The notes under the pieces: model-generated | The model's database searches: none | Told to the model about the DNA's origin: nothing | The model's input: only the letters and a program-made list of their open reading frames with translations | Made by a program: the position numbers and the translations under genes | NCBI GenBank assembly: GCA_017860615.1 | Contig: JAGDMU010000002.1 | Span: 124,001-188,000 of the forward strand | Reading direction: 5' to 3' | DNA length: 64,000 nt | Source of the DNA: Pseudomonadota bacterium | Lineage (GTDB): Bacteria; Campylobacterota; Campylobacteria; Campylobacterales; Sulfurospirillaceae | Part shown: one piece after another, positions 1 through 64,000 of the stretch | Layout: every line of letters starts with the position of its first letter | Position numbering within the stretch: position 1 is the stretch's first letter

Positions 1-1769
1 TCTTTAACAAGAACATAACGTGTCTGAAGCGTCTCTTTGATGTGCTCATCCAATTTTTCAGCCATTTTTTCACTGTAATCTTTTGTTGTACCACCATTCA
101 AGAAGGTATTGCGCTGTTTTTCAAGCACCATCAGGCCTGCAACATCACTCATACCGTAAATACTGACCATTGATTTGATAATATCCGTTGCGCGCTCAAG
201 ATCATTACCAGCACCCGTAGAGATTTCACCTAAGAACACCTCTTCAGCCGCTCGTCCACCAAGAAGCACATCGACTTCAGCGATAAGCTCATGCTTTTGC
301 ATTAAAAATTTATTCTCTTCAGGTGTATTCAATGTATAACCAAGAGCGGCTAAGCCTCTTGGAATAATAGAAACTTTAGAGACGCGTTTAGCACCTGTTG
401 TTGTTTCAGCAATCAAGGCGTGTCCACTCTCATGGTATGCAACAATGCGTTTTTCTTCTGGATTAATACGGCGGCTCTTTTTCTCAAGTCCTGCGATAGC
501 TCTCTCAACCGCTTCAACCAAATCAATTTGTTCAACATAATCTTTATTTTTACGACCACCCAAAAGAGCTGCTTCATTAATAATATTGGCAAGATCAGCT
601 CCAGCAAGACCCGCGGTTAAACGTGCAATTTCTTCAAGATCAATGTTTTTGCCAAGCTTGATATCAGCACTATGGACTTTTAAAATATCTTTTCTACCTT
701 GGAAGTCTGGTTTATCAACCAAAACTTGTCTATCGAAACGACCTGGTCTTAGAAGTGCTGCATCTAAAACCTCTGGTCTATTGGTTGCGGCAAGTACGAT
801 AACAGGCGATTTATCAGAGCTAAAACCATCCATTTCCGCTAAGAGTTGGTTCAGCGTTTGTTCTCGCTCATCATTACCACCCATCATGCCGTTCGCTGCT
901 CTACTTTTACCAATCGCGTCAATCTCATCGATAAAAACAATTGCAGGAGCCTCTTTTTTGGCATTTTCAAACAAATCCCTTACACGGCTTGCACCTACAC
1001 CTACAAACATCTCTATAAAGCTGGAACCTGAAACTGAGAAGAAAGGAACACTCGCTTCTCCCGCAACGGCTTTTGCAAGTAAAGTTTTACCCGTACCTGG
1101 AGGGCCTACTAAAAGAACACCTTTAGGGATTTTAGCACCTAAATTCATGTAACGATCTGGAAACTTTAAGAAATCAACAATCTCTTTGACCTCTTCTTTG
1201 GCTTCTTCTACACCTGCAACATCTTCAAATTTAACTTTTGGTTTTTCAGAATTGACAAGCTTTTTACTGCTCCCCATTCCAAGGATACCACCACCCATAT
1301 TTTTTTGCATTTTGTTTGCCAAAAACATCCAAATACCAAAAAAGACAAAAACAGGTAAAACCCATGAAAAAAGAATCTCTGTTAAAATATTGGTCTCATT
1401 GAAACCACCGTAGCCCACTTTTTTCTCATCCATCAAAGGGATCAAGGTACTATCTTCACCTACTTTTTTCACAACATAAACTGTTTTTTGGGCACCTTCT
1501 GGTGAAAATGCTTTAATGGTTGTTTGACCAATGGCTACATAACTGATCTGATTATTACGGATCAACTCTTTAAGTTCATAGTAACTGATATTTTTCGTTG
1601 CACTGTTTTGTGCACCAAAATTTGCTCCCATTCCAGCATCAGAGACCGATGTAAAATTTTTAAATAAAACGATAACGACAATGGAGAAAATAGCAAACAT
1701 CAAAAGTGGATTTTGATTGAAAAAATTTTTTTTGTCGTTTTTATTGTTATCTTGATTATTTTGACTCAT
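1..1769 (-). CDS. ftsH: ATP-dependent zinc metalloprotease FtsH (3' end outside window)
   Basis: Membrane-anchored AAA+ protease that extracts and degrades membrane and short-lived cytosolic proteins. The ATG is at 1769, and the frame stays open to the window edge, giving about 589 residues; the family is usually about 640, so the C-terminus is cut off. Visible in order: a hydrophilic Asn/Lys-rich start, a first membrane segment, a periplasmic region, a second membrane segment, then the AAA domain with Walker A GPPGTGKT at residues 222-229. The zinc site HESGH at 446-450 (bases 420-434) is a Ser variant of the usual HEAGH and keeps both His and Glu. It starts one base after the prmA stop, so it is probably co-transcribed with prmA. 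Identity is certain from the two motifs together. Confidence 0.97.
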
Positions 1770-2597
1770 CTAATTCCTTTGTAACACGAGTGTAAACCAC
1801 TCCTCTTTTTGATACTTTTCGACCAACTTCATTGAAGAAAACTTCTGTTCAACTTTATCAACGTACTTATCCAAAATGCCAGAGAGAATCAGTAAACCAT
1901 CTTTTTTCACTGCTTTTTGCAAGTCGCTGGATAACATAATAAGTACATCTGCAATGATATTGGCAACAACAACGTCATACTCTTTTGCGCGTTTTTGAAC
2001 AGAACCTGTCCAAATGCGATTAAAACTTTCATGATTGAGTTTAAAGTTTTCTTGTGCACTTTGTGTGGCTTGTTCATCCGTATCACAGAGATCAACAATA
2101 GCACCACATTTTCGTGCGGCAATACTTAAAATACCACTACCACATCCTACGTCTAAAAGCTCTGTTCCCTCATTAACGTAATTTTGCAATAACAATAAAC
2201 AACCATAGGTTGTTTCATGGTGCCCTGAGCCAAAGGCGAGCGCAGGGTCTATAATAATATTTTTTTTGCCCTCTACACCCTCTACCCAACTTGGATGAAT
2301 GTAAAAGTCATTGACATGTAAAGGTTGTACGGAGTTTCGATATTGTGCAATCCAATCTTCGTTTTCTTTAACTAACAGCTTTGTATCAAGCATAATCTCA
2401 GTGCCAAGCGCTAAAGAAAGTTCCTTAGCAAATGTTTTTACACCAAAAAGAAGCATTTCTAAATCTTCTTCGCTGCGCAAAATGATGGTACCATCATTCT
2501 CTTCAATAGCCTCATCGCTGAGGCTCATGACAAAATCAAGAAAAAGTGGATAGACACTACTAGGGGTTATATGAAGTTCGTTATAGGTTTTTTCCAT
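1770..2597 (-). CDS. prmA: Ribosomal protein L11 methyltransferase PrmA
   Basis: Methylates ribosomal protein L11 using S-adenosylmethionine in the cytosol. The 275-residue protein shows the PrmA family signature AFGSGHHETT at residues 121-130. SAM motif I follows at 149-155 (DVGCGSG), and a NIIA-type catalytic loop lies further on (VVANIIADVL). The ATG at 2597 has a weak AGG about ten bases upstream. The stop at 1770-1772 abuts the ftsH start, and cheY lies five bases upstream, giving a cheY-prmA-ftsH run. This order is familiar from other Campylobacterota genomes. No odd features. Confidence 0.95.
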   Translation of the reverse strand: MEKTYNELHITPSSVYPLFLDFVMSLSDEAIEENDGTIILRSEEDLEMLLFGVKTFAKELSLALGTEIMLDTKLLVKENEDWIAQYRNSVQPLHVNDFYIHPSWVEGVEGKKNIIIDPALAFGSGHHETTYGCLLLLQNYVNEGTELLDVGCGSGILSIAARKCGAIVDLCDTDEQATQSAQENFKLNHESFNRIWTGSVQKRAKEYDVVVANIIADVLIMLSSDLQKAVKKDGLLILSGILDKYVDKVEQKFSSMKLVEKYQKEEWFTLVLQRN

Positions 2598-2602
2598 TCA
2601 AA

Positions 2603-2968
2603 TTAACCTAAAACATCCTCGAGTTTTTCTTTAAGTACTTGGGGCGTAAAAGGCTTAACAATATAGTTATTAACGCCTGCTTTAAGGGCTGTGATAACTT
2701 CTGCTTTACCGCCCTCAGTCGTAACCATGATGATGGGCATACTCTCGTATTTTTTTTCAGCTCTTACTTTTCGAACCAAATCCAAACCATTCATCTCAGG
2801 CATGTTCCAATCGGTAATAAGCACATTAATGTCAGGCGTTCTTTCCATGATTTGCCAAGCTTCAACACCATGCTCAGCCTCTAAAACGTCATTAAAACCT
2901 AATCTCTGTAATGTGTTTTTAATAATACGGCGCATTGTCGAGCTATCATCTACTACAAGCAGCTTCAA
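2603..2968 (-). CDS. cheY: Chemotaxis response regulator CheY
   Basis: Single-domain response regulator that, when phosphorylated, acts on the flagellar switch. I place the start at a TTG at 2968, giving 121 residues beginning MKLLVVDDSS, because AGGAG sits five bases before it. The GTG two codons earlier has the Shine-Dalgarno directly against it. The N-terminus then matches Campylobacter CheY. Acidic pair D7-D8, phosphoacceptor D53 in ITDWNMPEMNG, the Thr pair of MVTTEGG, and Lys in the KPF motif are all present. No output domain follows. Likely transcribed from a promoter just upstream and continuing into prmA and ftsH. Confidence 0.95.
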   Translation of the reverse strand: MKLLVVDDSSTMRRIIKNTLQRLGFNDVLEAEHGVEAWQIMERTPDINVLITDWNMPEMNGLDLVRKVRAEKKYESMPIIMVTTEGGKAEVITALKAGVNNYIVKPFTPQVLKEKLEDVLG

Positions 2969-3019
2969 TGTCACTCCTTTTATCGTTTAAATTCTAACCA
3001 AGTTTAGTTTGAACTTAGT
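2969..3019 (-). promoter_or_regulatory. Short leader and putative promoter upstream of cheY
   Basis: The 51 bases between hisA and the cheY TTG hold, reading the minus strand, a TAGAAT hexamer (2996-2991) that resembles an extended sigma70 -10 box, then AAAAGGAG at 2980-2973 as Shine-Dalgarno. The hisA-proximal side is T/A rich with a repeated TTAGTTT-like word. A start of transcription near 2985 would give a leader of under 25 bases. The hexamer is seen; its activity is inferred. Confidence 0.35.
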
Positions 3020-3742
3020 TTAAAGCGCTTCGTTAGCGATAAATGCAAACGCTTCACGTAAATCTAAGCTCCCCTCATAAAATGCTTTTCCCACGATAAC
3101 ACCAGCCACTTTACGACTTTGTTTCAGTGTTATAATATCGTCCAAATTTTTTAAACCTCCACTGGCAATCGTGGCAATTCCCGAAGCTTCTGCAATCGAG
3201 AGCGTAAAATCAAGGTTTACACCACTGAGCATTCCATCACGTCCTACATCCGTACAGATGATTGCCTCGACGCCTGCATCGGCAAAAGCACGTGCAAGAT
3301 CCGTTGCTTGCATCGTTGATTTCTCAGCCCAACCTTCTACGGCAACATAGCCGTCAATTGCATCAATACCTACGACCACGCGGTATTTTTGTGCCATTTC
3401 TTTGACAAAAGCTGGATTTTTCAAGGCTATTGAGCCTAATATAACGCGATCAATGCCCAAATCTACATAACGGCGAATCGTCTCTTCATCGCGAATGCCG
3501 CCACCAAGCTCCAACTTGAGATTACATTTTTGGCGAATCTTTTCAATTTGCTCTAGATTCTTAGGCTCACCCGCAAATGCACCGTTTAGATCTACCAAAT
3601 GAACCCATGATGAGCCCATTTCTTCAAATACTTTTGCCACTTCCCACGGCTCATTAGAATAAATCTTCGCACTCTCCATAAGCCCTTTAGTAAGGCGTAC
3701 GGCTTTTCCATCTTTGAGATCAATCGCTGGTAAAATATCCAT
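3020..3742 (-). CDS. hisA: Phosphoribosylformimino-5-aminoimidazole carboxamide ribotide isomerase HisA
   Basis: Catalyses the Amadori rearrangement of ProFAR to PRFAR in histidine synthesis. A 240-residue (beta/alpha)8 barrel with the half-barrel repeats visible: catalytic D8 in PAIDLKDG, D127 in VVGIDAIDG, and the second-half phosphate loop TDVGRDGM near residues 165-171. A further glycine-rich phosphate site is IASGGL near 192-197. The ATG at 3742 overlaps the hisH stop by one base (TAATG), so translation is probably coupled. This is the histidine-pathway pair, distinct from the hisH2/hisF2 genes near 21 kb. Confidence 0.95.
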
Positions 3743-4353
3743 TATAACTCCACAAAATTCTTTAAAATTGCTAATCCATTGGCATGTGACTTCTCAGGAT
3801 GCGGTTGAAAACCAAACACATTCTTTTTTTGTACCGCACTGGGGAATTCATACCCATACAGTGTTTTTCCAATGGTATATTGATCATCACACTGCGCATG
3901 AAAGCTATGTACAAAATAGAGATAAAACGATTTTGGCATCCCTTTAAACAGAGGCGAGTCTTTGGAGATAAAAAGCTCATTCCAGCCCATATGTGGTACT
4001 TTAAGGCGGTTTGGAAAACGCGCCGTATCAAACTTTACAATCTCTCCTTCAATCAGCCCAAGTCCAGAACACTTGCCAAACTCCACACTGCTTTCAAACA
4101 GAAGCTGCATTCCAAGACAGATGCCTAATAGCGGTTTACCAGAAGTGGCAAAAGCCTTGACGGCTTCATCCATCCCACGCTCATGCAAACAATCCATCGC
4201 ATCTTTAAAGGCGCCAACACCGGGTAAAATAATCTTGTCAAACTTCGATACGTCATCTGCATTTTTAACAATTTCAACCGAAACACCAAGCTTTTCAAAA
4301 GCATTGGTAACACTTCTGAGATTACCCATATTGTAATCAATCAAGCCGATCAT
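3742..4353 (-). CDS. hisH: Imidazole glycerol phosphate synthase glutaminase subunit HisH
   Basis: Glutamine amidotransferase subunit that supplies ammonia to HisF in histidine synthesis. The 203 residues contain the class I triad: nucleophile C79 in LLGICLGMQ, then H185 and E187 in FQPHPEKS. The oxyanion segment LPGVGAF lies near 43-49. It sits directly before hisA as in canonical his operons, and its start overlaps the stop of the PDC-domain gene by four bases. The partner HisF of this pathway is not adjacent. Compare the diverged HisH at 20607, which belongs to the sugar amidotransferase triad. Confidence 0.94.
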
Positions 4354-5255
4354 GAATCTCTCTTTTGTGGTATTGATTTAAGATAAAAGGCTAGCCCAAA
4401 GAGTAACAATGTCACACCGCCAATTAAATAGACTGCATATAAAATGTGAGCCGCGTCAATAATAGCAAATTTAAAGACCAACATCAATGCTTCAATGGCA
4501 AGGGCAATAATAATAGAGCCTAAAAATCGCACCATTGTTTTATGCATTCCGCCACTGTCATCCCGTTCATTTCGTCCTAACACCTCTTCTTCAAAGATGG
4601 TTTTTACCAGATCGAAAATGGCTAAAGAGAGCGTAATTAAAATGGTTGATTCAAACATTGCTTTAATATCTAAAAGGTCAAATTGAAGTCCATGCATAAA
4701 AAGACTGCGCATACCATTAAAGAGTAATAAAAGCGCAATCGCTAAAAGGGAAAGTGAAAAAATGGTATAGATTACCTGTGAGCTTTTACCAAAAACAGAC
4801 TGTAAGGACGATGGATGCGCAATTTTAAGAATATGCTCCAAAGAGACATCAATACAAGCTATAAACTTAAGCACTCCTTGATCATCATAAATGGGGTATG
4901 AAGCTGTCACGGTTAGATCATTGGTTAGCGTGGAAGGGTAAGGGTCACTTAAAACACAACGTTTTTCACGTACTGCACGGTAGTAATAAGATTTGGAACT
5001 TCGATTTTGACCAAGTCCGCCTTTGCGATGTGGATCGTCCGTAATATTATTGATAACTTGGTCACCTTTGTGATCGAGCAAATAAAGCGCTTCAAACTCT
5101 TCAACTTCATGCACAATTTTATCCAAGCTAGCAGAAATAACATCTATGTTGGGTTCAGGCATACGGTTGGGAATATTGCGTGTAAAAAGATAACACAAAT
5201 ACGCCCTTGCCCTTGTTCTAACCTCAGCAAACTGCTGAATTTCGCGAATAATCAT
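4350..5255 (-). CDS. PDC/Cache-like sensor domain membrane protein, unknown role
   Basis: A 301-residue protein with a PDC-like ligand-binding region at about residues 35-140: an LLDHKGDQV strand, the RSSKSYYYRAV helix and the TASYPIYDDQGVL strand pair. Four hydrophobic segments follow at about 161-182, 203-221, 243-265 and 270-293. It lacks a signal peptide or an N-terminal membrane helix before the PDC part, and it has no kinase, cyclase or methyl-accepting output domain. The end overlaps hisH by four bases; a 131-base spacer with inverted repeats separates it from pglB. Similar proteins occur next to glycosylation genes in Campylobacterota, but I know of no proven function. It may sense a small molecule for the glycosylation machinery; that is inference. 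Confidence 0.75.
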   Translation of the reverse strand: MIIREIQQFAEVRTRARAYLCYLFTRNIPNRMPEPNIDVISASLDKIVHEVEEFEALYLLDHKGDQVINNITDDPHRKGGLGQNRSSKSYYYRAVREKRCVLSDPYPSTLTNDLTVTASYPIYDDQGVLKFIACIDVSLEHILKIAHPSSLQSVFGKSSQVIYTIFSLSLLAIALLLLFNGMRSLFMHGLQFDLLDIKAMFESTILITLSLAIFDLVKTIFEEEVLGRNERDDSGGMHKTMVRFLGSIIIALAIEALMLVFKFAIIDAAHILYAVYLIGGVTLLLFGLAFYLKSIPQKRDS

Positions 5256-5386
5256 ATTGGGCCTTTTGTTTTTTATTCAAGTTCTTGCAGACCTGACTCG
5301 CTTTTAAATTTTAAAGCGAAAAGCTCGCGCACTCTTGGTGCTTTAACTTCTTGCAAAAAAAATTTGCAAGAAGTTTATTATTTTAG
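5256..5386. other. Spacer with two inverted repeats between pglB and the PDC-domain gene
   Basis: The 131 bases hold a strong perfect hairpin (5346-5374, listed separately) and a near-palindrome at 5299-5318 (CGCTTT and AAAGCG arms around an AAATTT core, one mismatched pair). It is one of the larger spacers in the minus-strand run. I see no open frame worth calling and no convincing -10/-35 pair for the PDC-domain gene, though a promoter here is possible because this is where the glycan run meets the his genes. Confidence 0.5.
5346..5374 (-). terminator. Perfect 12-bp hairpin just after pglB
   Basis: Left arm 5346-5357 (acttcttgcaaa) pairs exactly with right arm 5363-5374 around a loop of five A (T on the minus strand). 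It begins 13 bases after the pglB stop, the right place for a terminator or mRNA end-protector. On the minus strand the bases after it are TAAAGCACC, not a U-run; the T-rich tract lies on the plus-strand side. It may therefore be a weak terminator, a 3' stabiliser or a processing site rather than a classic intrinsic terminator. Confidence 0.45.
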
Positions 5387-7567
5387 CTAAATTTTAAGCC
5401 GATACACTTTAGCATATGCCTCTAAAGTAATCGGTTCAAAAAATCGTTCATCATAATTTTCCAATACAAAAAGCTGAATATAGCTTGAGTTAAACATTGC
5501 ATCATCAAGAATAAGAAAAGTATTATACGCTTGCATATAAATAATAGAGAAAAGCCCGTTGGGATGGATCGTATTTTGCTCTTTCACAAATTTGAAATCA
5601 GGCGTATACGCTGTTTGTATGAAATTTTTAACAGGTACTTCTTGATTACCAATTTTGAGCATACCCTTGGCTTTATCCAAAACAACACCGCTGCTAAAAT
5701 CAAGCGTTGCGCCTAGATCTTTAAACCGTGTCGTTTGAAAAATAAAGGGTTGACGAATCGTTTTGCCACTCATAATATCAATATTGCTAAATTGTGCAAC
5801 AGTTGGAAAAATACTCATCATACGATACGGAAGATAGAAATAAATATCGCGCGTTTTTGCAGGCAAAGAGAGTGGCGTTTGCAGTGCATCTAAAAAATCA
5901 TTGGCATCTTTAAATCCATAATCTAAGGTCATTTGAGCTGTGTTATTCATAATGTTATGCTGTTGCTCTTTTGACTTTGTCTCATTTTCTTCTGCCAATA
6001 CAAAAGCTTTTTCAGTATATTCAACCTCTAACCTGGCCAAGCGTGCCGCACTCTCTTGGGGATTGGTCAACATAAAACTCACAGGAAAATTAACATCTCC
6101 GTTATGTTTTCCTCCATCAATAAGCGTTTTTGAATCACTGTAATAACGAATGGGATAGCCATAATCCCACCATGACACCACATAGTCCTCACGGTCAAGA
6201 ATACTTTTAATCCTATCTAATTGTTCAACTTCAATTTTATTCATAACTGTAGGGACACGATACTCAATGACATGTAAAAGATTTGGATATAAAATACCTA
6301 AACTTGAGAGAATGACAAAACTCGATTTAACGATATTTCCAAGCTTTTCATTGACAAAAAGCCCTGTAATATAAACGCTACTCGTAAAAAGCAAATAAGC
6401 TATACCTAAAGCACACACGGGTACCGCATAAATGGTGAAACGAAGACCACCCCAAAGTGCTAAAAATCCAAGGCCTAAAAGAGGAAGGCCTAAAAGCATT
6501 GCAGGGTATTTTTTTACCATCAACACATAACCGATGAGAGACAGTATAAAAGTAATAGTGTGCCCACTAATACGCTCTGCAAACACAGTAAAATCAATCT
6601 GCCCTGCTTCGCGTACCGTTTGAATAACGGAGAAAAAATGCAAAGGTAAGACATCGGCACTCATTTCAATAGCATTTTTAAAGACAAAACTTTTTAACTG
6701 ATACCAAATTGGTGCGAATCCTCCTGTAACAAAAAAAAGTATGACACAAAGAGCCAAAAGATACCAAAGAAATTTTTGCCATTTTTCTTGTTTAAAAAAT
6801 ACATAAAGCATTATGACACCTGCAAAACGAATCAAGCTAGGTAACCCCATCATAGCTAAGAGCATAATGGTAATTAATTTGAAATTGAACAGATTTTTGC
6901 GATCAAAAATAAGTACGTAAACAAGAATAAGTCCTAAAAATGAGAACTCCAAAGAGTAACTTTGAGGATACCACCAACGATACGCAATAATTTCCAAAGC
7001 AGTCATTAAAAGATATTTCTCTTCTTTGGTACGCAATGCTAAAATAAGCGACCACAAAAGGAATGTTGGAAAAACGATATTGAGCATATCGGTATCGTAG
7101 TATCCTATCATCGTTCGATTGTAATAGCTCACGGCAATGGAAGCAAGTAAAGCTGCTAAAAAACCAACCTCTATCATTTTTAAATTTTGTGCAATTAAAA
7201 TAATTGGTACAACAACCAAAGAACCTAAAACAGCTGGCATATAAAAAATAATCGTTTCAAAAGAAAGCGGTAAAAGCATTGCGAATACATACGTTAACCA
7301 TGACACGGACTCTTTAATCGGCGATAAATCGTGAGTTTGAGAAATACCTGTCAATAAATCCCTTGCTCCTTCCGCCCAATAATAACCGTCATTAGTATTA
7401 ATCATAAATTGTCCAGCATATTTAAAACTCTCAAAGTCATTAAACTGATAAACCCAAATAAGGCGTACCGCAAAACTAAAAGCAAACGCCAATACGATAA
7501 AAGTTATTCCTTTAAGCACATGACTAGCCATTTTTCTGCTTTTGAACAAAAGAGATGATAAATACAA
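5387..7567 (-). CDS. pglB: Oligosaccharyltransferase PglB (STT3 family)
   Basis: Transfers a lipid-linked oligosaccharide to Asn in sequons of exported proteins; inner membrane with a periplasmic C-terminal domain. The 726 residues carry the family's key sites: D60 in NTNDGYY, D158/D160 in GYYDTDML, E319 in QTVREAG, R375 in GGLRFTIY, and WWDYGY at 465-470. About a dozen membrane segments precede residue 430. An MMSIFP stretch near 580 may be the sequon-reading MI-type motif. Start: 7567 overlaps the Wzz gene by 44 bases; the ATG at 7531 (MASHVLKG) gives an 8-base overlap and fits the family N-terminus, so it is a good alternative. Followed by a hairpin. All catalytic residues are intact, so an active enzyme is expected. 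Confidence 0.95.
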   Translation of the reverse strand: MYLSSLLFKSRKMASHVLKGITFIVLAFAFSFAVRLIWVYQFNDFESFKYAGQFMINTNDGYYWAEGARDLLTGISQTHDLSPIKESVSWLTYVFAMLLPLSFETIIFYMPAVLGSLVVVPIILIAQNLKMIEVGFLAALLASIAVSYYNRTMIGYYDTDMLNIVFPTFLLWSLILALRTKEEKYLLMTALEIIAYRWWYPQSYSLEFSFLGLILVYVLIFDRKNLFNFKLITIMLLAMMGLPSLIRFAGVIMLYVFFKQEKWQKFLWYLLALCVILFFVTGGFAPIWYQLKSFVFKNAIEMSADVLPLHFFSVIQTVREAGQIDFTVFAERISGHTITFILSLIGYVLMVKKYPAMLLGLPLLGLGFLALWGGLRFTIYAVPVCALGIAYLLFTSSVYITGLFVNEKLGNIVKSSFVILSSLGILYPNLLHVIEYRVPTVMNKIEVEQLDRIKSILDREDYVVSWWDYGYPIRYYSDSKTLIDGGKHNGDVNFPVSFMLTNPQESAARLARLEVEYTEKAFVLAEENETKSKEQQHNIMNNTAQMTLDYGFKDANDFLDALQTPLSLPAKTRDIYFYLPYRMMSIFPTVAQFSNIDIMSGKTIRQPFIFQTTRFKDLGATLDFSSGVVLDKAKGMLKIGNQEVPVKNFIQTAYTPDFKFVKEQNTIHPNGLFSIIYMQAYNTFLILDDAMFNSSYIQLFVLENYDERFFEPITLEAYAKVYRLKI

Positions 7568-8357
7568 TAAAAATAGACAAAATCAAACTTGTCACAAAAG
7601 CGACCATGGTCATCAATTTTTTCTTAGGTTTGATCGGAGAATCATCTGTCATAATGGCATCTACAACTTTTGTTGGCTTGATATTATTTTCGGATATTGC
7701 AAAATAAAGATCACTTAGTTGACTATTTAATCCATAAATTTTATTTTTAATATCCGCCAATTCTGATGATTTATTATTGATCTCAATGGTATAAATAGCA
7801 GCGACAGAGGGATTGTCTTTGATGATTTTATCGATATTTTCACTCTTTTTTGTAATATATGCCATTAAAGCTTGTTTTTCTTCAATCAGTTCTATTTTTT
7901 GTTCTTCCAAGTTGGCAATTTTTGTTTTTAACTGTGTTAGATATACCTGTATCAACTCATAATGTCTTTGTTTAATATCTTCGATAATCTGAACAATATA
8001 ATGTTCTGCTTGCGTTGGAGAAAGAGCTATCACAGAGATGTCCACAAGGTTTTTTGTTCCTTTAATGACAGCTACTTTTTGTAATTCATTTGTTGTATTC
8101 ATATCGCTATTGGCTATATATTTAATCTCAACACGTTTAACAAGCGTTAATGGATCCTCTAGCAATGTAGATCCGTAAGAACCTATTTCTATCACCGCTT
8201 TTGCTTCAAACGATGGCGTTTTGACAAACGCATAAATCGTAGTCAAGAGGGTTATACAAAAAGTGACGACGACGATTAGCTTTTTATAATTAACAAGGGT
8301 TTGCCATAATTCTTTTAAATCAATCTCATTTTCAGGAACATTTTGGTTCATATTCAA
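7524..8357 (-). CDS. Wzz-like polysaccharide chain length protein
   Basis: Polysaccharide co-polymerase of the Wzz family, which sets chain length of Wzy-made polymers in the inner membrane. In 277 residues it shows an N-terminal membrane helix (about 28-49), a long charged coiled-coil-prone periplasmic region (about 115-225), a proline-containing segment (DDSPIKPKKK) and a C-terminal membrane helix (about 250-272). No tyrosine kinase domain follows. The start is TTG at 8357 with AAAGG five bases upstream; an ATG lies two codons inside. It sits between pglB and the dehydratase, and a polymerase lies at 13.7 kb, so a role with that Wzy is likely. Confidence 0.85.
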   Translation of the reverse strand: MNMNQNVPENEIDLKELWQTLVNYKKLIVVVTFCITLLTTIYAFVKTPSFEAKAVIEIGSYGSTLLEDPLTLVKRVEIKYIANSDMNTTNELQKVAVIKGTKNLVDISVIALSPTQAEHYIVQIIEDIKQRHYELIQVYLTQLKTKIANLEEQKIELIEEKQALMAYITKKSENIDKIIKDNPSVAAIYTIEINNKSSELADIKNKIYGLNSQLSDLYFAISENNIKPTKVVDAIMTDDSPIKPKKKLMTMVAFVTSLILSIFIVFIISFVQKQKNG

Positions 8358-8359
8358 GA

Positions 8360-10096
8360 TTACCTTTCGTGTTTTTGGTGATTAAATTCTGGAACTATTT
8401 TTTGTAATTGTGCCATTTTATCATTACATGTAAAAAGTTTTTCCATATCTTTTTCTAACACATCAATGGAATACTCTGTTTTGTGGGCTATCATAATGGA
8501 CGCATAGAGTGTTTTTTGATCACTCTCATCAATGAGAAGTTCTTCATAGAGTTTTTCTCCAGGGCGTAGTCCTGTAAATTCAATCTGCACATCATGTTTT
8601 CCTGAAAGCTCTATCATCTTTTTTGCCAAATCGACAATTTTAATAGGTTTTCCCATATCCAGAATAAAAAGCTCCCCACTTTGTCCAATAGCGCCTGCTT
8701 GAAGCACTAATTCACATGCTTCAGGTATCAACATGAAATAACGTGTAATCTCAGGATGTGTCACGCTTACTGGACCACCTTTTTCTATCTGCGTCCTAAA
8801 TTTAGGTATTACAGATCCACTGCTACCAAGAACATTACCAAACCGTACTGCAACGATCTGTGTCTCTTTAGCATTTACATTTTGTGCGTATAACTCACAA
8901 ATTCTTTTCGTAGTCCCCATGACATTGGTTGGACGAACGGCTTTATCTGTCGAAATCAAAATAAATTTTTTCACATTGTGTTTAATTGCAAGATCTATAC
9001 AAATTTTGGTTCCCAAAACGTTGTTTAAAATACCTTCTTCTACATTGGATTCAACCAAAGGAACGTGTTTATAAGCTGCTGCATGAACTACGATATCTGG
9101 CTTATACGTTTCAAATGTTTTGTCTAGCAACGGCTCATTCAAAACACTTTGCATCATAGGAAAAAGCTTATCACTTTTGAGCTCTTCTACAAGTTGGTAG
9201 AGATTGAATTCACTATGATCCACCAAAATAAGTTTTTTAGCCCCGTATTTAAGGCATTGACGTACAATTTCACTACCAATACTACCTCCTGCACCTGTAA
9301 TCAAAATAATCTTATCTTGAATAAAATGTGAAATTTTGACTTTATCGAGATCTTTTGGATGGCGGGCTAAAAGATCTTCAACAGAAATATTTTTTAATTG
9401 ATTGGATAAAAGATCATTAGATAAAATTTTATCCAATGATGGCAAAATCTTAATCTCATAAAAATAGGGTTTTAATCGCTCATAAATGAGATTAATTCGC
9501 TTAGAACTGCTTGAGGGCATCGCAATAAGTAATAAATCGTACTTTGCATCACCTATTCTTCGTTTGAGTTCATCTTTAGAGAGAATATAAATACTATCAA
9601 TACTTCTTTTTTGAAGCCGCTTGTCATCATCCACAAAGTATTTCAATTTATAAGCACTGTCACGAAATTCTTCTTCTAACTTAAGCCCAGCTTTTCCAGC
9701 GCCATAAATGACCAACGTTTTGTTTTTCTTAGCACGACTACGATTAATAACGAGATAATAACCATACATTAAAAAATTAATAGCAAAGAGATAAACAAAC
9801 AATTCCGAAAATAAAAAATAGAGGAAAAATCGTCCATAATAAAAAGGTGCATACGTACCAAAAGCAACAATATACACAATGCTTTTGAGAATAAAAGTCT
9901 TCTGAGTTACTTTAGACCAAGAAAGAGAATAATCTTTAAAAAGTAAAATAGAAGCAAAAATACGAATACAAACAACCATAACAACAATTTGCACATTAAA
10001 TGGTTTATGAAATACCAAAAACGTCCATGAGAATGTTAAAAATGTGAGTGTTATGATCACCAAAATATTTAAAATACGTTTATCGATAGCAAACAT
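8360..10096 (-). CDS. Membrane UDP-N-acetylglucosamine 4,6-dehydratase, PglF/WbpM family
   Basis: Dehydrates UDP-GlcNAc to the 4-keto-6-deoxy sugar used for bacillosamine, QuiNAc or FucNAc. The 578 residues begin with four membrane helices (to about 118). A first Rossmann domain follows (YGAGKAG at 131-137), then the catalytic SDR domain with GAGGSIG at 268-274. The STDK motif at 382-385 carries the catalytic Asp/Lys that replace the usual SDR Tyr in large dehydratases. Length and layout match both PglF and WbpM. The next genes are a WecA-like transferase and a reductase, as in wbpM-type O-antigen loci, so it may feed QuiNAc/FucNAc rather than bacillosamine. No PglE or PglD neighbour is seen. 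Confidence 0.9.
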   Translation of the reverse strand: MFAIDKRILNILVIITLTFLTFSWTFLVFHKPFNVQIVVMVVCIRIFASILLFKDYSLSWSKVTQKTFILKSIVYIVAFGTYAPFYYGRFFLYFLFSELFVYLFAINFLMYGYYLVINRSRAKKNKTLVIYGAGKAGLKLEEEFRDSAYKLKYFVDDDKRLQKRSIDSIYILSKDELKRRIGDAKYDLLLIAMPSSSSKRINLIYERLKPYFYEIKILPSLDKILSNDLLSNQLKNISVEDLLARHPKDLDKVKISHFIQDKIILITGAGGSIGSEIVRQCLKYGAKKLILVDHSEFNLYQLVEELKSDKLFPMMQSVLNEPLLDKTFETYKPDIVVHAAAYKHVPLVESNVEEGILNNVLGTKICIDLAIKHNVKKFILISTDKAVRPTNVMGTTKRICELYAQNVNAKETQIVAVRFGNVLGSSGSVIPKFRTQIEKGGPVSVTHPEITRYFMLIPEACELVLQAGAIGQSGELFILDMGKPIKIVDLAKKMIELSGKHDVQIEFTGLRPGEKLYEELLIDESDQKTLYASIMIAHKTEYSIDVLEKDMEKLFTCNDKMAQLQKIVPEFNHQKHER

Positions 10097-11067
10097 TACG
10101 CAAACTTCTTTCGTTTATCAACCATCTTCATCACTCCATATAATAATGCAATACTCACACAAAAAGCGGGAAGAAGCACCTGAGAATATTGCTGTACACT
10201 ATATCCTAAAGCAAATAAAATCAGATTGACGCCCAAAGCTAAACAAACGACAGTACTATGACTCATACCACTTTGAACTAAACGCTGGTACGCGTGCTTA
10301 CGATGTCCCAAAGAGAGCTTTTCACCATTTTTATATCTTCGTAGAAGTGTTAAAGTCGCATCAAACCAAAAAATCCCAAACAAAATTAACCAAATAAAAA
10401 TAGACATCCCGTTATTTTGGTAATAAAGAGCAAAAATGGCTATGGTATAGCCTAAAAGAGTACTACCAACATCCCCCATAAAAATTTTTGCTTTGTGCCA
10501 GTTCCATACTAAGAAACCACCAACACAGACACCTAAGATTAAGAAGTGATCTCCTCCAAACAAAATGTATCCAGCTATGGCTAGAAAAATCGCTTCACTT
10601 CCTGCATAGCCATCAATACCATCTAAAAAATTATAGAGATTAATAAACCACATAATGCCAAAAAATGCCAATACATTTGTCATCAGTTGATTTTCAAGTA
10701 TCCAAAATCCAAAATCAATTTTATTCAATCCACCCAAAGCATAAAGGCCTACAATGCTTACAAAAGATTGTGTGACAAGTCTCACTTTTGGCGATAACTC
10801 ATAAAGATCATCAATGTAACTTACGATAGAGAGTAAACTGCCTGCCATTAAAGCATAAAAAAGTGAAGGTGTTATACCGTTAGATATAAAAAGATAAATA
10901 AGCCCTGCAAACCATGTAAGCGCAATAGCGATACCCCCACCATGCGGAGTTGGTACAGTATGTGAGCTTCTTTCATTAACCTCAGCAACCAAAGATTTTT
11001 TAAGCGCAACAGAGCGAATACCTAACGTTAAAAAGAGTGAAATAAAAAATAAACCTATTAAAATCAC
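10096..11067 (-). CDS. Undecaprenyl-phosphate N-acetylhexosamine-1-phosphate transferase (WecA/WbpL-like)
   Basis: Polytopic initiating transferase of the MraY/WecA family that puts a HexNAc-1-phosphate on undecaprenyl phosphate. The 323 residues show SSHTVPTPHGGG near 35-46, the Asp pair of DDLYELSP, the NFLDGIDGYAG loop, and KIFMGDVGSTLLGY. A His-containing HRKHAYQRL motif is typical of the GlcNAc/FucNAc subfamily. The start is GTG at 11067, overlapping the upstream gene stop by four bases (GTGA). It pairs with the epimerase/reductase at 11064, as WbpL does with WbpV/WbpK. A second family member lies at 34802, so the window has two initiators. Confidence 0.88.
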   Translation of the reverse strand: MILIGLFFISLFLTLGIRSVALKKSLVAEVNERSSHTVPTPHGGGIAIALTWFAGLIYLFISNGITPSLFYALMAGSLLSIVSYIDDLYELSPKVRLVTQSFVSIVGLYALGGLNKIDFGFWILENQLMTNVLAFFGIMWFINLYNFLDGIDGYAGSEAIFLAIAGYILFGGDHFLILGVCVGGFLVWNWHKAKIFMGDVGSTLLGYTIAIFALYYQNNGMSIFIWLILFGIFWFDATLTLLRRYKNGEKLSLGHRKHAYQRLVQSGMSHSTVVCLALGVNLILFALGYSVQQYSQVLLPAFCVSIALLYGVMKMVDKRKKFA

Positions 11068-11915
11068 AGACTCTCACCTCTTACCATTTTCTCTATACCT
11101 TCGTGAACATTATAAGGATTTTTAAAATTTAGAAAATGTTTTGTCTTTGTATTGTCGATTTCCAAACTTTCAAATAAACGCTGATACAAAGATGGTTTTA
11201 GCCATTTCAGAAGCCCCTCTAAAAACTTTACATTTAAAAGATAAACTTTTTGCTTCTTAGCATTTGCAATGAGTTCTATAAGTTTTGTCGTAGAAAGAGG
11301 AATGTCATCACTGGCAAGGAATATACCTCTTTTTTGTGTTTGAATAATACAGTCTATCATTGCACATAGATTACCCACATAAATAAAACTACGCTTGTTG
11401 TTAATATTACCAAAAGGCAAGAGAGGTATTTTATCTATTAGGTTCATCAAACTTTTTATATTGCCAGGAGCGTTATACCCATAAACCATCGGTGGACGAA
11501 CAATAGAAATTTTAAAATGTTCATCTTCGAGCATTAGGAGCTGTTGTTCAGCTTCTAATTTACTACTACCATATAAAGAGGAAGGACCAAGCAAAGAGTC
11601 TTCACGTAAACAAACGATGGATTGATCATATACAGCAATTGTACTCATAAAAATAAAATGCTTTGCGCCACTCTCTTTTGCTTTTTGCGCGAGCGATAAC
11701 GTATGTTTAACATTAGCTTCAAAAAACATTGCTTGCGTAGCTTTTGGCTGATGCACCAAAGCAGATAAATGAACTATAACGTCCACACCGTATAAATCTA
11801 ATACGTCAAAATGATCATGTAAAAAGGAGAATGTCTGAATGTCATAGCGTTCACCATACATTTTTTGAAAAAAACTGCCAATAAACCCATTTGCCCCTGT
11901 TAATAAAAGTCTCAT
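11064..11915 (-). CDS. NAD-dependent epimerase/reductase, WbpV/WbpK-like
   Basis: Short extended-SDR sugar enzyme of 283 residues with GANGFIGS near the N-terminus, a VHLSALVHQP segment and the active site YGSSK. Family members beside WbpL-type transferases reduce UDP-4-keto-6-deoxy-GlcNAc at C4 to give UDP-QuiNAc or UDP-FucNAc. With the dehydratase at 8360 and the transferase at 10096 this makes a plausible make-and-load set for the first sugar. Which stereoisomer is made cannot be read from the sequence. Overlaps its neighbours by four bases on both sides. Confidence 0.8.
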   Translation of the reverse strand: MRLLLTGANGFIGSFFQKMYGERYDIQTFSFLHDHFDVLDLYGVDVIVHLSALVHQPKATQAMFFEANVKHTLSLAQKAKESGAKHFIFMSTIAVYDQSIVCLREDSLLGPSSLYGSSKLEAEQQLLMLEDEHFKISIVRPPMVYGYNAPGNIKSLMNLIDKIPLLPFGNINNKRSFIYVGNLCAMIDCIIQTQKRGIFLASDDIPLSTTKLIELIANAKKQKVYLLNVKFLEGLLKWLKPSLYQRLFESLEIDNTKTKHFLNFKNPYNVHEGIEKMVRGESL

Positions 11916-12658
11916 TTTCGTATTAAGCCTATAAGTTTACTAGGGTATTTTAAAAGAATTTGCCCTATATTTGTTTTGATGCCATTTTCTTTACAAACAC
12001 GTAATTGTTCTATGGTATTGATATAAAGGCTCTTCAACGATGTGCTTACGCCACCTATTCTCATTTTAATAATGGGCTCTTGTAAATAATAATAACTAAT
12101 GTTATGCGTATATAAAAATCTCGCCATCAAGTCAAAATCTGCTGCTATCTTATAATCTGTTTTAAAATAACCATATTTTTCATAAATTTCTCTTTTTACA
12201 AAGAAAGTTGGATGAGCAGGGTATAAAGCCTTTTTAAAATTGTTAGGTAAACATTTACTGCTATCATAATATCGGATAGTTCGCTCTAAATTATCAGATC
12301 GAACAAAGACAAGATCTGCAAAAAGGCTGTCAACATTATGTAGCTCAAAAATCTTAATAATTTTTTCAATGATATGATTGTTTATATACATATCATCACT
12401 GTTAAGAATACCTATCACATCGCCCGTTGCTAATTTAAGACCTTTATTCATAGCATCATAAATTCCATGATCTGGCTCACTAATAAATTTGTTTATCTTG
12501 TTGCCATACCCTTTAATAATTTCTATTGTACTATCGGTACTTGCGCCATCGATGATAATATATTCTACATTAGGATACGTTTGAGACAAAACAGATTCTA
12601 TGGCATACTTTATCGTATCTTTGTTATTCCAAACAACGGTTACTATCGATACTTTCAC
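11912..12658 (-). CDS. Family 2 glycosyltransferase
   Basis: GT-A glycosyltransferase of 248 residues, cytosolic or peripheral. The nucleotide-sugar binding start VSIVTVVWNNKDTI, DGASTDST near 37-44, EPDHGIYDAMNKG, and the metal-binding SDD at 87-89 are all present. This is the WcaA-like subgroup that often adds an inner sugar of O-antigens. Donor and acceptor unknown. The start overlaps the upstream GT4 stop by four bases. Confidence 0.88.
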   Translation of the reverse strand: MKVSIVTVVWNNKDTIKYAIESVLSQTYPNVEYIIIDGASTDSTIEIIKGYGNKINKFISEPDHGIYDAMNKGLKLATGDVIGILNSDDMYINNHIIEKIIKIFELHNVDSLFADLVFVRSDNLERTIRYYDSSKCLPNNFKKALYPAHPTFFVKREIYEKYGYFKTDYKIAADFDLMARFLYTHNISYYYLQEPIIKMRIGGVSTSLKSLYINTIEQLRVCKENGIKTNIGQILLKYPSKLIGLIRK

Positions 12659-13707
12659 TGAACATCTTCTCCAAATATTTTTAATAATTTCTGCTTGTGT
12701 ATTGCCTTCGAAAAATTATTTTGATACCTCTTTCGAATGTTTTCTGACAATGTTTCTTTATCTGTATAATCAATGAATTTTTGAATACATTTTTCTAAAT
12801 CTTCACGATTATGAGGTTCACAATAAAAAGGATAATCTTCCCCAAGCATTTCTACAATTAATCCAACATTGGTGGTTATAATAATTGTCCCTAACATCAT
12901 GGCTTCTAGTATAACCATGGGCTGACCTTCATTCCACGATGGCAATATTAAACAATCCGCTTCATAAATTTTTTTGTATTTTTCTTCTCCATTGATAAAT
13001 CCATTGATTGTAATAAAATCACTCTGATAGCTTCTTATTTTTTTTTCATTGTTATTGACAAAACTACCAAAACATTCTAATTGTCGTTCATGTTGGTTTT
13101 GAAACACATCAAAAAGTTCAAAAACACCTTTCTCTTTTATATAGTTTGAGATGTACAAAAAGCTTTTCTTACCTATCTTTTTTTCTTTTAAACTATACTC
13201 TTGATTTAATGAATTTTCAAGTACAAAAATTTTCCCTCTATGGAAAAATTCTTGGAACTCATTACTTTGATTTTGCGACAAAACGATAAGCTTGTACGTA
13301 CAATGAAAAATTAATTTTGTTACCAATCTATTGATGAAATGTGCCTGATAAAATACTTTAAAATCACCACGATGAATATGTAAAATGACTTTTCCTTTTC
13401 CACTCAATCGGAAACTTAAAATATTAAGTAGCGTTTTCAAACATCCAAATGTAGATAATGAAAAAACCGTATAAAAATAATCATATAAATTCAGTTTATT
13501 GAGAGTCATTAGTTTTGTGGCATATAAAAACACATTTTTTAGTTTTGCACCATTTCGTTTCATGTGTTCTTGTAAATCACTTTTTTCTTCAATGATATCC
13601 ACATTAAAATATTCAGCTAACAAATCTATATTTAATTGATTCGATACACTTATCCCATGTACAATATTAGGAGGTAATTCTCCAAAAAAAAGTATTTTTT
13701 TAGCCAA
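12655..13707 (-). CDS. GT-B family 4 glycosyltransferase
   Basis: Glycosyltransferase of 350 residues with the two-Rossmann GT-B layout; the donor-site EX7E motif is at E260-E268 (EGQPMVILE), followed by a TTNVGLIVEML stretch. N-terminal FGELPPNIVHGISVSN is the acceptor-domain glycine-type loop. The start at 13707 overlaps the polymerase stop by eight bases. Visibly A/T rich like the polymerase and flippase nearby, which suggests the strain-specific core of the locus. Sugar specificity unknown. Confidence 0.87.
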   Translation of the reverse strand: MAKKILFFGELPPNIVHGISVSNQLNIDLLAEYFNVDIIEEKSDLQEHMKRNGAKLKNVFLYATKLMTLNKLNLYDYFYTVFSLSTFGCLKTLLNILSFRLSGKGKVILHIHRGDFKVFYQAHFINRLVTKLIFHCTYKLIVLSQNQSNEFQEFFHRGKIFVLENSLNQEYSLKEKKIGKKSFLYISNYIKEKGVFELFDVFQNQHERQLECFGSFVNNNEKKIRSYQSDFITINGFINGEEKYKKIYEADCLILPSWNEGQPMVILEAMMLGTIIITTNVGLIVEMLGEDYPFYCEPHNREDLEKCIQKFIDYTDKETLSENIRKRYQNNFSKAIHKQKLLKIFGEDVQ

Positions 13708-15004
13708 AAGTAATCTCTTTATTGTTAGATAATCGTAGAAAAGGGAAAATAAGCAATGATAAAATAATTGTTACAAATATCGTTCGATGTGTAAAATAAT
13801 CTCCAAACAACATCAAAAACAATAACATTAATATAAAAATATATAATCCCATAAAGTTTATTTTTTTGATTAAAAGAATCATCATACCCAATACACTAAA
13901 AATGATCATAACTTCAATCCAATAAAAATATCCAAAATCTAAAAAATAAGGCTGGATAAATGTCGCTGCATTAAAACCTGAAATAGTTATTTCCATACCT
14001 TGAGCAATTCGCTCCGTATCATGTGTAAAGAAATTAAAAAAATGATTCAATTCATACGTAGGGGGAAATTCTAAGTATAATTTTAATACGTCAAAATTTA
14101 ATGCCACATAACTATAAATCCATGAAATTGCAACAGAATCAATTTGAGTTCCAAGAAAATCTTTAATGATACCATCATATCCACCTCTCTCTAGTAACCT
14201 ATATTCCCCATATAAAGAGAAAATATAGATAAATACTAAAAGAAACATTCCTATCAAAATTACTTTTTTACTACTTATTTTATTGCTAATTTTTAGAGTA
14301 ACAAAATACCAAGCAATAATAAAAAAAATAAATATTCTAACTAAATCACCTCTTTTAACATCAAAAAATCCACTAAATAGGACAATAGATAAAATTGCAA
14401 CTACGCTATATCTTCGTTTGACATAAAGTGAAAAAATGACTAACATCCATTGTAAAGATGCAGCTAAACCAGCAAACCCAGGTAATTTAAATTGGTCTCC
14501 TGATTGTATTTGTGCTATATCTCCATAATCAAAAACTCTAAATCCAACGCTATAACCAATATATAATTTCATAAAAATATATAAACACAAAATAATCAGA
14601 TAAAAAGTATTGATATTAATTTGAATATATGTCTTAAAATGCAGTTTTTTTATAGGAAGATTCTCAAAAAAATATAAGATTATAAATACTGCAAATGGTC
14701 CAATTAAAAAGATATATAAATCTTTCAACTCTTTTTCAAATTGCTTTATGCTTAGATTGAATGTATTTAAAAATAATGCGAGAAAAAAACCAAAAAGAAA
14801 AATATTATAACTATTGATGTTGTTTTTTTTGATTGACAATAAAGCATAGCACAAGAGTGTAAAAGAAACGATATACAATAAAAAATTGACGGGGTTATCC
14901 TTGTTAACAGAATCAAAAACGATTAGAGGATACAACCCCATCATTGTTAAAACTGTAAAGCTTATGTATAAAATGTGCTTTGAATTAAATGTTATTTGGT
15001 GCAT
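13700..15004 (-). CDS. Wzy-like O-antigen/polysaccharide polymerase
   Basis: A 434-residue polytopic membrane protein with roughly eleven hydrophobic segments and one large polar loop (about residues 265-330), the shape of Wzy polymerases, which join repeat units in the periplasm. Sequence conservation in this family is low, so the call rests on topology and on neighbours: Wzz-like at 7.5 kb, Wzx at 16.3 kb, glycosyltransferases on both sides. Strongly A/T rich. The ATG at 15004 overlaps the pyruvyltransferase stop by 13 bases. It could instead be an O-antigen ligase-like protein, less likely here. Confidence 0.7.
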   Translation of the reverse strand: MHQITFNSKHILYISFTVLTMMGLYPLIVFDSVNKDNPVNFLLYIVSFTLLCYALLSIKKNNINSYNIFLFGFFLALFLNTFNLSIKQFEKELKDLYIFLIGPFAVFIILYFFENLPIKKLHFKTYIQININTFYLIILCLYIFMKLYIGYSVGFRVFDYGDIAQIQSGDQFKLPGFAGLAASLQWMLVIFSLYVKRRYSVVAILSIVLFSGFFDVKRGDLVRIFIFFIIAWYFVTLKISNKISSKKVILIGMFLLVFIYIFSLYGEYRLLERGGYDGIIKDFLGTQIDSVAISWIYSYVALNFDVLKLYLEFPPTYELNHFFNFFTHDTERIAQGMEITISGFNAATFIQPYFLDFGYFYWIEVMIIFSVLGMMILLIKKINFMGLYIFILMLLFLMLFGDYFTHRTIFVTIILSLLIFPFLRLSNNKEITFG

Positions 15005-16314
15005 ATTTCGTCAATAGCATTTTCTAATTTTTGATTAATATCTAAAAGATTTAACGTTAATTCATTCTTTATTTTTATTCTATTTAATAATAAATCTTCA
15101 ATTAAGAACATTAAATTAGTGGAATTTATCGTATTAATATCAACTACATATTTTTCATAATCTTTTATTTCTTTTAGGATTCCTTTAGATTTTGTTCCAT
15201 GATAAGAAATATTGATCGAAGGAGTGCAAACAGATAATGCAAATATAACAGAATGAAGTCTTGTGCCAATAAATATTTCCATTTTTTCATATAGACTTCT
15301 CAATTGCATTGGCGTTAAATCTAAAGTATATAACTTTATACTATTTTCATACTTTGTATTATCAAAATAATCTTTTATTTTTTTGGATATTTTCATATCA
15401 TTATGCCCTAAATGCGATATATCAGTTGTAACCTGAGGAAATATATGAATAACAGCATTATGAGTATCAATGAGATGTTTCATGCTATCTATAATACTTT
15501 GTATATAATTTTCAGAACATTGCTGCTTTTCTTCTTCAGAAGATAAATATTTAAAATCATGATCCACGATGGTGTATCCAACATTAAATGCCAAATGATC
15601 AATATGAATGGGCAATAGCATCTCTTCATGTTTTAAATAAAATGCACTATCGGGGATTATTTTGCATTTACCAGAGTGGCAAATATGTTTAACAACATCA
15701 TATTTTTCTAAGCATAGCGATTCTCTTAAATATATTAAGTCAACATTTTTTATAACATACCTAAAGAGCCATTGACTCAACTGACCAATTACTGGCCCCA
15801 ATGACTGAGAAAAAATAACAGATTTTTTATTGTATCTCTTCGCTAAAACGAAAGGATATAGCATTCGTATTAACGATAAAAATTGCCGTAGAGAAGCATT
15901 CTCGGTATAAAGAAAGCTCCCACCTTTGCTTAAAATAATATCCGCATCCAAGAAAATATTTATAGATTCTACTTCGTGTTCTTTAAAACATAGTTTTATC
16001 AAAAGACGATTCTTTGAAACCAATAATAAAAGAGATTTTAAGAAATTAATTATAAAAGAAACGATTCTTAATTTATCACTGTTAAATCCAAAAAAAGTTA
16101 CAGGCTCCGGAAAAATACTTGGTAAAACCCTATTGGCATACTTCCCAATTATTTTATGATCCGTTTGTAGTCTCATATCGCCTTCACCGTATGTAGAAAG
16201 CATAGAGATATCTGCTTTTTTATCTACACGATGAATTAATTGAGTTGTCGCAATAACAATTGCTGCGTCACCTTTATTTTTATCCGTATAACAATGGGTT
16301 ATAACATACTTCAT
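14992..16314 (-). CDS. Polysaccharide pyruvyltransferase family protein
   Basis: Likely adds a pyruvate ketal to a sugar of the polymer (CsaB/WcaK-type family). The 440 residues open with TDKNKGDAAIVIATTQLI, the family's N-terminal glycine-type motif. Other matches are SQSLGPVIG near the middle and the C-terminal FIGTRLHSVIFALS, whose Arg and His are typical of the family. A poorly conserved region around 90-130 is rich in basic residues. It overlaps Wzx by four bases upstream and Wzy by 13 downstream. Substrate unknown; pyruvylation of the repeat unit is inferred. Confidence 0.83.
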   Translation of the reverse strand: MKYVITHCYTDKNKGDAAIVIATTQLIHRVDKKADISMLSTYGEGDMRLQTDHKIIGKYANRVLPSIFPEPVTFFGFNSDKLRIVSFIINFLKSLLLLVSKNRLLIKLCFKEHEVESINIFLDADIILSKGGSFLYTENASLRQFLSLIRMLYPFVLAKRYNKKSVIFSQSLGPVIGQLSQWLFRYVIKNVDLIYLRESLCLEKYDVVKHICHSGKCKIIPDSAFYLKHEEMLLPIHIDHLAFNVGYTIVDHDFKYLSSEEEKQQCSENYIQSIIDSMKHLIDTHNAVIHIFPQVTTDISHLGHNDMKISKKIKDYFDNTKYENSIKLYTLDLTPMQLRSLYEKMEIFIGTRLHSVIFALSVCTPSINISYHGTKSKGILKEIKDYEKYVVDINTINSTNLMFLIEDLLLNRIKIKNELTLNLLDINQKLENAIDEICTK

Positions 16315-17738
16315 AAACTTCTCACTCCACTTTGCTTAAGTTTATAAAAAACCATCAACAAAAATAAAAATAAACCAACATTAGCTATGACCAAATAACT
16401 TATATTGCTTGAAAAAAGATAACTTAGATATCCAAAACTTACTATCAACATAAAAAAAATCAAAAATTTTATGTAATTCATTTTCAATTTGTTATAAAAG
16501 GTACTATCATGTTTTATAACAACCATACCATATAATCCTGCCAAAGTTATATACGAGATCAAAGAGGCATAAGTCGCACCCATAGCGCCAAATAAACGTA
16601 TAAAATAAAAATTTAAAACTATATTTTCTATGATAACGACGATAGCAAAATAAACTTGAACTTTAAATATCTTTAAAATTTGTAAATGATGAGAACTGAC
16701 ATTAAAAATAGATTGAAAAATTGGGAACAATGCAAGGATAGATAAATACAAAGGAACATCATTATATTGGTGTAAATTCATAAGGTCAATAAATAATCTG
16801 GCATTAAGAGATGAAAACATATAAAAAATCAAAGCAAGAATAAAACTAAATGAAAACATTTTCTCAAAAAACTTTGTTCTCAATACCACATCATTTTTAT
16901 TATGTGCTTCTGTGGCATAAGGAAATAACGTCAAAACGATGGATGTACCAATCATCATCATCGCTATTGAAATAATTTGTGAAGCAAATCCATATTGCGC
17001 TACACTTTCTTTGCCTACAAACTTAGCTATCATTAAAGTATCTGTGTAATTTAACGCCATACTCATCAACCCAATAGGCAGAAGAGGAATTGCTACACCA
17101 TAGCCTTTCTTGATAACATCCATTTGTATCATTGAATTCAATAAGCTTCGAAGATTAATATTTATTAGAAAAATACTAAAAACCACTAATTGCCCCAAAA
17201 TAAACAGATACAAAAAATTTAAGATATTCAATTTCTCACAATATACAAGAACCAAAGTACCCACTAAAACAACAATTTTTTGCAGAAATTGCGCATAGTT
17301 CTTAAGATATATTTTTTTTACAGCAATAAAAAATCTCATTAATTCATTATTGATAAGCTCCAAAGCCAATATAAAAACGACAATGCTACCAAGAGATAAG
17401 CTTATTTCAAAAAAATTCCATACATAATGTTCTACATGCAACAAATTTACCAATGCCCATATAACGATGTACGAAATCATCACGAGAGCAATGACTGTTT
17501 TTAGATATCCATATTGCGTTTCTTCACTAGCACCTGGAATATGTAATCGTGCATAACTATAGATATTTTGTGAAAACAGCAAACCAGAGAAAGCAATAAA
17601 GCCTTGAATCAAGACATATTCGCCATATTCAGTCACATGAAGGTATTTAATCATAAGAAATAAAGATACAAAACCAACAATAATATTCAATACGCTAAAT
17701 AATTGCGTATGGAGTATTTGCTTAAAATATTCAGGCAT
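16311..17738 (-). CDS. Wzx-type oligosaccharide flippase
   Basis: Multidrug/oligosaccharide-lipid/polysaccharide exporter-fold protein that moves the undecaprenyl-linked repeat unit across the inner membrane. About 475-486 residues with some 12-14 hydrophobic helices spread along the whole length. I choose the ATG at 17738 (MPEYFKQ), which overlaps the upstream stop by eight bases and has GGGAAG just before it. A GTG at 17771 and an ATG at 17765 are alternatives. The PglK-like ABC protein at 46346 is a second, different flippase in the window. Confidence 0.85.
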   Translation of the reverse strand: MPEYFKQILHTQLFSVLNIIVGFVSLFLMIKYLHVTEYGEYVLIQGFIAFSGLLFSQNIYSYARLHIPGASEETQYGYLKTVIALVMISYIVIWALVNLLHVEHYVWNFFEISLSLGSIVVFILALELINNELMRFFIAVKKIYLKNYAQFLQKIVVLVGTLVLVYCEKLNILNFLYLFILGQLVVFSIFLININLRSLLNSMIQMDVIKKGYGVAIPLLPIGLMSMALNYTDTLMIAKFVGKESVAQYGFASQIISIAMMMIGTSIVLTLFPYATEAHNKNDVVLRTKFFEKMFSFSFILALIFYMFSSLNARLFIDLMNLHQYNDVPLYLSILALFPIFQSIFNVSSHHLQILKIFKVQVYFAIVVIIENIVLNFYFIRLFGAMGATYASLISYITLAGLYGMVVIKHDSTFYNKLKMNYIKFLIFFMLIVSFGYLSYLFSSNISYLVIANVGLFLFLLMVFYKLKQSGVRSL

Positions 17739-19377
17739 TATCTTCCCAAATAAAGGGTAAGCCATTTTCACATTTATGAATAAACCAATCTACCACTTTA
17801 TTGTTTCCAGGAGCTAACTCCATAGAACTGTTAAAATTATATTGCGTAAACGTTAAAGCTTTATGGGTATATGTATTTTCAGGAAAATGTCTTTTATAAA
17901 TCCAATGATAAGCGTATTTTTCGACTCTTTCTTTCATAATATCAGTCATGAAGAGTTCTCTTTTAGCCGCTTTTACGAGAAGATTAGTATATGCTTGAAT
18001 ATCTTGAGGTTCAAAAACAAACCCTTTATTGCTTATCATAGATTGCCCTGTCTGAATAACTGTTTTTCCTGCAAAAGCCAGTTCTAATGCCATAGTAGAT
18101 GCAAAAAATAAATTTATATCACACAAGTCCGAAACAACATAACTTGTTAAATCATCATCAGGTCCAATGTAACATATATTGGAAGGGAGGACTGGTAAAA
18201 TATGATTGATGAGATCTTTAACTCTTTCTTGACTTAAATTATATCGATCTGCTAACTCTGCTGGATGAGCACGAATAATCAAATCACATTCTGGATGTTC
18301 TATAAACCATTTTAGTGTCACTTCTAAAAATTTATCAAGGGAGCCAAATTCTTGACTTGAAGAAAATGTTGTTCCATCCCACGGAATATTTGGGAATAAA
18401 GCAAATTTCACTCTTTCATTTTTTTGGAGGATTGAATACATATTTGTATTCATATCATGCGCTTTCCCCTCATAATAATTGACATAATCTGCTGTTCTTG
18501 TAAAGTCTTTTTTAGCTAAAAAATATTCTTTTATTTGTTTTTTCTGAATATCTGAAAGCATAATATTTTCCCAATATTCATTAGGTTCTTTTGCACATTC
18601 AAAAATATATGAATCATTATAATCAGCTAGAACATTACCTCGAACATACCCACGTCCCCACACTATCGTTTTAATTTTTTCTTTTTTACAAGCTTCAATT
18701 GCGCCTCCCCAAGTACTATAGACACCATGAGACAGTAATACAAATTTTGGTTTTAATATATTGATTAATGTTTTTGTAGCTTCATAAGACACAATGGTCG
18801 AATAGGCAAATTCGTGAATTATTTTTTTATGTTTAATCAAATCTATTTTACTTGACAATAAATATCTTATGACTGCCATTTGAATCTGATTACCCAACAA
18901 ACTATCATCATACACTAAAGATAATAAACTTTGAGTGGTTTTACTATTAATATATTCTCTAATGGACTGAAGTTTTTCGTCATTCAAAATATCCGAATAA
19001 TAATGAGCAGAAATACCAAACGTATCTATGAACCTTTTTTGTTCATAAAAACATAAAGAACAGTTAAACATATTTTCCTTAATAGACGTTTGGTTTTCAC
19101 ATTTTTGAAGTGTTTGTCCACAAAACAATCCATGCACTCTGTATCCTGCTAATTTTAAAGCGTATCCATAGATACCTTCAAACAAATTAGATACAGGTGC
19201 TACTCGAATAGGAAGTATTAAAACATTTCCTTTTTCGGCTAAAGGAATTTTTTCATTTTTTCGTAATTGTTTAAACTGCGCAAAAGGATCAGCTTTTTTT
19301 CTATACCTATATTTTTTCAATAATGGTGAAATTAAATTCGTTATCTTATTCATTGCAAAATTATGACAATAGATCAT
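17731..19377 (-). CDS. Large GT-B-like surface polysaccharide protein; candidate nonulosonic acid transferase
   Basis: About 548 residues; not a family I can name with certainty. I choose the ATG at 19377, overlapping the pseA-like stop as ATGA, with GGAAAG upstream; an ATG at 19353 is an alternative. Visible: a basic start, ILPIRVAPVSNLFEG (Rossmann-like), two Cys pairs (CGQTLQKC and CSLCF), and LLSHGVYSTWGG. Near the C-terminus is LIIRAHPAE with H371-P372, then FFASTMALELAFAGK with S427-T428. An HP motif followed by a Ser/Thr pair is typical of GT-B enzymes using CMP-sialic acid or CMP-Kdo (for example KpsC/KpsS). Its place beside the legionaminic acid genes suggests it transfers that sugar; this is inference. 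Confidence 0.6.
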   Translation of the reverse strand: MIYCHNFAMNKITNLISPLLKKYRYRKKADPFAQFKQLRKNEKIPLAEKGNVLILPIRVAPVSNLFEGIYGYALKLAGYRVHGLFCGQTLQKCENQTSIKENMFNCSLCFYEQKRFIDTFGISAHYYSDILNDEKLQSIREYINSKTTQSLLSLVYDDSLLGNQIQMAVIRYLLSSKIDLIKHKKIIHEFAYSTIVSYEATKTLINILKPKFVLLSHGVYSTWGGAIEACKKEKIKTIVWGRGYVRGNVLADYNDSYIFECAKEPNEYWENIMLSDIQKKQIKEYFLAKKDFTRTADYVNYYEGKAHDMNTNMYSILQKNERVKFALFPNIPWDGTTFSSSQEFGSLDKFLEVTLKWFIEHPECDLIIRAHPAELADRYNLSQERVKDLINHILPVLPSNICYIGPDDDLTSYVVSDLCDINLFFASTMALELAFAGKTVIQTGQSMISNKGFVFEPQDIQAYTNLLVKAAKRELFMTDIMKERVEKYAYHWIYKRHFPENTYTHKALTFTQYNFNSSMELAPGNNKVVDWFIHKCENGLPFIWEDNA

Positions 19378-20594
19378 TCTTGGATTTCTTTCCAAATAGG
19401 GTTCTTTAACTCCCACTTACCATACTGTTTTTCCCAAAGATGCGGTGTTCTAAATTTTTCAATGACATCATGGTATCTTTCAAGAGTTATATCCATGTAT
19501 GAACAACAATCTTTAATATATTGCTCAGGAAATTCACCATCAAACCTTTTAATAAGAGCAATACCTTCATCCCTTGTTATATCTCCATTTCTCACTTCTT
19601 GCGCCGAATCATATGTAGCTCTACCAATACCAAATTTAATCGTTGTTGTATGATAATGCAACCAATCAATTTTATCATCAAGTGAGCTATACTTGCTAAA
19701 GCTTCCTTCCGTTCGATGATCATTTGGCATAAAATCTGTATTTTCAATCGAATAATAATACGTCTCTTGCGGATGCCATTTGACATAATAACCAAGGTAA
19801 TGAACTGTCGTACCTGTTTTTTGGAGATCATACGGATTGACAGGGAAATATGCTTCTAAATCAGATAATTTAAATTTAAAGTCATGAATAAGATCCTTTG
19901 CAGGGATACCACCCAAAACTAAATCCGCAATACTAAGTTCTGCACTATAGTATTTTGGATCCCTTGTTGGTTTTTCATTGTCTTCAATGGCATTACCATA
20001 TTCGGCTTCATTTTCACCAAAGATAACTAACGGAATATCAAGTAAAACAGATAATCGCGGCGCTAAATTTTTCTGTCCCAAAATAAAGGGCTGAAAAGGA
20101 TGTCCAAGATTTTCAAAAGCACTTTTTGTTAAAAATCTATGTAGCTTTCTATTTTGGTTATAGGTATAATTGGCAAAACCTGCATTTAGCCATGATTCGA
20201 AATTTCTTCTACCAATCTCTGTGTATAATGCCGGTGGCCAAGTTATAAGTATAGGATTCATATTATATTTATACTTCAACATGTGTGCTGCTTGAACACT
20301 GTCTTTGCCGCCACTTCCAGGGACTACGACGTCATATCTGCCATCATTACGTCTGTATTTATTGCAAAGTTCGATAAGTTCTTTTTCTCGCTCTTCCCAG
20401 TTGATTTTCTTTTTTCGTTCTGCATATCTACATGCCTCGCAAATACCATCTTCACCAAAAACTAATGTTCTTTTCTTCTCGCCTTCTTTTTGTTTAAATT
20501 CAACCGTTGAAGATGGTCGTTGATTATTCATGGTACATTTTTTACAAAATTTAACCTCTAAAGGCAGACCATATCTTCCAAGTAATTCACTCAT
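19374..20594 (-). CDS. N-acetyl sugar amidotransferase, PseA/LegX/WbpG family
   Basis: PP-loop ATP-dependent enzyme that converts a sugar acetamido group to acetamidino. The 406 residues show a Cys pair C17/C20 (KFCKKCTM), a second pair C52/C55 (CEAC) likely holding zinc, and the ATP-binding SGGKDS at 94-99. HisH2 and HisF2 lie just upstream, the arrangement seen with WbpG in Pseudomonas and PseA in C. jejuni. Because the rest of the set makes legionaminic acid, Leg5Ac7Ac or its precursor is the likely substrate. PseA and PtmG/LegX cannot be told apart by eye. Confidence 0.88.
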   Translation of the reverse strand: MSELLGRYGLPLEVKFCKKCTMNNQRPSSTVEFKQKEGEKKRTLVFGEDGICEACRYAERKKKINWEEREKELIELCNKYRRNDGRYDVVVPGSGGKDSVQAAHMLKYKYNMNPILITWPPALYTEIGRRNFESWLNAGFANYTYNQNRKLHRFLTKSAFENLGHPFQPFILGQKNLAPRLSVLLDIPLVIFGENEAEYGNAIEDNEKPTRDPKYYSAELSIADLVLGGIPAKDLIHDFKFKLSDLEAYFPVNPYDLQKTGTTVHYLGYYVKWHPQETYYYSIENTDFMPNDHRTEGSFSKYSSLDDKIDWLHYHTTTIKFGIGRATYDSAQEVRNGDITRDEGIALIKRFDGEFPEQYIKDCCSYMDITLERYHDVIEKFRTPHLWEKQYGKWELKNPIWKEIQE

Positions 20595-20606
20595 AATCTG
20601 CTCCTC

Positions 20607-21209
20607 TTATAATGCTATAAAATTTTGAAATAGTTTAATGCCAGCTTGACGGCTTTTTTCAGGATGGAACTGAACACCATAAATATTATTGAAATGAACA
20701 GAAGAGACAAACTTATGTCCTGCATAATCACTGAGCGATGCAATATTGGTATAATTTACAACTTCATACGAATGCATAAAATAAAACTCCTCATTTTCTA
20801 ATCCCTCTAAAACTTTATTAGGAGCGATGACATCTATAGTATTAAACCCCATATGAGGGACTTTGGCATCTACAAGCATTGGTTTTACTTCTGCTTTTAT
20901 AACATCAAGCCCTTCTGTTTTTCCATATTCAAAGCCTAATGTTGCAAGAATTTGCATACCTAAACAAATACCTAAAGTAGGTTTGCTTTTGATGGCTTCT
21001 TTCAATGGAGTGATCAAGCCATCTTTTTCTAGTTCGCTCATAGCATCTTTAAAACTACCAACGCCTGGAATCACAATCTTACCAACAGATTCAAACTCTG
21101 TTGCATGATTGATAATTTTAACAATTCCACCAGCTTTTTCAATCGCTTTTTTAATACTATGAATATTCCCAGCAATACCATAGTTGATTAATCCAATAAT
21201 GTTGCTCAT
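20607..21209 (-). CDS. HisH-like glutaminase of the sugar amidotransferase triad (HisH2)
   Basis: Class I glutamine amidotransferase of 200 residues: nucleophile C82 in [20 protein letters not shown] near 47-57, and FHPEKS with the catalytic His and Glu near the C-terminus. It should release ammonia from glutamine and channel it through the HisF-like partner to the PP-loop enzyme. It is clearly a paralogue of the histidine-pathway HisH at 3742, but it pairs with HisF rather than HisA. The start overlaps the HisF2 stop by four bases. Confidence 0.88.
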   Translation of the reverse strand: MSNIIGLINYGIAGNIHSIKKAIEKAGGIVKIINHATEFESVGKIVIPGVGSFKDAMSELEKDGLITPLKEAIKSKPTLGICLGMQILATLGFEYGKTEGLDVIKAEVKPMLVDAKVPHMGFNTIDVIAPNKVLEGLENEEFYFMHSYEVVNYTNIASLSDYAGHKFVSSVHFNNIYGVQFHPEKSRQAGIKLFQNFIAL

Positions 21210-21961
21210 TTTGAAACCTTTATTCCAACACTTCTTAAATACTCTTTAATATCGTTGATCGTATATTTGTTATAGTGAAGTAGACTTGCGATAGCAACAC
21301 CACTAGGCTTGGCATATTCTATAAGTTCTTTTATATTTTCCAAACTTCCCGCACCACTTGTAACAACGACAGGGATTTGAACACTTTCTACAACTTTTTT
21401 TGCAAGCTCTTTATCAAATCCTCTTTGTCTGCCATCATGATCAACAGACTGTAAGATGATTTCCCCTGCTCCTCTTTGCTCAACTTCTTTGACCCAAGCA
21501 AGAACATCCTTTCCGCTTCTAATCCGACCACAATCGGTATAACATTCCCACCACGTATCCCATTTTTTAGCTTCAATGTTAACAACTACAGCTTGGTTAC
21601 CAAATATTTCTGCTGCCTTATTGATAATATCTGGGTTTTTTTGTACAGCATAGGTATTTAAAATAACTTTGTCTGCACCAACATGAAACAGTTTGGAAAA
21701 ATCTTCAATGGTTTGAACACCACCGCCAACCCCAAAAGGGATAAATAACGCATTAGCGGCTTTTTCAATTTCATCAAATAGTATTTCTCGTTGATAAAGA
21801 GATGCCACAATATCAATATAGATAACTTCATCGGCACCTTGATCATAATATTTTTGTGCTAATTCTAATGGTGTACCAATCTTTCGTAAGCCTTCAAAAT
21901 GAACTGGCTTCACAACATAGGGTGGCTTAACGTCAAGTTTTGCGATAATTCTCGTATTCAA
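21206..21961 (-). CDS. HisF-like protein of the sugar amidotransferase triad (HisF2/AglZ-like)
   Basis: A 251-residue (beta/alpha)8 barrel like the cyclase subunit of imidazole glycerol phosphate synthase. It keeps the first catalytic Asp (AKLDVKPP) and the GGGVQTIEDF and VVTSGAGS phosphate loops. The N-terminal strand reads LDVKPPYVVKPVHFEGLR instead of the canonical CLDVKDGRVVKGVNF, the mark of the glycan-associated subfamily. Expected role: ammonia channel for the PseA/LegX enzyme. It lies nine bases from ptmA. Confidence 0.87.
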   Translation of the reverse strand: MNTRIIAKLDVKPPYVVKPVHFEGLRKIGTPLELAQKYYDQGADEVIYIDIVASLYQREILFDEIEKAANALFIPFGVGGGVQTIEDFSKLFHVGADKVILNTYAVQKNPDIINKAAEIFGNQAVVVNIEAKKWDTWWECYTDCGRIRSGKDVLAWVKEVEQRGAGEIILQSVDHDGRQRGFDKELAKKVVESVQIPVVVTSGAGSLENIKELIEYAKPSGVAIASLLHYNKYTINDIKEYLRSVGIKVSK

Positions 21962-21970
21962 ACATTCTCC

Positions 21971-22684
21971 TTATAAACTAAATCCATCATCAACAACAAT
22001 ATTCTGACCATTAACATATTGACTCATATCACTTAAAAGATAAATCAATGAACCATTGAGGTCTGAATTATTGAGCATTCCTTTATTTAAACACACATCC
22101 TTATACTGTTTTAAAAACAGTTCATTTTGCCCATCAAGTATGCCTCCAGGACTAATACAGTTAACTCGAATATTTGAACCTTTAAGGTATTTGGCTACAT
22201 ATTTTGTCATATGAATCACACCTGCTTTAATAGCGCTATAAGCAACAGGAGAACTCATAGAAGTACCTTCATACGTCTCAAACTTAGGAGCTACAACACC
22301 TTGTATGGAAGAAATATTGACGATATTTCCATATCCTTGCTCTTTAAAATATTTTGCAAATTGTTGCATAATTAAAAAAGCTCCACCCAATTGAAGGTTG
22401 GTATTGATGCAAAAATCTTCATAGTCAACATCAAAAAAGTGATTTCCAAATGTTTTTGTTCTAGGATACGCACTATTAACAACGGCATCAATTTTCCCAT
22501 ATTTTTCTTTAACGTTTTCTATCAACTTTTGAATGGATTCTTTTGATGTTATATCCGCAGGATATTCTTTACTCACAATATCTGCACATATTGCAATACC
22601 ATGAGCCTCCGTTACTGCGCGAATAAATGACTGCCCTAATAATCCAGCTCCACCTATAATCACAATGACCTTATTATTGAGCAT
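21971..22684 (-). CDS. ptmA: Short-chain dehydrogenase PtmA-like
   Basis: Classical SDR oxidoreductase of 237 residues: GGAGLLGQSF cofactor loop near 11-20, NSAYPR, Ser of NISSIQG, and YSAIKAG active-site Tyr/Lys near 147-151. The position just after LegF and the order legI-legG-ptmE-ptmF-legF-ptmA match C. jejuni Cj1327-Cj1332, where PtmA is assigned to an early step supplying the glucosamine precursor. The exact reaction is less certain than for the other pathway members. The start overlaps the LegF stop by 11 bases. Confidence 0.82.
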   Translation of the reverse strand: MLNNKVIVIIGGAGLLGQSFIRAVTEAHGIAICADIVSKEYPADITSKESIQKLIENVKEKYGKIDAVVNSAYPRTKTFGNHFFDVDYEDFCINTNLQLGGAFLIMQQFAKYFKEQGYGNIVNISSIQGVVAPKFETYEGTSMSSPVAYSAIKAGVIHMTKYVAKYLKGSNIRVNCISPGGILDGQNELFLKQYKDVCLNKGMLNNSDLNGSLIYLLSDMSQYVNGQNIVVDDGFSL

Positions 22685-23378
22685 TTTTCTTCCTCATCAT
22701 AAATTCAACAAACTCAAAATCAAGCTCAGTATCTATATCGATTGATCGCTCTTCTGGCATCACATAAAGCCCAGTTTTTTCAAGAAATAGATTTTTTTGA
22801 TCTAAAAGGCTTTCTCTTTTCCAAATATAAATCGAAGCATTCATATCATAACTTTTAGGAGCATCTTGTCTTCTAACGATAGAGCTATCTAGTTTTTTTG
22901 AAAGGGTAACTTTCCCATCATTACTCACTTCTACAAGATTAAAATAAGGGCTTCTTCTACTTGGCATTGCGGTTATTAAGTTGCTATTGTCATCTTTTAA
23001 AAATTGTGCAAATGAGTTTTTGATGTCATCAACACTACGAAGTGGTGCTGTTGCGTCCAAATCTATGAGATAATCATACTGCTTTTGGTAATATGCTTCA
23101 CTTCGAACAAAAGCATCTTTGATAACATCCAATTTACCTGCCGTATCACTTGCCATCTCACTACTTCTTTTAAAAAATACCTCAGCGCCATATTCTTGTG
23201 CTACCTTTGCAATATCATCTGAATCTGTACTAATAACGATATGATCAAACAGCCCTGATTCTTTTGCTTGTTCTATCGTATAAGCGATTAAAGGTTTGCC
23301 ATTTAGTTCTTTAATATTTTTATTTTTAACACCTTTTGATCCACCTCTCGCACAAATGGTGCATAAAACATAACTCAT
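22674..23378 (-). CDS. legF: CMP-legionaminic acid synthetase LegF (PtmB)
   Basis: Activates legionaminic acid with CTP, the last step before transfer. The 234-residue cytidylyltransferase shows CARGGSKGVKNKN near 10-22, the CTP-binding signature of NeuA/LegF proteins. STDSDDIAKVA and the metal Asp in DYLIDLDATAPLRS are also present. NeuA and LegF are close in sequence; the surrounding legI, legG and ptmE genes decide for legionaminic acid over sialic acid. Overlaps PtmF by four bases. Confidence 0.85.
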   Translation of the reverse strand: MSYVLCTICARGGSKGVKNKNIKELNGKPLIAYTIEQAKESGLFDHIVISTDSDDIAKVAQEYGAEVFFKRSSEMASDTAGKLDVIKDAFVRSEAYYQKQYDYLIDLDATAPLRSVDDIKNSFAQFLKDDNSNLITAMPSRRSPYFNLVEVSNDGKVTLSKKLDSSIVRRQDAPKSYDMNASIYIWKRESLLDQKNLFLEKTGLYVMPEERSIDIDTELDFEFVEFMMRKKNAQ

Positions 23379-24283
23379 CTATTTTGCTCCTGAATAATAG
23401 CAATGGTTTTCATGACATCTTGCGCTTCAAGATACGTACAAGCTGTTGAATCATTGCATAAGATAGACTTGTGCATCTCTTTAAACATACTATTGCGCTC
23501 TAAACTATTGCATTCATATCTTTGTTCTAAGCCTTCTTTGTTTTTTTGGATTAAACTATGATTGATAAAATCTAACTCATATGTATGCTCTAACGTATGT
23601 ACAACCATGTGTCTTCGTGTAATTTTGCTAATGTAATCCATAGAGAGGCTAACCACTACACCCTTTTGAGTTTTTGCAATCAATGTAACAATGTCATCCG
23701 AGTCTATCTCTAAATCAGAGATTTTTAATTGATAACTCTGAATCTCGACCATGTTTCCGCAAAGCCACTGAACATAATCTATCTCGTGGCTTAAATCTAA
23801 AAGAACACCACCGCCCTCTGTTTTTTTCGCACTATAAGAGCTTCTATAATCAGTATCCTTCCTCCATGTTGGCAAATACTGGCCACAATAAACATTCACA
23901 CTCATCACTTTTTCATTATAAAGCAGTGTTTTGAGTTTTTGAACCAAGGGATGAAATCTTAAAACATATCCTAAAAAAACACTATTGTGCGATATATCTA
24001 AGGTTTTATCCGTTTCAAATAAAGGTTTTTCACACAAGATTAATTTTTGACTTACGTTGGATTCTAAATATGCGAGTTGTTCAAAATGTTTATAGGTTTC
24101 GCTCGCAATAACAATATAGTCATAACTTTCTAATTTTTCGACACTATCAAGTGTTGGAAAAGTTATCTTATGCTCTAATATTTGTTTCGTGACAATATGA
24201 ATAGACTCGATTTGTAAAAAAGTTGACAAAACTTCTTCATGCCTTTTCCCAATCGAACCATAACCAATAATTAATACTTTCAC
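23375..24283 (-). CDS. ptmF: Gfo/Idh/MocA-type oxidoreductase, PtmF-like
   Basis: NAD(P)-dependent oxidoreductase of 302 residues with the N-terminal GYGSIGKRHEEVL Rossmann start (about 7-19), CEKPLFE catalytic Lys region near 100, and a GGGVLLDLSHEIDYVQWL segment carrying the family's catalytic His. It is the positional match of C. jejuni Cj1330 (PtmF), between ptmE and legF. The partner role with PtmA in early precursor formation is known for the locus but I cannot define the reaction from sequence. One-base overlap with ptmE. Confidence 0.8.
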   Translation of the reverse strand: MKVLIIGYGSIGKRHEEVLSTFLQIESIHIVTKQILEHKITFPTLDSVEKLESYDYIVIASETYKHFEQLAYLESNVSQKLILCEKPLFETDKTLDISHNSVFLGYVLRFHPLVQKLKTLLYNEKVMSVNVYCGQYLPTWRKDTDYRSSYSAKKTEGGGVLLDLSHEIDYVQWLCGNMVEIQSYQLKISDLEIDSDDIVTLIAKTQKGVVVSLSMDYISKITRRHMVVHTLEHTYELDFINHSLIQKNKEGLEQRYECNSLERNSMFKEMHKSILCNDSTACTYLEAQDVMKTIAIIQEQNR

Positions 24284-25329
24284 TAAAACACATCCCCATA
24301 CTCACTATTGGCTCTCTCATACTCTTCCATACGCCCAATATCTAACCAATACTCTCTTATTGGAAACGAGAGTGTATTTTCGCCAAAAGTGATGAGTTTT
24401 TCAAATAACGTGGGCATATCAAAAAATTCATTTTTATCGATATGTTTGATAGCCTCTGGATTTAACATGTAAATGCCAGCACTCACAAAAAACTTCTGAA
24501 TAGGCTTCTCTTTGATAGATATTATTTTACTATCTTGTATATTAACAACGCCATAAGGTACTTGAAAGTCATATTCTCTTACGCACATCGTTGCCATCGC
24601 ATTATTAGATAAATGGTAATGGTAGAGGTGCTCAAAGTTTACATTCGTCAGTAAATCACCGTTCATAACAAAAAATGGCTCACTCGGAACTGTTCCCAGA
24701 AGGCTTAGTGCTCCTGCTGTTCCCATCCTTTGTGTTTCTAAGATATACTCAATGTTAACCCCAAACTCACTTCCATCTTTAAAATAATCTTGAATCACAT
24801 TTGATTTATAGTTGACGCACATGACAATATTGACAAACCCATACTCGGCAAATTTTTCAACAATCGTTTGAAGTATCGGTTTATTACCAACCATTAGCAT
24901 AGGTTTAGGTGTATTTTCAGTCAGCGGTCGAAGTCTCGTACCCAAGCCTCCAACCATCAGTACAACTTTGTTAGGTTTCAGAGTTGGGCTGACCAGTTCT
25001 TCTATTTCTTTAATCCCTATGACTCGATTTTCATCATCTACGACAGGGATTTGATGCAGTTTTTTAGCAAGCGCTTTTTTTAAAATCTCTTCTTTCGTAT
25101 CACTGATTTTTGCAACCGTTGGATTTTTATAGATAATAGGATCAATAAGACTATTTAAATCCAGCCCATTTAATAATCCTCTTCGTATATCACCATCTGT
25201 TATAGTACCTATCAACTTACCATCTTCATCCACAACGATGGCTATTTGCATCGCACCACTGTCAATAATTTTTAATGCTTCTTTAATCGTTGAAGATGGC
25301 ATGAGTTTTATATGGCTGATTGAATTCAT
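24283..25329 (-). CDS. ptmE: CBS-domain sugar nucleotidyltransferase PtmE
   Basis: Guanylyltransferase expected to make GDP-glucosamine from glucosamine-1-phosphate for legionaminic acid synthesis. The 348 residues start with a CBS pair (about 5-115: TITDGDIRRGLL, then HQIPVVDDENRVIG). A nucleotidyltransferase domain follows, with GGLGTRLRPLTENTPKPML near 127-145 and MNGDLL. The CBS-plus-transferase fusion is the hallmark of PtmE. CBS domains often bind adenine nucleotides, so control by energy state is possible. The start overlaps the LegG stop by four bases. Confidence 0.88.
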   Translation of the reverse strand: MNSISHIKLMPSSTIKEALKIIDSGAMQIAIVVDEDGKLIGTITDGDIRRGLLNGLDLNSLIDPIIYKNPTVAKISDTKEEILKKALAKKLHQIPVVDDENRVIGIKEIEELVSPTLKPNKVVLMVGGLGTRLRPLTENTPKPMLMVGNKPILQTIVEKFAEYGFVNIVMCVNYKSNVIQDYFKDGSEFGVNIEYILETQRMGTAGALSLLGTVPSEPFFVMNGDLLTNVNFEHLYHYHLSNNAMATMCVREYDFQVPYGVVNIQDSKIISIKEKPIQKFFVSAGIYMLNPEAIKHIDKNEFFDMPTLFEKLITFGENTLSFPIREYWLDIGRMEEYERANSEYGDVF

Positions 25330-26492
25330 TGCATACTATCCAAATCATAAAATGTTTTTTTCACTATATTCTTCAAGTCCACACTGGCAACGATTTTTAA
25401 AATTTCTTGACTTGCACATCCATCACCATAAGGATTCGCAACCATCTTTAAATGCTCTTGAAATGTTATAGAGTAAAGCTTATCAAATGCCTCTTTAAGA
25501 CTTTGTCTTGTAGGTTCACAATCAATGATACTAAAAGCTTTAATACGCCCTTTTTGCCTATCTCCAATATTAATCGTGCCTATTTTAAAACTTGGAGCTT
25601 CAAGTAAGCCACTTGAACTATTGCCTACCATTGCATCCATAAACTGTAAAGCACTGAGATAGCGTAACTGACCTAATGAGGTAAATCCAATCGCTTTATG
25701 AGGATTTTGTGAAACATAGGCGTCAATCATTTGGTTAATGATTCTTCCATCTGTATCACTATTGGCTTTGGTAAAAATAATATGCGTTTCTTCAAGCTTG
25801 TCGATTGCATCAAGAAGTTCTTGAAATTGTTGTTGTGCAGTTGTATTTTCCAATGTAACAGGATGAAAGGTTACTAAGATATTTTTTTTAGCTAATTTAA
25901 AATCAATTGATTTTTCAAACGCTTCTTTTGAGAGCAGTTCTAGTCGTTTAATATTTTCAATTCCCAAACCACCAACATTAAAAACCCTTAAAGGATCTTC
26001 TCCTAGTTGAATAACGCGTTTACGATAAACTTCGGTCGCGACAAAATGAAGATGACTCATTTTGGTAATGCTATGCCTCATAGCCTCATCATAAGCGCCT
26101 TCTGTCGTTTCTCCACCATGAAGATGTGCGATGGGAATACGAGCTATCGTAGCAGCACTGGCTGCTGAAAATATTTCATAGCGATCCCCCAAAACAATCA
26201 CTAAATCAGGTTTAAGCTCATCGTAGGCTTCTGCAAAAGAAATTTGAGCGAGCCCCATTGATTTGGATATAGCGATGGGTGTATCACTTGAGAGAAGAAT
26301 CTCAATCTTCTTATTAATTTTAAACTCTTTTTCGATCTCTTTATACGTTAGTCCAAACTCTGGGCTTAGATGCATGCCTGTAACAATAAGCTGAAGTTCT
26401 AACGTCTTCTCTGCAACGATTGATCTCATGAGCCAGTATAAAAGCCCATATTCTGCACGCGTTCCCGTTACAACACATATTTTTCGTTTCAT
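25326..26492 (-). CDS. legG: Hydrolysing NDP-N,N'-diacetylbacillosamine 2-epimerase LegG
   Basis: NeuC-type GT-B-fold epimerase that releases the NDP group and yields 2,4-diacetamido-2,4,6-trideoxymannose, the precursor condensed with phosphoenolpyruvate. The 388 residues show VTGTRAEYGLL near 8-18, LHGGETTEGAYDEAMRHSITKMSH, FHPVT, and the C-terminal VGNSSSGLLEAPSF that binds the nucleotide. The gene sits between legI and ptmE. NeuC versus LegG is decided by context. Confidence 0.88.
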   Translation of the reverse strand: MKRKICVVTGTRAEYGLLYWLMRSIVAEKTLELQLIVTGMHLSPEFGLTYKEIEKEFKINKKIEILLSSDTPIAISKSMGLAQISFAEAYDELKPDLVIVLGDRYEIFSAASAATIARIPIAHLHGGETTEGAYDEAMRHSITKMSHLHFVATEVYRKRVIQLGEDPLRVFNVGGLGIENIKRLELLSKEAFEKSIDFKLAKKNILVTFHPVTLENTTAQQQFQELLDAIDKLEETHIIFTKANSDTDGRIINQMIDAYVSQNPHKAIGFTSLGQLRYLSALQFMDAMVGNSSSGLLEAPSFKIGTINIGDRQKGRIKAFSIIDCEPTRQSLKEAFDKLYSITFQEHLKMVANPYGDGCASQEILKIVASVDLKNIVKKTFYDLDSMQ

Positions 26493-27487
26493 ATGAGCTC
26501 ATCTTCATCATAATTTTTCGATGCCATTGTTCCAATAACCTCATCCCATCGCATAGGACTTAAACCATTGCCTGGTCTTTTGATAGCAATATTATCACTA
26601 CTTAAAACTTCACCTATCTGAATTTTTTTGCTCGCAACAATTGATTTACGTGCAATGGGCATATTTTTTGCCTCACTCTTACTTGGCTGTTTAATACCAT
26701 CACCTAAAGCTTGCTCTATATTTCGTATTGCTTTAACCATTGCCATCAATTCATCCGGCTCCAAAGAAGCCTTATGATCAGGTCCTTCCATTGATCTGTC
26801 TAAAGTAAAATGTTTTTCAATAACCGATGCGCCTAGGGCAACTGCGGCAATAGGTACTTCTATACCTTGGGTATGGTCTGAATATCCAACATGAACGCTA
26901 AAAGCATCTGCAATGGTTTGCATAGCCTTTAAATTTACATCTTCTATGGGGCATGGATATTCTGTTGTTGCATGCAAAACCGTAATACGCTCTTTTGGTG
27001 TTCCTTCCTTAATGAGAATATCAAGGGCATCTTTAATTTCATCTAAATTTGCCATACCTGTTGAAAGAACAACCTCTTTTTTCAAGCTTCCAATCAGACG
27101 GAGATAAGGAAGATTGGTAATCTCACCACTTGGGATTTTAAAAATAGGCATTTCAAGACGATGAAGCAAAGCGATACTTTCATGGTCAAACGGTGTTGAA
27201 AGAAAAAGAATGTTTTTTAGCTTGCAATAGGAAATAAGCTCATGATGTGCTATTTCATCTAATTCTAACTTTTTAATCATGTCATATTGAGATTCTGCGC
27301 TATCGGTTGTTTCTTTTTGATACTCAGCCTTTTGTGCTTTTTTTGAAACAAGTTTATCTGCTTTAAACGTTTGAAATTTAACGGCATCTGCTCCTGCATC
27401 ACTCGCAACATCAATAAGTTTTTTAGCAATTTCTAGGCTCCCGTTGTGATTGACCCCAGCTTCTGCAATAATAAAAACTTTACTCAC
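26489..27487 (-). CDS. legI: Legionaminic acid synthase LegI (NeuB family)
   Basis: Condenses the 6-deoxy-diacetamido mannose product with phosphoenolpyruvate to give N,N'-diacetyllegionaminic acid. The 332 residues form a TIM barrel (AEAGVNHNGSLEIAKKL near 8-24; VKFQTFKADKLVS; PSGEITNLPYL; VGYSDHTQGI; EKHFTLDRSMEGPDHKASL). A C-terminal SAF antifreeze-like domain follows (about 275-332, ARKSIVASKKIQIGEVLSS). This domain order is diagnostic for NeuB-type synthases. Overlaps LegG by four bases and LegH by four. Confidence 0.9.
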   Translation of the reverse strand: MSKVFIIAEAGVNHNGSLEIAKKLIDVASDAGADAVKFQTFKADKLVSKKAQKAEYQKETTDSAESQYDMIKKLELDEIAHHELISYCKLKNILFLSTPFDHESIALLHRLEMPIFKIPSGEITNLPYLRLIGSLKKEVVLSTGMANLDEIKDALDILIKEGTPKERITVLHATTEYPCPIEDVNLKAMQTIADAFSVHVGYSDHTQGIEVPIAAVALGASVIEKHFTLDRSMEGPDHKASLEPDELMAMVKAIRNIEQALGDGIKQPSKSEAKNMPIARKSIVASKKIQIGEVLSSDNIAIKRPGNGLSPMRWDEVIGTMASKNYDEDELI

Positions 27488-28059
27488 TTGGCAACACTCC
27501 CAGCTTTTACAAAACCACTCACATGTACATACTCTTTACATGTAGCATTACTTCCATAAAACGTTCCTGCTTTTACATGAGCCCCACCATTAATGATAGC
27601 ACCTGTTGAGATATGACAATTGTCTTCAATAATAGAATCATGTTCTATGAGTGCTTTTGTATTAATGATACAATTTTGGCCTATTGTGACATTGGCATTA
27701 ATCAGAGCATGGTGCATAATTACCGTGCCCTCGCCTAACGTCGCATGTTTTGACACATAGGCTAATGGAGAGATGACAATGGGTAGTTCATAACCAAAAG
27801 ATTTGAGCATTTCAAAAAGTTTGATTCTGGTTTCAGGAGATTTGATTTGACCAACGGTAATAAGAGTATATTTATAGTGATGACGCAAATCTTTTAAATC
27901 CTCATCACTGCCTAAAATTCTGTAGCCTAAAACTTCACTTCCAACAAGCTCTTTTGTATCGATAATGCCTGCAATTTCAAATCTATTTTCCTGTTCAATG
28001 ACATCAATCACCGATCTGCAATGCCCTCCACCACCGATAAGAAGAATTTGCTTTTTCAT
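27484..28059 (-). CDS. legH: N-acetyltransferase LegH (PglD/NeuD family)
   Basis: Left-handed beta-helix acetyltransferase of 191 residues. The N-terminal GGGGHCRSVIDVI binds the nucleotide part, and hexapeptide repeats fill residues 105-185. The EHDSIIEDNCHIS segment holds the likely catalytic His near 141-142. It should acetylate the 4-amino sugar made by LegC. PglD of the bacillosamine route has the same fold, so it could serve both; the position between legC and legI supports LegH. Four-base overlaps on each side. Confidence 0.85.
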   Translation of the reverse strand: MKKQILLIGGGGHCRSVIDVIEQENRFEIAGIIDTKELVGSEVLGYRILGSDEDLKDLRHHYKYTLITVGQIKSPETRIKLFEMLKSFGYELPIVISPLAYVSKHATLGEGTVIMHHALINANVTIGQNCIINTKALIEHDSIIEDNCHISTGAIINGGAHVKAGTFYGSNATCKEYVHVSGFVKAGSVAK

Positions 28060-29195
28060 ATTCTCACCGAACTAGGGATATTTACAATGCGTTCTTCAAG
28101 ATAAATCGCATTGGAAAGATCACCACACTGAAACATTTTAAACATTTCTAACTTATTCATCAACGTCCATATAGGGCGTGTCATGACGCCGTGGCTATTA
28201 GTGTATTCTAAAAAAAGGTCTCTTTGTTCTTTAGTGTCTAGCATAATGGCATTGAGCCAATAATTTGTCTTTGAATCTTTTGGTTCTTTGATAAATTGAA
28301 CATCAAGTGACTCAAAAAAATCTTCATAGATTTTGGCTAAAGCTCTTTTATTCTCTAAAAAATAATTTACTTGCTCAAGCTGTGCTACTAGCAGTGCGGC
28401 ATTAAGGTTGGGAAGACGGTAATTAAAGCCTATCTCATCATGGACAAATTCCCATTTATGGGGTACTTTTGCTGTTGTTGTAATGTGCTTTGCTCTTTTA
28501 GCTAAAACTTCATCATCGGTCACAATCACACCGCCACCACCGCTTGTAATGATTTTATTGCCATTGAAGCTAAAAGCCCCTACTTTACCAAATGTACCAG
28601 TATGCTGGCTTTTATAATAACTTCCTAATGATTCAGCGGCATCTTCAATCAGTGCAATATGCCATGTATCGCAAATGGCTTTTATTTCATCTATTTTACA
28701 AGGGTGACCAAAAGAGTGCATTGGAACACACGCTTTAATGACTTTACCAGTCGTTTTATTGATACATTGGTTTTCTCTAATTTCAGCATTTTCATCTAAA
28801 AATATACGCAATGCCGCAGGCGACAACCCTAACGTCTCTTTATCAACATCTACAAAAATGGGTTTTGCACCACAATAGGTTATCGCGTTACAGGTTGCAA
28901 TGAACGTCAAGGGCTGTGTGATCACTTCGTCATTTTCGCCTACATCCATTAAAACCAAACTTACATGTAAAGCTGCCGTACCATTCACCGTGGCGATTGC
29001 GTACTTACTTCCTACATACAAAGCAAATTCTTTTTCAAAACGATCGACATATGCACCAACGCTTGAAACAAACGTAGAGTCAATGCACTCATTCAGATAC
29101 TTCTTTTCATTGCCAATAAAACGAGGTTCGTGCAAAGGAATAAAATTTTTCGTTGCGAAAGTATTTTGGATAAAGGCAACTATTTTTTCATACAT
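28056..29195 (-). CDS. legC: LegC-family PLP aminotransferase
   Basis: DegT/DnrJ-type aminotransferase that aminates C4 of the 4-keto-6-deoxy-N-acetylhexosamine made by LegB. The 379 residues carry IPLHEPRFIGNEKKYL near 19-34 (LegC-family start), NGTAALHVSL, D185 in IEDAAESLGS and the PLP lysine K214 in SFNGNKIITSGGGG. It is the only aminotransferase seen in the window, so if bacillosamine is made from these genes alone this enzyme would have to serve. One-base overlap with legB. Confidence 0.9.
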   Translation of the reverse strand: MYEKIVAFIQNTFATKNFIPLHEPRFIGNEKKYLNECIDSTFVSSVGAYVDRFEKEFALYVGSKYAIATVNGTAALHVSLVLMDVGENDEVITQPLTFIATCNAITYCGAKPIFVDVDKETLGLSPAALRIFLDENAEIRENQCINKTTGKVIKACVPMHSFGHPCKIDEIKAICDTWHIALIEDAAESLGSYYKSQHTGTFGKVGAFSFNGNKIITSGGGGVIVTDDEVLAKRAKHITTTAKVPHKWEFVHDEIGFNYRLPNLNAALLVAQLEQVNYFLENKRALAKIYEDFFESLDVQFIKEPKDSKTNYWLNAIMLDTKEQRDLFLEYTNSHGVMTRPIWTLMNKLEMFKMFQCGDLSNAIYLEERIVNIPSSVRI

Positions 29196-30385
29196 TACAT
29201 CTTCCCATCAAGGTATTTACCTGTCTCTTTATGCCCAAAATTTGGGATCATATCGTGAAAGAGGCGGACAATATCATCTTTATGCCACAATTTGGCATTT
29301 TTCATCGCTTCGATTTTTTGCGTAAAACCACTCAGTTTTGCTTCATCAAACAATGGCTCATTTTTGATAATACCAAGGTTTTTAAAACGATTCATATCTA
29401 ACACTTCATTTTCAGTGAAAAACTCTTCAAAGTCTTTCTCGCCTGTCGTATCACTGCTCGTAAACAGACAAGGCCATTTACCCTCTTTTGGAAGCGTTTT
29501 TACACGTTCTCTCGCTTCATCTTCATCTTTACATATAAAAGCTTCAAAACCTTGCTTTTTTAGGTATTTGACTGCTATTTCAGCGAAGGTTATGAGATGA
29601 AGTTCCTCGCTCAGTTTTGGGAAAAAGATATCACGGTTCTCACCAAAAATACAGCTCATTAAACAAAGCTCACCTGATTCTTGAGGCGTTACAAAATAGC
29701 GTTTAATATCATTGGGGGCGACAATAGGTTGCTGTTTGGCAAGACGCTGATTAAACCCATGAAGTAGTGAACCATCGCTAAAAGCGACATTCGCAAAGCG
29801 CGCTGTAGAGATCGAAATCTGGAGGCTTTTACGCATCAAAAACATTTCCATAATGCGCTTGCTCGCTCCCATCATATTAACAGGGTTTGCCGCTTTGTCG
29901 GTTGAGACACAAAAGTACTTTTTAGCACCATTGTCAATTGATTGTTGCAACGTTTTATCGGTATTAAAAATGTTAACATCAATCATTCGCATAAGGGTAA
30001 AAGGATCTTTTTCGCTTCTAACATGTTTGAGTGCTGAGAGATTTAGTACATAATCATATTTGCCATCTGCTTTGATAAAAGCGTCATATTCCACACTGCC
30101 AATATCAAGAGCAAAAGTTTGAAAATCACCATCAATGTAACCCATAGAACTGCGTATATCACGCACGAGTTCAACCATATTGTTTTCGCTAATATCAACG
30201 ACATGTAGCTTTTTTGGTTTGCGTTTAAATATCTCTTTAACAACTGCTTGCCCAATGCTACCAGCTCCGCCAATAACTAAAAAAGAAGACGTAGAGACGA
30301 TGTGTGACAACTCTTTTTCATGCTCTTTAATGTCATCGCTAAAAAGCTCTTTTTCGCGCCCGATTAAAGAGAGAATATTATTCAT
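29195..30385 (-). CDS. legB: NDP-N-acetylglucosamine 4,6-dehydratase LegB-like
   Basis: Extended SDR dehydratase starting the nucleotide-linked branch of legionaminic acid synthesis. I choose the ATG at 30385 (MNNILSL), with GAAGG eight bases upstream and an eight-base overlap with fcl; the longer frame to 30400 opens with TTG. The 396 residues show [10 protein letters not shown], the catalytic [17 protein letters not shown] stretch (Asp-Lys in place of SDR Tyr), and [14 protein letters not shown]-terminal region of about 120 residues extends beyond the shorter Cj1319-type enzymes. Adjacent legC, legH and legI make the role clear. Confidence 0.85.
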
Positions 30386-31346
30386 TTGCATTGCCTTCAA
30401 GGTACCATTGATATGCTATGCGTATTCCAACTTCTAGTTCAACTTTGTGTTCCCATCCTAAAGCATGGAGCTTTGAAGGATCAGTAAGTTTTATCATTGT
30501 TCCATCTGGTTTTGATGTATTATAAACAAGACGTCCTTCATACCCAACGATCTGCTGAATGAGCTCCGCTAATGCACGAATACTTATATCTTTGCCTGTG
30601 CCAATGTTGATATGGGTATTGCGTATTTCATGTTTGCCTTTGGAAAGATCTTTAAAATTAACATTTTCCATAACAAATACACACGCATCCGCCATATCTT
30701 CACTGTATAAAAATTCTCGTCTGGGCTTTCCACTTCCCCAAATTTCAACTTCTTTAGCACCTTTTTGTTTTGCTTCGTGGATTTTACGAATAAGGGCTGG
30801 TAAAACATGCGATGTTTCTAAATCAAAATTGTCATTTGGTCCATAAAGATTAGTTGGCATGACAGAAATAAAGTTGGTGCCATATTGAAGATTATAGCTC
30901 TCACACATCTTAATACCAGCAATTTTTGCAATTGCATAAGGCTCATTTGTGTACTCTAATTCGCTAGTGAGTAAAGAGTCTTCTTTCATAGGCTGTGGAG
31001 CATTCTTGGGATAAATGCAGGTTGAACCTAAAAAGAGGAGTTTTTTGACACTGTGAATATAGCTTTGGTGAATAACATTATTTTGAATGGCTAAGTTTTC
31101 ATAGATAAACTCTGCTCTATAGGTATTGTTCGCAACAATGCCCCCTACTTTAGCAGCTGCTAAAAAAACATACTCTGGTTTTTCTTGCTCAAAAAACTCT
31201 TTAACTGCTTTTTGGTCGGTCAAATCAAGCTCTTTGTGCGTGCGGGTGATGATATTTGAAAAACCTTTACATGTAAGGTTTTTAAGAATTGCAGAGCCTA
31301 CAAGACCACGATGCCCTGCAACGTAAATTTTACTTGTTTTGATCAT
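30378..31346 (-). CDS. fcl: GDP-L-fucose synthase
   Basis: Bifunctional 3,5-epimerase/4-reductase that turns GDP-4-keto-6-deoxymannose into GDP-L-fucose. The 322 residues have GHRGLVGS at 11-18, [14 protein letters not shown] (family fingerprint), the active-site YAIAK near 141-145, and a [12 protein letters not shown] segment. The Gmd gene lies four bases upstream. With AlgA/ManC at 32466 and the mutase at 54281 the whole route from fructose-6-phosphate is in the window. No fucosyltransferase is recognisable by eye. Confidence 0.93.
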
Positions 31347-31350
31347 ACAA

Positions 31351-32469
31351 TTACTCGAAATAGCTCATGATTTTGTAGCCACCCTCTTTAAGGTAGACAT
31401 CTTTAGTCATCAATTTTAAATCTGATTTCATCATATCATTCACCAAATCTTGAAGATTATGCTCTCTCGTCCATCCTAGTTTTTGCTCTGCTTTAGTTGG
31501 ATCACCTAAAAGAAGATCAACTTCGGTTGGTCTAAAATAGCGTGGATCAACGGCTACAACTTCTTTGCCAATTTCAACTTGATAAAGTGAATTTGAACAC
31601 GATTTTACAACACCAATTTCATTGACACCAACACCTTGAAATTCCAGTTCGATGCCACAATAGCCAAATGCCATACGCACAAAATCACGCACCATTGTAG
31701 TTTGCCCTGTTGCGATCACCCAGTCTTCTGGCTGGGGAGCTTGAAGAATCATCCACATCATTCGCACGTAATCTTTCGCATGACCCCAATCACGTTTAGC
31801 GTTAAGATTGCCAAGGTAAAGTTTATCTTGAAGTCCAAGAGCAATTTTAGAAGCCGCGCGCGTGATTTTACGTGTTACAAAAGTCTCTCCACGGACAGGA
31901 GATTCATGATTAAATAAAATACCATTACATGCAAACATCCCATACGCTTCACGGTAATTCACAGTTATCCAGTACGCATACATCTTTGCCACAGCATAAG
32001 GACTTCTAGGATAAAACGGTGTTGTCTCTTTTTGAGGGGTTTCTTGCACTTTACCATAGAGTTCAGAGGTACTTGCTTGGTATATTTTTGTCTTTTTTTC
32101 TAACCCTAAAAGACGTACCGCTTCTAAAATACGCAGTGTTCCAGTACCATCGGCATTAGCGACATATTCAGGTGTTTCAAATGAAACAGCGACATGACTC
32201 ATCGCCGCAAGATTATAGATTTCATCAGGTTGTACTTCTTGAATAATACGTGTAAGGTTCATACTATCCGTCATATCGCCATGATGCAAAATGAGATTTC
32301 TATTTTCAACATGGGGGTCTTGATAGAGATGGTCAATTCTATCGGTATTAAAGAGTGAACTTCGTCGTTTAAGTCCATGAACGATGTAGCCTTTTTTCAG
32401 TAAAAATTCTGCTAAATAACTTCCATCTTGTCCTGTTATACCCGTAATAAGTGCCACTTTTTGATTCAT
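31351..32469 (-). CDS. gmd: GDP-mannose 4,6-dehydratase
   Basis: Makes GDP-4-keto-6-deoxy-D-mannose. The 372 residues are the usual family length: [14 protein letters not shown] at 10-23, [16 protein letters not shown], the [13 protein letters not shown] catalytic Thr/Glu region, [11 protein letters not shown] with Tyr and Lys, and [16 protein letters not shown]. All expected motifs are present. The start overlaps the AlgA/ManC stop by four bases. The product could also go to GDP-rhamnose or perosamine, but the adjacent Fcl points to GDP-L-fucose. Confidence 0.95.
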
Positions 32470-33797
32470 ACATTTTCCCTTTTATAATCATCTTCTATTC
32501 TTACAATATCATCTTCACCCGTGTAGCTTCCTACTTGTGCCTCTATAAGTACGATGGGTATTTTGCCTTGATTTTCAAGGCGGTGAATTTCGCCTGCTTT
32601 AATATACGTCGATTCATTTTCTCTTACGATATACGTTTTATCTTCGACTTGAACCGTTGCCGTTCCGCTTACTACAATCCAATGCTCATTTCTGTGGAAA
32701 TGTTTTTGAAGACTCAGTCTTTTACCTGGCTTGACCATGATTTTCTTGATCTTATACCCCGATTTATCTTCTAAAACGCTATATGTCCCCCAAGGACGAT
32801 GAACCGTATTGTGCGTTGTGGTCAGTTCACTATTTTCTTTTTTAAGCTTACTTACAATCTCTTTGACTTTTTGGCTACTTCCTTTTTGACTAATCAAAAG
32901 AGCATCTTCCGTATCAATCACTATCAAATCTTGCACATCAATAAGACTTACATGTTTATGTGAAAGAATAAAATTGTTGTTCTCATCACTACTTAGTTCG
33001 TTGGATAAAGCATCAAAACTTCCTACATCACTCCAACCAATATCGCTTGGAACCACTTTAACTTTTGCGCTTTTTTCCATAACCGCATAATCAATACTAT
33101 CTTCAGGAATTTTAATCATATCATCATAACAAATACGAATCATTCCGTCGCGTTTTGCATTCGCATAAGCGTTTTTACATGTAAGAAAAATTTCGGGTGC
33201 ATAATGTTCCAATTCTTCTAAAAAGACACCTGCTTTAAAGCAAAACATCCCACTATTCCAATAATAATTACCTGCTTCTACATAGCGCGTTGCTGTTGTA
33301 AAATCTGGCTTTTCATGAAACGCTTTAACATCTGTACCACTTGCTTCAATATAACCATACCCTGTTTCTGCATAACTTGGTGTAATGCCAAATGTCACAA
33401 GGAAGCCTTCTTGCGCCAAGGCTTCCGCTCTTTTAACAATTTTACTATAAGCATCTTGATTTTTAATCAAATGATCGCTTGGTGTTACAAGCACTATTTC
33501 ATTTGTTTCAACTGCCATACACGCTAAAGCGATAGCAGGAGCCGTATTGCGTCCAATAGGCTCTAATAGATAGCGATTATTTGTTTTATGTAATTCTTCA
33601 AGTTGATCAAGAGCTAAGAAGTATTGTTCACTATTAGAAACAATAAACTGCTTATTACAAATATGGGCATTTCTTTCAATCGTGAGTTGAAAGAGAGATT
33701 GATTATTAAATAATTTCACAAACTGCTTAGGCATCAGAGTACGGCTTAAGGGCCACAATCTCGTACCACTTCCGCCACATAATATCAGGTTAATCAA
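32466..33797 (-). CDS. manC: Mannose-1-phosphate guanylyltransferase / mannose-6-phosphate isomerase (AlgA/ManC type)
   Basis: Two-domain enzyme: an N-terminal guanylyltransferase with [12 protein letters not shown] and a MPKQFVKL Lys region, and a C-terminal cupin isomerase ([11 protein letters not shown], then [16 protein letters not shown] metal ligands). I choose a TTG start at 33797, giving about 443 residues. GGGAG lies eight bases upstream, the overlap with galE is eight bases, and the protein then begins MINLILCGG as expected. The longer frame to 33821 opens with GTG. It supplies GDP-mannose to Gmd. Confidence 0.93.
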
Positions 33798-34809
33798 CGT
33801 TTTTCTCCCATGTATACGCACTTTTACAAATGAGGTTTAAATTATTATACTTAGGTTCCCATTGCATTTTGCTGATAATCTTAGATGTATTGGCAACCAA
33901 TATCGCAGGATCACCTTCACGTCTTGGACCAATCGTAGCCTGAATATCACAGTCTGTGACATTTCGCATTGTTTGGATGACTTCTTTAACACTGTAGCCC
34001 TTGCCATAACCTACATTAAACGTATCGCTCTCATGCGTTTCTAAATAAACAATCGCATCAATATGAGCCCTAGCTAAATCGTCAACATGAATATAATCTC
34101 TCACACCTGAACCATCAGGTGTTGCATAATTATCGCCAAAAATAGACATACTCTTTCGTTTACCAATAGCACATTCACAAGCCACTTTAATCAGATGTGT
34201 TGCCTTATCAAAACATTGCCCAATACGCGGACTTTGTGCTTCAATATCAGCTCCTGCAACATTAAAATAGCGAAATACAATATATTTAAACTCAGGATTT
34301 GCTTTTGCTGTATCGGCTAAAATCGTTTCACTCATCAACTTACTCATTCCATAGGGATTGATAGGTTTTGTTGGGAATGTTTCATCAACACCGTTGGCTG
34401 GAATGGCTGTTGGTTCACCGTAGACTGCTGCTGTAGAACTAAAAATAAATTTTTTAACCTTTGCATTGATTGCCGCTTGAATTAAATGTGTTGTATTGAC
34501 CGTATTGTTCATATAATATTTCAAAGGATTACTCACGGACTCTGGAACAACAATAGAAGCTGCAAAATGAAGAATTGTTTCTATATTTCTCTCATTCAAA
34601 AGTGTAGAAACCTGGTTGAAAGCATTAAGATCAAGGTTAATAAATTCAAATGGTTTAATGGCATAAAGGATGTCCAATATTTTCTGACTACCTGTGCTTA
34701 AATTATCTAAGATGATAAGCTCTTCACCTTGCTCTAAAAGTTGTTTAGCAACATGGCTACCAATGTAACCTGCGCCTCCCGTAATTAAAATTTTTGCATT
34801 TTTATTCAT
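33790..34809 (-). CDS. galE: UDP-glucose/UDP-N-acetylglucosamine 4-epimerase GalE
   Basis: Interconverts UDP-Glc and UDP-Gal, or the GlcNAc/GalNAc pair. The 339 residues show GGAGYIGS at 11-18, FSSTAAVYGEP, Y153 and K157 in NPYGMSK, and GSGVRDYIHVDDLARAH, all standard for GalE. It lies between the WecA-like transferase and manC. In a PglA-containing locus, making UDP-GalNAc (the C. jejuni Gne role) is a sensible guess but not shown. Eight-base overlap with the upstream gene. Confidence 0.93.
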   Translation of the reverse strand: MNKNAKILITGGAGYIGSHVAKQLLEQGEELIILDNLSTGSQKILDILYAIKPFEFINLDLNAFNQVSTLLNERNIETILHFAASIVVPESVSNPLKYYMNNTVNTTHLIQAAINAKVKKFIFSSTAAVYGEPTAIPANGVDETFPTKPINPYGMSKLMSETILADTAKANPEFKYIVFRYFNVAGADIEAQSPRIGQCFDKATHLIKVACECAIGKRKSMSIFGDNYATPDGSGVRDYIHVDDLARAHIDAIVYLETHESDTFNVGYGKGYSVKEVIQTMRNVTDCDIQATIGPRREGDPAILVANTSKIISKMQWEPKYNNLNLICKSAYTWEKNVD

Positions 34810-35821
34810 AATAAGAATCTTTGATCATTGGTGTTAATATAAAATATAATAATATAAAGAATAAAGAATAAAGTATGAATATGAATATATCATCTCTTAC
34901 TTTAAACCCTAATCCAATATACGAAAATAAAATTTGCATCAGACCTAAAAGTAAGACTGTTTTGCGAGTATTTCCACATTGTTGTTTTAATAAAAGATGG
35001 TGCATATGGGTTTTATCAGCCGCTAAGGGATCATGATGATGAAGAACTCTGCGAAGCATAACAATGAGCGTATCTAAAATAGGGATTGCACACAAAAGAA
35101 GCGTTGAAATTGCTGTAATATAATCTTTTTGAATGGCATAAACAACAATGATTGAAATCATAAATCCTAAAAACATACTCCCACTATCACCCATAAAGAT
35201 TTTTGCAGGATGCCAATTCAGGATTAAAAAACCTCCTATGGCACTCATCAAAATGAGCGTTGCATAGAGTAAAAACACGTCTTGATATTTATAGCCAATG
35301 TAAGCAAATGGAAATAAAATAGCCAAAGAGACAACAGAAGCTAGTCCATCAAGACCATCAATCAGATTGATGCTACTGACAAACCCTGAAATAGCAAAAG
35401 CAAAAAAAAGCAATGCGACCCAATCATTCAAAACAATCTCATGCCCTAAAAAGGTTCCAAAATGTTGAATATCGAATCCCACCTGATAAAGAATGATTGC
35501 AGCACATGCGGTCAAAAATAATTTTTTCTTAGAAGAAATAGAGCGGATGTCATCCCATAAGCCTACTAAAAAAATGCCACTTAAGGGAATTAAAAAAAGG
35601 TATGAATGTTCTATATCAAAAAGAAAAACACCAAAAGCAAACGCAGCAAACATACCAATTCCGCCACTTCGAGGTACAACTTTGGTGTGAGAGCTTCGCT
35701 CATTAGGGATATCTAAAATGTTTACTTGGTGCATATATCGAACAAGAAGGAAATTTAACATAAATGAACATGCTATGATAAAAATTAATTTGATAAACAC
35801 GCTCATTTCAATAAGGGACAC
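34802..35821 (-). CDS. Second WecA/TagO-like undecaprenyl-phosphate sugar-1-phosphate transferase
   Basis: Polytopic initiating transferase of 339 residues with SSHTKVVPRSGG near 43-54, the Asp pair in GLWDDIRS, LIDGLDGLASV, KIFMGDSGSMFLGF, and the HHHDPLAADKTHMHHLL cytosolic His motif of the WecA subgroup. It opens with GTG at 35821, supported by AAGGA six bases upstream. It differs clearly from the WbpL-like one at 10096, so the locus can start two lipid-linked glycans, or can start one glycan with either of two sugars. Confidence 0.88.
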   Translation of the reverse strand: MSLIEMSVFIKLIFIIACSFMLNFLLVRYMHQVNILDIPNERSSHTKVVPRSGGIGMFAAFAFGVFLFDIEHSYLFLIPLSGIFLVGLWDDIRSISSKKKLFLTACAAIILYQVGFDIQHFGTFLGHEIVLNDWVALLFFAFAISGFVSSINLIDGLDGLASVVSLAILFPFAYIGYKYQDVFLLYATLILMSAIGGFLILNWHPAKIFMGDSGSMFLGFMISIIVVYAIQKDYITAISTLLLCAIPILDTLIVMLRRVLHHHDPLAADKTHMHHLLLKQQCGNTRKTVLLLGLMQILFSYIGLGFKVRDDIFIFILYSLFFILLYFILTPMIKDSYYE

Positions 35822-35844
35822 TTATTATCCTTACAACTATTATT

Positions 35845-36966
35845 TTATTTATTATAAAACAATAGCTCTTTGATTGCCTTTAAATAAGACTCTATGACAT
35901 TGTTTTCATCATATGCTTCTCTCATTTTCAACAAACCACGATTGCCCATTTCTTCTCTTTGATCACGTGTCATTAAAACAATCTGTTCCATTTTTTGCAT
36001 TAAATCTTCACTATCTTGTATACGGCATAAAAAACCTGTAATACCATTTTCCACAACATCTTTGCAACCAACCGTATCTGTTGCAATAAGAGGTTTAGCC
36101 ATAGCGGCTGCCTCCAATAAGCTTCTTGGCGTGCCTTCTCTGTAACTGGGTAAAACCACACAATCAGCTTTTTCTAGTACCTCTTCAACACAATCACTTT
36201 CCCCTAAGTACTTGAGCGGCTGTTTTTGACAAAGCCTTTGAATTTCTTCTTGACTCAGTGCTGTTTGATTTTGCACATCACACGCACCAAGTAACCAACA
36301 TTCAATATGTGGATAATGCGTATAAAGATTTTGACTTGCTTCAATAAATTCGTACACACCCTTATCTTTGAGCATACGCGCCACCAGTAAAAAAACAACT
36401 TTATTATCTTCTATGCGCGATGGTCTTGGATAAAACCGTTTTAAATCAACACCACTACCAGAAATCACTTCCACCTGATGTGGAGAAACGAGCTTTTGGC
36501 GACAAAATAATTCACAATCATCTTTGTTTTGAAAAAAAACTTTATGGGTCAACTTTGAAGTGATTTTGTATAACTGTTTAATAAAAGTTGTTGCCAATGA
36601 AGGCTTGATAAACACTGTCCCAAGTCCTGAAATTGTATTGATTGTTTTTGCACCAACCAGTCGTGCCGCCCACGTACTATAAAGATTTGGTTTTATCGTG
36701 TAATTCAACACAACATCTGGTTTGATTTTTCGATACAACCGATACAAATCCCATACGGTTTTTATATCCTTTAGAGGATTCATCCCTTTGGCATCAAAGG
36801 CAATAGCATAAAAAGAAAATTCTTTCTCAATTTTAGGAGTATAGTGCGCATCATAAGGAGCGATGCAGATAACATTATAGCCTTCATTGAGCAATCTCCT
36901 TGCAAGATTAAGGCGAAAATTATAAATATTCCATGCCGTATTGATGACAATCGCAATGGTTTTCAT
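35845..36966 (-). CDS. Family 4 glycosyltransferase, PglA-like
   Basis: GT-B enzyme of 373 residues. The N-terminal acceptor domain AIVINTAWNIYNFRLNLARRLL, NYTIKPNLYSTWAARL, TISGLGTVFI and the donor-site EGTPRSLLEAAAMAKPLIATDTVGCKDVV stretch are as in the PglA/WbnH group. In C. jejuni PglA adds the first GalNAc to lipid-linked bacillosamine. A similar second-sugar role here is inferred and would fit the WecA-like gene two positions upstream in the operon numbering. Overlaps AsnB by four bases. Confidence 0.83.
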   Translation of the reverse strand: MKTIAIVINTAWNIYNFRLNLARRLLNEGYNVICIAPYDAHYTPKIEKEFSFYAIAFDAKGMNPLKDIKTVWDLYRLYRKIKPDVVLNYTIKPNLYSTWAARLVGAKTINTISGLGTVFIKPSLATTFIKQLYKITSKLTHKVFFQNKDDCELFCRQKLVSPHQVEVISGSGVDLKRFYPRPSRIEDNKVVFLLVARMLKDKGVYEFIEASQNLYTHYPHIECWLLGACDVQNQTALSQEEIQRLCQKQPLKYLGESDCVEEVLEKADCVVLPSYREGTPRSLLEAAAMAKPLIATDTVGCKDVVENGITGFLCRIQDSEDLMQKMEQIVLMTRDQREEMGNRGLLKMREAYDENNVIESYLKAIKELLFYNK

Positions 36967-38876
36967 TGCTCATCCAACCATGCTTGAAACATCAAAATAT
37001 CCCACAAGTGATACGCCCAATTTTGTTTATATGCCAAATGTTCTAACCAAAGTTTGCGTACAAGTGAAGCATTAAAAAACCCTTCATTTTTCAAACGTTT
37101 TTCATCTAGTAACGCTTCTGCCCAGTCTCTAAGCTCATGCCTTAACCAAGACTCCAAAGGTACTCCAAACCCCATTTTTGGTCTATCAATCAGTGCCTTA
37201 GGAATGTATTGAGAGAGCAATTGTTTGAGAATGTATTTTCCTTCTCCATGATGAAATTTCATCTCAAATGGCAATGACCACGCAAACTGAACCACACGAT
37301 AATCTAAAAACGGTACGCGTGTTTCCAATGAACATCCCATGGCAGCACGATCTACTTTCACTAAAATATCATCAGGCAAATATGTCACAGCATCATATGC
37401 CATCATTTTTTCAATGCCAAATAGAGTTTCAAAAGGTTTATTTTCTGCAGTTAAGAGTGTTCTAGGCTCTTTAACATTTAAAACAAACTTCTCAGGATTT
37501 TGTACATGAGAAACTAATCCTAAATAAAGTTCATCGACACTTTCACAGGAAAGCAATTCTACCCCTTTTCGCATCTTGTCACCAAAATGAGCATACGAGT
37601 GTAAGGGAAGATAATTGAACCATTCAAGAGGCAGATGAGAAAATCCCCTAGCTGCGTGTTTACGTACACCTAAAGGAATTTTGGTTATTTTATGCCAAAG
37701 ATTATTTGTTATCGTATAGCGATTATACCCTCCAAATAATTCATCGGCACCATCACCTGAGAGCGCCACACTCACCTGCATTTTTGCTAATTTTGAAACC
37801 AAAAATGTGGGAAGTTGAGAAGAATCCGAGAATGGTTCGTCATATAACGTAGAGAGTTTTGGTACTACAGCTAAAGCATCTTTAGCACTCACATAAAGCT
37901 CATTATGCTCCGTTTTCAGATGACGTGCAACCTCTTTGGCAAAAGGAGCTTCATTAAAACGGGCTTCTTCAAATCCAATGGAAAAAGTTTTGATCTTCTG
38001 AGTAGATTGCGCTTGCATTAAAGCAACTACCATACTCGAATCTACACCTCCCGATAAAAAAGCACCCAAGGGCACATCTGCCATCATCTGCGCGTTTATA
38101 CTCTGTTTTAAAAGGGATTCAAGTGTACTCAAGGCATCATCAAAGCTACCCTTAAAACGATTCTGAGTGCTCTCTTTCACACATGATTGAGCTGACCAAT
38201 AGGCTTTTTTGGTTAGCTTTCCTTCTTTTGAAAGTGTTAAAAGATGCCCTGCTTCTAGTTTTTGAATATGTTCATAAATCGAATAAGGTGCAGGAATGTA
38301 GTTATGGCGCAACAAAAGAGCGATAGAGCCTTTGCAAATTGTCGCATCAAAATGAGGATGATACTTTAAACTTTTAAGCTCTGATCCAAATAAAAAACTT
38401 CGACCATGCCAACCGTAATACAGTGGTTTTTCACCCATGCGATCACGCGCAAGTGTCAATGTTTGAAGTTCTTGATCCCATAAAGCAACCGCAAACATAC
38501 CCACGACTGATTGTAAGGTCTTTTCAACTCCCCATGTTTCAAATGCCTCAAGAAGTGTTTCCGTATCGCTATGACCTCTCCACAACGTTGTTGTAGCTTT
38601 TTCAAGTTCTTGTCGTAACTCCAAATGGTTATAAATTTCACCATTGAAAATCAAAACAAACCGCTTAGAAGAAGAGACCATCGGCTGATGCCCTGCTAAA
38701 GAGAGCTCTACGATAGAAAGCCTTCTATGAGCAAGTCCTATTTGAGCCTTTTCATCAAACCAAACACCACTGTCATCAGGACCTCTATGCGAAAGCTTGG
38801 AGGACATAGTATATAGTTGTGCTTTTGCTTCACTCTCTTCAAAAGTACCACCCCAAAATCCAACTATGCCACACAT
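36963..38876 (-). CDS. Glutamine-hydrolysing asparagine synthetase-like amidotransferase
   Basis: AsnB-family protein. I place the start at the ATG at 38876 so that Cys2 (MCGIVGFW) becomes the N-terminal nucleophile; the frame extends ten codons further without purpose. The 637 residues show the class II glutaminase domain (about 1-215: HRRLSIVELSLAGHQPM, NGEIYNHLELR, HSDTETLLEA). A synthetase domain with the PP-loop LSGGVDSSMV near 260 follows. In glycan loci such proteins (WbpS-type) amidate hexuronic acids to uronamides. Uronic acid precursor genes at 48-51 kb support this, but real asparagine synthesis is also possible. Confidence 0.9.
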   Translation of the reverse strand: MCGIVGFWGGTFEESEAKAQLYTMSSKLSHRGPDDSGVWFDEKAQIGLAHRRLSIVELSLAGHQPMVSSSKRFVLIFNGEIYNHLELRQELEKATTTLWRGHSDTETLLEAFETWGVEKTLQSVVGMFAVALWDQELQTLTLARDRMGEKPLYYGWHGRSFLFGSELKSLKYHPHFDATICKGSIALLLRHNYIPAPYSIYEHIQKLEAGHLLTLSKEGKLTKKAYWSAQSCVKESTQNRFKGSFDDALSTLESLLKQSINAQMMADVPLGAFLSGGVDSSMVVALMQAQSTQKIKTFSIGFEEARFNEAPFAKEVARHLKTEHNELYVSAKDALAVVPKLSTLYDEPFSDSSQLPTFLVSKLAKMQVSVALSGDGADELFGGYNRYTITNNLWHKITKIPLGVRKHAARGFSHLPLEWFNYLPLHSYAHFGDKMRKGVELLSCESVDELYLGLVSHVQNPEKFVLNVKEPRTLLTAENKPFETLFGIEKMMAYDAVTYLPDDILVKVDRAAMGCSLETRVPFLDYRVVQFAWSLPFEMKFHHGEGKYILKQLLSQYIPKALIDRPKMGFGVPLESWLRHELRDWAEALLDEKRLKNEGFFNASLVRKLWLEHLAYKQNWAYHLWDILMFQAWLDEQ

Positions 38877-40009
38877 GTATGTTTTCCTTCTAAAACATCT
38901 CGCCATTGCCCTAAAATAGGCTCTATTGCAAAATCTTGTGCTCTTTTTAATGCCTGAGCACGATAATGCTTACACAAATTCTCATCATCTAAAAGTTTTT
39001 GCATCGCTTTTTGCATCGCTTCCGTATCGTTAACTGGAACTAAAATGCCAAATTCTGCTTCTTCAATACCCTCATCCATTTGATAGGTATAATCGGTTTG
39101 TGGTGCTAAAATCTCTCTAGGTCCTGATAAACAATCTGTCGAAATAACAGGAAGCCCACATGATAAAGCTTCTAAGATCACATTAGGGAAACCTTCACTT
39201 TGAGATGCAAATACAAAAATAGATGCTCGCAATAAATAGGGTGCTGTATGAGAATCAAAGTCTAAAAAAATAACTTTTTTTTCTAAATGTAAAGTTGTTA
39301 CCAATTGCTTGAGAAAACTTTCTTTCTCTCCTTTACCTAAGATGTAAAGTTTAGAATTATCAGAGAATTTAGCAAAAGCTTGAATGATCAACGCTTGGTT
39401 TTTTCGTAACGTCAAGCTACCAACCGTTATAAAACTTTTTTTATCATGCTCTTGCATTTCTTGCTCCATGGTATTAAGAGAAGATGGATTATAAATCACA
39501 CTTTGGTATGTTCGGATATTAAAATGCTCTTTTAAATCATACTGTATTGCTTGTGATACAGGAACAATAACATCTGCTCTTTGGTAGCAGTATCGTATTA
39601 GCATACGATTGATTTTTGATGTTAAACTGCTGTCATAATACATTGAGCTAGGAGCTATGCGTTCACTGATAATTGCACGATGACTTGAAAAAAATTTAGA
39701 AAGAACATTCATATAATTAGAACGATACAAAAAACTCACAACGCTTGTAAAATGATATGTACGGATGATAGACGCCAAGCGAAAAGCCAACCATGGCAGC
39801 TTTAATAATTTGATCACAGAATTTTGATAACTAGGCTGATTTAAGTGAATAATTTTGATACGAGAGTCCAAAGTATAGGTTATAGTATTCTCTACCAAAA
39901 TTACATAACATGTAGTTTCTTTAACAAAACGATTTAATAAAACACTGACAACTCTCTCAGCTCCACCACCATCTAACGAATTAATTAAAAAAACTATTTG
40001 ATTAGGCAT
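38864..40009 (-). CDS. Family 4 glycosyltransferase
   Basis: GT-B enzyme of about 381 residues. I choose the ATG at 40009 (MPNQIVFLINSLDGGGAERVVS), with AAGAG upstream and an eight-base overlap with the previous gene; the frame runs 27 codons further but not convincingly. The N-terminal GGGAERVV loop and the donor-site EX7E in SEGFPNVILEALSCGLPVIS are clear. Similar to the PglH/PglJ group of N-glycan transferases. The end overlaps asnB by 13 bases. Sugar unknown. Confidence 0.85.
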   Translation of the reverse strand: MPNQIVFLINSLDGGGAERVVSVLLNRFVKETTCYVILVENTITYTLDSRIKIIHLNQPSYQNSVIKLLKLPWLAFRLASIIRTYHFTSVVSFLYRSNYMNVLSKFFSSHRAIISERIAPSSMYYDSSLTSKINRMLIRYCYQRADVIVPVSQAIQYDLKEHFNIRTYQSVIYNPSSLNTMEQEMQEHDKKSFITVGSLTLRKNQALIIQAFAKFSDNSKLYILGKGEKESFLKQLVTTLHLEKKVIFLDFDSHTAPYLLRASIFVFASQSEGFPNVILEALSCGLPVISTDCLSGPREILAPQTDYTYQMDEGIEEAEFGILVPVNDTEAMQKAMQKLLDDENLCKHYRAQALKRAQDFAIEPILGQWRDVLEGKHTCVA

Positions 40010-41147
40010 TATGATAACTCTTATGCAAAGTTTTATAAATGACATTTTGTGTTTCATCGACCATACGTTGGATAGAAAATTCACGTACAATTTTGTTTCT
40101 GCTTAATTTTCCTAAAAGTTGTCTATCTCTTTGTATCATTTGCATAATCGCTTCATAAAGACGTTGCTCATCATTTGGAGGAATAACAATACCACATTCA
40201 CCAACTATCATTTTACTATCACCGACATCCGTAACAATGCAAGGAACTTCGCAACTCATCGCTTCAGCTATCACATTTGAGAAACTTTCACTTAAAGATG
40301 TAGAACAGCATATATCTAAGCCTACATAATAATTTGCAATATCTTTAACAGAGTCTATCCAAATAACTTTTGATTGATTATATTTCCCTAAAATAGTTTG
40401 GCATTCTTGTTTAATTGTTTCATCTCCGCTTCCAATTACAACAAAATAGAAACTCTCCTCCATTTCTAAAATTCTTCTAGCAACTTTAGCAAAAATTGTA
40501 TGTCCTTTAACAATATCAATGCGTCCAACAAGAGCTATCACAATACCTTTTGTTTGCAACCCATACTTGCAACGAAAAGTGTCATTTTTTTGAGAAGAAG
40601 GTATAAAATGATTTATATCAATTCCATTATAGATAAGAGAAAATTTTTCTACATCAAATCTCTGATTTGTATGAAATTCAATTGATGCTTTGGAATTAGC
40701 AATAATATGATCAACATTTTTTGAAAATTTTTTTTGAAAAAAGAAAAGTAATTGAGCCAATTTTCCATATTGCTTAAACTGCATATTTGAGGCTCTTATA
40801 CCCCAAATGATCTTCGTTTTTTTAGGTTTACACCATAAAGAAAAAAGGTTCATCTCTGGTAAAAATGAGTAAACAACATCTGGCTGAATAAAAACTAAAT
40901 ATGAGCGATACTTCATAAAAAAAGAAAACAGATCATAACGCCCTTTTTTTTGCAAATTAGTATAATAAACGTCCTGCATCGCTTTAATTTCATCTTCTAA
41001 AACACCGCCATACATTGTGCAAATATACACATCAAACTTATTTTTATCGATATGTTTAATAAGCTCAAGAAATTGCCGTTCTGCTCCACCCAAGTTTAAA
41101 GAACGAATAGCTAATACAATTTTATATTTAGAGCTCATACTTACCAC
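40002..41147 (-). CDS. Family 4 glycosyltransferase
   Basis: GT-B enzyme of 381 residues starting with GTG at 41147, where AGGAG lies five bases upstream; an ATG follows three codons later. LAIRSLNLGGAERQFLELI opens the acceptor domain, VGRIDIVKGH the donor domain, and SESFSNVIAEAMSCEVPCIVTDVGD carries the EX7E motif. The short gap upstream (41148-41221) holds only this ribosome site. A fragment in 42155-42205 resembles this protein's CTMYGGVLEDEI region. Confidence 0.86.
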   Translation of the reverse strand: MVSMSSKYKIVLAIRSLNLGGAERQFLELIKHIDKNKFDVYICTMYGGVLEDEIKAMQDVYYTNLQKKGRYDLFSFFMKYRSYLVFIQPDVVYSFLPEMNLFSLWCKPKKTKIIWGIRASNMQFKQYGKLAQLLFFFQKKFSKNVDHIIANSKASIEFHTNQRFDVEKFSLIYNGIDINHFIPSSQKNDTFRCKYGLQTKGIVIALVGRIDIVKGHTIFAKVARRILEMEESFYFVVIGSGDETIKQECQTILGKYNQSKVIWIDSVKDIANYYVGLDICCSTSLSESFSNVIAEAMSCEVPCIVTDVGDSKMIVGECGIVIPPNDEQRLYEAIMQMIQRDRQLLGKLSRNKIVREFSIQRMVDETQNVIYKTLHKSYHNA

Positions 41148-41221
41148 AAATTCTCCTGATCTTATTAATATATTTCTGAGGGAACCAATATAAAAGCTTT
41201 CTAATACAGCATTAATTCTTT

Positions 41222-42049
41222 TTAAGTACTCTTAATAAAAGCAAATTGATTACAGCCTAACCCACAACCACATGTAAAAAGTTTATCAAGGTTATAGTCT
41301 CTTTGCTTATAAAAATTAAAAATTTCTTCGGGCTTTGCGGTTTCGAAAGGATATCCACCAATCCAATCAATATAATCATGAAGCCTATTCATCCCTCGCT
41401 CTTTTTTATATTCTTTCCAATGACGAAATGAAAAAGGGTTTTGTCTTTTAATGAGTCTTACTAACATGCGCCTTCCTTCAAAATAAAAAATTGACATATA
41501 TAGTAAGACTAATTTAACAAAATTATTGTGTTCAACATATATTTTTTTAATTTTTTGCCATGCTTCACTTTGAAGACCTTGATTATTATAAATAGCAATA
41601 AATAACATACCTTTTTTACTAACGGGGATATCTGCATATTCTAATGCTTTCCACATATCCCCTGTATGGTGTAATACACCCCAACTATAGACAATATCAA
41701 ACGTGCCAAGAGACTCCAAATAATTTTTATCTAATACGCTTCCTTGTTCTATTTTCCAATGTTCATCATTTGGAAAATATTTTTCTTGTAAATATTTAGT
41801 ACATTTAACACTTTGTGCGTCATAATCAAAACTATAAACTTTTGCACCTAGCATTCTCGCACATAAGCTGTGGAGTCCAGAGCCACTCCCTATATCTAAA
41901 AATGTTTTATCTTTAATATCTCCAAGCCAATAGGAAAGCTCATGTTTTGCGTGCTCAATCTGAATATCTTTTAAATTTTTTAAAAAACTAGCCCAATTTT
42001 CACCAAATTCAAATCTTTTGGAACTATTAATTTCATTTTGCCAATCCAT
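41222..42049 (-). CDS. Class I SAM-dependent methyltransferase
   Basis: Methyltransferase of 275 residues, start ATG 42049 with AAGGAAA upstream (the frame also includes a TTG one codon earlier). SAM motif I FLDIGSGSGLHSL, the acidic motif VYSFDYD, and motif IV IVYSWGVLHHTGDM are clear. Typical of sugar O-methylases or of enzymes in methyl-sugar pathways near glycosyltransferases. Target unknown. It is flanked by glycosyltransferase genes on both sides. Confidence 0.82.
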   Translation of the reverse strand: MDWQNEINSSKRFEFGENWASFLKNLKDIQIEHAKHELSYWLGDIKDKTFLDIGSGSGLHSLCARMLGAKVYSFDYDAQSVKCTKYLQEKYFPNDEHWKIEQGSVLDKNYLESLGTFDIVYSWGVLHHTGDMWKALEYADIPVSKKGMLFIAIYNNQGLQSEAWQKIKKIYVEHNNFVKLVLLYMSIFYFEGRRMLVRLIKRQNPFSFRHWKEYKKERGMNRLHDYIDWIGGYPFETAKPEEIFNFYKQRDYNLDKLFTCGCGLGCNQFAFIKST

Positions 42050-42233
42050 CAATTTCCTTTTTAACTTTCTGTCTCATCTGTTTGATAAAAATTTTCAATT
42101 ATTCTATTTCCATTTTTAACGTAATATATTCTCATAAAGTCTTTTTGGTATATGTTAAAATGATAAGGTCCTTATTTCTTCTTTCAATACACCGCCGTAG
42201 AGCATGTTAACATACTGCATTAAACAAGCTTCA
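42050..42233 (-). pseudogene. Spacer with short glycosyltransferase-like remnant
   Basis: The longest gap of the central run (about 180 bases). On the minus strand 42205-42155 reads MLYGGVLKEEIRTLSF then stop, close to TMYGGVLEDEIKAM inside the glycosyltransferase at 40002; the underlying DNA (GGCGGTGT followed by a purine-rich tract) is also alike. The frame is open upstream to 42233. A second open stretch follows in another frame (ATG at about 42137, 24 codons). This looks like decayed coding DNA left by recombination, too short to prove. Confidence 0.4.
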
Positions 42234-43298
42234 TCATCTTACAATAACCTCTTCAATGATCTCTTCCCATTTTTCAAGTATATGTTTTATAGCATATCTT
42301 TGCCTTACTTTTATAGCCTCTTGAGATAACGTTTGACGAATAGGAGTATCATTGATTAGCGTGTAAATTGCTTGCGTCAACTGTTCTATATTTTCGGTTT
42401 CAACCAATATACCATTTATCTTATGCTCGATTATTTCACGTGGTCCATAAGGACAATCAAAACTAATGCATGCACAACCACAAGACATCGCTTCTATCAA
42501 AGCATTGGGGAACCCTTCTTTTTCAGAAGACAAAACAAAAACAGAAGCTCTAGAATAATAATCAAAAATATTTTTTTGAACTCCCATTAATTTAATATTT
42601 TGCACCTTTAATTCAGAAATTTGTTTTTCTAAAGAGCTTCTTTCTTGCCCTTCTCCCACAATCAATAATTCCCAATCATTTTTTGGAAGTAAACTATATG
42701 CTTTAATCAGTTTATCAAAACCTTTTTGCTTATCTAACCTTCCAACAGCCAAAATAATTTTTTCTTTCTGATTTTCAAGAGGAAGAGAAGGTATGACAAT
42801 AGGGTTGTAAATTGTTGTAACATTTTGAACAAAATTATAATTTTTGGCATCGTGTAATGTTTGCGTCACTAAATAATCACACCAAGGATAAATCACTCTG
42901 CGTACTATCAACGTTAGCCAATTAGTATAAAAGCTATAGGCAACTCTTTCTGCAATTATAATTTTGCGAGTTGTCAACTTAGCTGCTAAGATACTAAGAA
43001 TATTGGTATGTATCATAAAACTAATGATCACATCTGGATTAACAGTCTTTATCGTCCGTGATAAAATACGCAATCGCTTAAAAGTATTCAAAAATGTTTC
43101 AATAATGGTGCGAGATGGTTTCATCAAATCTAAGGTTATGTGTGTGATATTTTGGTCTAATGGATAAAAAGATGGAGTATTCGCAAATGTAGCAATGCTT
43201 ATTTCATGCTTTAAAGATAAATGATTTGCAATGTTCACTAGCACCCTTTCTGCACCACCGTGAGACAAAGAGGAAATGACAAAAAGAATTTTCAACAA
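42234..43298 (-). CDS. Family 4 glycosyltransferase, PglH/PglJ-like
   Basis: GT-B enzyme of 354 residues. The first two codons are both TTG; AAGAG suits the second (43295), giving MKILFVISSLSHGGAERV. The donor domain has AVGRLDKQKGFDKL and the EX7E stretch SEKEGFPNALIEAMSCGCACISFDCPYGPREII. The start and overall shape resemble C. jejuni PglH and PglJ, which add GalNAc residues to the N-glycan. Assignment to the PglB line rather than the Wzy line is uncertain. Confidence 0.85.
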   Translation of the reverse strand: MLKILFVISSLSHGGAERVLVNIANHLSLKHEISIATFANTPSFYPLDQNITHITLDLMKPSRTIIETFLNTFKRLRILSRTIKTVNPDVIISFMIHTNILSILAAKLTTRKIIIAERVAYSFYTNWLTLIVRRVIYPWCDYLVTQTLHDAKNYNFVQNVTTIYNPIVIPSLPLENQKEKIILAVGRLDKQKGFDKLIKAYSLLPKNDWELLIVGEGQERSSLEKQISELKVQNIKLMGVQKNIFDYYSRASVFVLSSEKEGFPNALIEAMSCGCACISFDCPYGPREIIEHKINGILVETENIEQLTQAIYTLINDTPIRQTLSQEAIKVRQRYAIKHILEKWEEIIEEVIVR

Positions 43299-44030
43299 CT
43301 ACTCTTTAATGATAAAAGCTTGACCTGTCGGTAATAAGACAATGCTCTCTGGTTTTGACTCCATTACCTCATCAAAGGCTTGCTTTGCACCAGGACAACT
43401 TTTAAAACCATAATCATCACAGACCAAGATACCTCCTTTGACCAATCGAGCATAAAAAAACGCTATACTGTCTTTCGTGGGTTGATACAAATCAACATCA
43501 ACATGGACAAATTTAAAAAAAGTATCTGCATTTTCATAAAATCGTGCGGGGATAAAGCCTTGTTTATACTCTATGCAATTAAATTGCTTCAGCCGAGTTT
43601 TTACAAAATCTATTCCTGCATCCAAATCACCTTTACTCCAATATGTCCCATCTTCTTTAGAGGGTTCGCTTAATCCTTCAAACGTATCATACAAAAAGAG
43701 CTTTTCATTGTTTCGCATAGAATTCGCGATCAAATAAGCAGTAGCCCCCTGAAAAACACCACATTCAGCATAATTCCCTTCCAAGTTTGTAACGATTTTA
43801 AGTAAATTTAGGAGTGCAAATTTTCTATCATAACTATGAAAATTATCCCCTACAAAATCTCTGTAATACTTTTGAAATTCCATATCTTCATAATAAATAT
43901 TGCCAAATTCCGATATTTTCATTTTTGGATAAACAACATTAAATAACTTTTCTGCCAAATAATACTGACTCCATTCATCCTTCGCAATATATCCTTTATA
44001 AAGTAATTTCATTAAGGTTAACAATTTCAT
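43299..44030 (-). CDS. TylF/MycF-family sugar O-methyltransferase
   Basis: Methyltransferase of 243 residues with the TylF signature: YAECGVFQGATAYLIA for SAM, FLYDTFEGLSEPS, and the metal-binding FKFVHVDVDLYQPTKDSIAFFY followed by CDDYGF. TylF and MycF methylate sugar hydroxyls with Mg2+. Together with three other methyltransferases nearby it points to a methylated glycan. An internal Met at residue 7 is an alternative start. Four-base overlap with the next gene. Confidence 0.86.
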   Translation of the reverse strand: MKLLTLMKLLYKGYIAKDEWSQYYLAEKLFNVVYPKMKISEFGNIYYEDMEFQKYYRDFVGDNFHSYDRKFALLNLLKIVTNLEGNYAECGVFQGATAYLIANSMRNNEKLFLYDTFEGLSEPSKEDGTYWSKGDLDAGIDFVKTRLKQFNCIEYKQGFIPARFYENADTFFKFVHVDVDLYQPTKDSIAFFYARLVKGGILVCDDYGFKSCPGAKQAFDEVMESKPESIVLLPTGQAFIIKE

Positions 44031-44701
44031 TTTTGACCTTCAAAGTATAAATTCAAACCACTTTTTTTTATGTTGACTATAAACAACAGGTAATGGAATA
44101 CTGCTGAAACCTTCCCTTTCCAATTGAGTGTATTCCACGGTATAAACATTTTTGGCTTTACACCTAAAGATGAAAAATGGTTTTGCAGCAAATGTTTCAT
44201 AGTAACATCATCAAAACGCTGCACATGACCCCATCGGTGAAATTTTTCACCACACTTTGGACACATAACGATTTGTTCAGAAAGATTTTCACAATAGGGA
44301 ACTGTTCCAACAAATTTGCCATTAACTTTTAACACTCTATAAACTTCCGATACACTCAAACGTAGTGTTTCATCATCTAAATGTTCCAAAACTTCTGACA
44401 TAACAACACCATCAAAAAAATCATTTTCAAAAGGGATTGATTGAGAGTAACCCACTTTAGCATGATCTTTTCCTAAAAGAGTTTGAAGTTTTTTTATTGC
44501 TTTTTCGCTAGGGTCTAAAGAATAAATATCTAAATTTTTTTCTAATGCAATGTGTTCAAAAAAACATCCACCAACACCTATATTTAGGATTTTATCCTGC
44601 GGTTTGAATTGAGTGACTAGGAAATGTACCCTACTTTTACTGCCTTCAAAACTACGCATATCTTCATTTTGAAAATAATTCCAAATTTTATCTTGATTCA
44701 T
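44027..44701 (-). CDS. Class I SAM-dependent methyltransferase with a CxxC pair
   Basis: Methyltransferase of 224 residues: SAM motif I ILNIGVGGCFFEHI, acidic YSLDPS, motif IV DGVVMSEVLEHLDD, then CPKCGEKFHRWGHVQRF, where the Cys pair and His may hold zinc. This subgroup occurs in many polysaccharide loci; substrate unknown. The start overlaps the upstream glycosyltransferase by 14 bases. Confidence 0.82.
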   Translation of the reverse strand: MNQDKIWNYFQNEDMRSFEGSKSRVHFLVTQFKPQDKILNIGVGGCFFEHIALEKNLDIYSLDPSEKAIKKLQTLLGKDHAKVGYSQSIPFENDFFDGVVMSEVLEHLDDETLRLSVSEVYRVLKVNGKFVGTVPYCENLSEQIVMCPKCGEKFHRWGHVQRFDDVTMKHLLQNHFSSLGVKPKMFIPWNTLNWKGKVSAVFHYLLFIVNIKKSGLNLYFEGQK

Positions 44702-45794
44702 TTTTTAAACCTGATGCCCAATCTAATAAACTCTTCCAATTATTTTCCCAATTATAGTCTTTAATCGTTCGCTCAAAACCTGCTTTGGCTATTTTGATTC
44801 TCTCATCATCATGTAATAAATAATACTCAATAATGTCAATAGCATCATCTGTATTATCATAATAAACACATTCGGTATCGGGTTTATAAATCTGCTCATG
44901 GACGTTTACACCTGCTTTGTCACAAACTTGCATCATGCCATGATATGGCGTCTCATACATTCGCATATTTCCCGTTTCAGTTGGAGTAGGAGAAACGTGC
45001 ATATTAAGCCCTATTTTTGTGTTGAAATAAAGTCTTTCTCGCTCGTCATTACTAATTCCTGTTATCCTATGAGGAAAAATTGGTTTGCCTATAAGAGCTC
45101 TTATATAGCCTATATAACCTTTAAAAGGCCATCTACCATGTATTTGAAGGCGAGATCCAAAATGTTTTTTCAACTGCACTAATCGATTCATTTTGCTATT
45201 AGCAGTGTAACCAATATAGTTTCCTACATAAATTATTTCTAAAGTGCGATTTGCAAAAAACGCATCATTTGGTTCTGGTAAAAGAATACTTTTGGGACAC
45301 AGTGGTAGCCATTTATGATTATGGCATCCCCACTTTTCAAGAGAATCTGAAAATAAATCTGTATCACTATAGCTTGGGCTAATATAAAAAGCTCCATCAA
45401 AAGCCCAAAGCTCAGGAATACCTCGCTGGTATGTTGAATAAGGGTCATCTATAAAGCCCAGAATTTTAATCTTGTCTTTAAAGTATTTAGACAAAATTTC
45501 TGGATGGATTGGATTGTATGTTGACATCACAAAAATATCAAAATCTTTAAATTTATCCAAAAAATCACTGATATAACGCATATAGCTTTTATCTCTATTA
45601 CGATATAAAACATCTAATTCATGCATAAACCCAAAATTTCTTTTTTTACTCCAACGTGTAATCCCACCATTTAAAAAGTCTCTCCAATCTCCATAAGGAT
45701 TTTGATTAAAATAAGGAAAAGGGTCCAATGAATCCATATAATAACCGAAAAAATTTTCATTTTTTGGTAAATTAAAAGCAAAAACTTTTTTCAC
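44688..45794 (-). CDS. Glycosyltransferase of the group 1_2 (CgeB-like) type
   Basis: A 368-residue protein with a GT-B-like C-terminal half: LEIIYVGNYIGY, then LNMHVSPTPTETGNMRMYETPYHGMMQV and TIKDYNWENNW, the pattern of the Glyco_trans_1_2 family. The N-terminal half is rich in aromatic residues (FFGYYMDSLDPFPYFNQNPYGDW). No DXD motif is evident. It overlaps a methyltransferase on each side, so it likely acts on the same methylated sugar branch. Specificity unknown. Confidence 0.72.
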   Translation of the reverse strand: MKKVFAFNLPKNENFFGYYMDSLDPFPYFNQNPYGDWRDFLNGGITRWSKKRNFGFMHELDVLYRNRDKSYMRYISDFLDKFKDFDIFVMSTYNPIHPEILSKYFKDKIKILGFIDDPYSTYQRGIPELWAFDGAFYISPSYSDTDLFSDSLEKWGCHNHKWLPLCPKSILLPEPNDAFFANRTLEIIYVGNYIGYTANSKMNRLVQLKKHFGSRLQIHGRWPFKGYIGYIRALIGKPIFPHRITGISNDERERLYFNTKIGLNMHVSPTPTETGNMRMYETPYHGMMQVCDKAGVNVHEQIYKPDTECVYYDNTDDAIDIIEYYLLHDDERIKIAKAGFERTIKDYNWENNWKSLLDWASGLKNESR

Positions 45795-46321
45795 TTTATA
45801 GCCTCAACATTTAAACTCATTAACTTTCCATGCTCTTTATCCATGTGAGGATAATACGCTTGCGCATAATCATCTACTTCTGCATGTTCAGTTGATTTCC
45901 AATCATATTTATAAACTTTTTTAAATCCTACATCAAGGAGGGCTTGTTTGAGCGTCTCAAAATCAAAAAGATTGTAATGGATATTATAGAGATAATCTTG
46001 TCTTCCCATTAATAACCCGATCACTAAAGATAAATCTTTTTTTTCCATATATAATTCACAACATGCTTCAAAATCAGGGACAGAAATCCTTAATATGCCA
46101 TCTTCTTGCAACACTCTATACCATTCTTTTAAAACTTTTGATAGTTTATTTCTATGAAAGTGTTCCAATACATGGCAATTATAAATAAGCTCAATAGAAT
46201 TATCATGAAACATGCTCAAATCATCTATACTTGTTAGATAGTCGATATGATCATAATTCACGAGATCTATATGAACATATCCTTTAAGATATTTTTTACC
46301 ACATCCCAAATGTAATTTCAT
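45791..46321 (-). CDS. Small class I methyltransferase
   Basis: A 176-residue methyltransferase starting MKLHLGCGKKYLKGYVHIDL, the typical opening of a polysaccharide-locus subgroup. Motif IV IYNCHVLEHF and LRISVPDFEACC follow. Shorter than a full class I domain with a C-terminal cap, but it appears complete with its own stop. Four-base overlap with the glycosyltransferase downstream; 24 bases separate it from the ABC flippase upstream. Confidence 0.82.
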   Translation of the reverse strand: MKLHLGCGKKYLKGYVHIDLVNYDHIDYLTSIDDLSMFHDNSIELIYNCHVLEHFHRNKLSKVLKEWYRVLQEDGILRISVPDFEACCELYMEKKDLSLVIGLLMGRQDYLYNIHYNLFDFETLKQALLDVGFKKVYKYDWKSTEHAEVDDYAQAYYPHMDKEHGKLMSLNVEAIK

Positions 46322-46345
46322 TTTCCCTCTTTTAAATAATAGATT

Positions 46346-48061
46346 CTAGTGCGCATACGAAAGTTTAATGAGTTTGTTATTCTCAATTTTATAGAAAAAA
46401 GAACATTGCTCTATAGTACTTAACCGATGTGCAACGATAATCAGCGTTTTATCTTGACAAATTTCATAAATTTCTTGCATGATTTTGGATTCAGTTTCAG
46501 TATCTAAAGCACTTGTGGCTTCATCTAAAACCAAAATTTCAGGGTCTTGATACAATGCCCTCGCAATGGCAATACGCTGTTTTTGCCCACCACTAAGCAT
46601 GATTCCACCTTCACCCACACGTGTTTCAATGCCTTCATGATGCTCTTCTAAAAAGTCTAACATATTTGCTTTCTTCAAAGCATCTTTGATTTTAGGTTCA
46701 TCTTTGAATTCGCCAAAAGCCACATTATCGGCAACAGTGCCATCAAACAGATAAATACTTTGAGGAATATACCCTATTTTTTGTCTCCACGCTTTAATAT
46801 TTTCATCACATAAAGGCATACCATCAATAAAAATCTGCCCATTTAATGGGCGATATAACCCAATTATGACATCAATTAACGTACTTTTACCGCTTCCACT
46901 TTCACCAATGATGGCAACGCGTTCTCCTTTTTGAATACTCAAATTTACTTCTTCAAAAATGAGCTTTTCTTTTGTGTACCCAAACGATACATTGCATAGC
47001 TCAATTCTCTTCTTAAAAATAATGGAATCCTCTCCCAAATCCTCTATTTCATAAATCAAATCATTATGCACAATATCGAGCGCTTTATGGTAAAACAATA
47101 TTTGGTTATATCCATTTAAAATACGATTTGCGGAAGGAAGCAATCGGTATAACGCTATAATAAACACTGAAATCATTGGCAAAGAACTTGCAATATTGGT
47201 ATCGTATTTGTACACTAAATAGATAATCACAAAAACAACAATTCCAAAACCTAACGCTTCTAAAAAAAGGCGAGGTGCGCTTCCTAACGTTTCATTGGAG
47301 ATATTTGTCTTTGCAAAAATATCACTTTGTTTTGCAAAATCATCCAAAATAAGACTATCTTTGGATTTAAGTTTAATCATCTTGAAATTTCCAAAAGTCG
47401 TTAGGATAATACTGTAAAAACTTCTCTGTGCAGCTTCTTTTTTAATACCTTCAACTTTGATCCATTTTGATACGGTTTGTGTTAACAAAAGCGCATTCAT
47501 CCCTAAAATCAATGTCAATAAAAAAGTGATTTTCCAATTTGTCAAAACTAAAACACCATAAATAAATACCACAACACACACTTCACTGATCATTAACAAA
47601 AGATTTTGAATAATGTTTGTTACATTTTGAGCCTCTGAGATAATTGCTTTGGAGAGTTCACCTGAATTAAATGCCGTAAAATGTTGATAACTGCGTCCCA
47701 AATAATTTTCAAAAAGACGGTACGCAATGAGATGATAACGCCCTTTTGCAAAACGCGCTAAGAGATAGATATAAAAAAGATTTAAAGCACTTCTTGCTAA
47801 ATAAAATAAAATCAAACATATACCAAAAGCTAAAATAAAATGAGATGCTGATGTAAAATAAAAAAAATCATAGAGAAAAGAGAAATACGGATTACTTTGA
47901 ATGTGTGTAAAATCGGTTGCAACAGAGATAAACGGCATAATAATAGATACACCAACGGTTTCAATCAAAGAGACAAAAATAGAAAAGACCAAAAGATAAC
48001 CCAAAAATAGCTTATCGCGTCTTGTTAATAAAACACTGATTTTACTAAAAAACGCTATCAT
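46346..48061 (-). CDS. pglK: ABC transporter, PglK-like lipid-linked oligosaccharide flippase
   Basis: Half-transporter of 571 residues (C. jejuni PglK is 564). Six membrane helices lie in the first 310 residues, including [13 protein letters not shown] near 34-46. The ATPase has Walker [10 protein letters not shown] at 386-394, signature LSGGQ at 489-493, and Walker [13 protein letters not shown] at 509-520. PglK flips the lipid-linked N-glycan for PglB. MsbA-like lipid transport is the main alternative, but length and N-terminus favour PglK. Overlaps the epimerase by four bases. Confidence 0.85.
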
Positions 48062-49137
48062 TTGGGGGAAGATACTTTAAAAAACTCTAAATACCAATCC
48101 ACAAACTTATCAATGCCCTCTTGGATGGGTGTTGCAGGTTTATAGCCTAGATCTTCAACCAAATCACTGACATCAGCGTATGTGGCAGGAACATCACCAG
48201 CTTGGAGCGGTAAAAAGTTTTTTTGAATTTTTTTGCCTAGTTTTTTTTCAATCGCTGTAATAAAATCCATTAGCTTCACAGGATTATTATTGCCTATATT
48301 ATAAATTTTATACGGTGCTGAAGAAGTGGATACTCGTCCATCTTTCCCATTCCACGAAGCGTCCCTTTGCGCTGGGTGATCAATCACACGTACAACTCCT
48401 TCAACAATATCATCAATATACGTAAAATCTCTATACATCTCACCATTGTTAAACACATCAATCGCTTTACCCTCAAGTGCGGCTTTTGTAAACAAGAACA
48501 ATGCCATATCAGGACGTCCCCATGGTCCATAGACGGTAAAAAAGCGAAGTCCTGTTGTGGCTATGCCAAAAAGATGACTGTAAGTATGCGCCATCAGTTC
48601 ATTCGATTTTTTACTTGCAGCATAGAGGCTAATAGGATGATCTACATTATGATCTGTTGAAAAAGGCAGTTCTTCATTAAGCCCGTAAACAGAAGAGCTA
48701 CTGGCATAACACAGATTTTTAACGCCATAGTGTCTGCAACACTCCAAGATATTCATAAATCCAATGATATTGCTATCGATATACGCTTGTGGATTGGTGA
48801 GGCTATAACGCACACCCGCTTGTGCGGCAAGGTTACACACAGTATCAAATTTTTCAGATTGAAAAAGCTTTATCATTGCTTCTTTATCTTCAAGATTCAT
48901 TTTTACAAACTGATAATTTGGATAAATAGTAGATTTGAGCAAAATACCATAAGGAATACTTTTACCTTCTTCAAGGCTATTGATAATCCCGCTTCTTTGA
49001 AGTCTTCCATATTTAACATTTTGGTCATAATAGTCATTGATGTTATCAAGACCCACAACGTCATTGCCTCTGGCTAAAAGTTTTAATGTCAAATGGCTTC
49101 CAATAAAACCTGCTGAGCCTGTAACCAATACTTTCAT
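48058..49137 (-). CDS. UDP-glucuronate 4-epimerase-like NAD-dependent epimerase
   Basis: Extended SDR of about 360 residues. I choose the ATG at 49137 because AGGAGT lies four bases upstream and the protein then opens [15 protein letters not shown]; the frame runs 20 codons further without support. Other motifs: [16 protein letters not shown] (family mark of uronate epimerases), [19 protein letters not shown] with Tyr/Lys, and [14 protein letters not shown]. Expected to make UDP-GalA from UDP-GlcA, with the dehydrogenase next door supplying UDP-GlcA. Confidence 0.9.
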
Positions 49138-49144
49138 GCCACTC

Positions 49145-50311
49145 CTAGTCTTTCCCAAAAAGGTCTCTTGTATAAACCTTCTCCTTGACATCTTCAATAT
49201 CTGACGTTAACCTATTTGCCACAATCACATCGCATATTTTTTTGAACTCATCAAAATTCTTGACGACACGTGAATTAAAAAAGCTCTCTTCCTCAAGTAC
49301 GGGCTCATACACAACCACTTCAATACCTTTGGCTTTGATACGCTTCATAACACCTTGAATAGACGAAGTTCTAAAATTATCACTCCCCGCTTTCATAATA
49401 AGACGATAAATGCCCACAATCTTAGGGTTGCTTTTAACAATAGACTCTGCAATAAAATCTTTTCGTGTACTATTAGAATCAACAATAGCACGAATAAGAT
49501 TATTGGGAACCTCATGGTAATTGGCTAAAAGTTGCTTGGTGTCTTTTGGTAGACAGTATCCACCATAACCAAAAGAAGGGTTATTGTAAAAATTACCAAT
49601 GCGAGGGTCTAAACAAACACCTTCAATAATCTCTTTAGTCTCAAGTTTTCGACTGAGTGCATAAGAGTCAAGCTCATTAAAAAAAGCGACACGCATGGCA
49701 AGATAGGTATTTGCAAAAAGTTTAATCGCTTCTGCTTCTGTCGATTCTGTAAAGACAATTGAAACATCTTTTTTAATTGCACCTTCAACCAAAATATCAG
49801 CAAACCGCTTTGCTCTTTCACTCTTTTCGCCTACCACAATACGGGAAGGATAAAGATTATCATAAAGGGCTTTGCCTTCACGTAAAAACTCTGGAGCGAA
49901 AAAGATATTGTCAATGCTAAATTGGGCTTTTAGTTTTTGAACATATCCAACAGGAATGGTTGATTTAATAACCATCGTCGCCAGTGGATTGTGAATCAAA
50001 ATATCTTTAATAACGCTCTCGATAGACTTTGTATTAAAATAATTTGTTTCAGGATCATAATCTGTTGGTGTCGCAATAATCACAAAATCAGCATTTCCAT
50101 AGGCTTCTTTTTTATCTAATGTGGCTTTAAAATTAAGAGATTTGTTTTTCAAATACTCTTCGATCTCTTTATCTTCAATAGGAGAAATTTTCTGATTGAT
50201 CATGGCTATTTTTTCAGGCACAATGTCAAGTGCTACTACCTCATGATTTTGAGCCAATAAAATTCCATTTGAAAGCCCAACATAGCCCGTTCCAACAATC
50301 GCTATTTTCAC
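49145..50311 (-). CDS. ugd: UDP-glucose 6-dehydrogenase
   Basis: Oxidises UDP-glucose to UDP-glucuronate with NAD. The 388 residues show [10 protein letters not shown] at 7-16, [25 protein letters not shown], and the catalytic C253 in [11 protein letters not shown]. This length and the single-Cys motif fit the Ugd class. The product is probably used by the epimerase downstream and possibly for glucuronic acid in the glycan. One-base overlap with the next dehydrogenase. Confidence 0.93.
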
Positions 50312-51567
50312 TATAACCTCGCGTCCACTAATGTTTTAGGTAAAAATGATTTAATATCATAAATCACTTGGTGTTCATTTTTAACAATATTTAGTTCTTG
50401 AAACTCTTTATGTGAAACCGCTAGAACAAGTGCATCATAGGTATTCAATGCTGGTAATTCTGACAACAGCTCCAAATTATATTCATGCTTAACTTCTTTT
50501 GCATCTGCCCAAGGATCATAGATGCAAATCTGCACACCAAATTCTTGTAATTCCTTAATGACATCAATTACACGTGAATTTCGAATATCAGGACAATTTT
50601 CTTTAAAAGTAATGCCTAAAATCAAGACCTTGGAGCCTTCAATTTTATGCCCTTTTTTAATCATTAACTTGATCACTTGATTGGCAACGTAGATACCCAT
50701 ATTATCATTGAGTCTGCGCCCTGCTAAAATAATTTCCGAGTTATAACCTACCTCTTGAGCCTTATGTGTTAAGTAGTAAGGGTCAACCCCTATACAATGA
50801 CCACCAACAAGGCCTGGTCGAAATGGTAAAAAGTTCCATTTCGTTCCTGCTGCTTCCAAAACTTCTTGTGTATCAATTCCTAATCGGCTAAAAATAATCG
50901 AAAGTTCATTAATGAATGCAATATTAATATCACGTTGAGAATTTTCAATAACCTTAGCCGCCTCAGCAACCTTAATACTTGAGGCTTTATGTGTACCTGC
51001 TGTAATAATGCTTCGATACAAGGCATCTACTTTATCCGCAATTGCTGGCGTTGAGCCAGAAGTCACTTTAAGAATTTTAGTAACCGTATGCGTTTTATCA
51101 CCAGGATTAATGCGTTCAGGAGAATAACCACAGAAAAAATCAACATTGAACTTTAAGCCAGAAACTTCTTCTAAAACTGGAACACAATCTTCCTCGGTGG
51201 CACCAGGATAAACTGTACTCTCATAAATAACAATATCATTTTTTTTAAGGACTGTACCTACCGTTTGGCTTGCTTTGATTAAAGGCGTTAGATCAGGACG
51301 TTTATTTTTATCAATAGGTGTTGGCACAGTAACGATAAAGATAGTGCAGCTACGAAGTGTTTCCAAATTCGTTGTAAATTCCATCTCATGTGTAATCGCC
51401 TCTTTTACTTCCATTTCTGTAAGCTCTAGAGTTCTATCATAACCTTGTTTAAGCTCATCAATACGTGTTTGATAAATATCAAACCCTACAACAGGATATT
51501 TTTTTGCAAATTCCACAGCTAACGGTAGTCCAACGTATCCTAATCCAATAATCGCTATTTTATCCAT
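50311..51567 (-). CDS. UDP-N-acetylhexosamine 6-dehydrogenase (WbpO/TviB-like)
   Basis: Nucleotide-sugar dehydrogenase of 418 residues of the TviB/WbpO group, expected to make a UDP-HexNAc uronic acid. [16 protein letters not shown] at 6-21, [30 protein letters not shown], and catalytic C258 in [15 protein letters not shown] are clear. The PYYLTHKA continuation is typical of TviB/WbpO. UDP-GalNAc versus UDP-GlcNAc as substrate cannot be decided by eye. It lies next to ugd and may serve the AsnB-like amidating enzyme. Confidence 0.88.
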
Positions 51568-51577
51568 TATTTTTGTC

Positions 51578-52396
51578 CTATATTTCTTCTTTGATTCTCA
51601 TATACACTGGGAACCGTGGCTTACCACCTTTGGTTATCTCTTGAAATTTATACGTAATTTTTGATCCAATGGGTGGAGGATTTTTGCGTTCATTTTCATT
51701 AAAACCTGACCCTATATCAAATAAAATACCTTCATCATTTCTACAAGTAAGTGAGCCAAAACTATTTTTGTACTTCCCTTCACCTTTATGGTGCTCAACA
51801 ACTTCGCACTCAGCATCGTGAAAGTTCTTCACTTTCAGACTATTTGGATCGCGTTTTGAAAGATATTTTGAATCAGGATGGCGCACTACAACACCTTCTC
51901 CACCACCTTTTTCAACTTCCATCAAAAAGCTTTTCAAATGTTCTTCGTTTTTACAAGTGGTCTGCTTCGCTATTTTCAAATAGTCCGCTTGATTCAGTTT
52001 GAGATAGTACTCTAATTTCACTAAGCGTTGAATCAAGCCACCATTCTCGTGAGGCACATCAAACGCGTAAAAAGCAATATTTTTCCATCCATCATGTGGC
52101 TCTTTTTTCTTCACAATAGAGATGATATTCTCAAAATCACCCCGTTTGCTCCACAGTTCACCATCTACAGGAAAGAGAGGGAAGCCTTCCGTAAACCAAG
52201 CAGGAGGAGAGAGTTCGATACCACCTCTTGAAATGAGTTTTTTCCCATCCCAATAAGCGCGCACACCATCCATTTTTTCACTCATCAACCACCCTGAAAC
52301 ATCTTGCCCTTCCCATTCTTGAAGAAGCATAAGCTCAGGTTTGGCTGCAAACAGCATACTTATAAACATACACCAAAGAACAATCAATCGCCTCAT
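51578..52396 (-). CDS. Secreted ATP-dependent DNA ligase (LigE-like)
   Basis: Small DNA ligase of 272 residues with an N-terminal signal peptide (hydrophobic residues 4-16, cleavage near AA-K). The adenylation site is K41 in [10 protein letters not shown] (KxDG), then VDGELW, YAFDVP and [11 protein letters not shown]-terminal OB fold includes [16 protein letters not shown]. LigE-type enzymes act in the periplasm and are linked to DNA uptake or extracellular DNA. Its place between sugar dehydrogenases and rfbB is odd. It abuts rfbB with no gap. Confidence 0.88.
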
Positions 52397-53419
52397 TTAG
52401 GCGTCTTCTTTATATTTTTCCAAGTACCACTCAATGGTTTTAAGAATTCCACTTTCAAAGTTTTCTTCAGCAACCCAGCCCAATTTTGTCTCAATTTTTG
52501 TGGCGTCAATGGCATAGCGTCTATCATGCCCTGCTCGATCTTCCACGAAAGTAATTAACGCTTTGTAGGAAGTTTTTTTAGGCTTTAGTGTATCAAGGAT
52601 TTCGCAGATTTTATGCGCTATATAGAGGTTATCTCGCTCATTTCGTCCGCCGATATTATAGGTCTCACCAGAATTTCCTTCATGGAAAACCAGATCAATT
52701 CCTTTACAGTGGTCTAACACATAGAGCCAATCACGAATATTTTTTCCATCGCCGTAAATAGGGATTTTTTGATGACTAAGCGCTTTGCGAATAATGGTTG
52801 GTATGAGCTTTTCGTCATGTTGTTTTGGACCGTAGTTATTGGAACAGTTGGTGATGACCGTATTCATTCCGTAGGTGTGATGATATGCTCGTACAATCAT
52901 ATCGCTTCCCGCTTTACTCGCCGAATAAGGAGAATTTGGCGCATATGAGGTCATTTCTGTAAACAAGCCCGTAGCACCGAGCGTTCCGTACACTTCATCA
53001 GTAGAGATATGATGAAAACGACACTCTTCATACCCTTCTAAATGGACATATGGTTTTTCCATCCAATATTTGTAGGCTACATCAATGAGCGTAAACGTTC
53101 CATTGACATTCGTCTCGATAAAAACACCTGGATTTTTAATGGAATTATCCACATGGCTTTCTGCTGCAAAGTGGATAACACCTCTTACGTTATAATCTTC
53201 AAAAATAGATTCAACCAAAGCTCTGTCGCAAATATCCCCTTGCACAAAGGTATATCGCTCATTGTTTTCTACTTCACAAAGATTTTCTAAATTACCTGCA
53301 TACGTTAAAAGATCCAAATTGATCAGATGATACTCAGGATATTGTTCTAAAAAATAAGGCACAAAATTAGAACCGATAAAGCCTGCACAACCCGTGACTA
53401 AAATATGCTTTTTGCTCAT
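52397..53419 (-). CDS. rfbB: dTDP-glucose 4,6-dehydratase RfbB
   Basis: Makes dTDP-4-keto-6-deoxyglucose. The 340 residues have [10 protein letters not shown] at 10-19, [12 protein letters not shown], the HISTDEVYG catalytic segment, [26 protein letters not shown] and the [13 protein letters not shown] motif. All are standard for RfbB. Overlaps rfbA by four bases. RfbC and RfbD (needed for rhamnose) are absent from the window, so the keto sugar may go to another 6-deoxy sugar or the genes are elsewhere. Confidence 0.95.
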
Positions 53420-54279
53420 TTAACCAAATCCTTCAAGTACTCACCATAACCGTTTTTGCTGAGTGGTTTAGCAATTTCCAACACTTTTTCTTTCGTGATC
53501 CAGCCATAGTTATAAGCGATCTCTTCTAAACATGCAATTTTAAAGCTTTGACGTTTTTCTATGGTTTGCACAAACATACCCGCTTCGAGTAAACTATCGT
53601 GAGTACCTGTGTCGAGCCATGCAAAACCTCGACCTAGAACTTCTACATGTAGATCGCCTCGTTTGAGATAGGCTTCATTGACATCGGTAATTTCAAGTTC
53701 GCCTCGATGAGAAGGTTGAACCGCTTTCGCGATCTTAATCACATCGTTATCGTAAAAATAAAGCCCTGTCACAGCAAAAGGTGATTTGGGGTTGAGAGGT
53801 TTTTCCTCAATGCTAATCGCTTTTTGGTTCTCATCAAATTCAACCACACCAAAACGCTGAGGATCTTTCACTTGATACCCAAAAACAATCGCACCCGATT
53901 TTAATTGCGCAGAGCTTTGAAGCAATGGTGTAAAACCTTGACCGTAGAAGATATTATCGCCTAAAATCAAACAAACACTATCATCACCTATAAACTCTTC
54001 ACCTAAAAGAAATGCTTGTGCTAACCCATCAGGACTTGGTTGAATTTTATAGGAGAGTGAAATGCCCCAGTTACTTCCATTTCCTAAAAGTTCTTCAAAC
54101 TTACCTATATCTTGCGGTGTTGAGATAATCAAAATCTCTTTTATTCCTGCTAACATCAACACAGAAAGTGGGTAATAGATCATTGGCTTATCGTAAATCG
54201 GCAACAGTTGTTTACTAATGGTTTGGGTAACAGGATACAACCTTGTACCACTTCCTCCCGCTAAAATAATGCCTTTCAT
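53416..54279 (-). CDS. rfbA: Glucose-1-phosphate thymidylyltransferase RfbA
   Basis: Forms dTDP-glucose from dTTP and glucose-1-phosphate. The 287 residues show [20 protein letters not shown] near 8-27, [18 protein letters not shown] and the C-terminal EIAYNYGWI region typical of the RmlA long form. One base separates it from the mutase stop. Supplies RfbB. Confidence 0.95.
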
Positions 54280-54280
54280 G

Positions 54281-55651
54281 TTAGTGAAGCTCTGCTTTAG
54301 CGGCTGCGATAAGCTCGTTCAGTTTTTTCTCATACAATTTCGCGTTATCCGCATTGGTTGATTCAAAACGAGTGACAAGAACTGGCGTTGTATTACTTGC
54401 TCGCACTAATCCCCAACCATCGTTAAAGATAACTCTGACACCATCGACATCGACAATCTCTTTGATGGCAGGAAAATCTTTTGGAGGGTTTTTCAAAAGC
54501 TCTTTCACTTTTTCAACCAGAGGAAACTTGTCATTTTCGTTGGTTTCTACTTTAAGCTCTTCGGTGGAATAAACCACAGGAAGTTTGGCGATTTCAGCAT
54601 CCACATCTAAACCATTTTTTACCATTTCAATCATGCGAAGTGTCGCGTAAATCGCGTCGTCATAACCAAAATAACGGTCATTAAAGAAGAGGTGACCACT
54701 CACTTCCGCTGCAAAATCAGCATTGGTTTTAGCGATCATGACTTTAAGGTTACTGTGTCCTGTTTTGTACATAATCGCTTTGCCACGCTTATTGATCTCA
54801 TCGTACATCACTTGAGAACATTTCACTTCACCAATAACGGTTGGATTTTTCATAGCACTTGAGAAAAGAATCGCCATAATGTCACCTTTGACATTGTTGT
54901 GCTTGGTCAGAAATGCCAATCTATCGGCATCGCCATCATAAGCAAACCCAAGCGCATACTCGCCCTCAAGCTCTTTTTTAATGTCTTTAAGATTTTTCTC
55001 TACCGTTGGGTCTGGATGGTGATTTGGGAATGTGCCATCAGGATCGGTGTACAAACCTTTGCAGGTAAAGCCCAAAGCTTTAAATACATCTTGTACTACA
55101 ACCCCTGCAACACCATTTCCACAGTCATAGACAAAGGGTTGATTAAAGCCTTTAAGGTGGTCAAACTCTTTGATAAGATAGGCGATATAACGCTCTTTCG
55201 CATTGATAAACGCAGAACTTAGGTCATCTTCAATTTCAGTATCATAATTGGCAATAATCTCACGACCAAGCGCGTAAATATCTTCACCAAAAAATGGTTT
55301 TTTATCAATCGTGATTTTAAAGCCATTGTATTCACTTGGGTTGTGAGAACCGGTAATCATAATGGAAGCATTCGGTGTCACGCCATCAAAATCTTGAAAG
55401 TTACTAAAGTAATTCACAGGCGTTGCAACCAGTCCCATCGTCAAGACTTTACAGCCAGCCTTATTTAAACCGCTAGTGAGATACTCACACAAAATCGGTG
55501 AGTGTGAACGCGCGTCATAACCGATGGCAACCGTTTTGCCTACTTTTACAATCTGTTTTCCTAAAAAATACCCAATTAATTTTACGGTTTGCTCGTTAAG
55601 CTCTTTTTCGTAGATACCTCTGATGTCATACTCTCTAAAGATCGTTTTCAA
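54281..55651 (-). CDS. manB: Phosphomannomutase/phosphoglucomutase (ManB/AlgC type)
   Basis: Alpha-D-phosphohexomutase of 456 residues: [13 protein letters not shown] start, catalytic S102 in [12 protein letters not shown], metal loop DGDADRL near 240, sugar-binding [13 protein letters not shown] and AEVSGHLFF, and the phosphate loop [15 protein letters not shown]. Bifunctional AlgC-type activity would supply mannose-1-phosphate to ManC and glucose-1-phosphate to RfbA, so this gene links the two precursor branches. Four-base overlap with the exonuclease. Confidence 0.93.
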
Positions 55652-56436
55652 TGGTTCTCCTTGTATAATTCATCTTCAATTGCGATGCCAAAGACGTCCG
55701 TATAGGACTTCTCAACACGCAAATTTTCCTGCATTGTAGCCAATGCACGCTGATAATCCTCTATAATGAGGTTCCCTTTAAGCAATTCATACTTTAAAAA
55801 TAGCCAATAGGTGTTAAGCACATCACTTTCACAATACTCTTTAATGGTATTGATTTCACCTGCATAATAAAGCTCCATAACTTGATCGCCATGGACATCG
55901 TATTTGCCAGGAAGCCCAACCATTGAACAGACATGGTCTAACTTCATGCCTCGTACCGCCCCAAATTCACACAGATGATCTAAGAGATCCACATGAAAAC
56001 GATCACTGTAACGAGAACGGTAATTTTCCCATTTATTTTTATTCAGTTCTCTGTTTTCAACCTCAAAATAGGCATTACACGTAAGATTATACTGCATGGC
56101 TCGGAGCATGAGAAGTGGCATGTCAAAGCTACGTCCATTAAAACTTACGAGTTTTGGATTGTGTTTATTGATGAACCCTAGAAAGTTTTTGATCATCTCA
56201 TACTCATTCTCACCATCAATGCTACTTACCTTGCGAAACAGTCCAAAATCATCGGCAATAACAGCAGAAATCGCCACAATTTTATGAAAGGAAAGTGGTA
56301 AAAAGCTGCTTCCGCTCTTCTCTTCTTGTTCCTTTTGCGCCAAGAGAGAAACCTCAAGATCGTCTCCTTCAAGATGCAAAACATTACGAATTAGCTTGGT
56401 ATCAGGGATGGTCTCTACATCGAACACACAGATCAT
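55648..56436 (-). CDS. PolB-like 3'-5' exonuclease family protein (WlaX-like)
   Basis: DEDD exonuclease-fold protein of 262 residues: D6 and E8 in FDVETIPD, LVSFNGRSFDMPLL near 115-128, and CESDVLNTYWLFLKY near the third metal site. It corresponds in type and place to WlaX in the C. jejuni wla region. Biochemical role in or near glycan loci is unknown; it may simply be a neighbouring DNA-repair gene. First gene of the minus run, with GAGG seven bases before the ATG. Confidence 0.8.
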   Translation of the reverse strand: MICVFDVETIPDTKLIRNVLHLEGDDLEVSLLAQKEQEEKSGSSFLPLSFHKIVAISAVIADDFGLFRKVSSIDGENEYEMIKNFLGFINKHNPKLVSFNGRSFDMPLLMLRAMQYNLTCNAYFEVENRELNKNKWENYRSRYSDRFHVDLLDHLCEFGAVRGMKLDHVCSMVGLPGKYDVHGDQVMELYYAGEINTIKEYCESDVLNTYWLFLKYELLKGNLIIEDYQRALATMQENLRVEKSYTDVFGIAIEDELYKENH

Positions 56437-56499
56437 TAAGTACCTCTTTGGCTCATTTTAGATACAATTTTAGCTTAATTCTATTTTGAAAGTAATTAT
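56437..56499. promoter_or_regulatory. Divergent promoter region between wlaX-like gene and htrB
   Basis: The 63 bases serve both directions. Plus strand: TACAAT at 56463-56468 is a good -10 for htrB, with T-rich sequence upstream as is usual in Campylobacterota, and GAAAG before the ATG at 56500. Minus strand: TAAAAT (56460-56455 region) may be a -10, and GAGG lies seven bases before 56436. The hexamers are seen; activity is inferred. Confidence 0.5.
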
Positions 56500-57390
56500 A
56501 TGAGAGATTTTTTAGAATATTACGCTATCAAAAGCGTTCTCCTTTTTACCAAACTTTTCCCTACTTCTTTTGTGTACTCTTTTTGTAACATAATTGCCGC
56601 ACTCTTTTTTAAATACGATAAAAGACGCAGTGTTTTAACCCTTAAAAATCTTCATCTTATTTACCCTGAAAAAAGTGATGAAGAAGTTCTTGCCCTTGCC
56701 AAAGATGCGTACAGAAATGTTAGCATGACCGTTGCAGAAATTCTTTTGATGCTAACCGATAGATTTGATATGTCGGCAATGATCGAAAATGCTGAAGAAG
56801 CTATCGAAAAATTAAAAAAATATGCTCAAAATTCCAATATGGGTACGATTATGCTCACAGCCCATTTTTCCAATTGGGAGCTAGCCGCACACTTTGTAGC
56901 ACAAAATGGATTTCCCATGTTGGTCATTGCCAGAAGAGGCAATAATCTACTCATCGAAAAAAATTTAACAACACCTTTAAGAGAAAAATATGGCAACAAA
57001 AATTTATTCAAAGACCATGCGGGTGGAGGCATCATCAAATGTCTTAAAAACAATCAACGCGTAGGACTTTTAGTAGACCAAAAAGCAAGTGGTGCAAGCA
57101 GTATTAAGGTTAAATTTTTTAACCAAGAATCTGACACTGTAAACTCCATCGCCATACTTAAACTCAAATACAACCCTACCATTTTGCCAGTATTTGCGGT
57201 AAGACAAAAAAATGGTAAATATCAAATCCTCATCAAAGAGCCTGTAGACTACGTTGCAGAAGAAGAGAGTGATGAGAAAATCCGCGTTGCCAAAATGACA
57301 CAAAAATACAATGACATCATGGAAGAAGTCATCAGAGCGTATCCAGAGCAGTGGTTTTGGATGCACAATCGCTGGAGAATTGGCAAGTGA
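56500..57390 (+). CDS. htrB: Lipid A lauroyl/acyltransferase HtrB (LpxL family)
   Basis: Adds a secondary acyl chain to lipid A at the inner membrane. The 296 residues start with a hydrophobic anchor (about 8-37). The catalytic HX4E motif is H122 to E127 in LTAHFSNWELAAHF; GLLVDQKAS and the C-terminal YPEQWFWMHNRWR are the other family boxes. As in C. jejuni it lies beside lipooligosaccharide genes. First gene of the plus-strand operon; its stop overlaps the next start (GTGA). Confidence 0.94.
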   Translation: MRDFLEYYAIKSVLLFTKLFPTSFVYSFCNIIAALFFKYDKRRSVLTLKNLHLIYPEKSDEEVLALAKDAYRNVSMTVAEILLMLTDRFDMSAMIENAEEAIEKLKKYAQNSNMGTIMLTAHFSNWELAAHFVAQNGFPMLVIARRGNNLLIEKNLTTPLREKYGNKNLFKDHAGGGIIKCLKNNQRVGLLVDQKASGASSIKVKFFNQESDTVNSIAILKLKYNPTILPVFAVRQKNGKYQILIKEPVDYVAEEESDEKIRVAKMTQKYNDIMEEVIRAYPEQWFWMHNRWRIGK

Positions 57391-58280
57391 ACATCCTTAT
57401 CTTAAGCGATGGAAGAATGGGGCATCTCAACCAGTCTATTGCTTTTGCCAAACACCTTGGAGCACACTACGAAATCGTCCCTGTTCGTTTTACATTCAAA
57501 GTTTGCAAACTACTCTCGTATCTGCTCGATCAGTGCAACATTTATACACCAAAGCTCTTTACATTAGGCGACACGCTGGATAAAAAGTTTGACCTGATCG
57601 TCTGCGCAGGCTCTAGCACCTATTATGCGGCTAAAACACTTTCTAAGATGCTTGGTATCAAATCTGTAACCATGATGCTTCCTCAAAGTTACCGCTACGA
57701 TTTTGACCTTATTTTTGCGCAAAGCCATGACCATCCTCCCAAGCAAGCCAATATCATCACGATTCCTGCTAACTTTAGTTATGTGGAACCCAAAGGACTT
57801 TTTACGCCTAAAAATAAGTCAATAGGCGTGATCATTGGTGGCAATAATGCCCACTTTAAGATGGACAAAGAGCGTATCAAACATCAGTTAGACTCTGTTT
57901 TTGAAACGTACAAAGGCTATGAAATTGCAGTGACCACTTCGCCACGAACACCCAAAGAGATTGAAGAACTGTTAAAGAGCTATCCTTTTGCGTACAGCGT
58001 GATTTTTTCGCAAAACAAGATCAACCCTATTGCTGATTTTCTACATCATTGTGAGGTAGTTTTCATCACCATAGACTCCACTTCAATGATCAGCGAAGCG
58101 ATCAGTTATGGCACTTCGTGCATTGAAATCTTGCCACTGAGTGAAAACAAAAATAACAAATTTTTCACCCTCTCCCAAAACCTTGAAAATGAAGGGTATG
58201 TGCATCTATATGATGGCTCACTCGGTCATAAAAATAAAAAGATAGACTTTAAGCATTATGCCCAAAGGGTAAACGCATGA
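57387..58280 (+). CDS. ELM1-family (DUF1022) protein
   Basis: A 297-residue protein beginning at GTG 57387 (overlap GTGA with htrB); the frame extends 12 codons upstream inside htrB but not credibly. It opens MNILILSDGRMGHLNQSIAFAKHLG, the mark of the mitochondrial fission ELM1 family, and continues with VCAGSSTYYAAKTLSKML, IGVIIGGNNAHF and TIDSTSMISEAISYG. The fold looks GT-B-like. Bacterial members sit in lipopolysaccharide core loci; their activity is not established as far as I know. It is coupled to htrB and to a glycosyltransferase, so a core-assembly role is likely. Confidence 0.85.
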   Translation: MNILILSDGRMGHLNQSIAFAKHLGAHYEIVPVRFTFKVCKLLSYLLDQCNIYTPKLFTLGDTLDKKFDLIVCAGSSTYYAAKTLSKMLGIKSVTMMLPQSYRYDFDLIFAQSHDHPPKQANIITIPANFSYVEPKGLFTPKNKSIGVIIGGNNAHFKMDKERIKHQLDSVFETYKGYEIAVTTSPRTPKEIEELLKSYPFAYSVIFSQNKINPIADFLHHCEVVFITIDSTSMISEAISYGTSCIEILPLSENKNNKFFTLSQNLENEGYVHLYDGSLGHKNKKIDFKHYAQRVNA

Positions 58281-60349
58281 AAATCGTTCAACTCATCCCA
58301 GAACTCAATGAAGGTGGCGTTGAGCGAGGTGTCATCGAACTTTCACGTGAGATGGTAAAACAAGGTCACAAAAGTGTTGTCATCAGTCATGGCGGTAAAT
58401 TAGTAGCTCAGTTAGAAAGCGATGGGGCTTTACATGTAAAGCTGGATGTCTGCTCTAAAAACATCTTAAGCGCTCCTTGGCGTATTTTCAAGCTCTATCA
58501 AACACTCAAAGCACTGAAGCCTGACATCATTCATGCCAGAAGTCGTGTTCCTGCGTGGATGGCGTATTTTGCGAATCAATGCCTGCACATCCCCTTCATC
58601 ACTACCGTACATGGTTTTAACAGTGTCAGTTCATACAGTCGCATTATGAGCCAAGGAGAACACGTCATTTGTGTCAGTAACGCTATAAAACAGTACATCC
58701 AAAAACACTACAACACCCCTGCGCAGAAAATAACCGTTATTCCACGCGGCATTGATTTGGAAAAGTTCAATCCCAATCATCTTGATGCTTCATTTATCCA
58801 AGATTTTAAACGTCAGTTTCATCTTGAAAATAGACTTGTCATTAGCACCGTAGGACGCATTACACAGCTCAAAGATTTAGAGACATTTATCGAAGCTATC
58901 GCTGTGCTTAAAGAGGATTTTCCAAATATCATAGGCTTAATTGTAGGTGGAGTCAGAGAAGACAAACAAAACTACTTTGCCTCACTTCAAAGCCTTGTAG
59001 AATCTTTAAAGATATCAGAACATATTCATTTTTGTGGAAGCAGTGATAAAGTTGCAGAGATTTATTCTCTTAGCGATGTCGTAGTCAGTAGTTCTAAAAA
59101 ACCTGAGAGCTTTGGAAGAAGTGTCGCTGAAGCCATTGCGCTAAACACGCCCGTTGTTGCAACAGGTCATGGTGGCGTTTTGGACATCATTGAAGAGGGA
59201 GTTCAAGGCTACTTTACCAAAATTGGTGATGCCAAAGACTTAGCAGAGAAAATCATCAAAGCAAAAGAGCTCCACTTTGATGGCTACGCCTACATCAGCC
59301 AAAATTTTTCACTGGAGCAGATGGTCGATGCTACATTAAACGTCTATCGAAAGGTTCTCCAACCTACTATTTGTCACATTAATCTTAGTGCTAAATACGG
59401 CGGTGCCGAAAAAAACTTTGTCGATACCTGCAATGAACTCGTAAACCATTCTTTTAGCATCGTAGCCATCGTGCCTCAACATACAGAGTACCGTGAGCGT
59501 TTTGACTCTCGCGTGAATATCATAGAACTAACAGAAAACACCTCACGTCACAACCCTTTTTTAAAAAGTGCTATCACACACATCATCAAAGCATATCGCC
59601 CCGTTATTGTTCATTCACACAGTGCAAAAGCCACGGAGCTTATCGCTAAAATTCACCATGACCTTGCATCGTTTAAGCATTTTGCCACTAAACACAACGA
59701 CCGCAAAGGTGTTATTTTCAACACAGTGCAATACCCCATCGCCGTTTCAAGCGTTGTCGCCAACTCTATAAAAAAAGACAATGTAGCTATTATTTTTAAT
59801 GGACTAACCTATAAACAGCCACACCCTCTTCCCAAATCCGATGTGTTTACCCTGCTGTGTGTTGGCAGGCTCGATCCTATCAAACAATTTGATAAACTCA
59901 TCGATGTTATGCCTTTCCTTCCTTTTACATGTAAACTCATTATTGCAGGTGTTGGACCTCAAAAAGAGACACTTCAAGAACAAATTGCCACGCTAAACCT
60001 AAATGATAAAGTAGAACTGATAGGCTTTGTTGAAGATATACCCTCCTTGATGGCTTCGGTTGATCTGCTCGTAGTCAACTCTAAAAGTGAAGGCTTTTCG
60101 TACACGATTTTAGAAGGGCTTTTTTACGCGCCTGCACTTATTTCAACGCCTGTTGGCATTGCCCAAGAGGCACTTTTGCCCCAGATAATTTTTCAAGAAG
60201 ATGACTTGCGTGAAAAAGTAATAGATGTTAAAAACCATTATGAAACCTACCAAGCACAACAGCTTCTTTTGAGAGAAAAAGCATTAGCCTCCTTTACGAC
60301 AACTGCCGCAACAGAACAACTTGTCTCTTTATACAGGAGTGTGCTATGA
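58277..60349 (+). CDS. Fused double-domain family 4 glycosyltransferase
   Basis: A 690-residue protein with two GT-B units in tandem. The first (about 1-355) has QLIPELNEGGVERGVIEL, VGRITQLKDLETF and the EX7E stretch ESFGRSVAEAIALNTPVVAT near 275. The second (about 365-690) restarts with ICHINLSAKYGGAEKNFVD, has VGRLDPIKQFDKL and SEGFSYTILEGLFYAPALIST near 603. Normal family members hold one unit of about 350-380. The fusion probably adds two consecutive core sugars. The second unit seems shortened in its acceptor half. ATGA overlap upstream. Confidence 0.88.
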   Translation: MKIVQLIPELNEGGVERGVIELSREMVKQGHKSVVISHGGKLVAQLESDGALHVKLDVCSKNILSAPWRIFKLYQTLKALKPDIIHARSRVPAWMAYFANQCLHIPFITTVHGFNSVSSYSRIMSQGEHVICVSNAIKQYIQKHYNTPAQKITVIPRGIDLEKFNPNHLDASFIQDFKRQFHLENRLVISTVGRITQLKDLETFIEAIAVLKEDFPNIIGLIVGGVREDKQNYFASLQSLVESLKISEHIHFCGSSDKVAEIYSLSDVVVSSSKKPESFGRSVAEAIALNTPVVATGHGGVLDIIEEGVQGYFTKIGDAKDLAEKIIKAKELHFDGYAYISQNFSLEQMVDATLNVYRKVLQPTICHINLSAKYGGAEKNFVDTCNELVNHSFSIVAIVPQHTEYRERFDSRVNIIELTENTSRHNPFLKSAITHIIKAYRPVIVHSHSAKATELIAKIHHDLASFKHFATKHNDRKGVIFNTVQYPIAVSSVVANSIKKDNVAIIFNGLTYKQPHPLPKSDVFTLLCVGRLDPIKQFDKLIDVMPFLPFTCKLIIAGVGPQKETLQEQIATLNLNDKVELIGFVEDIPSLMASVDLLVVNSKSEGFSYTILEGLFYAPALISTPVGIAQEALLPQIIFQEDDLREKVIDVKNHYETYQAQQLLLREKALASFTTTAATEQLVSLYRSVL
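58427..58442. repeat. Perfect 16-bp palindrome containing TTACATGTAA
   Basis: gctttacatgtaaagc reads the same on both strands and lies inside the double glycosyltransferase gene. The 10-base core recurs at 8424, 28961, 31267, 33175 and 59925. See the finding on this word. Confidence 0.7.
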
Positions 60350-60406
60350 TCTCTTCGTCATGCGTGGTGGCGTGCAAATGTAAATATCATTTATCCTCGC
60401 ATTTTA

Positions 60407-61117
60407 ATGTACCACATGATTAGTCCACATTTGCCCAAAAGTAAGTCAAAATTCAATCGCTTGCGCGTTCCACCCTCCGAGTTTGAAAAACAGCTTCGAT
60501 GGTTGAAAAAAAATGGCTGGATATCTATGACGATGAGCGAACTTGCCAAATGCGATGTTGTGCCACCCAAAACAGTGGTGCTCACCTTTGATGATGGTTA
60601 TGCCGACAACTACGCCAACGCATTCCCTCTCTTAAAAAAATACAAAATGAAAGCAACGATTTATCTGGTCGTTAATCGCTTTCATCAAACATGGGCAAGC
60701 GATAAAGATACCAAGCAATCCAGTCAAGAACTCAATGCCGAGCCTATGTTAAGTCATGAAATGGTGCAAGAAATGCTCGCATCTGGACTCATTGAATTTG
60801 GCAGTCATACCCTCAATCACGTCAATTTACCTACACTGAGTTATGAGCAGAAACAGACTGAAATTGCCCACTCCAAAATAATGCTTGAGGAACAATATGC
60901 TATACTCTGCGATAGCTTCGCTTATCCTTTCGGTTTTTTTGATCAGGATGATGTCTCTTTAGTCGCACAAAGTGGCTATACCAATGCCGTTACAACACAA
61001 AACGGTTACGAAGCGTGGGAAAATGCCAATAAATTTCAACTCAAACGCGTTATGATAAGTGGACGACAAGGAATGATAGATTTTATGCTGAAAATCACCA
61101 AAGGAAAAAATCGATGA
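60407..61117 (+). CDS. Polysaccharide deacetylase family protein, 5' end uncertain
   Basis: NodB-type carbohydrate esterase: TFDDGY with D62-D63 near 60-65, FGSHTLNH (His metal ligands) near 127-134, and FAYPFG. From the ATG at 60407 it has 236 residues but no Shine-Dalgarno, and the family usually has about 20 residues before LMYHMIS. The frame is open back to 60350 and encodes SLRHAWWRANVNIIYPRI without a normal start codon. The ATG at 60346 (ATGA overlap) is in another frame. This suggests a one-base frameshift near 60350-60356 (see findings). Likely removes an acetyl group from a core HexNAc. Confidence 0.82.
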   Translation: MYHMISPHLPKSKSKFNRLRVPPSEFEKQLRWLKKNGWISMTMSELAKCDVVPPKTVVLTFDDGYADNYANAFPLLKKYKMKATIYLVVNRFHQTWASDKDTKQSSQELNAEPMLSHEMVQEMLASGLIEFGSHTLNHVNLPTLSYEQKQTEIAHSKIMLEEQYAILCDSFAYPFGFFDQDDVSLVAQSGYTNAVTTQNGYEAWENANKFQLKRVMISGRQGMIDFMLKITKGKNR

Positions 61118-62133
61118 GAATTGTACACGCTGCAAATTTCAGCGTTTTTAAGTATGGTGCAAACTACTATTTTACCGACGATAAAATCAGCAATGGACTC
61201 ATTCGCAATAGTCATTATGTCTATAATTTTAGCTACAGAGATGTCGCGCGCTCCGAAAATTGGCTTAAAACAAAAAGTTTGGGGAAGAAAAAAGCCAACC
61301 TTAAATTGATCGAGACCTGTCAAAATATCAAGCCAGAACTTCTTCTTTTAGGGCATACAGAGATCATTGAGCCTCAAACACTTTCACGAATCAAAGAGCT
61401 TATCCCTTCTATAAAAATTGCGATGTGGTTTGTCGATCCATTATGGATGGAACATCACCATGAAAATATAATTGCAAAACTACCATTTCTAGACTGTTTT
61501 TTTGCAACAACCAGTGGAGTACTTTTAAAAGAATTTAAACGTTCTACAAACACCGCCGCCTACTTACCAAACATGTGCGATCCTAGCGTTGAAACACACC
61601 AAAATTTCACTAAAACAGCTCTTGAGTATGATTTTGCTTTTTGTGGCAGAGACTATAAGGAGCCTGAAAGACAAGCTTTTCTCGTGAGTCTTCATCAACA
61701 AGTTGCTATATTATCTTCTAAATTTTGTGGGTGCTTAAACTATAAACCACTTTTTGGCAGTGACTATTATGATCTCTTAGCCCATACAGCAATGTCAATG
61801 AGTTACAACCGTCGCAATGATGTTGAGCTTTACATGTCAGATCGGATAGTCCAGCTTACAGGTAACGGCATCTTGACATTTTCGCCTCGTATCCCCAAAA
61901 TGGAGCTTTTATACTCCGAAGATGAAGTGGTCTATTTTGATACCTTAGAAGATTTGAGCGAAAAAATACAATACTTTCAAAAAGAGCTTCAAAAACGTCA
62001 ACATATCGCACAAAAAGGTTGGGAGAAGACACAACACTCTTTCAACAATACGCGTATTACCAAGTATATGATAGAAACGATTTTCAACCAAGCCTTGAGT
62101 GAAAACTATGAATGGAAAGATGAAAGGTTTTAA
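61114..62133 (+). CDS. Glycosyltransferase of the group 1_2 (CgeB-like) type
   Basis: A 339-residue protein: [15 protein letters not shown] start, [27 protein letters not shown], and a C-terminal [24 protein letters not shown] box followed by [10 protein letters not shown], as in the Glyco_trans_1_2 family. ATGA overlap with the deacetylase and TAATG with the acetyltransferase. Probably adds a lipooligosaccharide core sugar; specificity unknown. Confidence 0.75.
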
Positions 62134-62765
62134 TGTTTTATACACTGTTAAATAAACTTATTTTACGCTGGAAACTTGGGCACTCTTTGCTTCGCATTAA
62201 AGGAAAAGCCAAGATTCGTATCAAAAAAAGTGCTTCTGTAAAACAACGCTCAAATGGTAGACTGACATTAGGCTATGGTGATTGCACCATTGCTCGTTTT
62301 ACACATACGGGATGTAATCTTAATTTAATGAGTCATAGCCAACTAGTTTTAAATGGCAACAGCATGATAGGCTTAGGCAGTGCCTTAACCCTTGAAGAAA
62401 ATGCAACATTACAACTTGGTAGTAGTACCTACATTTGCGCAGGAGCGACCATTCGTGTTGCACATAAAGTCTCTATTGGCGATCAATGCGCTATTTCGTG
62501 GAATGTCACCATCATGGACAGTGATTTTCATGAATATACCTTAGAAGATGGCACTATTCCAGAAAAAACCAAAGAAGTTGTCATCGGCAATAATGTCTGG
62601 ATTGGCAATAATGTTCTGATCTTAAAAGGCGTTAACATTGGCGATAATGCCATCATTGCCGCTGGAAGCGTTGTCACTAAAAATGTACCTGAGGGTTCTG
62701 TTGTTGCAGGCAATCCTGCTAAAATGATCAAAAGCGGTGTTAAGCCGATCAATCCAAAGTTTTAA
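62133..62765 (+). CDS. Hexapeptide-repeat O-acetyltransferase (WbbJ-like)
   Basis: Left-handed beta-helix acyltransferase of 210 residues. Repeats run from about 60 to 195; [13 protein letters not shown] holds the conserved Asp/His region, and [52 protein letters not shown] is the closing family box (split here by eye into repeats of six). The N-terminal 50 residues are basic. Likely acetylates a core or surface sugar. Two bases separate it from the next gene. Confidence 0.86.
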
Positions 62766-62767
62766 CC

Positions 62768-63874
62768 ATGTTTAGTGCCCTCAAACAAAAAATCCGCAAA
62801 TGGCGATTAAACACAGAAAACAGTTTTTACGAAAAAGCCTATATTCAAAAATTTGGTGCTTTGCCACCTTTTGAAAGCTTCTTAATCCAAGAAAATAAAT
62901 TTTCAGGTCGTAAACTCAATATCATTTACTTAACATCCTACGATGGAACCTTTAGTGTCAATAACACGTACCTTCCTTTGCAAGAATTAGGAGAAGTCTT
63001 TCGCTTTGAAATGGACCCCAAAGATGATCGCAAAAGTTGGTATGCCAAAAAAGTAGATGTCAATAGAGCCATGGTTAACTTCATTAAAGAAAAAATGAGC
63101 CTCTTCCCAATCGACGTCATCGTTTGTTATCAATCAGGCAGAACGCTGACACAAGAGACTCTTGACTTTTTTAAAACACTTTCTATGCCGATCATCAATG
63201 AAGGTTTAGATGATGAGCGAAAATTTAAAAGCCGAAAAGGTCCTGATGGAATTTATCGTGGTATGAAAGATGTCTGTTCTTACTTTGACTTATCGCTCAC
63301 AACCTCAAAAAGTGCTTTAATCAAATATGCCCTAGAGGGTGGTAAAGCGCTCTATAAACCTTATGCAGCAAACCCTTCAGTCTACAGAAAATTAGGACTT
63401 GCCAAAAAATATGATGTCGTTTTTGTAGGTGCAAAGTACGGTACACGCCCTATGTACATTGACTATTTGCGACAAAATGGCATCTCCGTGTTAACCAAAG
63501 GAGATGGTTGGGAAGAAGGCAATGCAACACCTGATGAGATGATAGAGCTTTTCAATCAGGCAAAAATTGTTTTAGGCTTTGCGGGAGTTGGCATTAACGA
63601 CGATATTTTTATTCTCAAAGGAAGAGACTTCGAGGCACCGCTTACTGGCTCATTGTATATGACACAACACCATAAAGAACTCGAAGAGTACTTTGTGCTA
63701 GGAAAAGATATTGAAACCTATAAAAACAAAGAAGAGCTTTTAGAAAAAGTACGCTACTTCTTAAGTCATGAAAAAGAGCGAGAGATGATTGCGCAGAGTG
63801 GATTTGATAAATGTCTTAAAAACTATACAACCAAAGCGGCTTATGAAAAGATCTTTGGCTATTTAGGACTGTAA
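62768..63874 (+). CDS. Glycosyltransferase-like protein of the group 1_2 type
   Basis: A 368-residue protein with a GT-B-like C-terminus: [69 protein letters not shown] and a [13 protein letters not shown] tail. Basic N-terminus without signal. This resembles the Glyco_trans_1_2 family seen at 44688 and 61114 but the three are not close copies. Probably a core sugar transferase. Specificity unknown. Confidence 0.74.
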
Positions 63875-63876
63875 CA

Positions 63877-64000
63877 GTGCAACCTATTTCCTATCCTCTT
63901 ATCTCTATAGCTTTATGTACGTATAATGGAGAACGCTATCTTAAAGAACAAATTGATTCTATTCTTGCGCAAACCTATCAAAATATTGAAATTATTGTGG
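63877..64000 (+). CDS. Family 2 glycosyltransferase (5' part only)
   Basis: Begins at GTG 63877, two bases after the previous stop, and runs off the window. The 41 visible residues read [35 protein letters not shown] in part, the classic opening of a GT-A family 2 enzyme. Too short to say more. Confidence 0.8.

Follow-up and report, generated by a model that had tools for sequence, protein, structure and literature searches.

A likely legionaminic acid transferase of an apparently undescribed GT-B family related to the retaining Kdo transferases KpsS and KpsC

Legionaminic acid (Leg) is a bacterial sialic-acid-like sugar, and the synthesis of CMP-legionaminic acid is known in detail. Information on legionaminyltransferases was described as very limited in a 2024 paper, in which the named example is the putative flagellin transferase Maf4 (PMC11356810). 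Outside the Maf proteins, the systems closest to the one presented here are retaining Kdo and Pse transferases. In WbbB (GT99) the sugar adduct arises on the Asp of a QxxxD motif, whose Gln binds the carboxylate of the sugar; the His of an HP motif contacts the phosphate (PMC9587256). In KrkA (GT140) CMP is held by S271, S272, H227 and E276, with D193 acting as nucleophile (PMC12887879), and an adduct on KrkA D193C has been shown by mass spectrometry. The roles of (K/R)xHP, Ser-Ser...Glu and QxxxD have been described for GT99, GT107 and GT140 (PMC9587256, PMC12887879). That a nonulosonic acid transferase of this superfamily can be retaining has been published for the Pse5Ac7Ac transferase KpsS1 (GT118), a KpsS homologue with 30% identity to E. 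coli KpsS (cited in PMC12887879).

We analysed a gene at 17731..19377 on the minus strand of the window (the whole stretch of 64,000 nucleotides under study). Based on its reading frame, predicted fold, profile comparisons and homologues, we regard its product as a candidate CMP-legionaminic acid transferase with two Rossmann-like domains. It is likely to be a cytoplasmic GT-B glycosyltransferase of an undescribed family that moves Leg from CMP-legionaminic acid, probably in amidinated form, to the undecaprenyl-linked repeat unit of a Wzx/Wzy surface glycan, retaining the anomeric configuration via D334. The two-Rossmann fold, the CMP-sugar motifs, the remote kinship with KpsS and KpsC and the linkage to nonulosonic acid genes together give this transferase reading computational support.

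The reading frame extends from an ATG at 19377 to a stop at 17731 (548 codons), and a purine-rich stretch (ggaaagaaa) precedes the ATG; an alternative GTG start at 19416 would yield 561 residues. An earlier sequence-only reading had described a 548-residue protein, without giving its strand, as coupled through ATGA to a PseA/LegX gene, and the coordinates bear this out: at 19374..19377 (minus strand) the stop of the PseA/LegX gene (19374..20594) overlaps the start of the target. The two segments quoted in that reading, LIIRAHPAE (H371-P372) and ASTMALELAFAGK (S427-T428), are present exactly as claimed. The first contains R369-A-H-P372 (18262..18273, minus strand), a (K/R)xHP motif for which a CMP-binding role would follow from PMC12887879. 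The second contains S427-T428-M-A-L-E432 (18082..18099, minus strand), a putative phosphate- and ribose-binding motif whose spacing equals that of S271-S272-x-x-x-E276 in KrkA (PMC12887879) and which recurs in the homologues. All 81 stop-to-stop frames in the window that reach at least 100 residues were scanned for [KR]xHP with [ST][ST]x3E 35-80 residues further along, and the target alone contained the pair, in line with the earlier claim. Among composition shuffles of the protein, 0.16% show this pattern, and the motif residues are conserved across the homologues, beyond chance occurrence of the pattern.

The suggestion that the protein may represent a new transferase family agrees with our finding that it matches no Pfam or NCBIfam family above cut-off. 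A search of the PDB with the single sequence likewise gave no relative above cut-off. Matches to PF21120 (E 1.8e-4, below cut-off) and Sigma70_r4 covered about 20 residues and were taken as spurious. The sialyltransferase Pfam models (GT29/38/42/52/80) matched neither the target nor the family members searched, and PF01973 (Maf) did not match the target. PF05159 (Capsule_synth) did not match the target, the gathering cut-off not being reached, and gave weak matches in 4 of 10 family members (best E 0.0016).

AlphaFold models were made of two distant family members from shallow alignments of seven sequences. They showed two Rossmann-like domains at moderate confidence (pLDDT 74-75, pTM 0.72-0.73), with pLDDT below 50 in the loop that contains D334. 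GT-B proteins filled the Foldseek list, so that a GT-B fold is predicted for the family as the earlier reading had supposed. The best TM-scores were obtained with the CMP-Kdo transferase KpsC, mostly 0.47-0.54 by target length, over alignments of about 300-350 columns with an rmsd from 6.5 Å. UDP-GlcNAc 2-epimerases had the lowest E-values, with TM-scores of about 0.3 and an rmsd of about 12 Å; kinship with epimerases on the Foldseek E-value alone was rejected because the superposition is poor and the NeuC profile scores lower. In profile comparisons, with E-values that refer to single comparisons of small alignments, the probabilities were 94 for KpsS (E 9e-8), 93 for KpsC (E 2e-7), 63 for NeuC, 7 for a 'surface carbohydrate biosynthesis' protein and 0.2 for GT4. 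Both Kps alignments placed RAHP on KHHP or KPHP, the STMALE segment on the corresponding Ser/Thr segment, and N330 and D334 on the Q and D of QxxxD, with D334 on the nucleophile Asp. A profile search of the PDB returned KpsC and WbbB as its first two distinct molecules, both weakly (E 0.18 and 0.7).

Thirty-six divergent homologues were collected and aligned. A tblastn search of plasmids gave homologues in Legionella adelaidensis (31% identity over 97%) and Azospirillum, a class-wide search gave the homologue in genome G075, and genome contigs gave six more. The others came from profile searches of the Legionellales, the order of G398 (Vibrio), the Pseudomonadota and the Campylobacteria, while phage records and viral contigs contained none. 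Position 369 is K or R, and H371 and P372 are kept, in 36/36 homologues. E432 is Glu in 34 of the 36, and position 334 is acidic throughout (Asp in 30, Glu in 6). In the N330-I-P-W-D334 segment (18376..18390, minus strand), which aligns with the QxxxD nucleophile motif, N330 is found in 14 of 16 core members, which also keep W333, D334 and E374; nearly all members have N, H or S, and not Q, at this position. The spacing from this Asp to the His is 37 residues, versus 33-34 in the compared Kdo transferases. The N-terminal domain carries a four-cysteine motif, C86-x6-C93-x12-C106-x2-C109 (19051..19122, minus strand), whose cysteines are each kept in 15-16 of the 16 core members and which is a possible metal site, zinc or iron-sulphur. 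It is absent from the branch of the family formed by L035, L036 and L040. In the tree, the window protein grouped with four Legionella proteins (support 100/100).

Compared with KpsS and KpsC, beta-Kdo transferases of PF05159 (GT107 for KpsC), the target has a predicted two-Rossmann GT-B architecture, (K/R)xHP, the ST...E motif and an Asp at the position that aligns with the nucleophile of QxxxD; KpsS and KpsC are its best profile matches and KpsC the best by TM-score. Unlike them, it falls below the PF05159 cut-off, its family has N, H or S for Q at position 330, it has an extra N-terminal region with four cysteines, and it is located in nonulosonic acid loci. It resembles KpsS1 as a proposed nonulosonic acid transferase of the same superfamily, but it escapes detection by PF05159 and is expected to use Leg as donor. 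The same motif set, with Q where the target has N330, occurs in the retaining Kdo transferases WbbB and KrkA, which nevertheless have no significant sequence similarity to the target (WbbB E 0.7) and another gene context. Maf proteins too use CMP donors for the transfer of Leg or Pse, yet they belong to PF01973 and act on flagellin, and the genome's own Maf protein is encoded elsewhere. The earlier proposal of a CMP-Leg transferase is supported by the predicted GT-B fold and by co-occurrence with NeuB, whereas the nearest known enzymes turned out to be retaining Kdo/Pse transferases of the PF05159 superfamily and not the sialyltransferase families. We place the target as founder of a family close to GT99, GT107, GT118 and GT140, apparently undescribed in that it is absent from Pfam and NCBIfam.

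The operon runs in the order LegB, LegC, LegH, LegI, LegG, PtmE, Gfo/Idh, LegF, PtmA-like SDR, HisF, HisH, PseA/LegX and target, followed by a Wzx-like flippase, a pyruvyl transferase, a Wzy-like protein, GT4, GT2, an epimerase, an initiating transferase, a WbpM-like protein, Wzz and PglB. On the minus strand, LegH, LegC and LegB (27484..30400) were assigned from reading frames and homologues, the LegI/NeuB-type nonulosonic acid synthase (26489..27487) from TIGR03569 (E 1e-158) and PF03102, the LegG/NeuC-type hydrolysing 2-epimerase (25326..26492) from TIGR03568 (E 4e-146), and a PtmE-type nucleotidyltransferase with an N-terminal CBS-like part (24283..25329) from an NCBIfam profile search. 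The LegF/NeuA-type CMP-nonulosonate synthetase (22674..23378) matched TIGR03584 at E 2e-49, below the family cut-off, and the PtmA-like SDR (21971..22684) is conserved beside homologues. The HisF-like (21206..21961) and HisH-like glutaminase (20607..21209) partners of the amidotransferase were recognised from reading frames and tblastn homologues, and the PseA/LegX-type N-acetyl sugar amidotransferase itself (19374..20594) by TIGR03573. Directly after the target lies the Wzx-like flippase (16311..17771, MatE/Polysacc_synt_3 by Pfam), and the Wzy-like polymerase, GT4 and GT2 (11912..15004; reading frames, Pfam) are further glycan assembly genes of the same operon. Judged from known pathways, the NeuC and NeuB types, not PseG/PseI, indicate legionaminic (or a related) acid, and the presence of PseA-HisH-HisF suggests that this sugar carries an amidine group; in L. 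pneumophila a PtmG homologue is described for the same amidination step (PMC3766260). The polysaccharide pyruvyl transferase (14992..16314) was considered as the Leg transferase and rejected; it lacks the motif pair and did not align (hhalign 0.1).

The gene immediately downstream of Wzz, at 5387..7567 (minus strand) and oriented like the Leg/Wzx/Wzy genes of the operon, encodes a PglB/STT3 oligosaccharyltransferase (PF21436 E 2e-53, WWDYG); the operon glycan may be destined for protein in addition to lipid. Elsewhere in the window we observed an asparagine-synthase-like protein (36963..38906, minus strand), within a second glycan cluster that also contains three GT4 genes, and a 690-residue protein with two tandem GT4 domains (58277..60349, plus strand). 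In another region of the genome (C27:190509-211568), a second NeuB-family gene (C27:190509) and a Maf protein (C27:211053), the genome's only PF01973 match, lie about 20 kb apart and are likely to form a separate system for flagellar glycosylation.

Synteny between the target and Leg genes is maintained across phyla. The Legionella genomes G526 and G458 have a LegF-PtmA-(PseA, HisH, HisF)-target arrangement, with the full order in G526 being LegG, LegI, LegH, PtmE, Gfo/Idh, LegF, PtmA, PseA, HisH, HisF, an acetyltransferase-like gene, target and flippase. In locus L007 and in L. adelaidensis an acetyltransferase-like gene lies between PtmA and the target, with no amidotransferase in that stretch; the tailoring genes thus vary while the transferase is constant. 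In G350, of the same genus as the window, the Leg genes are 60-82% identical (LegF/I/C/B 72-82%) and a diverged family member occupies the target's place, a pattern to be expected with a different acceptor or a different form of the donor.

The surroundings of each homologue were searched by tblastn for nonulosonic acid genes; the thresholds were set after the data had been seen, and distances were taken by hand from listed positions. Of 18 genomes, 15 had NeuB no more than 12 kb from the homologue, against 8 of 152 GT4 (PF00534) genes at such a distance among the matches listed (the best matches) in the same genomes (Fisher p 3e-13); at 15 kb the figures were 15/18 versus 17/152 GT4 genes among the matches listed. 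The supposed co-occurrence with a nonulosonic acid synthase holds in that all 18 homologue-bearing genomes checked carry NeuB, against a base rate of 113 in 289 Pseudomonadota genomes; no NeuB was found in G837, the genome of a distant member (L084). G402 has NeuA near the homologue, and G401 and G501 have neither NeuA nor NeuB near theirs. In a second sample of 16 further loci, NeuA or NeuB was near 10, and L076, L082 and L089 had other pathway genes nearby. L011, L034, L083, L084 and L085 had no NeuA or NeuB in the flank read, and L083-L085 had no nonulosonic acid pathway gene near the family member either.

Some further features of these loci were recorded. An apparent NeuA-transferase fusion in L081 was ruled out since the coordinates put the two in different reading frames, making them adjacent genes. 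Two family members lie about 8-12 kb apart in opposite orientation within one polysaccharide locus (L075, L076, L077), and a similar methyltransferase-like protein (FkbM-like by eye) adjoins the family member in L008 (11650..12558), L004 (566..1489), L009 (7595..8521) and L010 (6983..7852). In L006 (1306..2796) a 'surface carbohydrate biosynthesis protein' adjoining neuB also has RPHP and SSTAIE and is possibly another group of nonulosonic acid transferases.

From these data a mechanism can be proposed. The adjacent PseA-HisH-HisF genes would probably make the amidinated CMP-Leg donor, a donor suggested by the gene neighbourhood together with the CMP motifs, and the motifs point to a donor site in the C-terminal Rossmann-like domain. 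There, R369, H371, S427, T428 and E432 would bind CMP, H371 and S427/T428 holding the phosphate and E432 the ribose, while N330 would replace the carboxylate-binding Gln. As the nearest known enzymes are retaining Kdo/Pse transferases, a retaining mechanism via D334 is suggested: attack by D334 on the anomeric carbon would give an intermediate in which the sugar is covalently bound to the enzyme, and the acceptor would then displace the sugar from it, so that the donor's anomeric configuration would be retained. The acceptor and the stereochemistry of transfer are, like the donor, our inference, and acidic position 67 is a candidate general base.

The stereochemistry might instead be inverting, with the same donor, as in the GT38/42/52/80 sialyltransferases: the acceptor would attack directly with the help of an N-terminal-domain base, the opposite anomer would form and D334 would be structural. 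(K/R)xHP and Ser/Thr motifs are indeed common to inverting sialyltransferases and retaining Kdo transferases (PMC12887879), and position 67 in the N-terminal domain is Asp or Glu in 15 of 16 core members. We nonetheless consider inversion unlikely, given that the target has no match to the Pfam models of those families, that KpsS and KpsC are nearest by both profile and structure, and that the residue at the nucleophile position of the retaining enzymes is acidic in every homologue. A different question is the sugar. An enzyme for CMP-Kdo, the donor of KpsS and KpsC, or for an NDP-sugar of the rest of the repeat unit could merely share the operon, Leg being added by another enzyme; operon position alone does not define the donor, linkage to a Leg cluster would be compatible with another one, and a few homologues (L034, L083-L085) lie away from nonulosonic acid genes. 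The specificity of that linkage relative to the GT4 genes among the matches listed, the synteny across phyla, the absence of the CMP motif pair from other window ORFs and the location of Maf in a separate region that has a NeuB-family gene to itself make this quite improbable. Least probable of all, and by our estimate very remote, is a GT-B-fold protein that is no transferase, such as an epimerase-like or CMP-nonulosonic acid-tailoring enzyme. The Foldseek E-values of WecB/NeuC-type epimerases and the position of the gene after those for donor tailoring would fit this, but the epimerases superpose poorly (rmsd about 12 Å), the NeuC profile scores lower than KpsS/KpsC, the cluster already has a NeuC-type epimerase, and the CMP motifs suit a donor-using enzyme.

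The retaining Leg transferase that we favour provides a candidate gene for the attachment of Leg to the surface glycan and so makes a long-missing step testable. With about even confidence, we further propose that the homologues make up a large and hitherto undescribed family of transferases that use CMP-nonulosonic acids with retention, present in at least Campylobacterota and Pseudomonadota, which would supply the missing glycan transferase for Leg and related sugars and would be marked by an N-x-x-W-D nucleophile motif and a four-cysteine, possibly metal-binding, N-terminal element. If true, a family linked to nonulosonic acid loci across many genomes would identify the transferase of numerous surface glycans and offer an enzyme for Leg-glycan synthesis. 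It would also bring further nine-carbon sugars within the range of the double-displacement CMP-sugar transferases.
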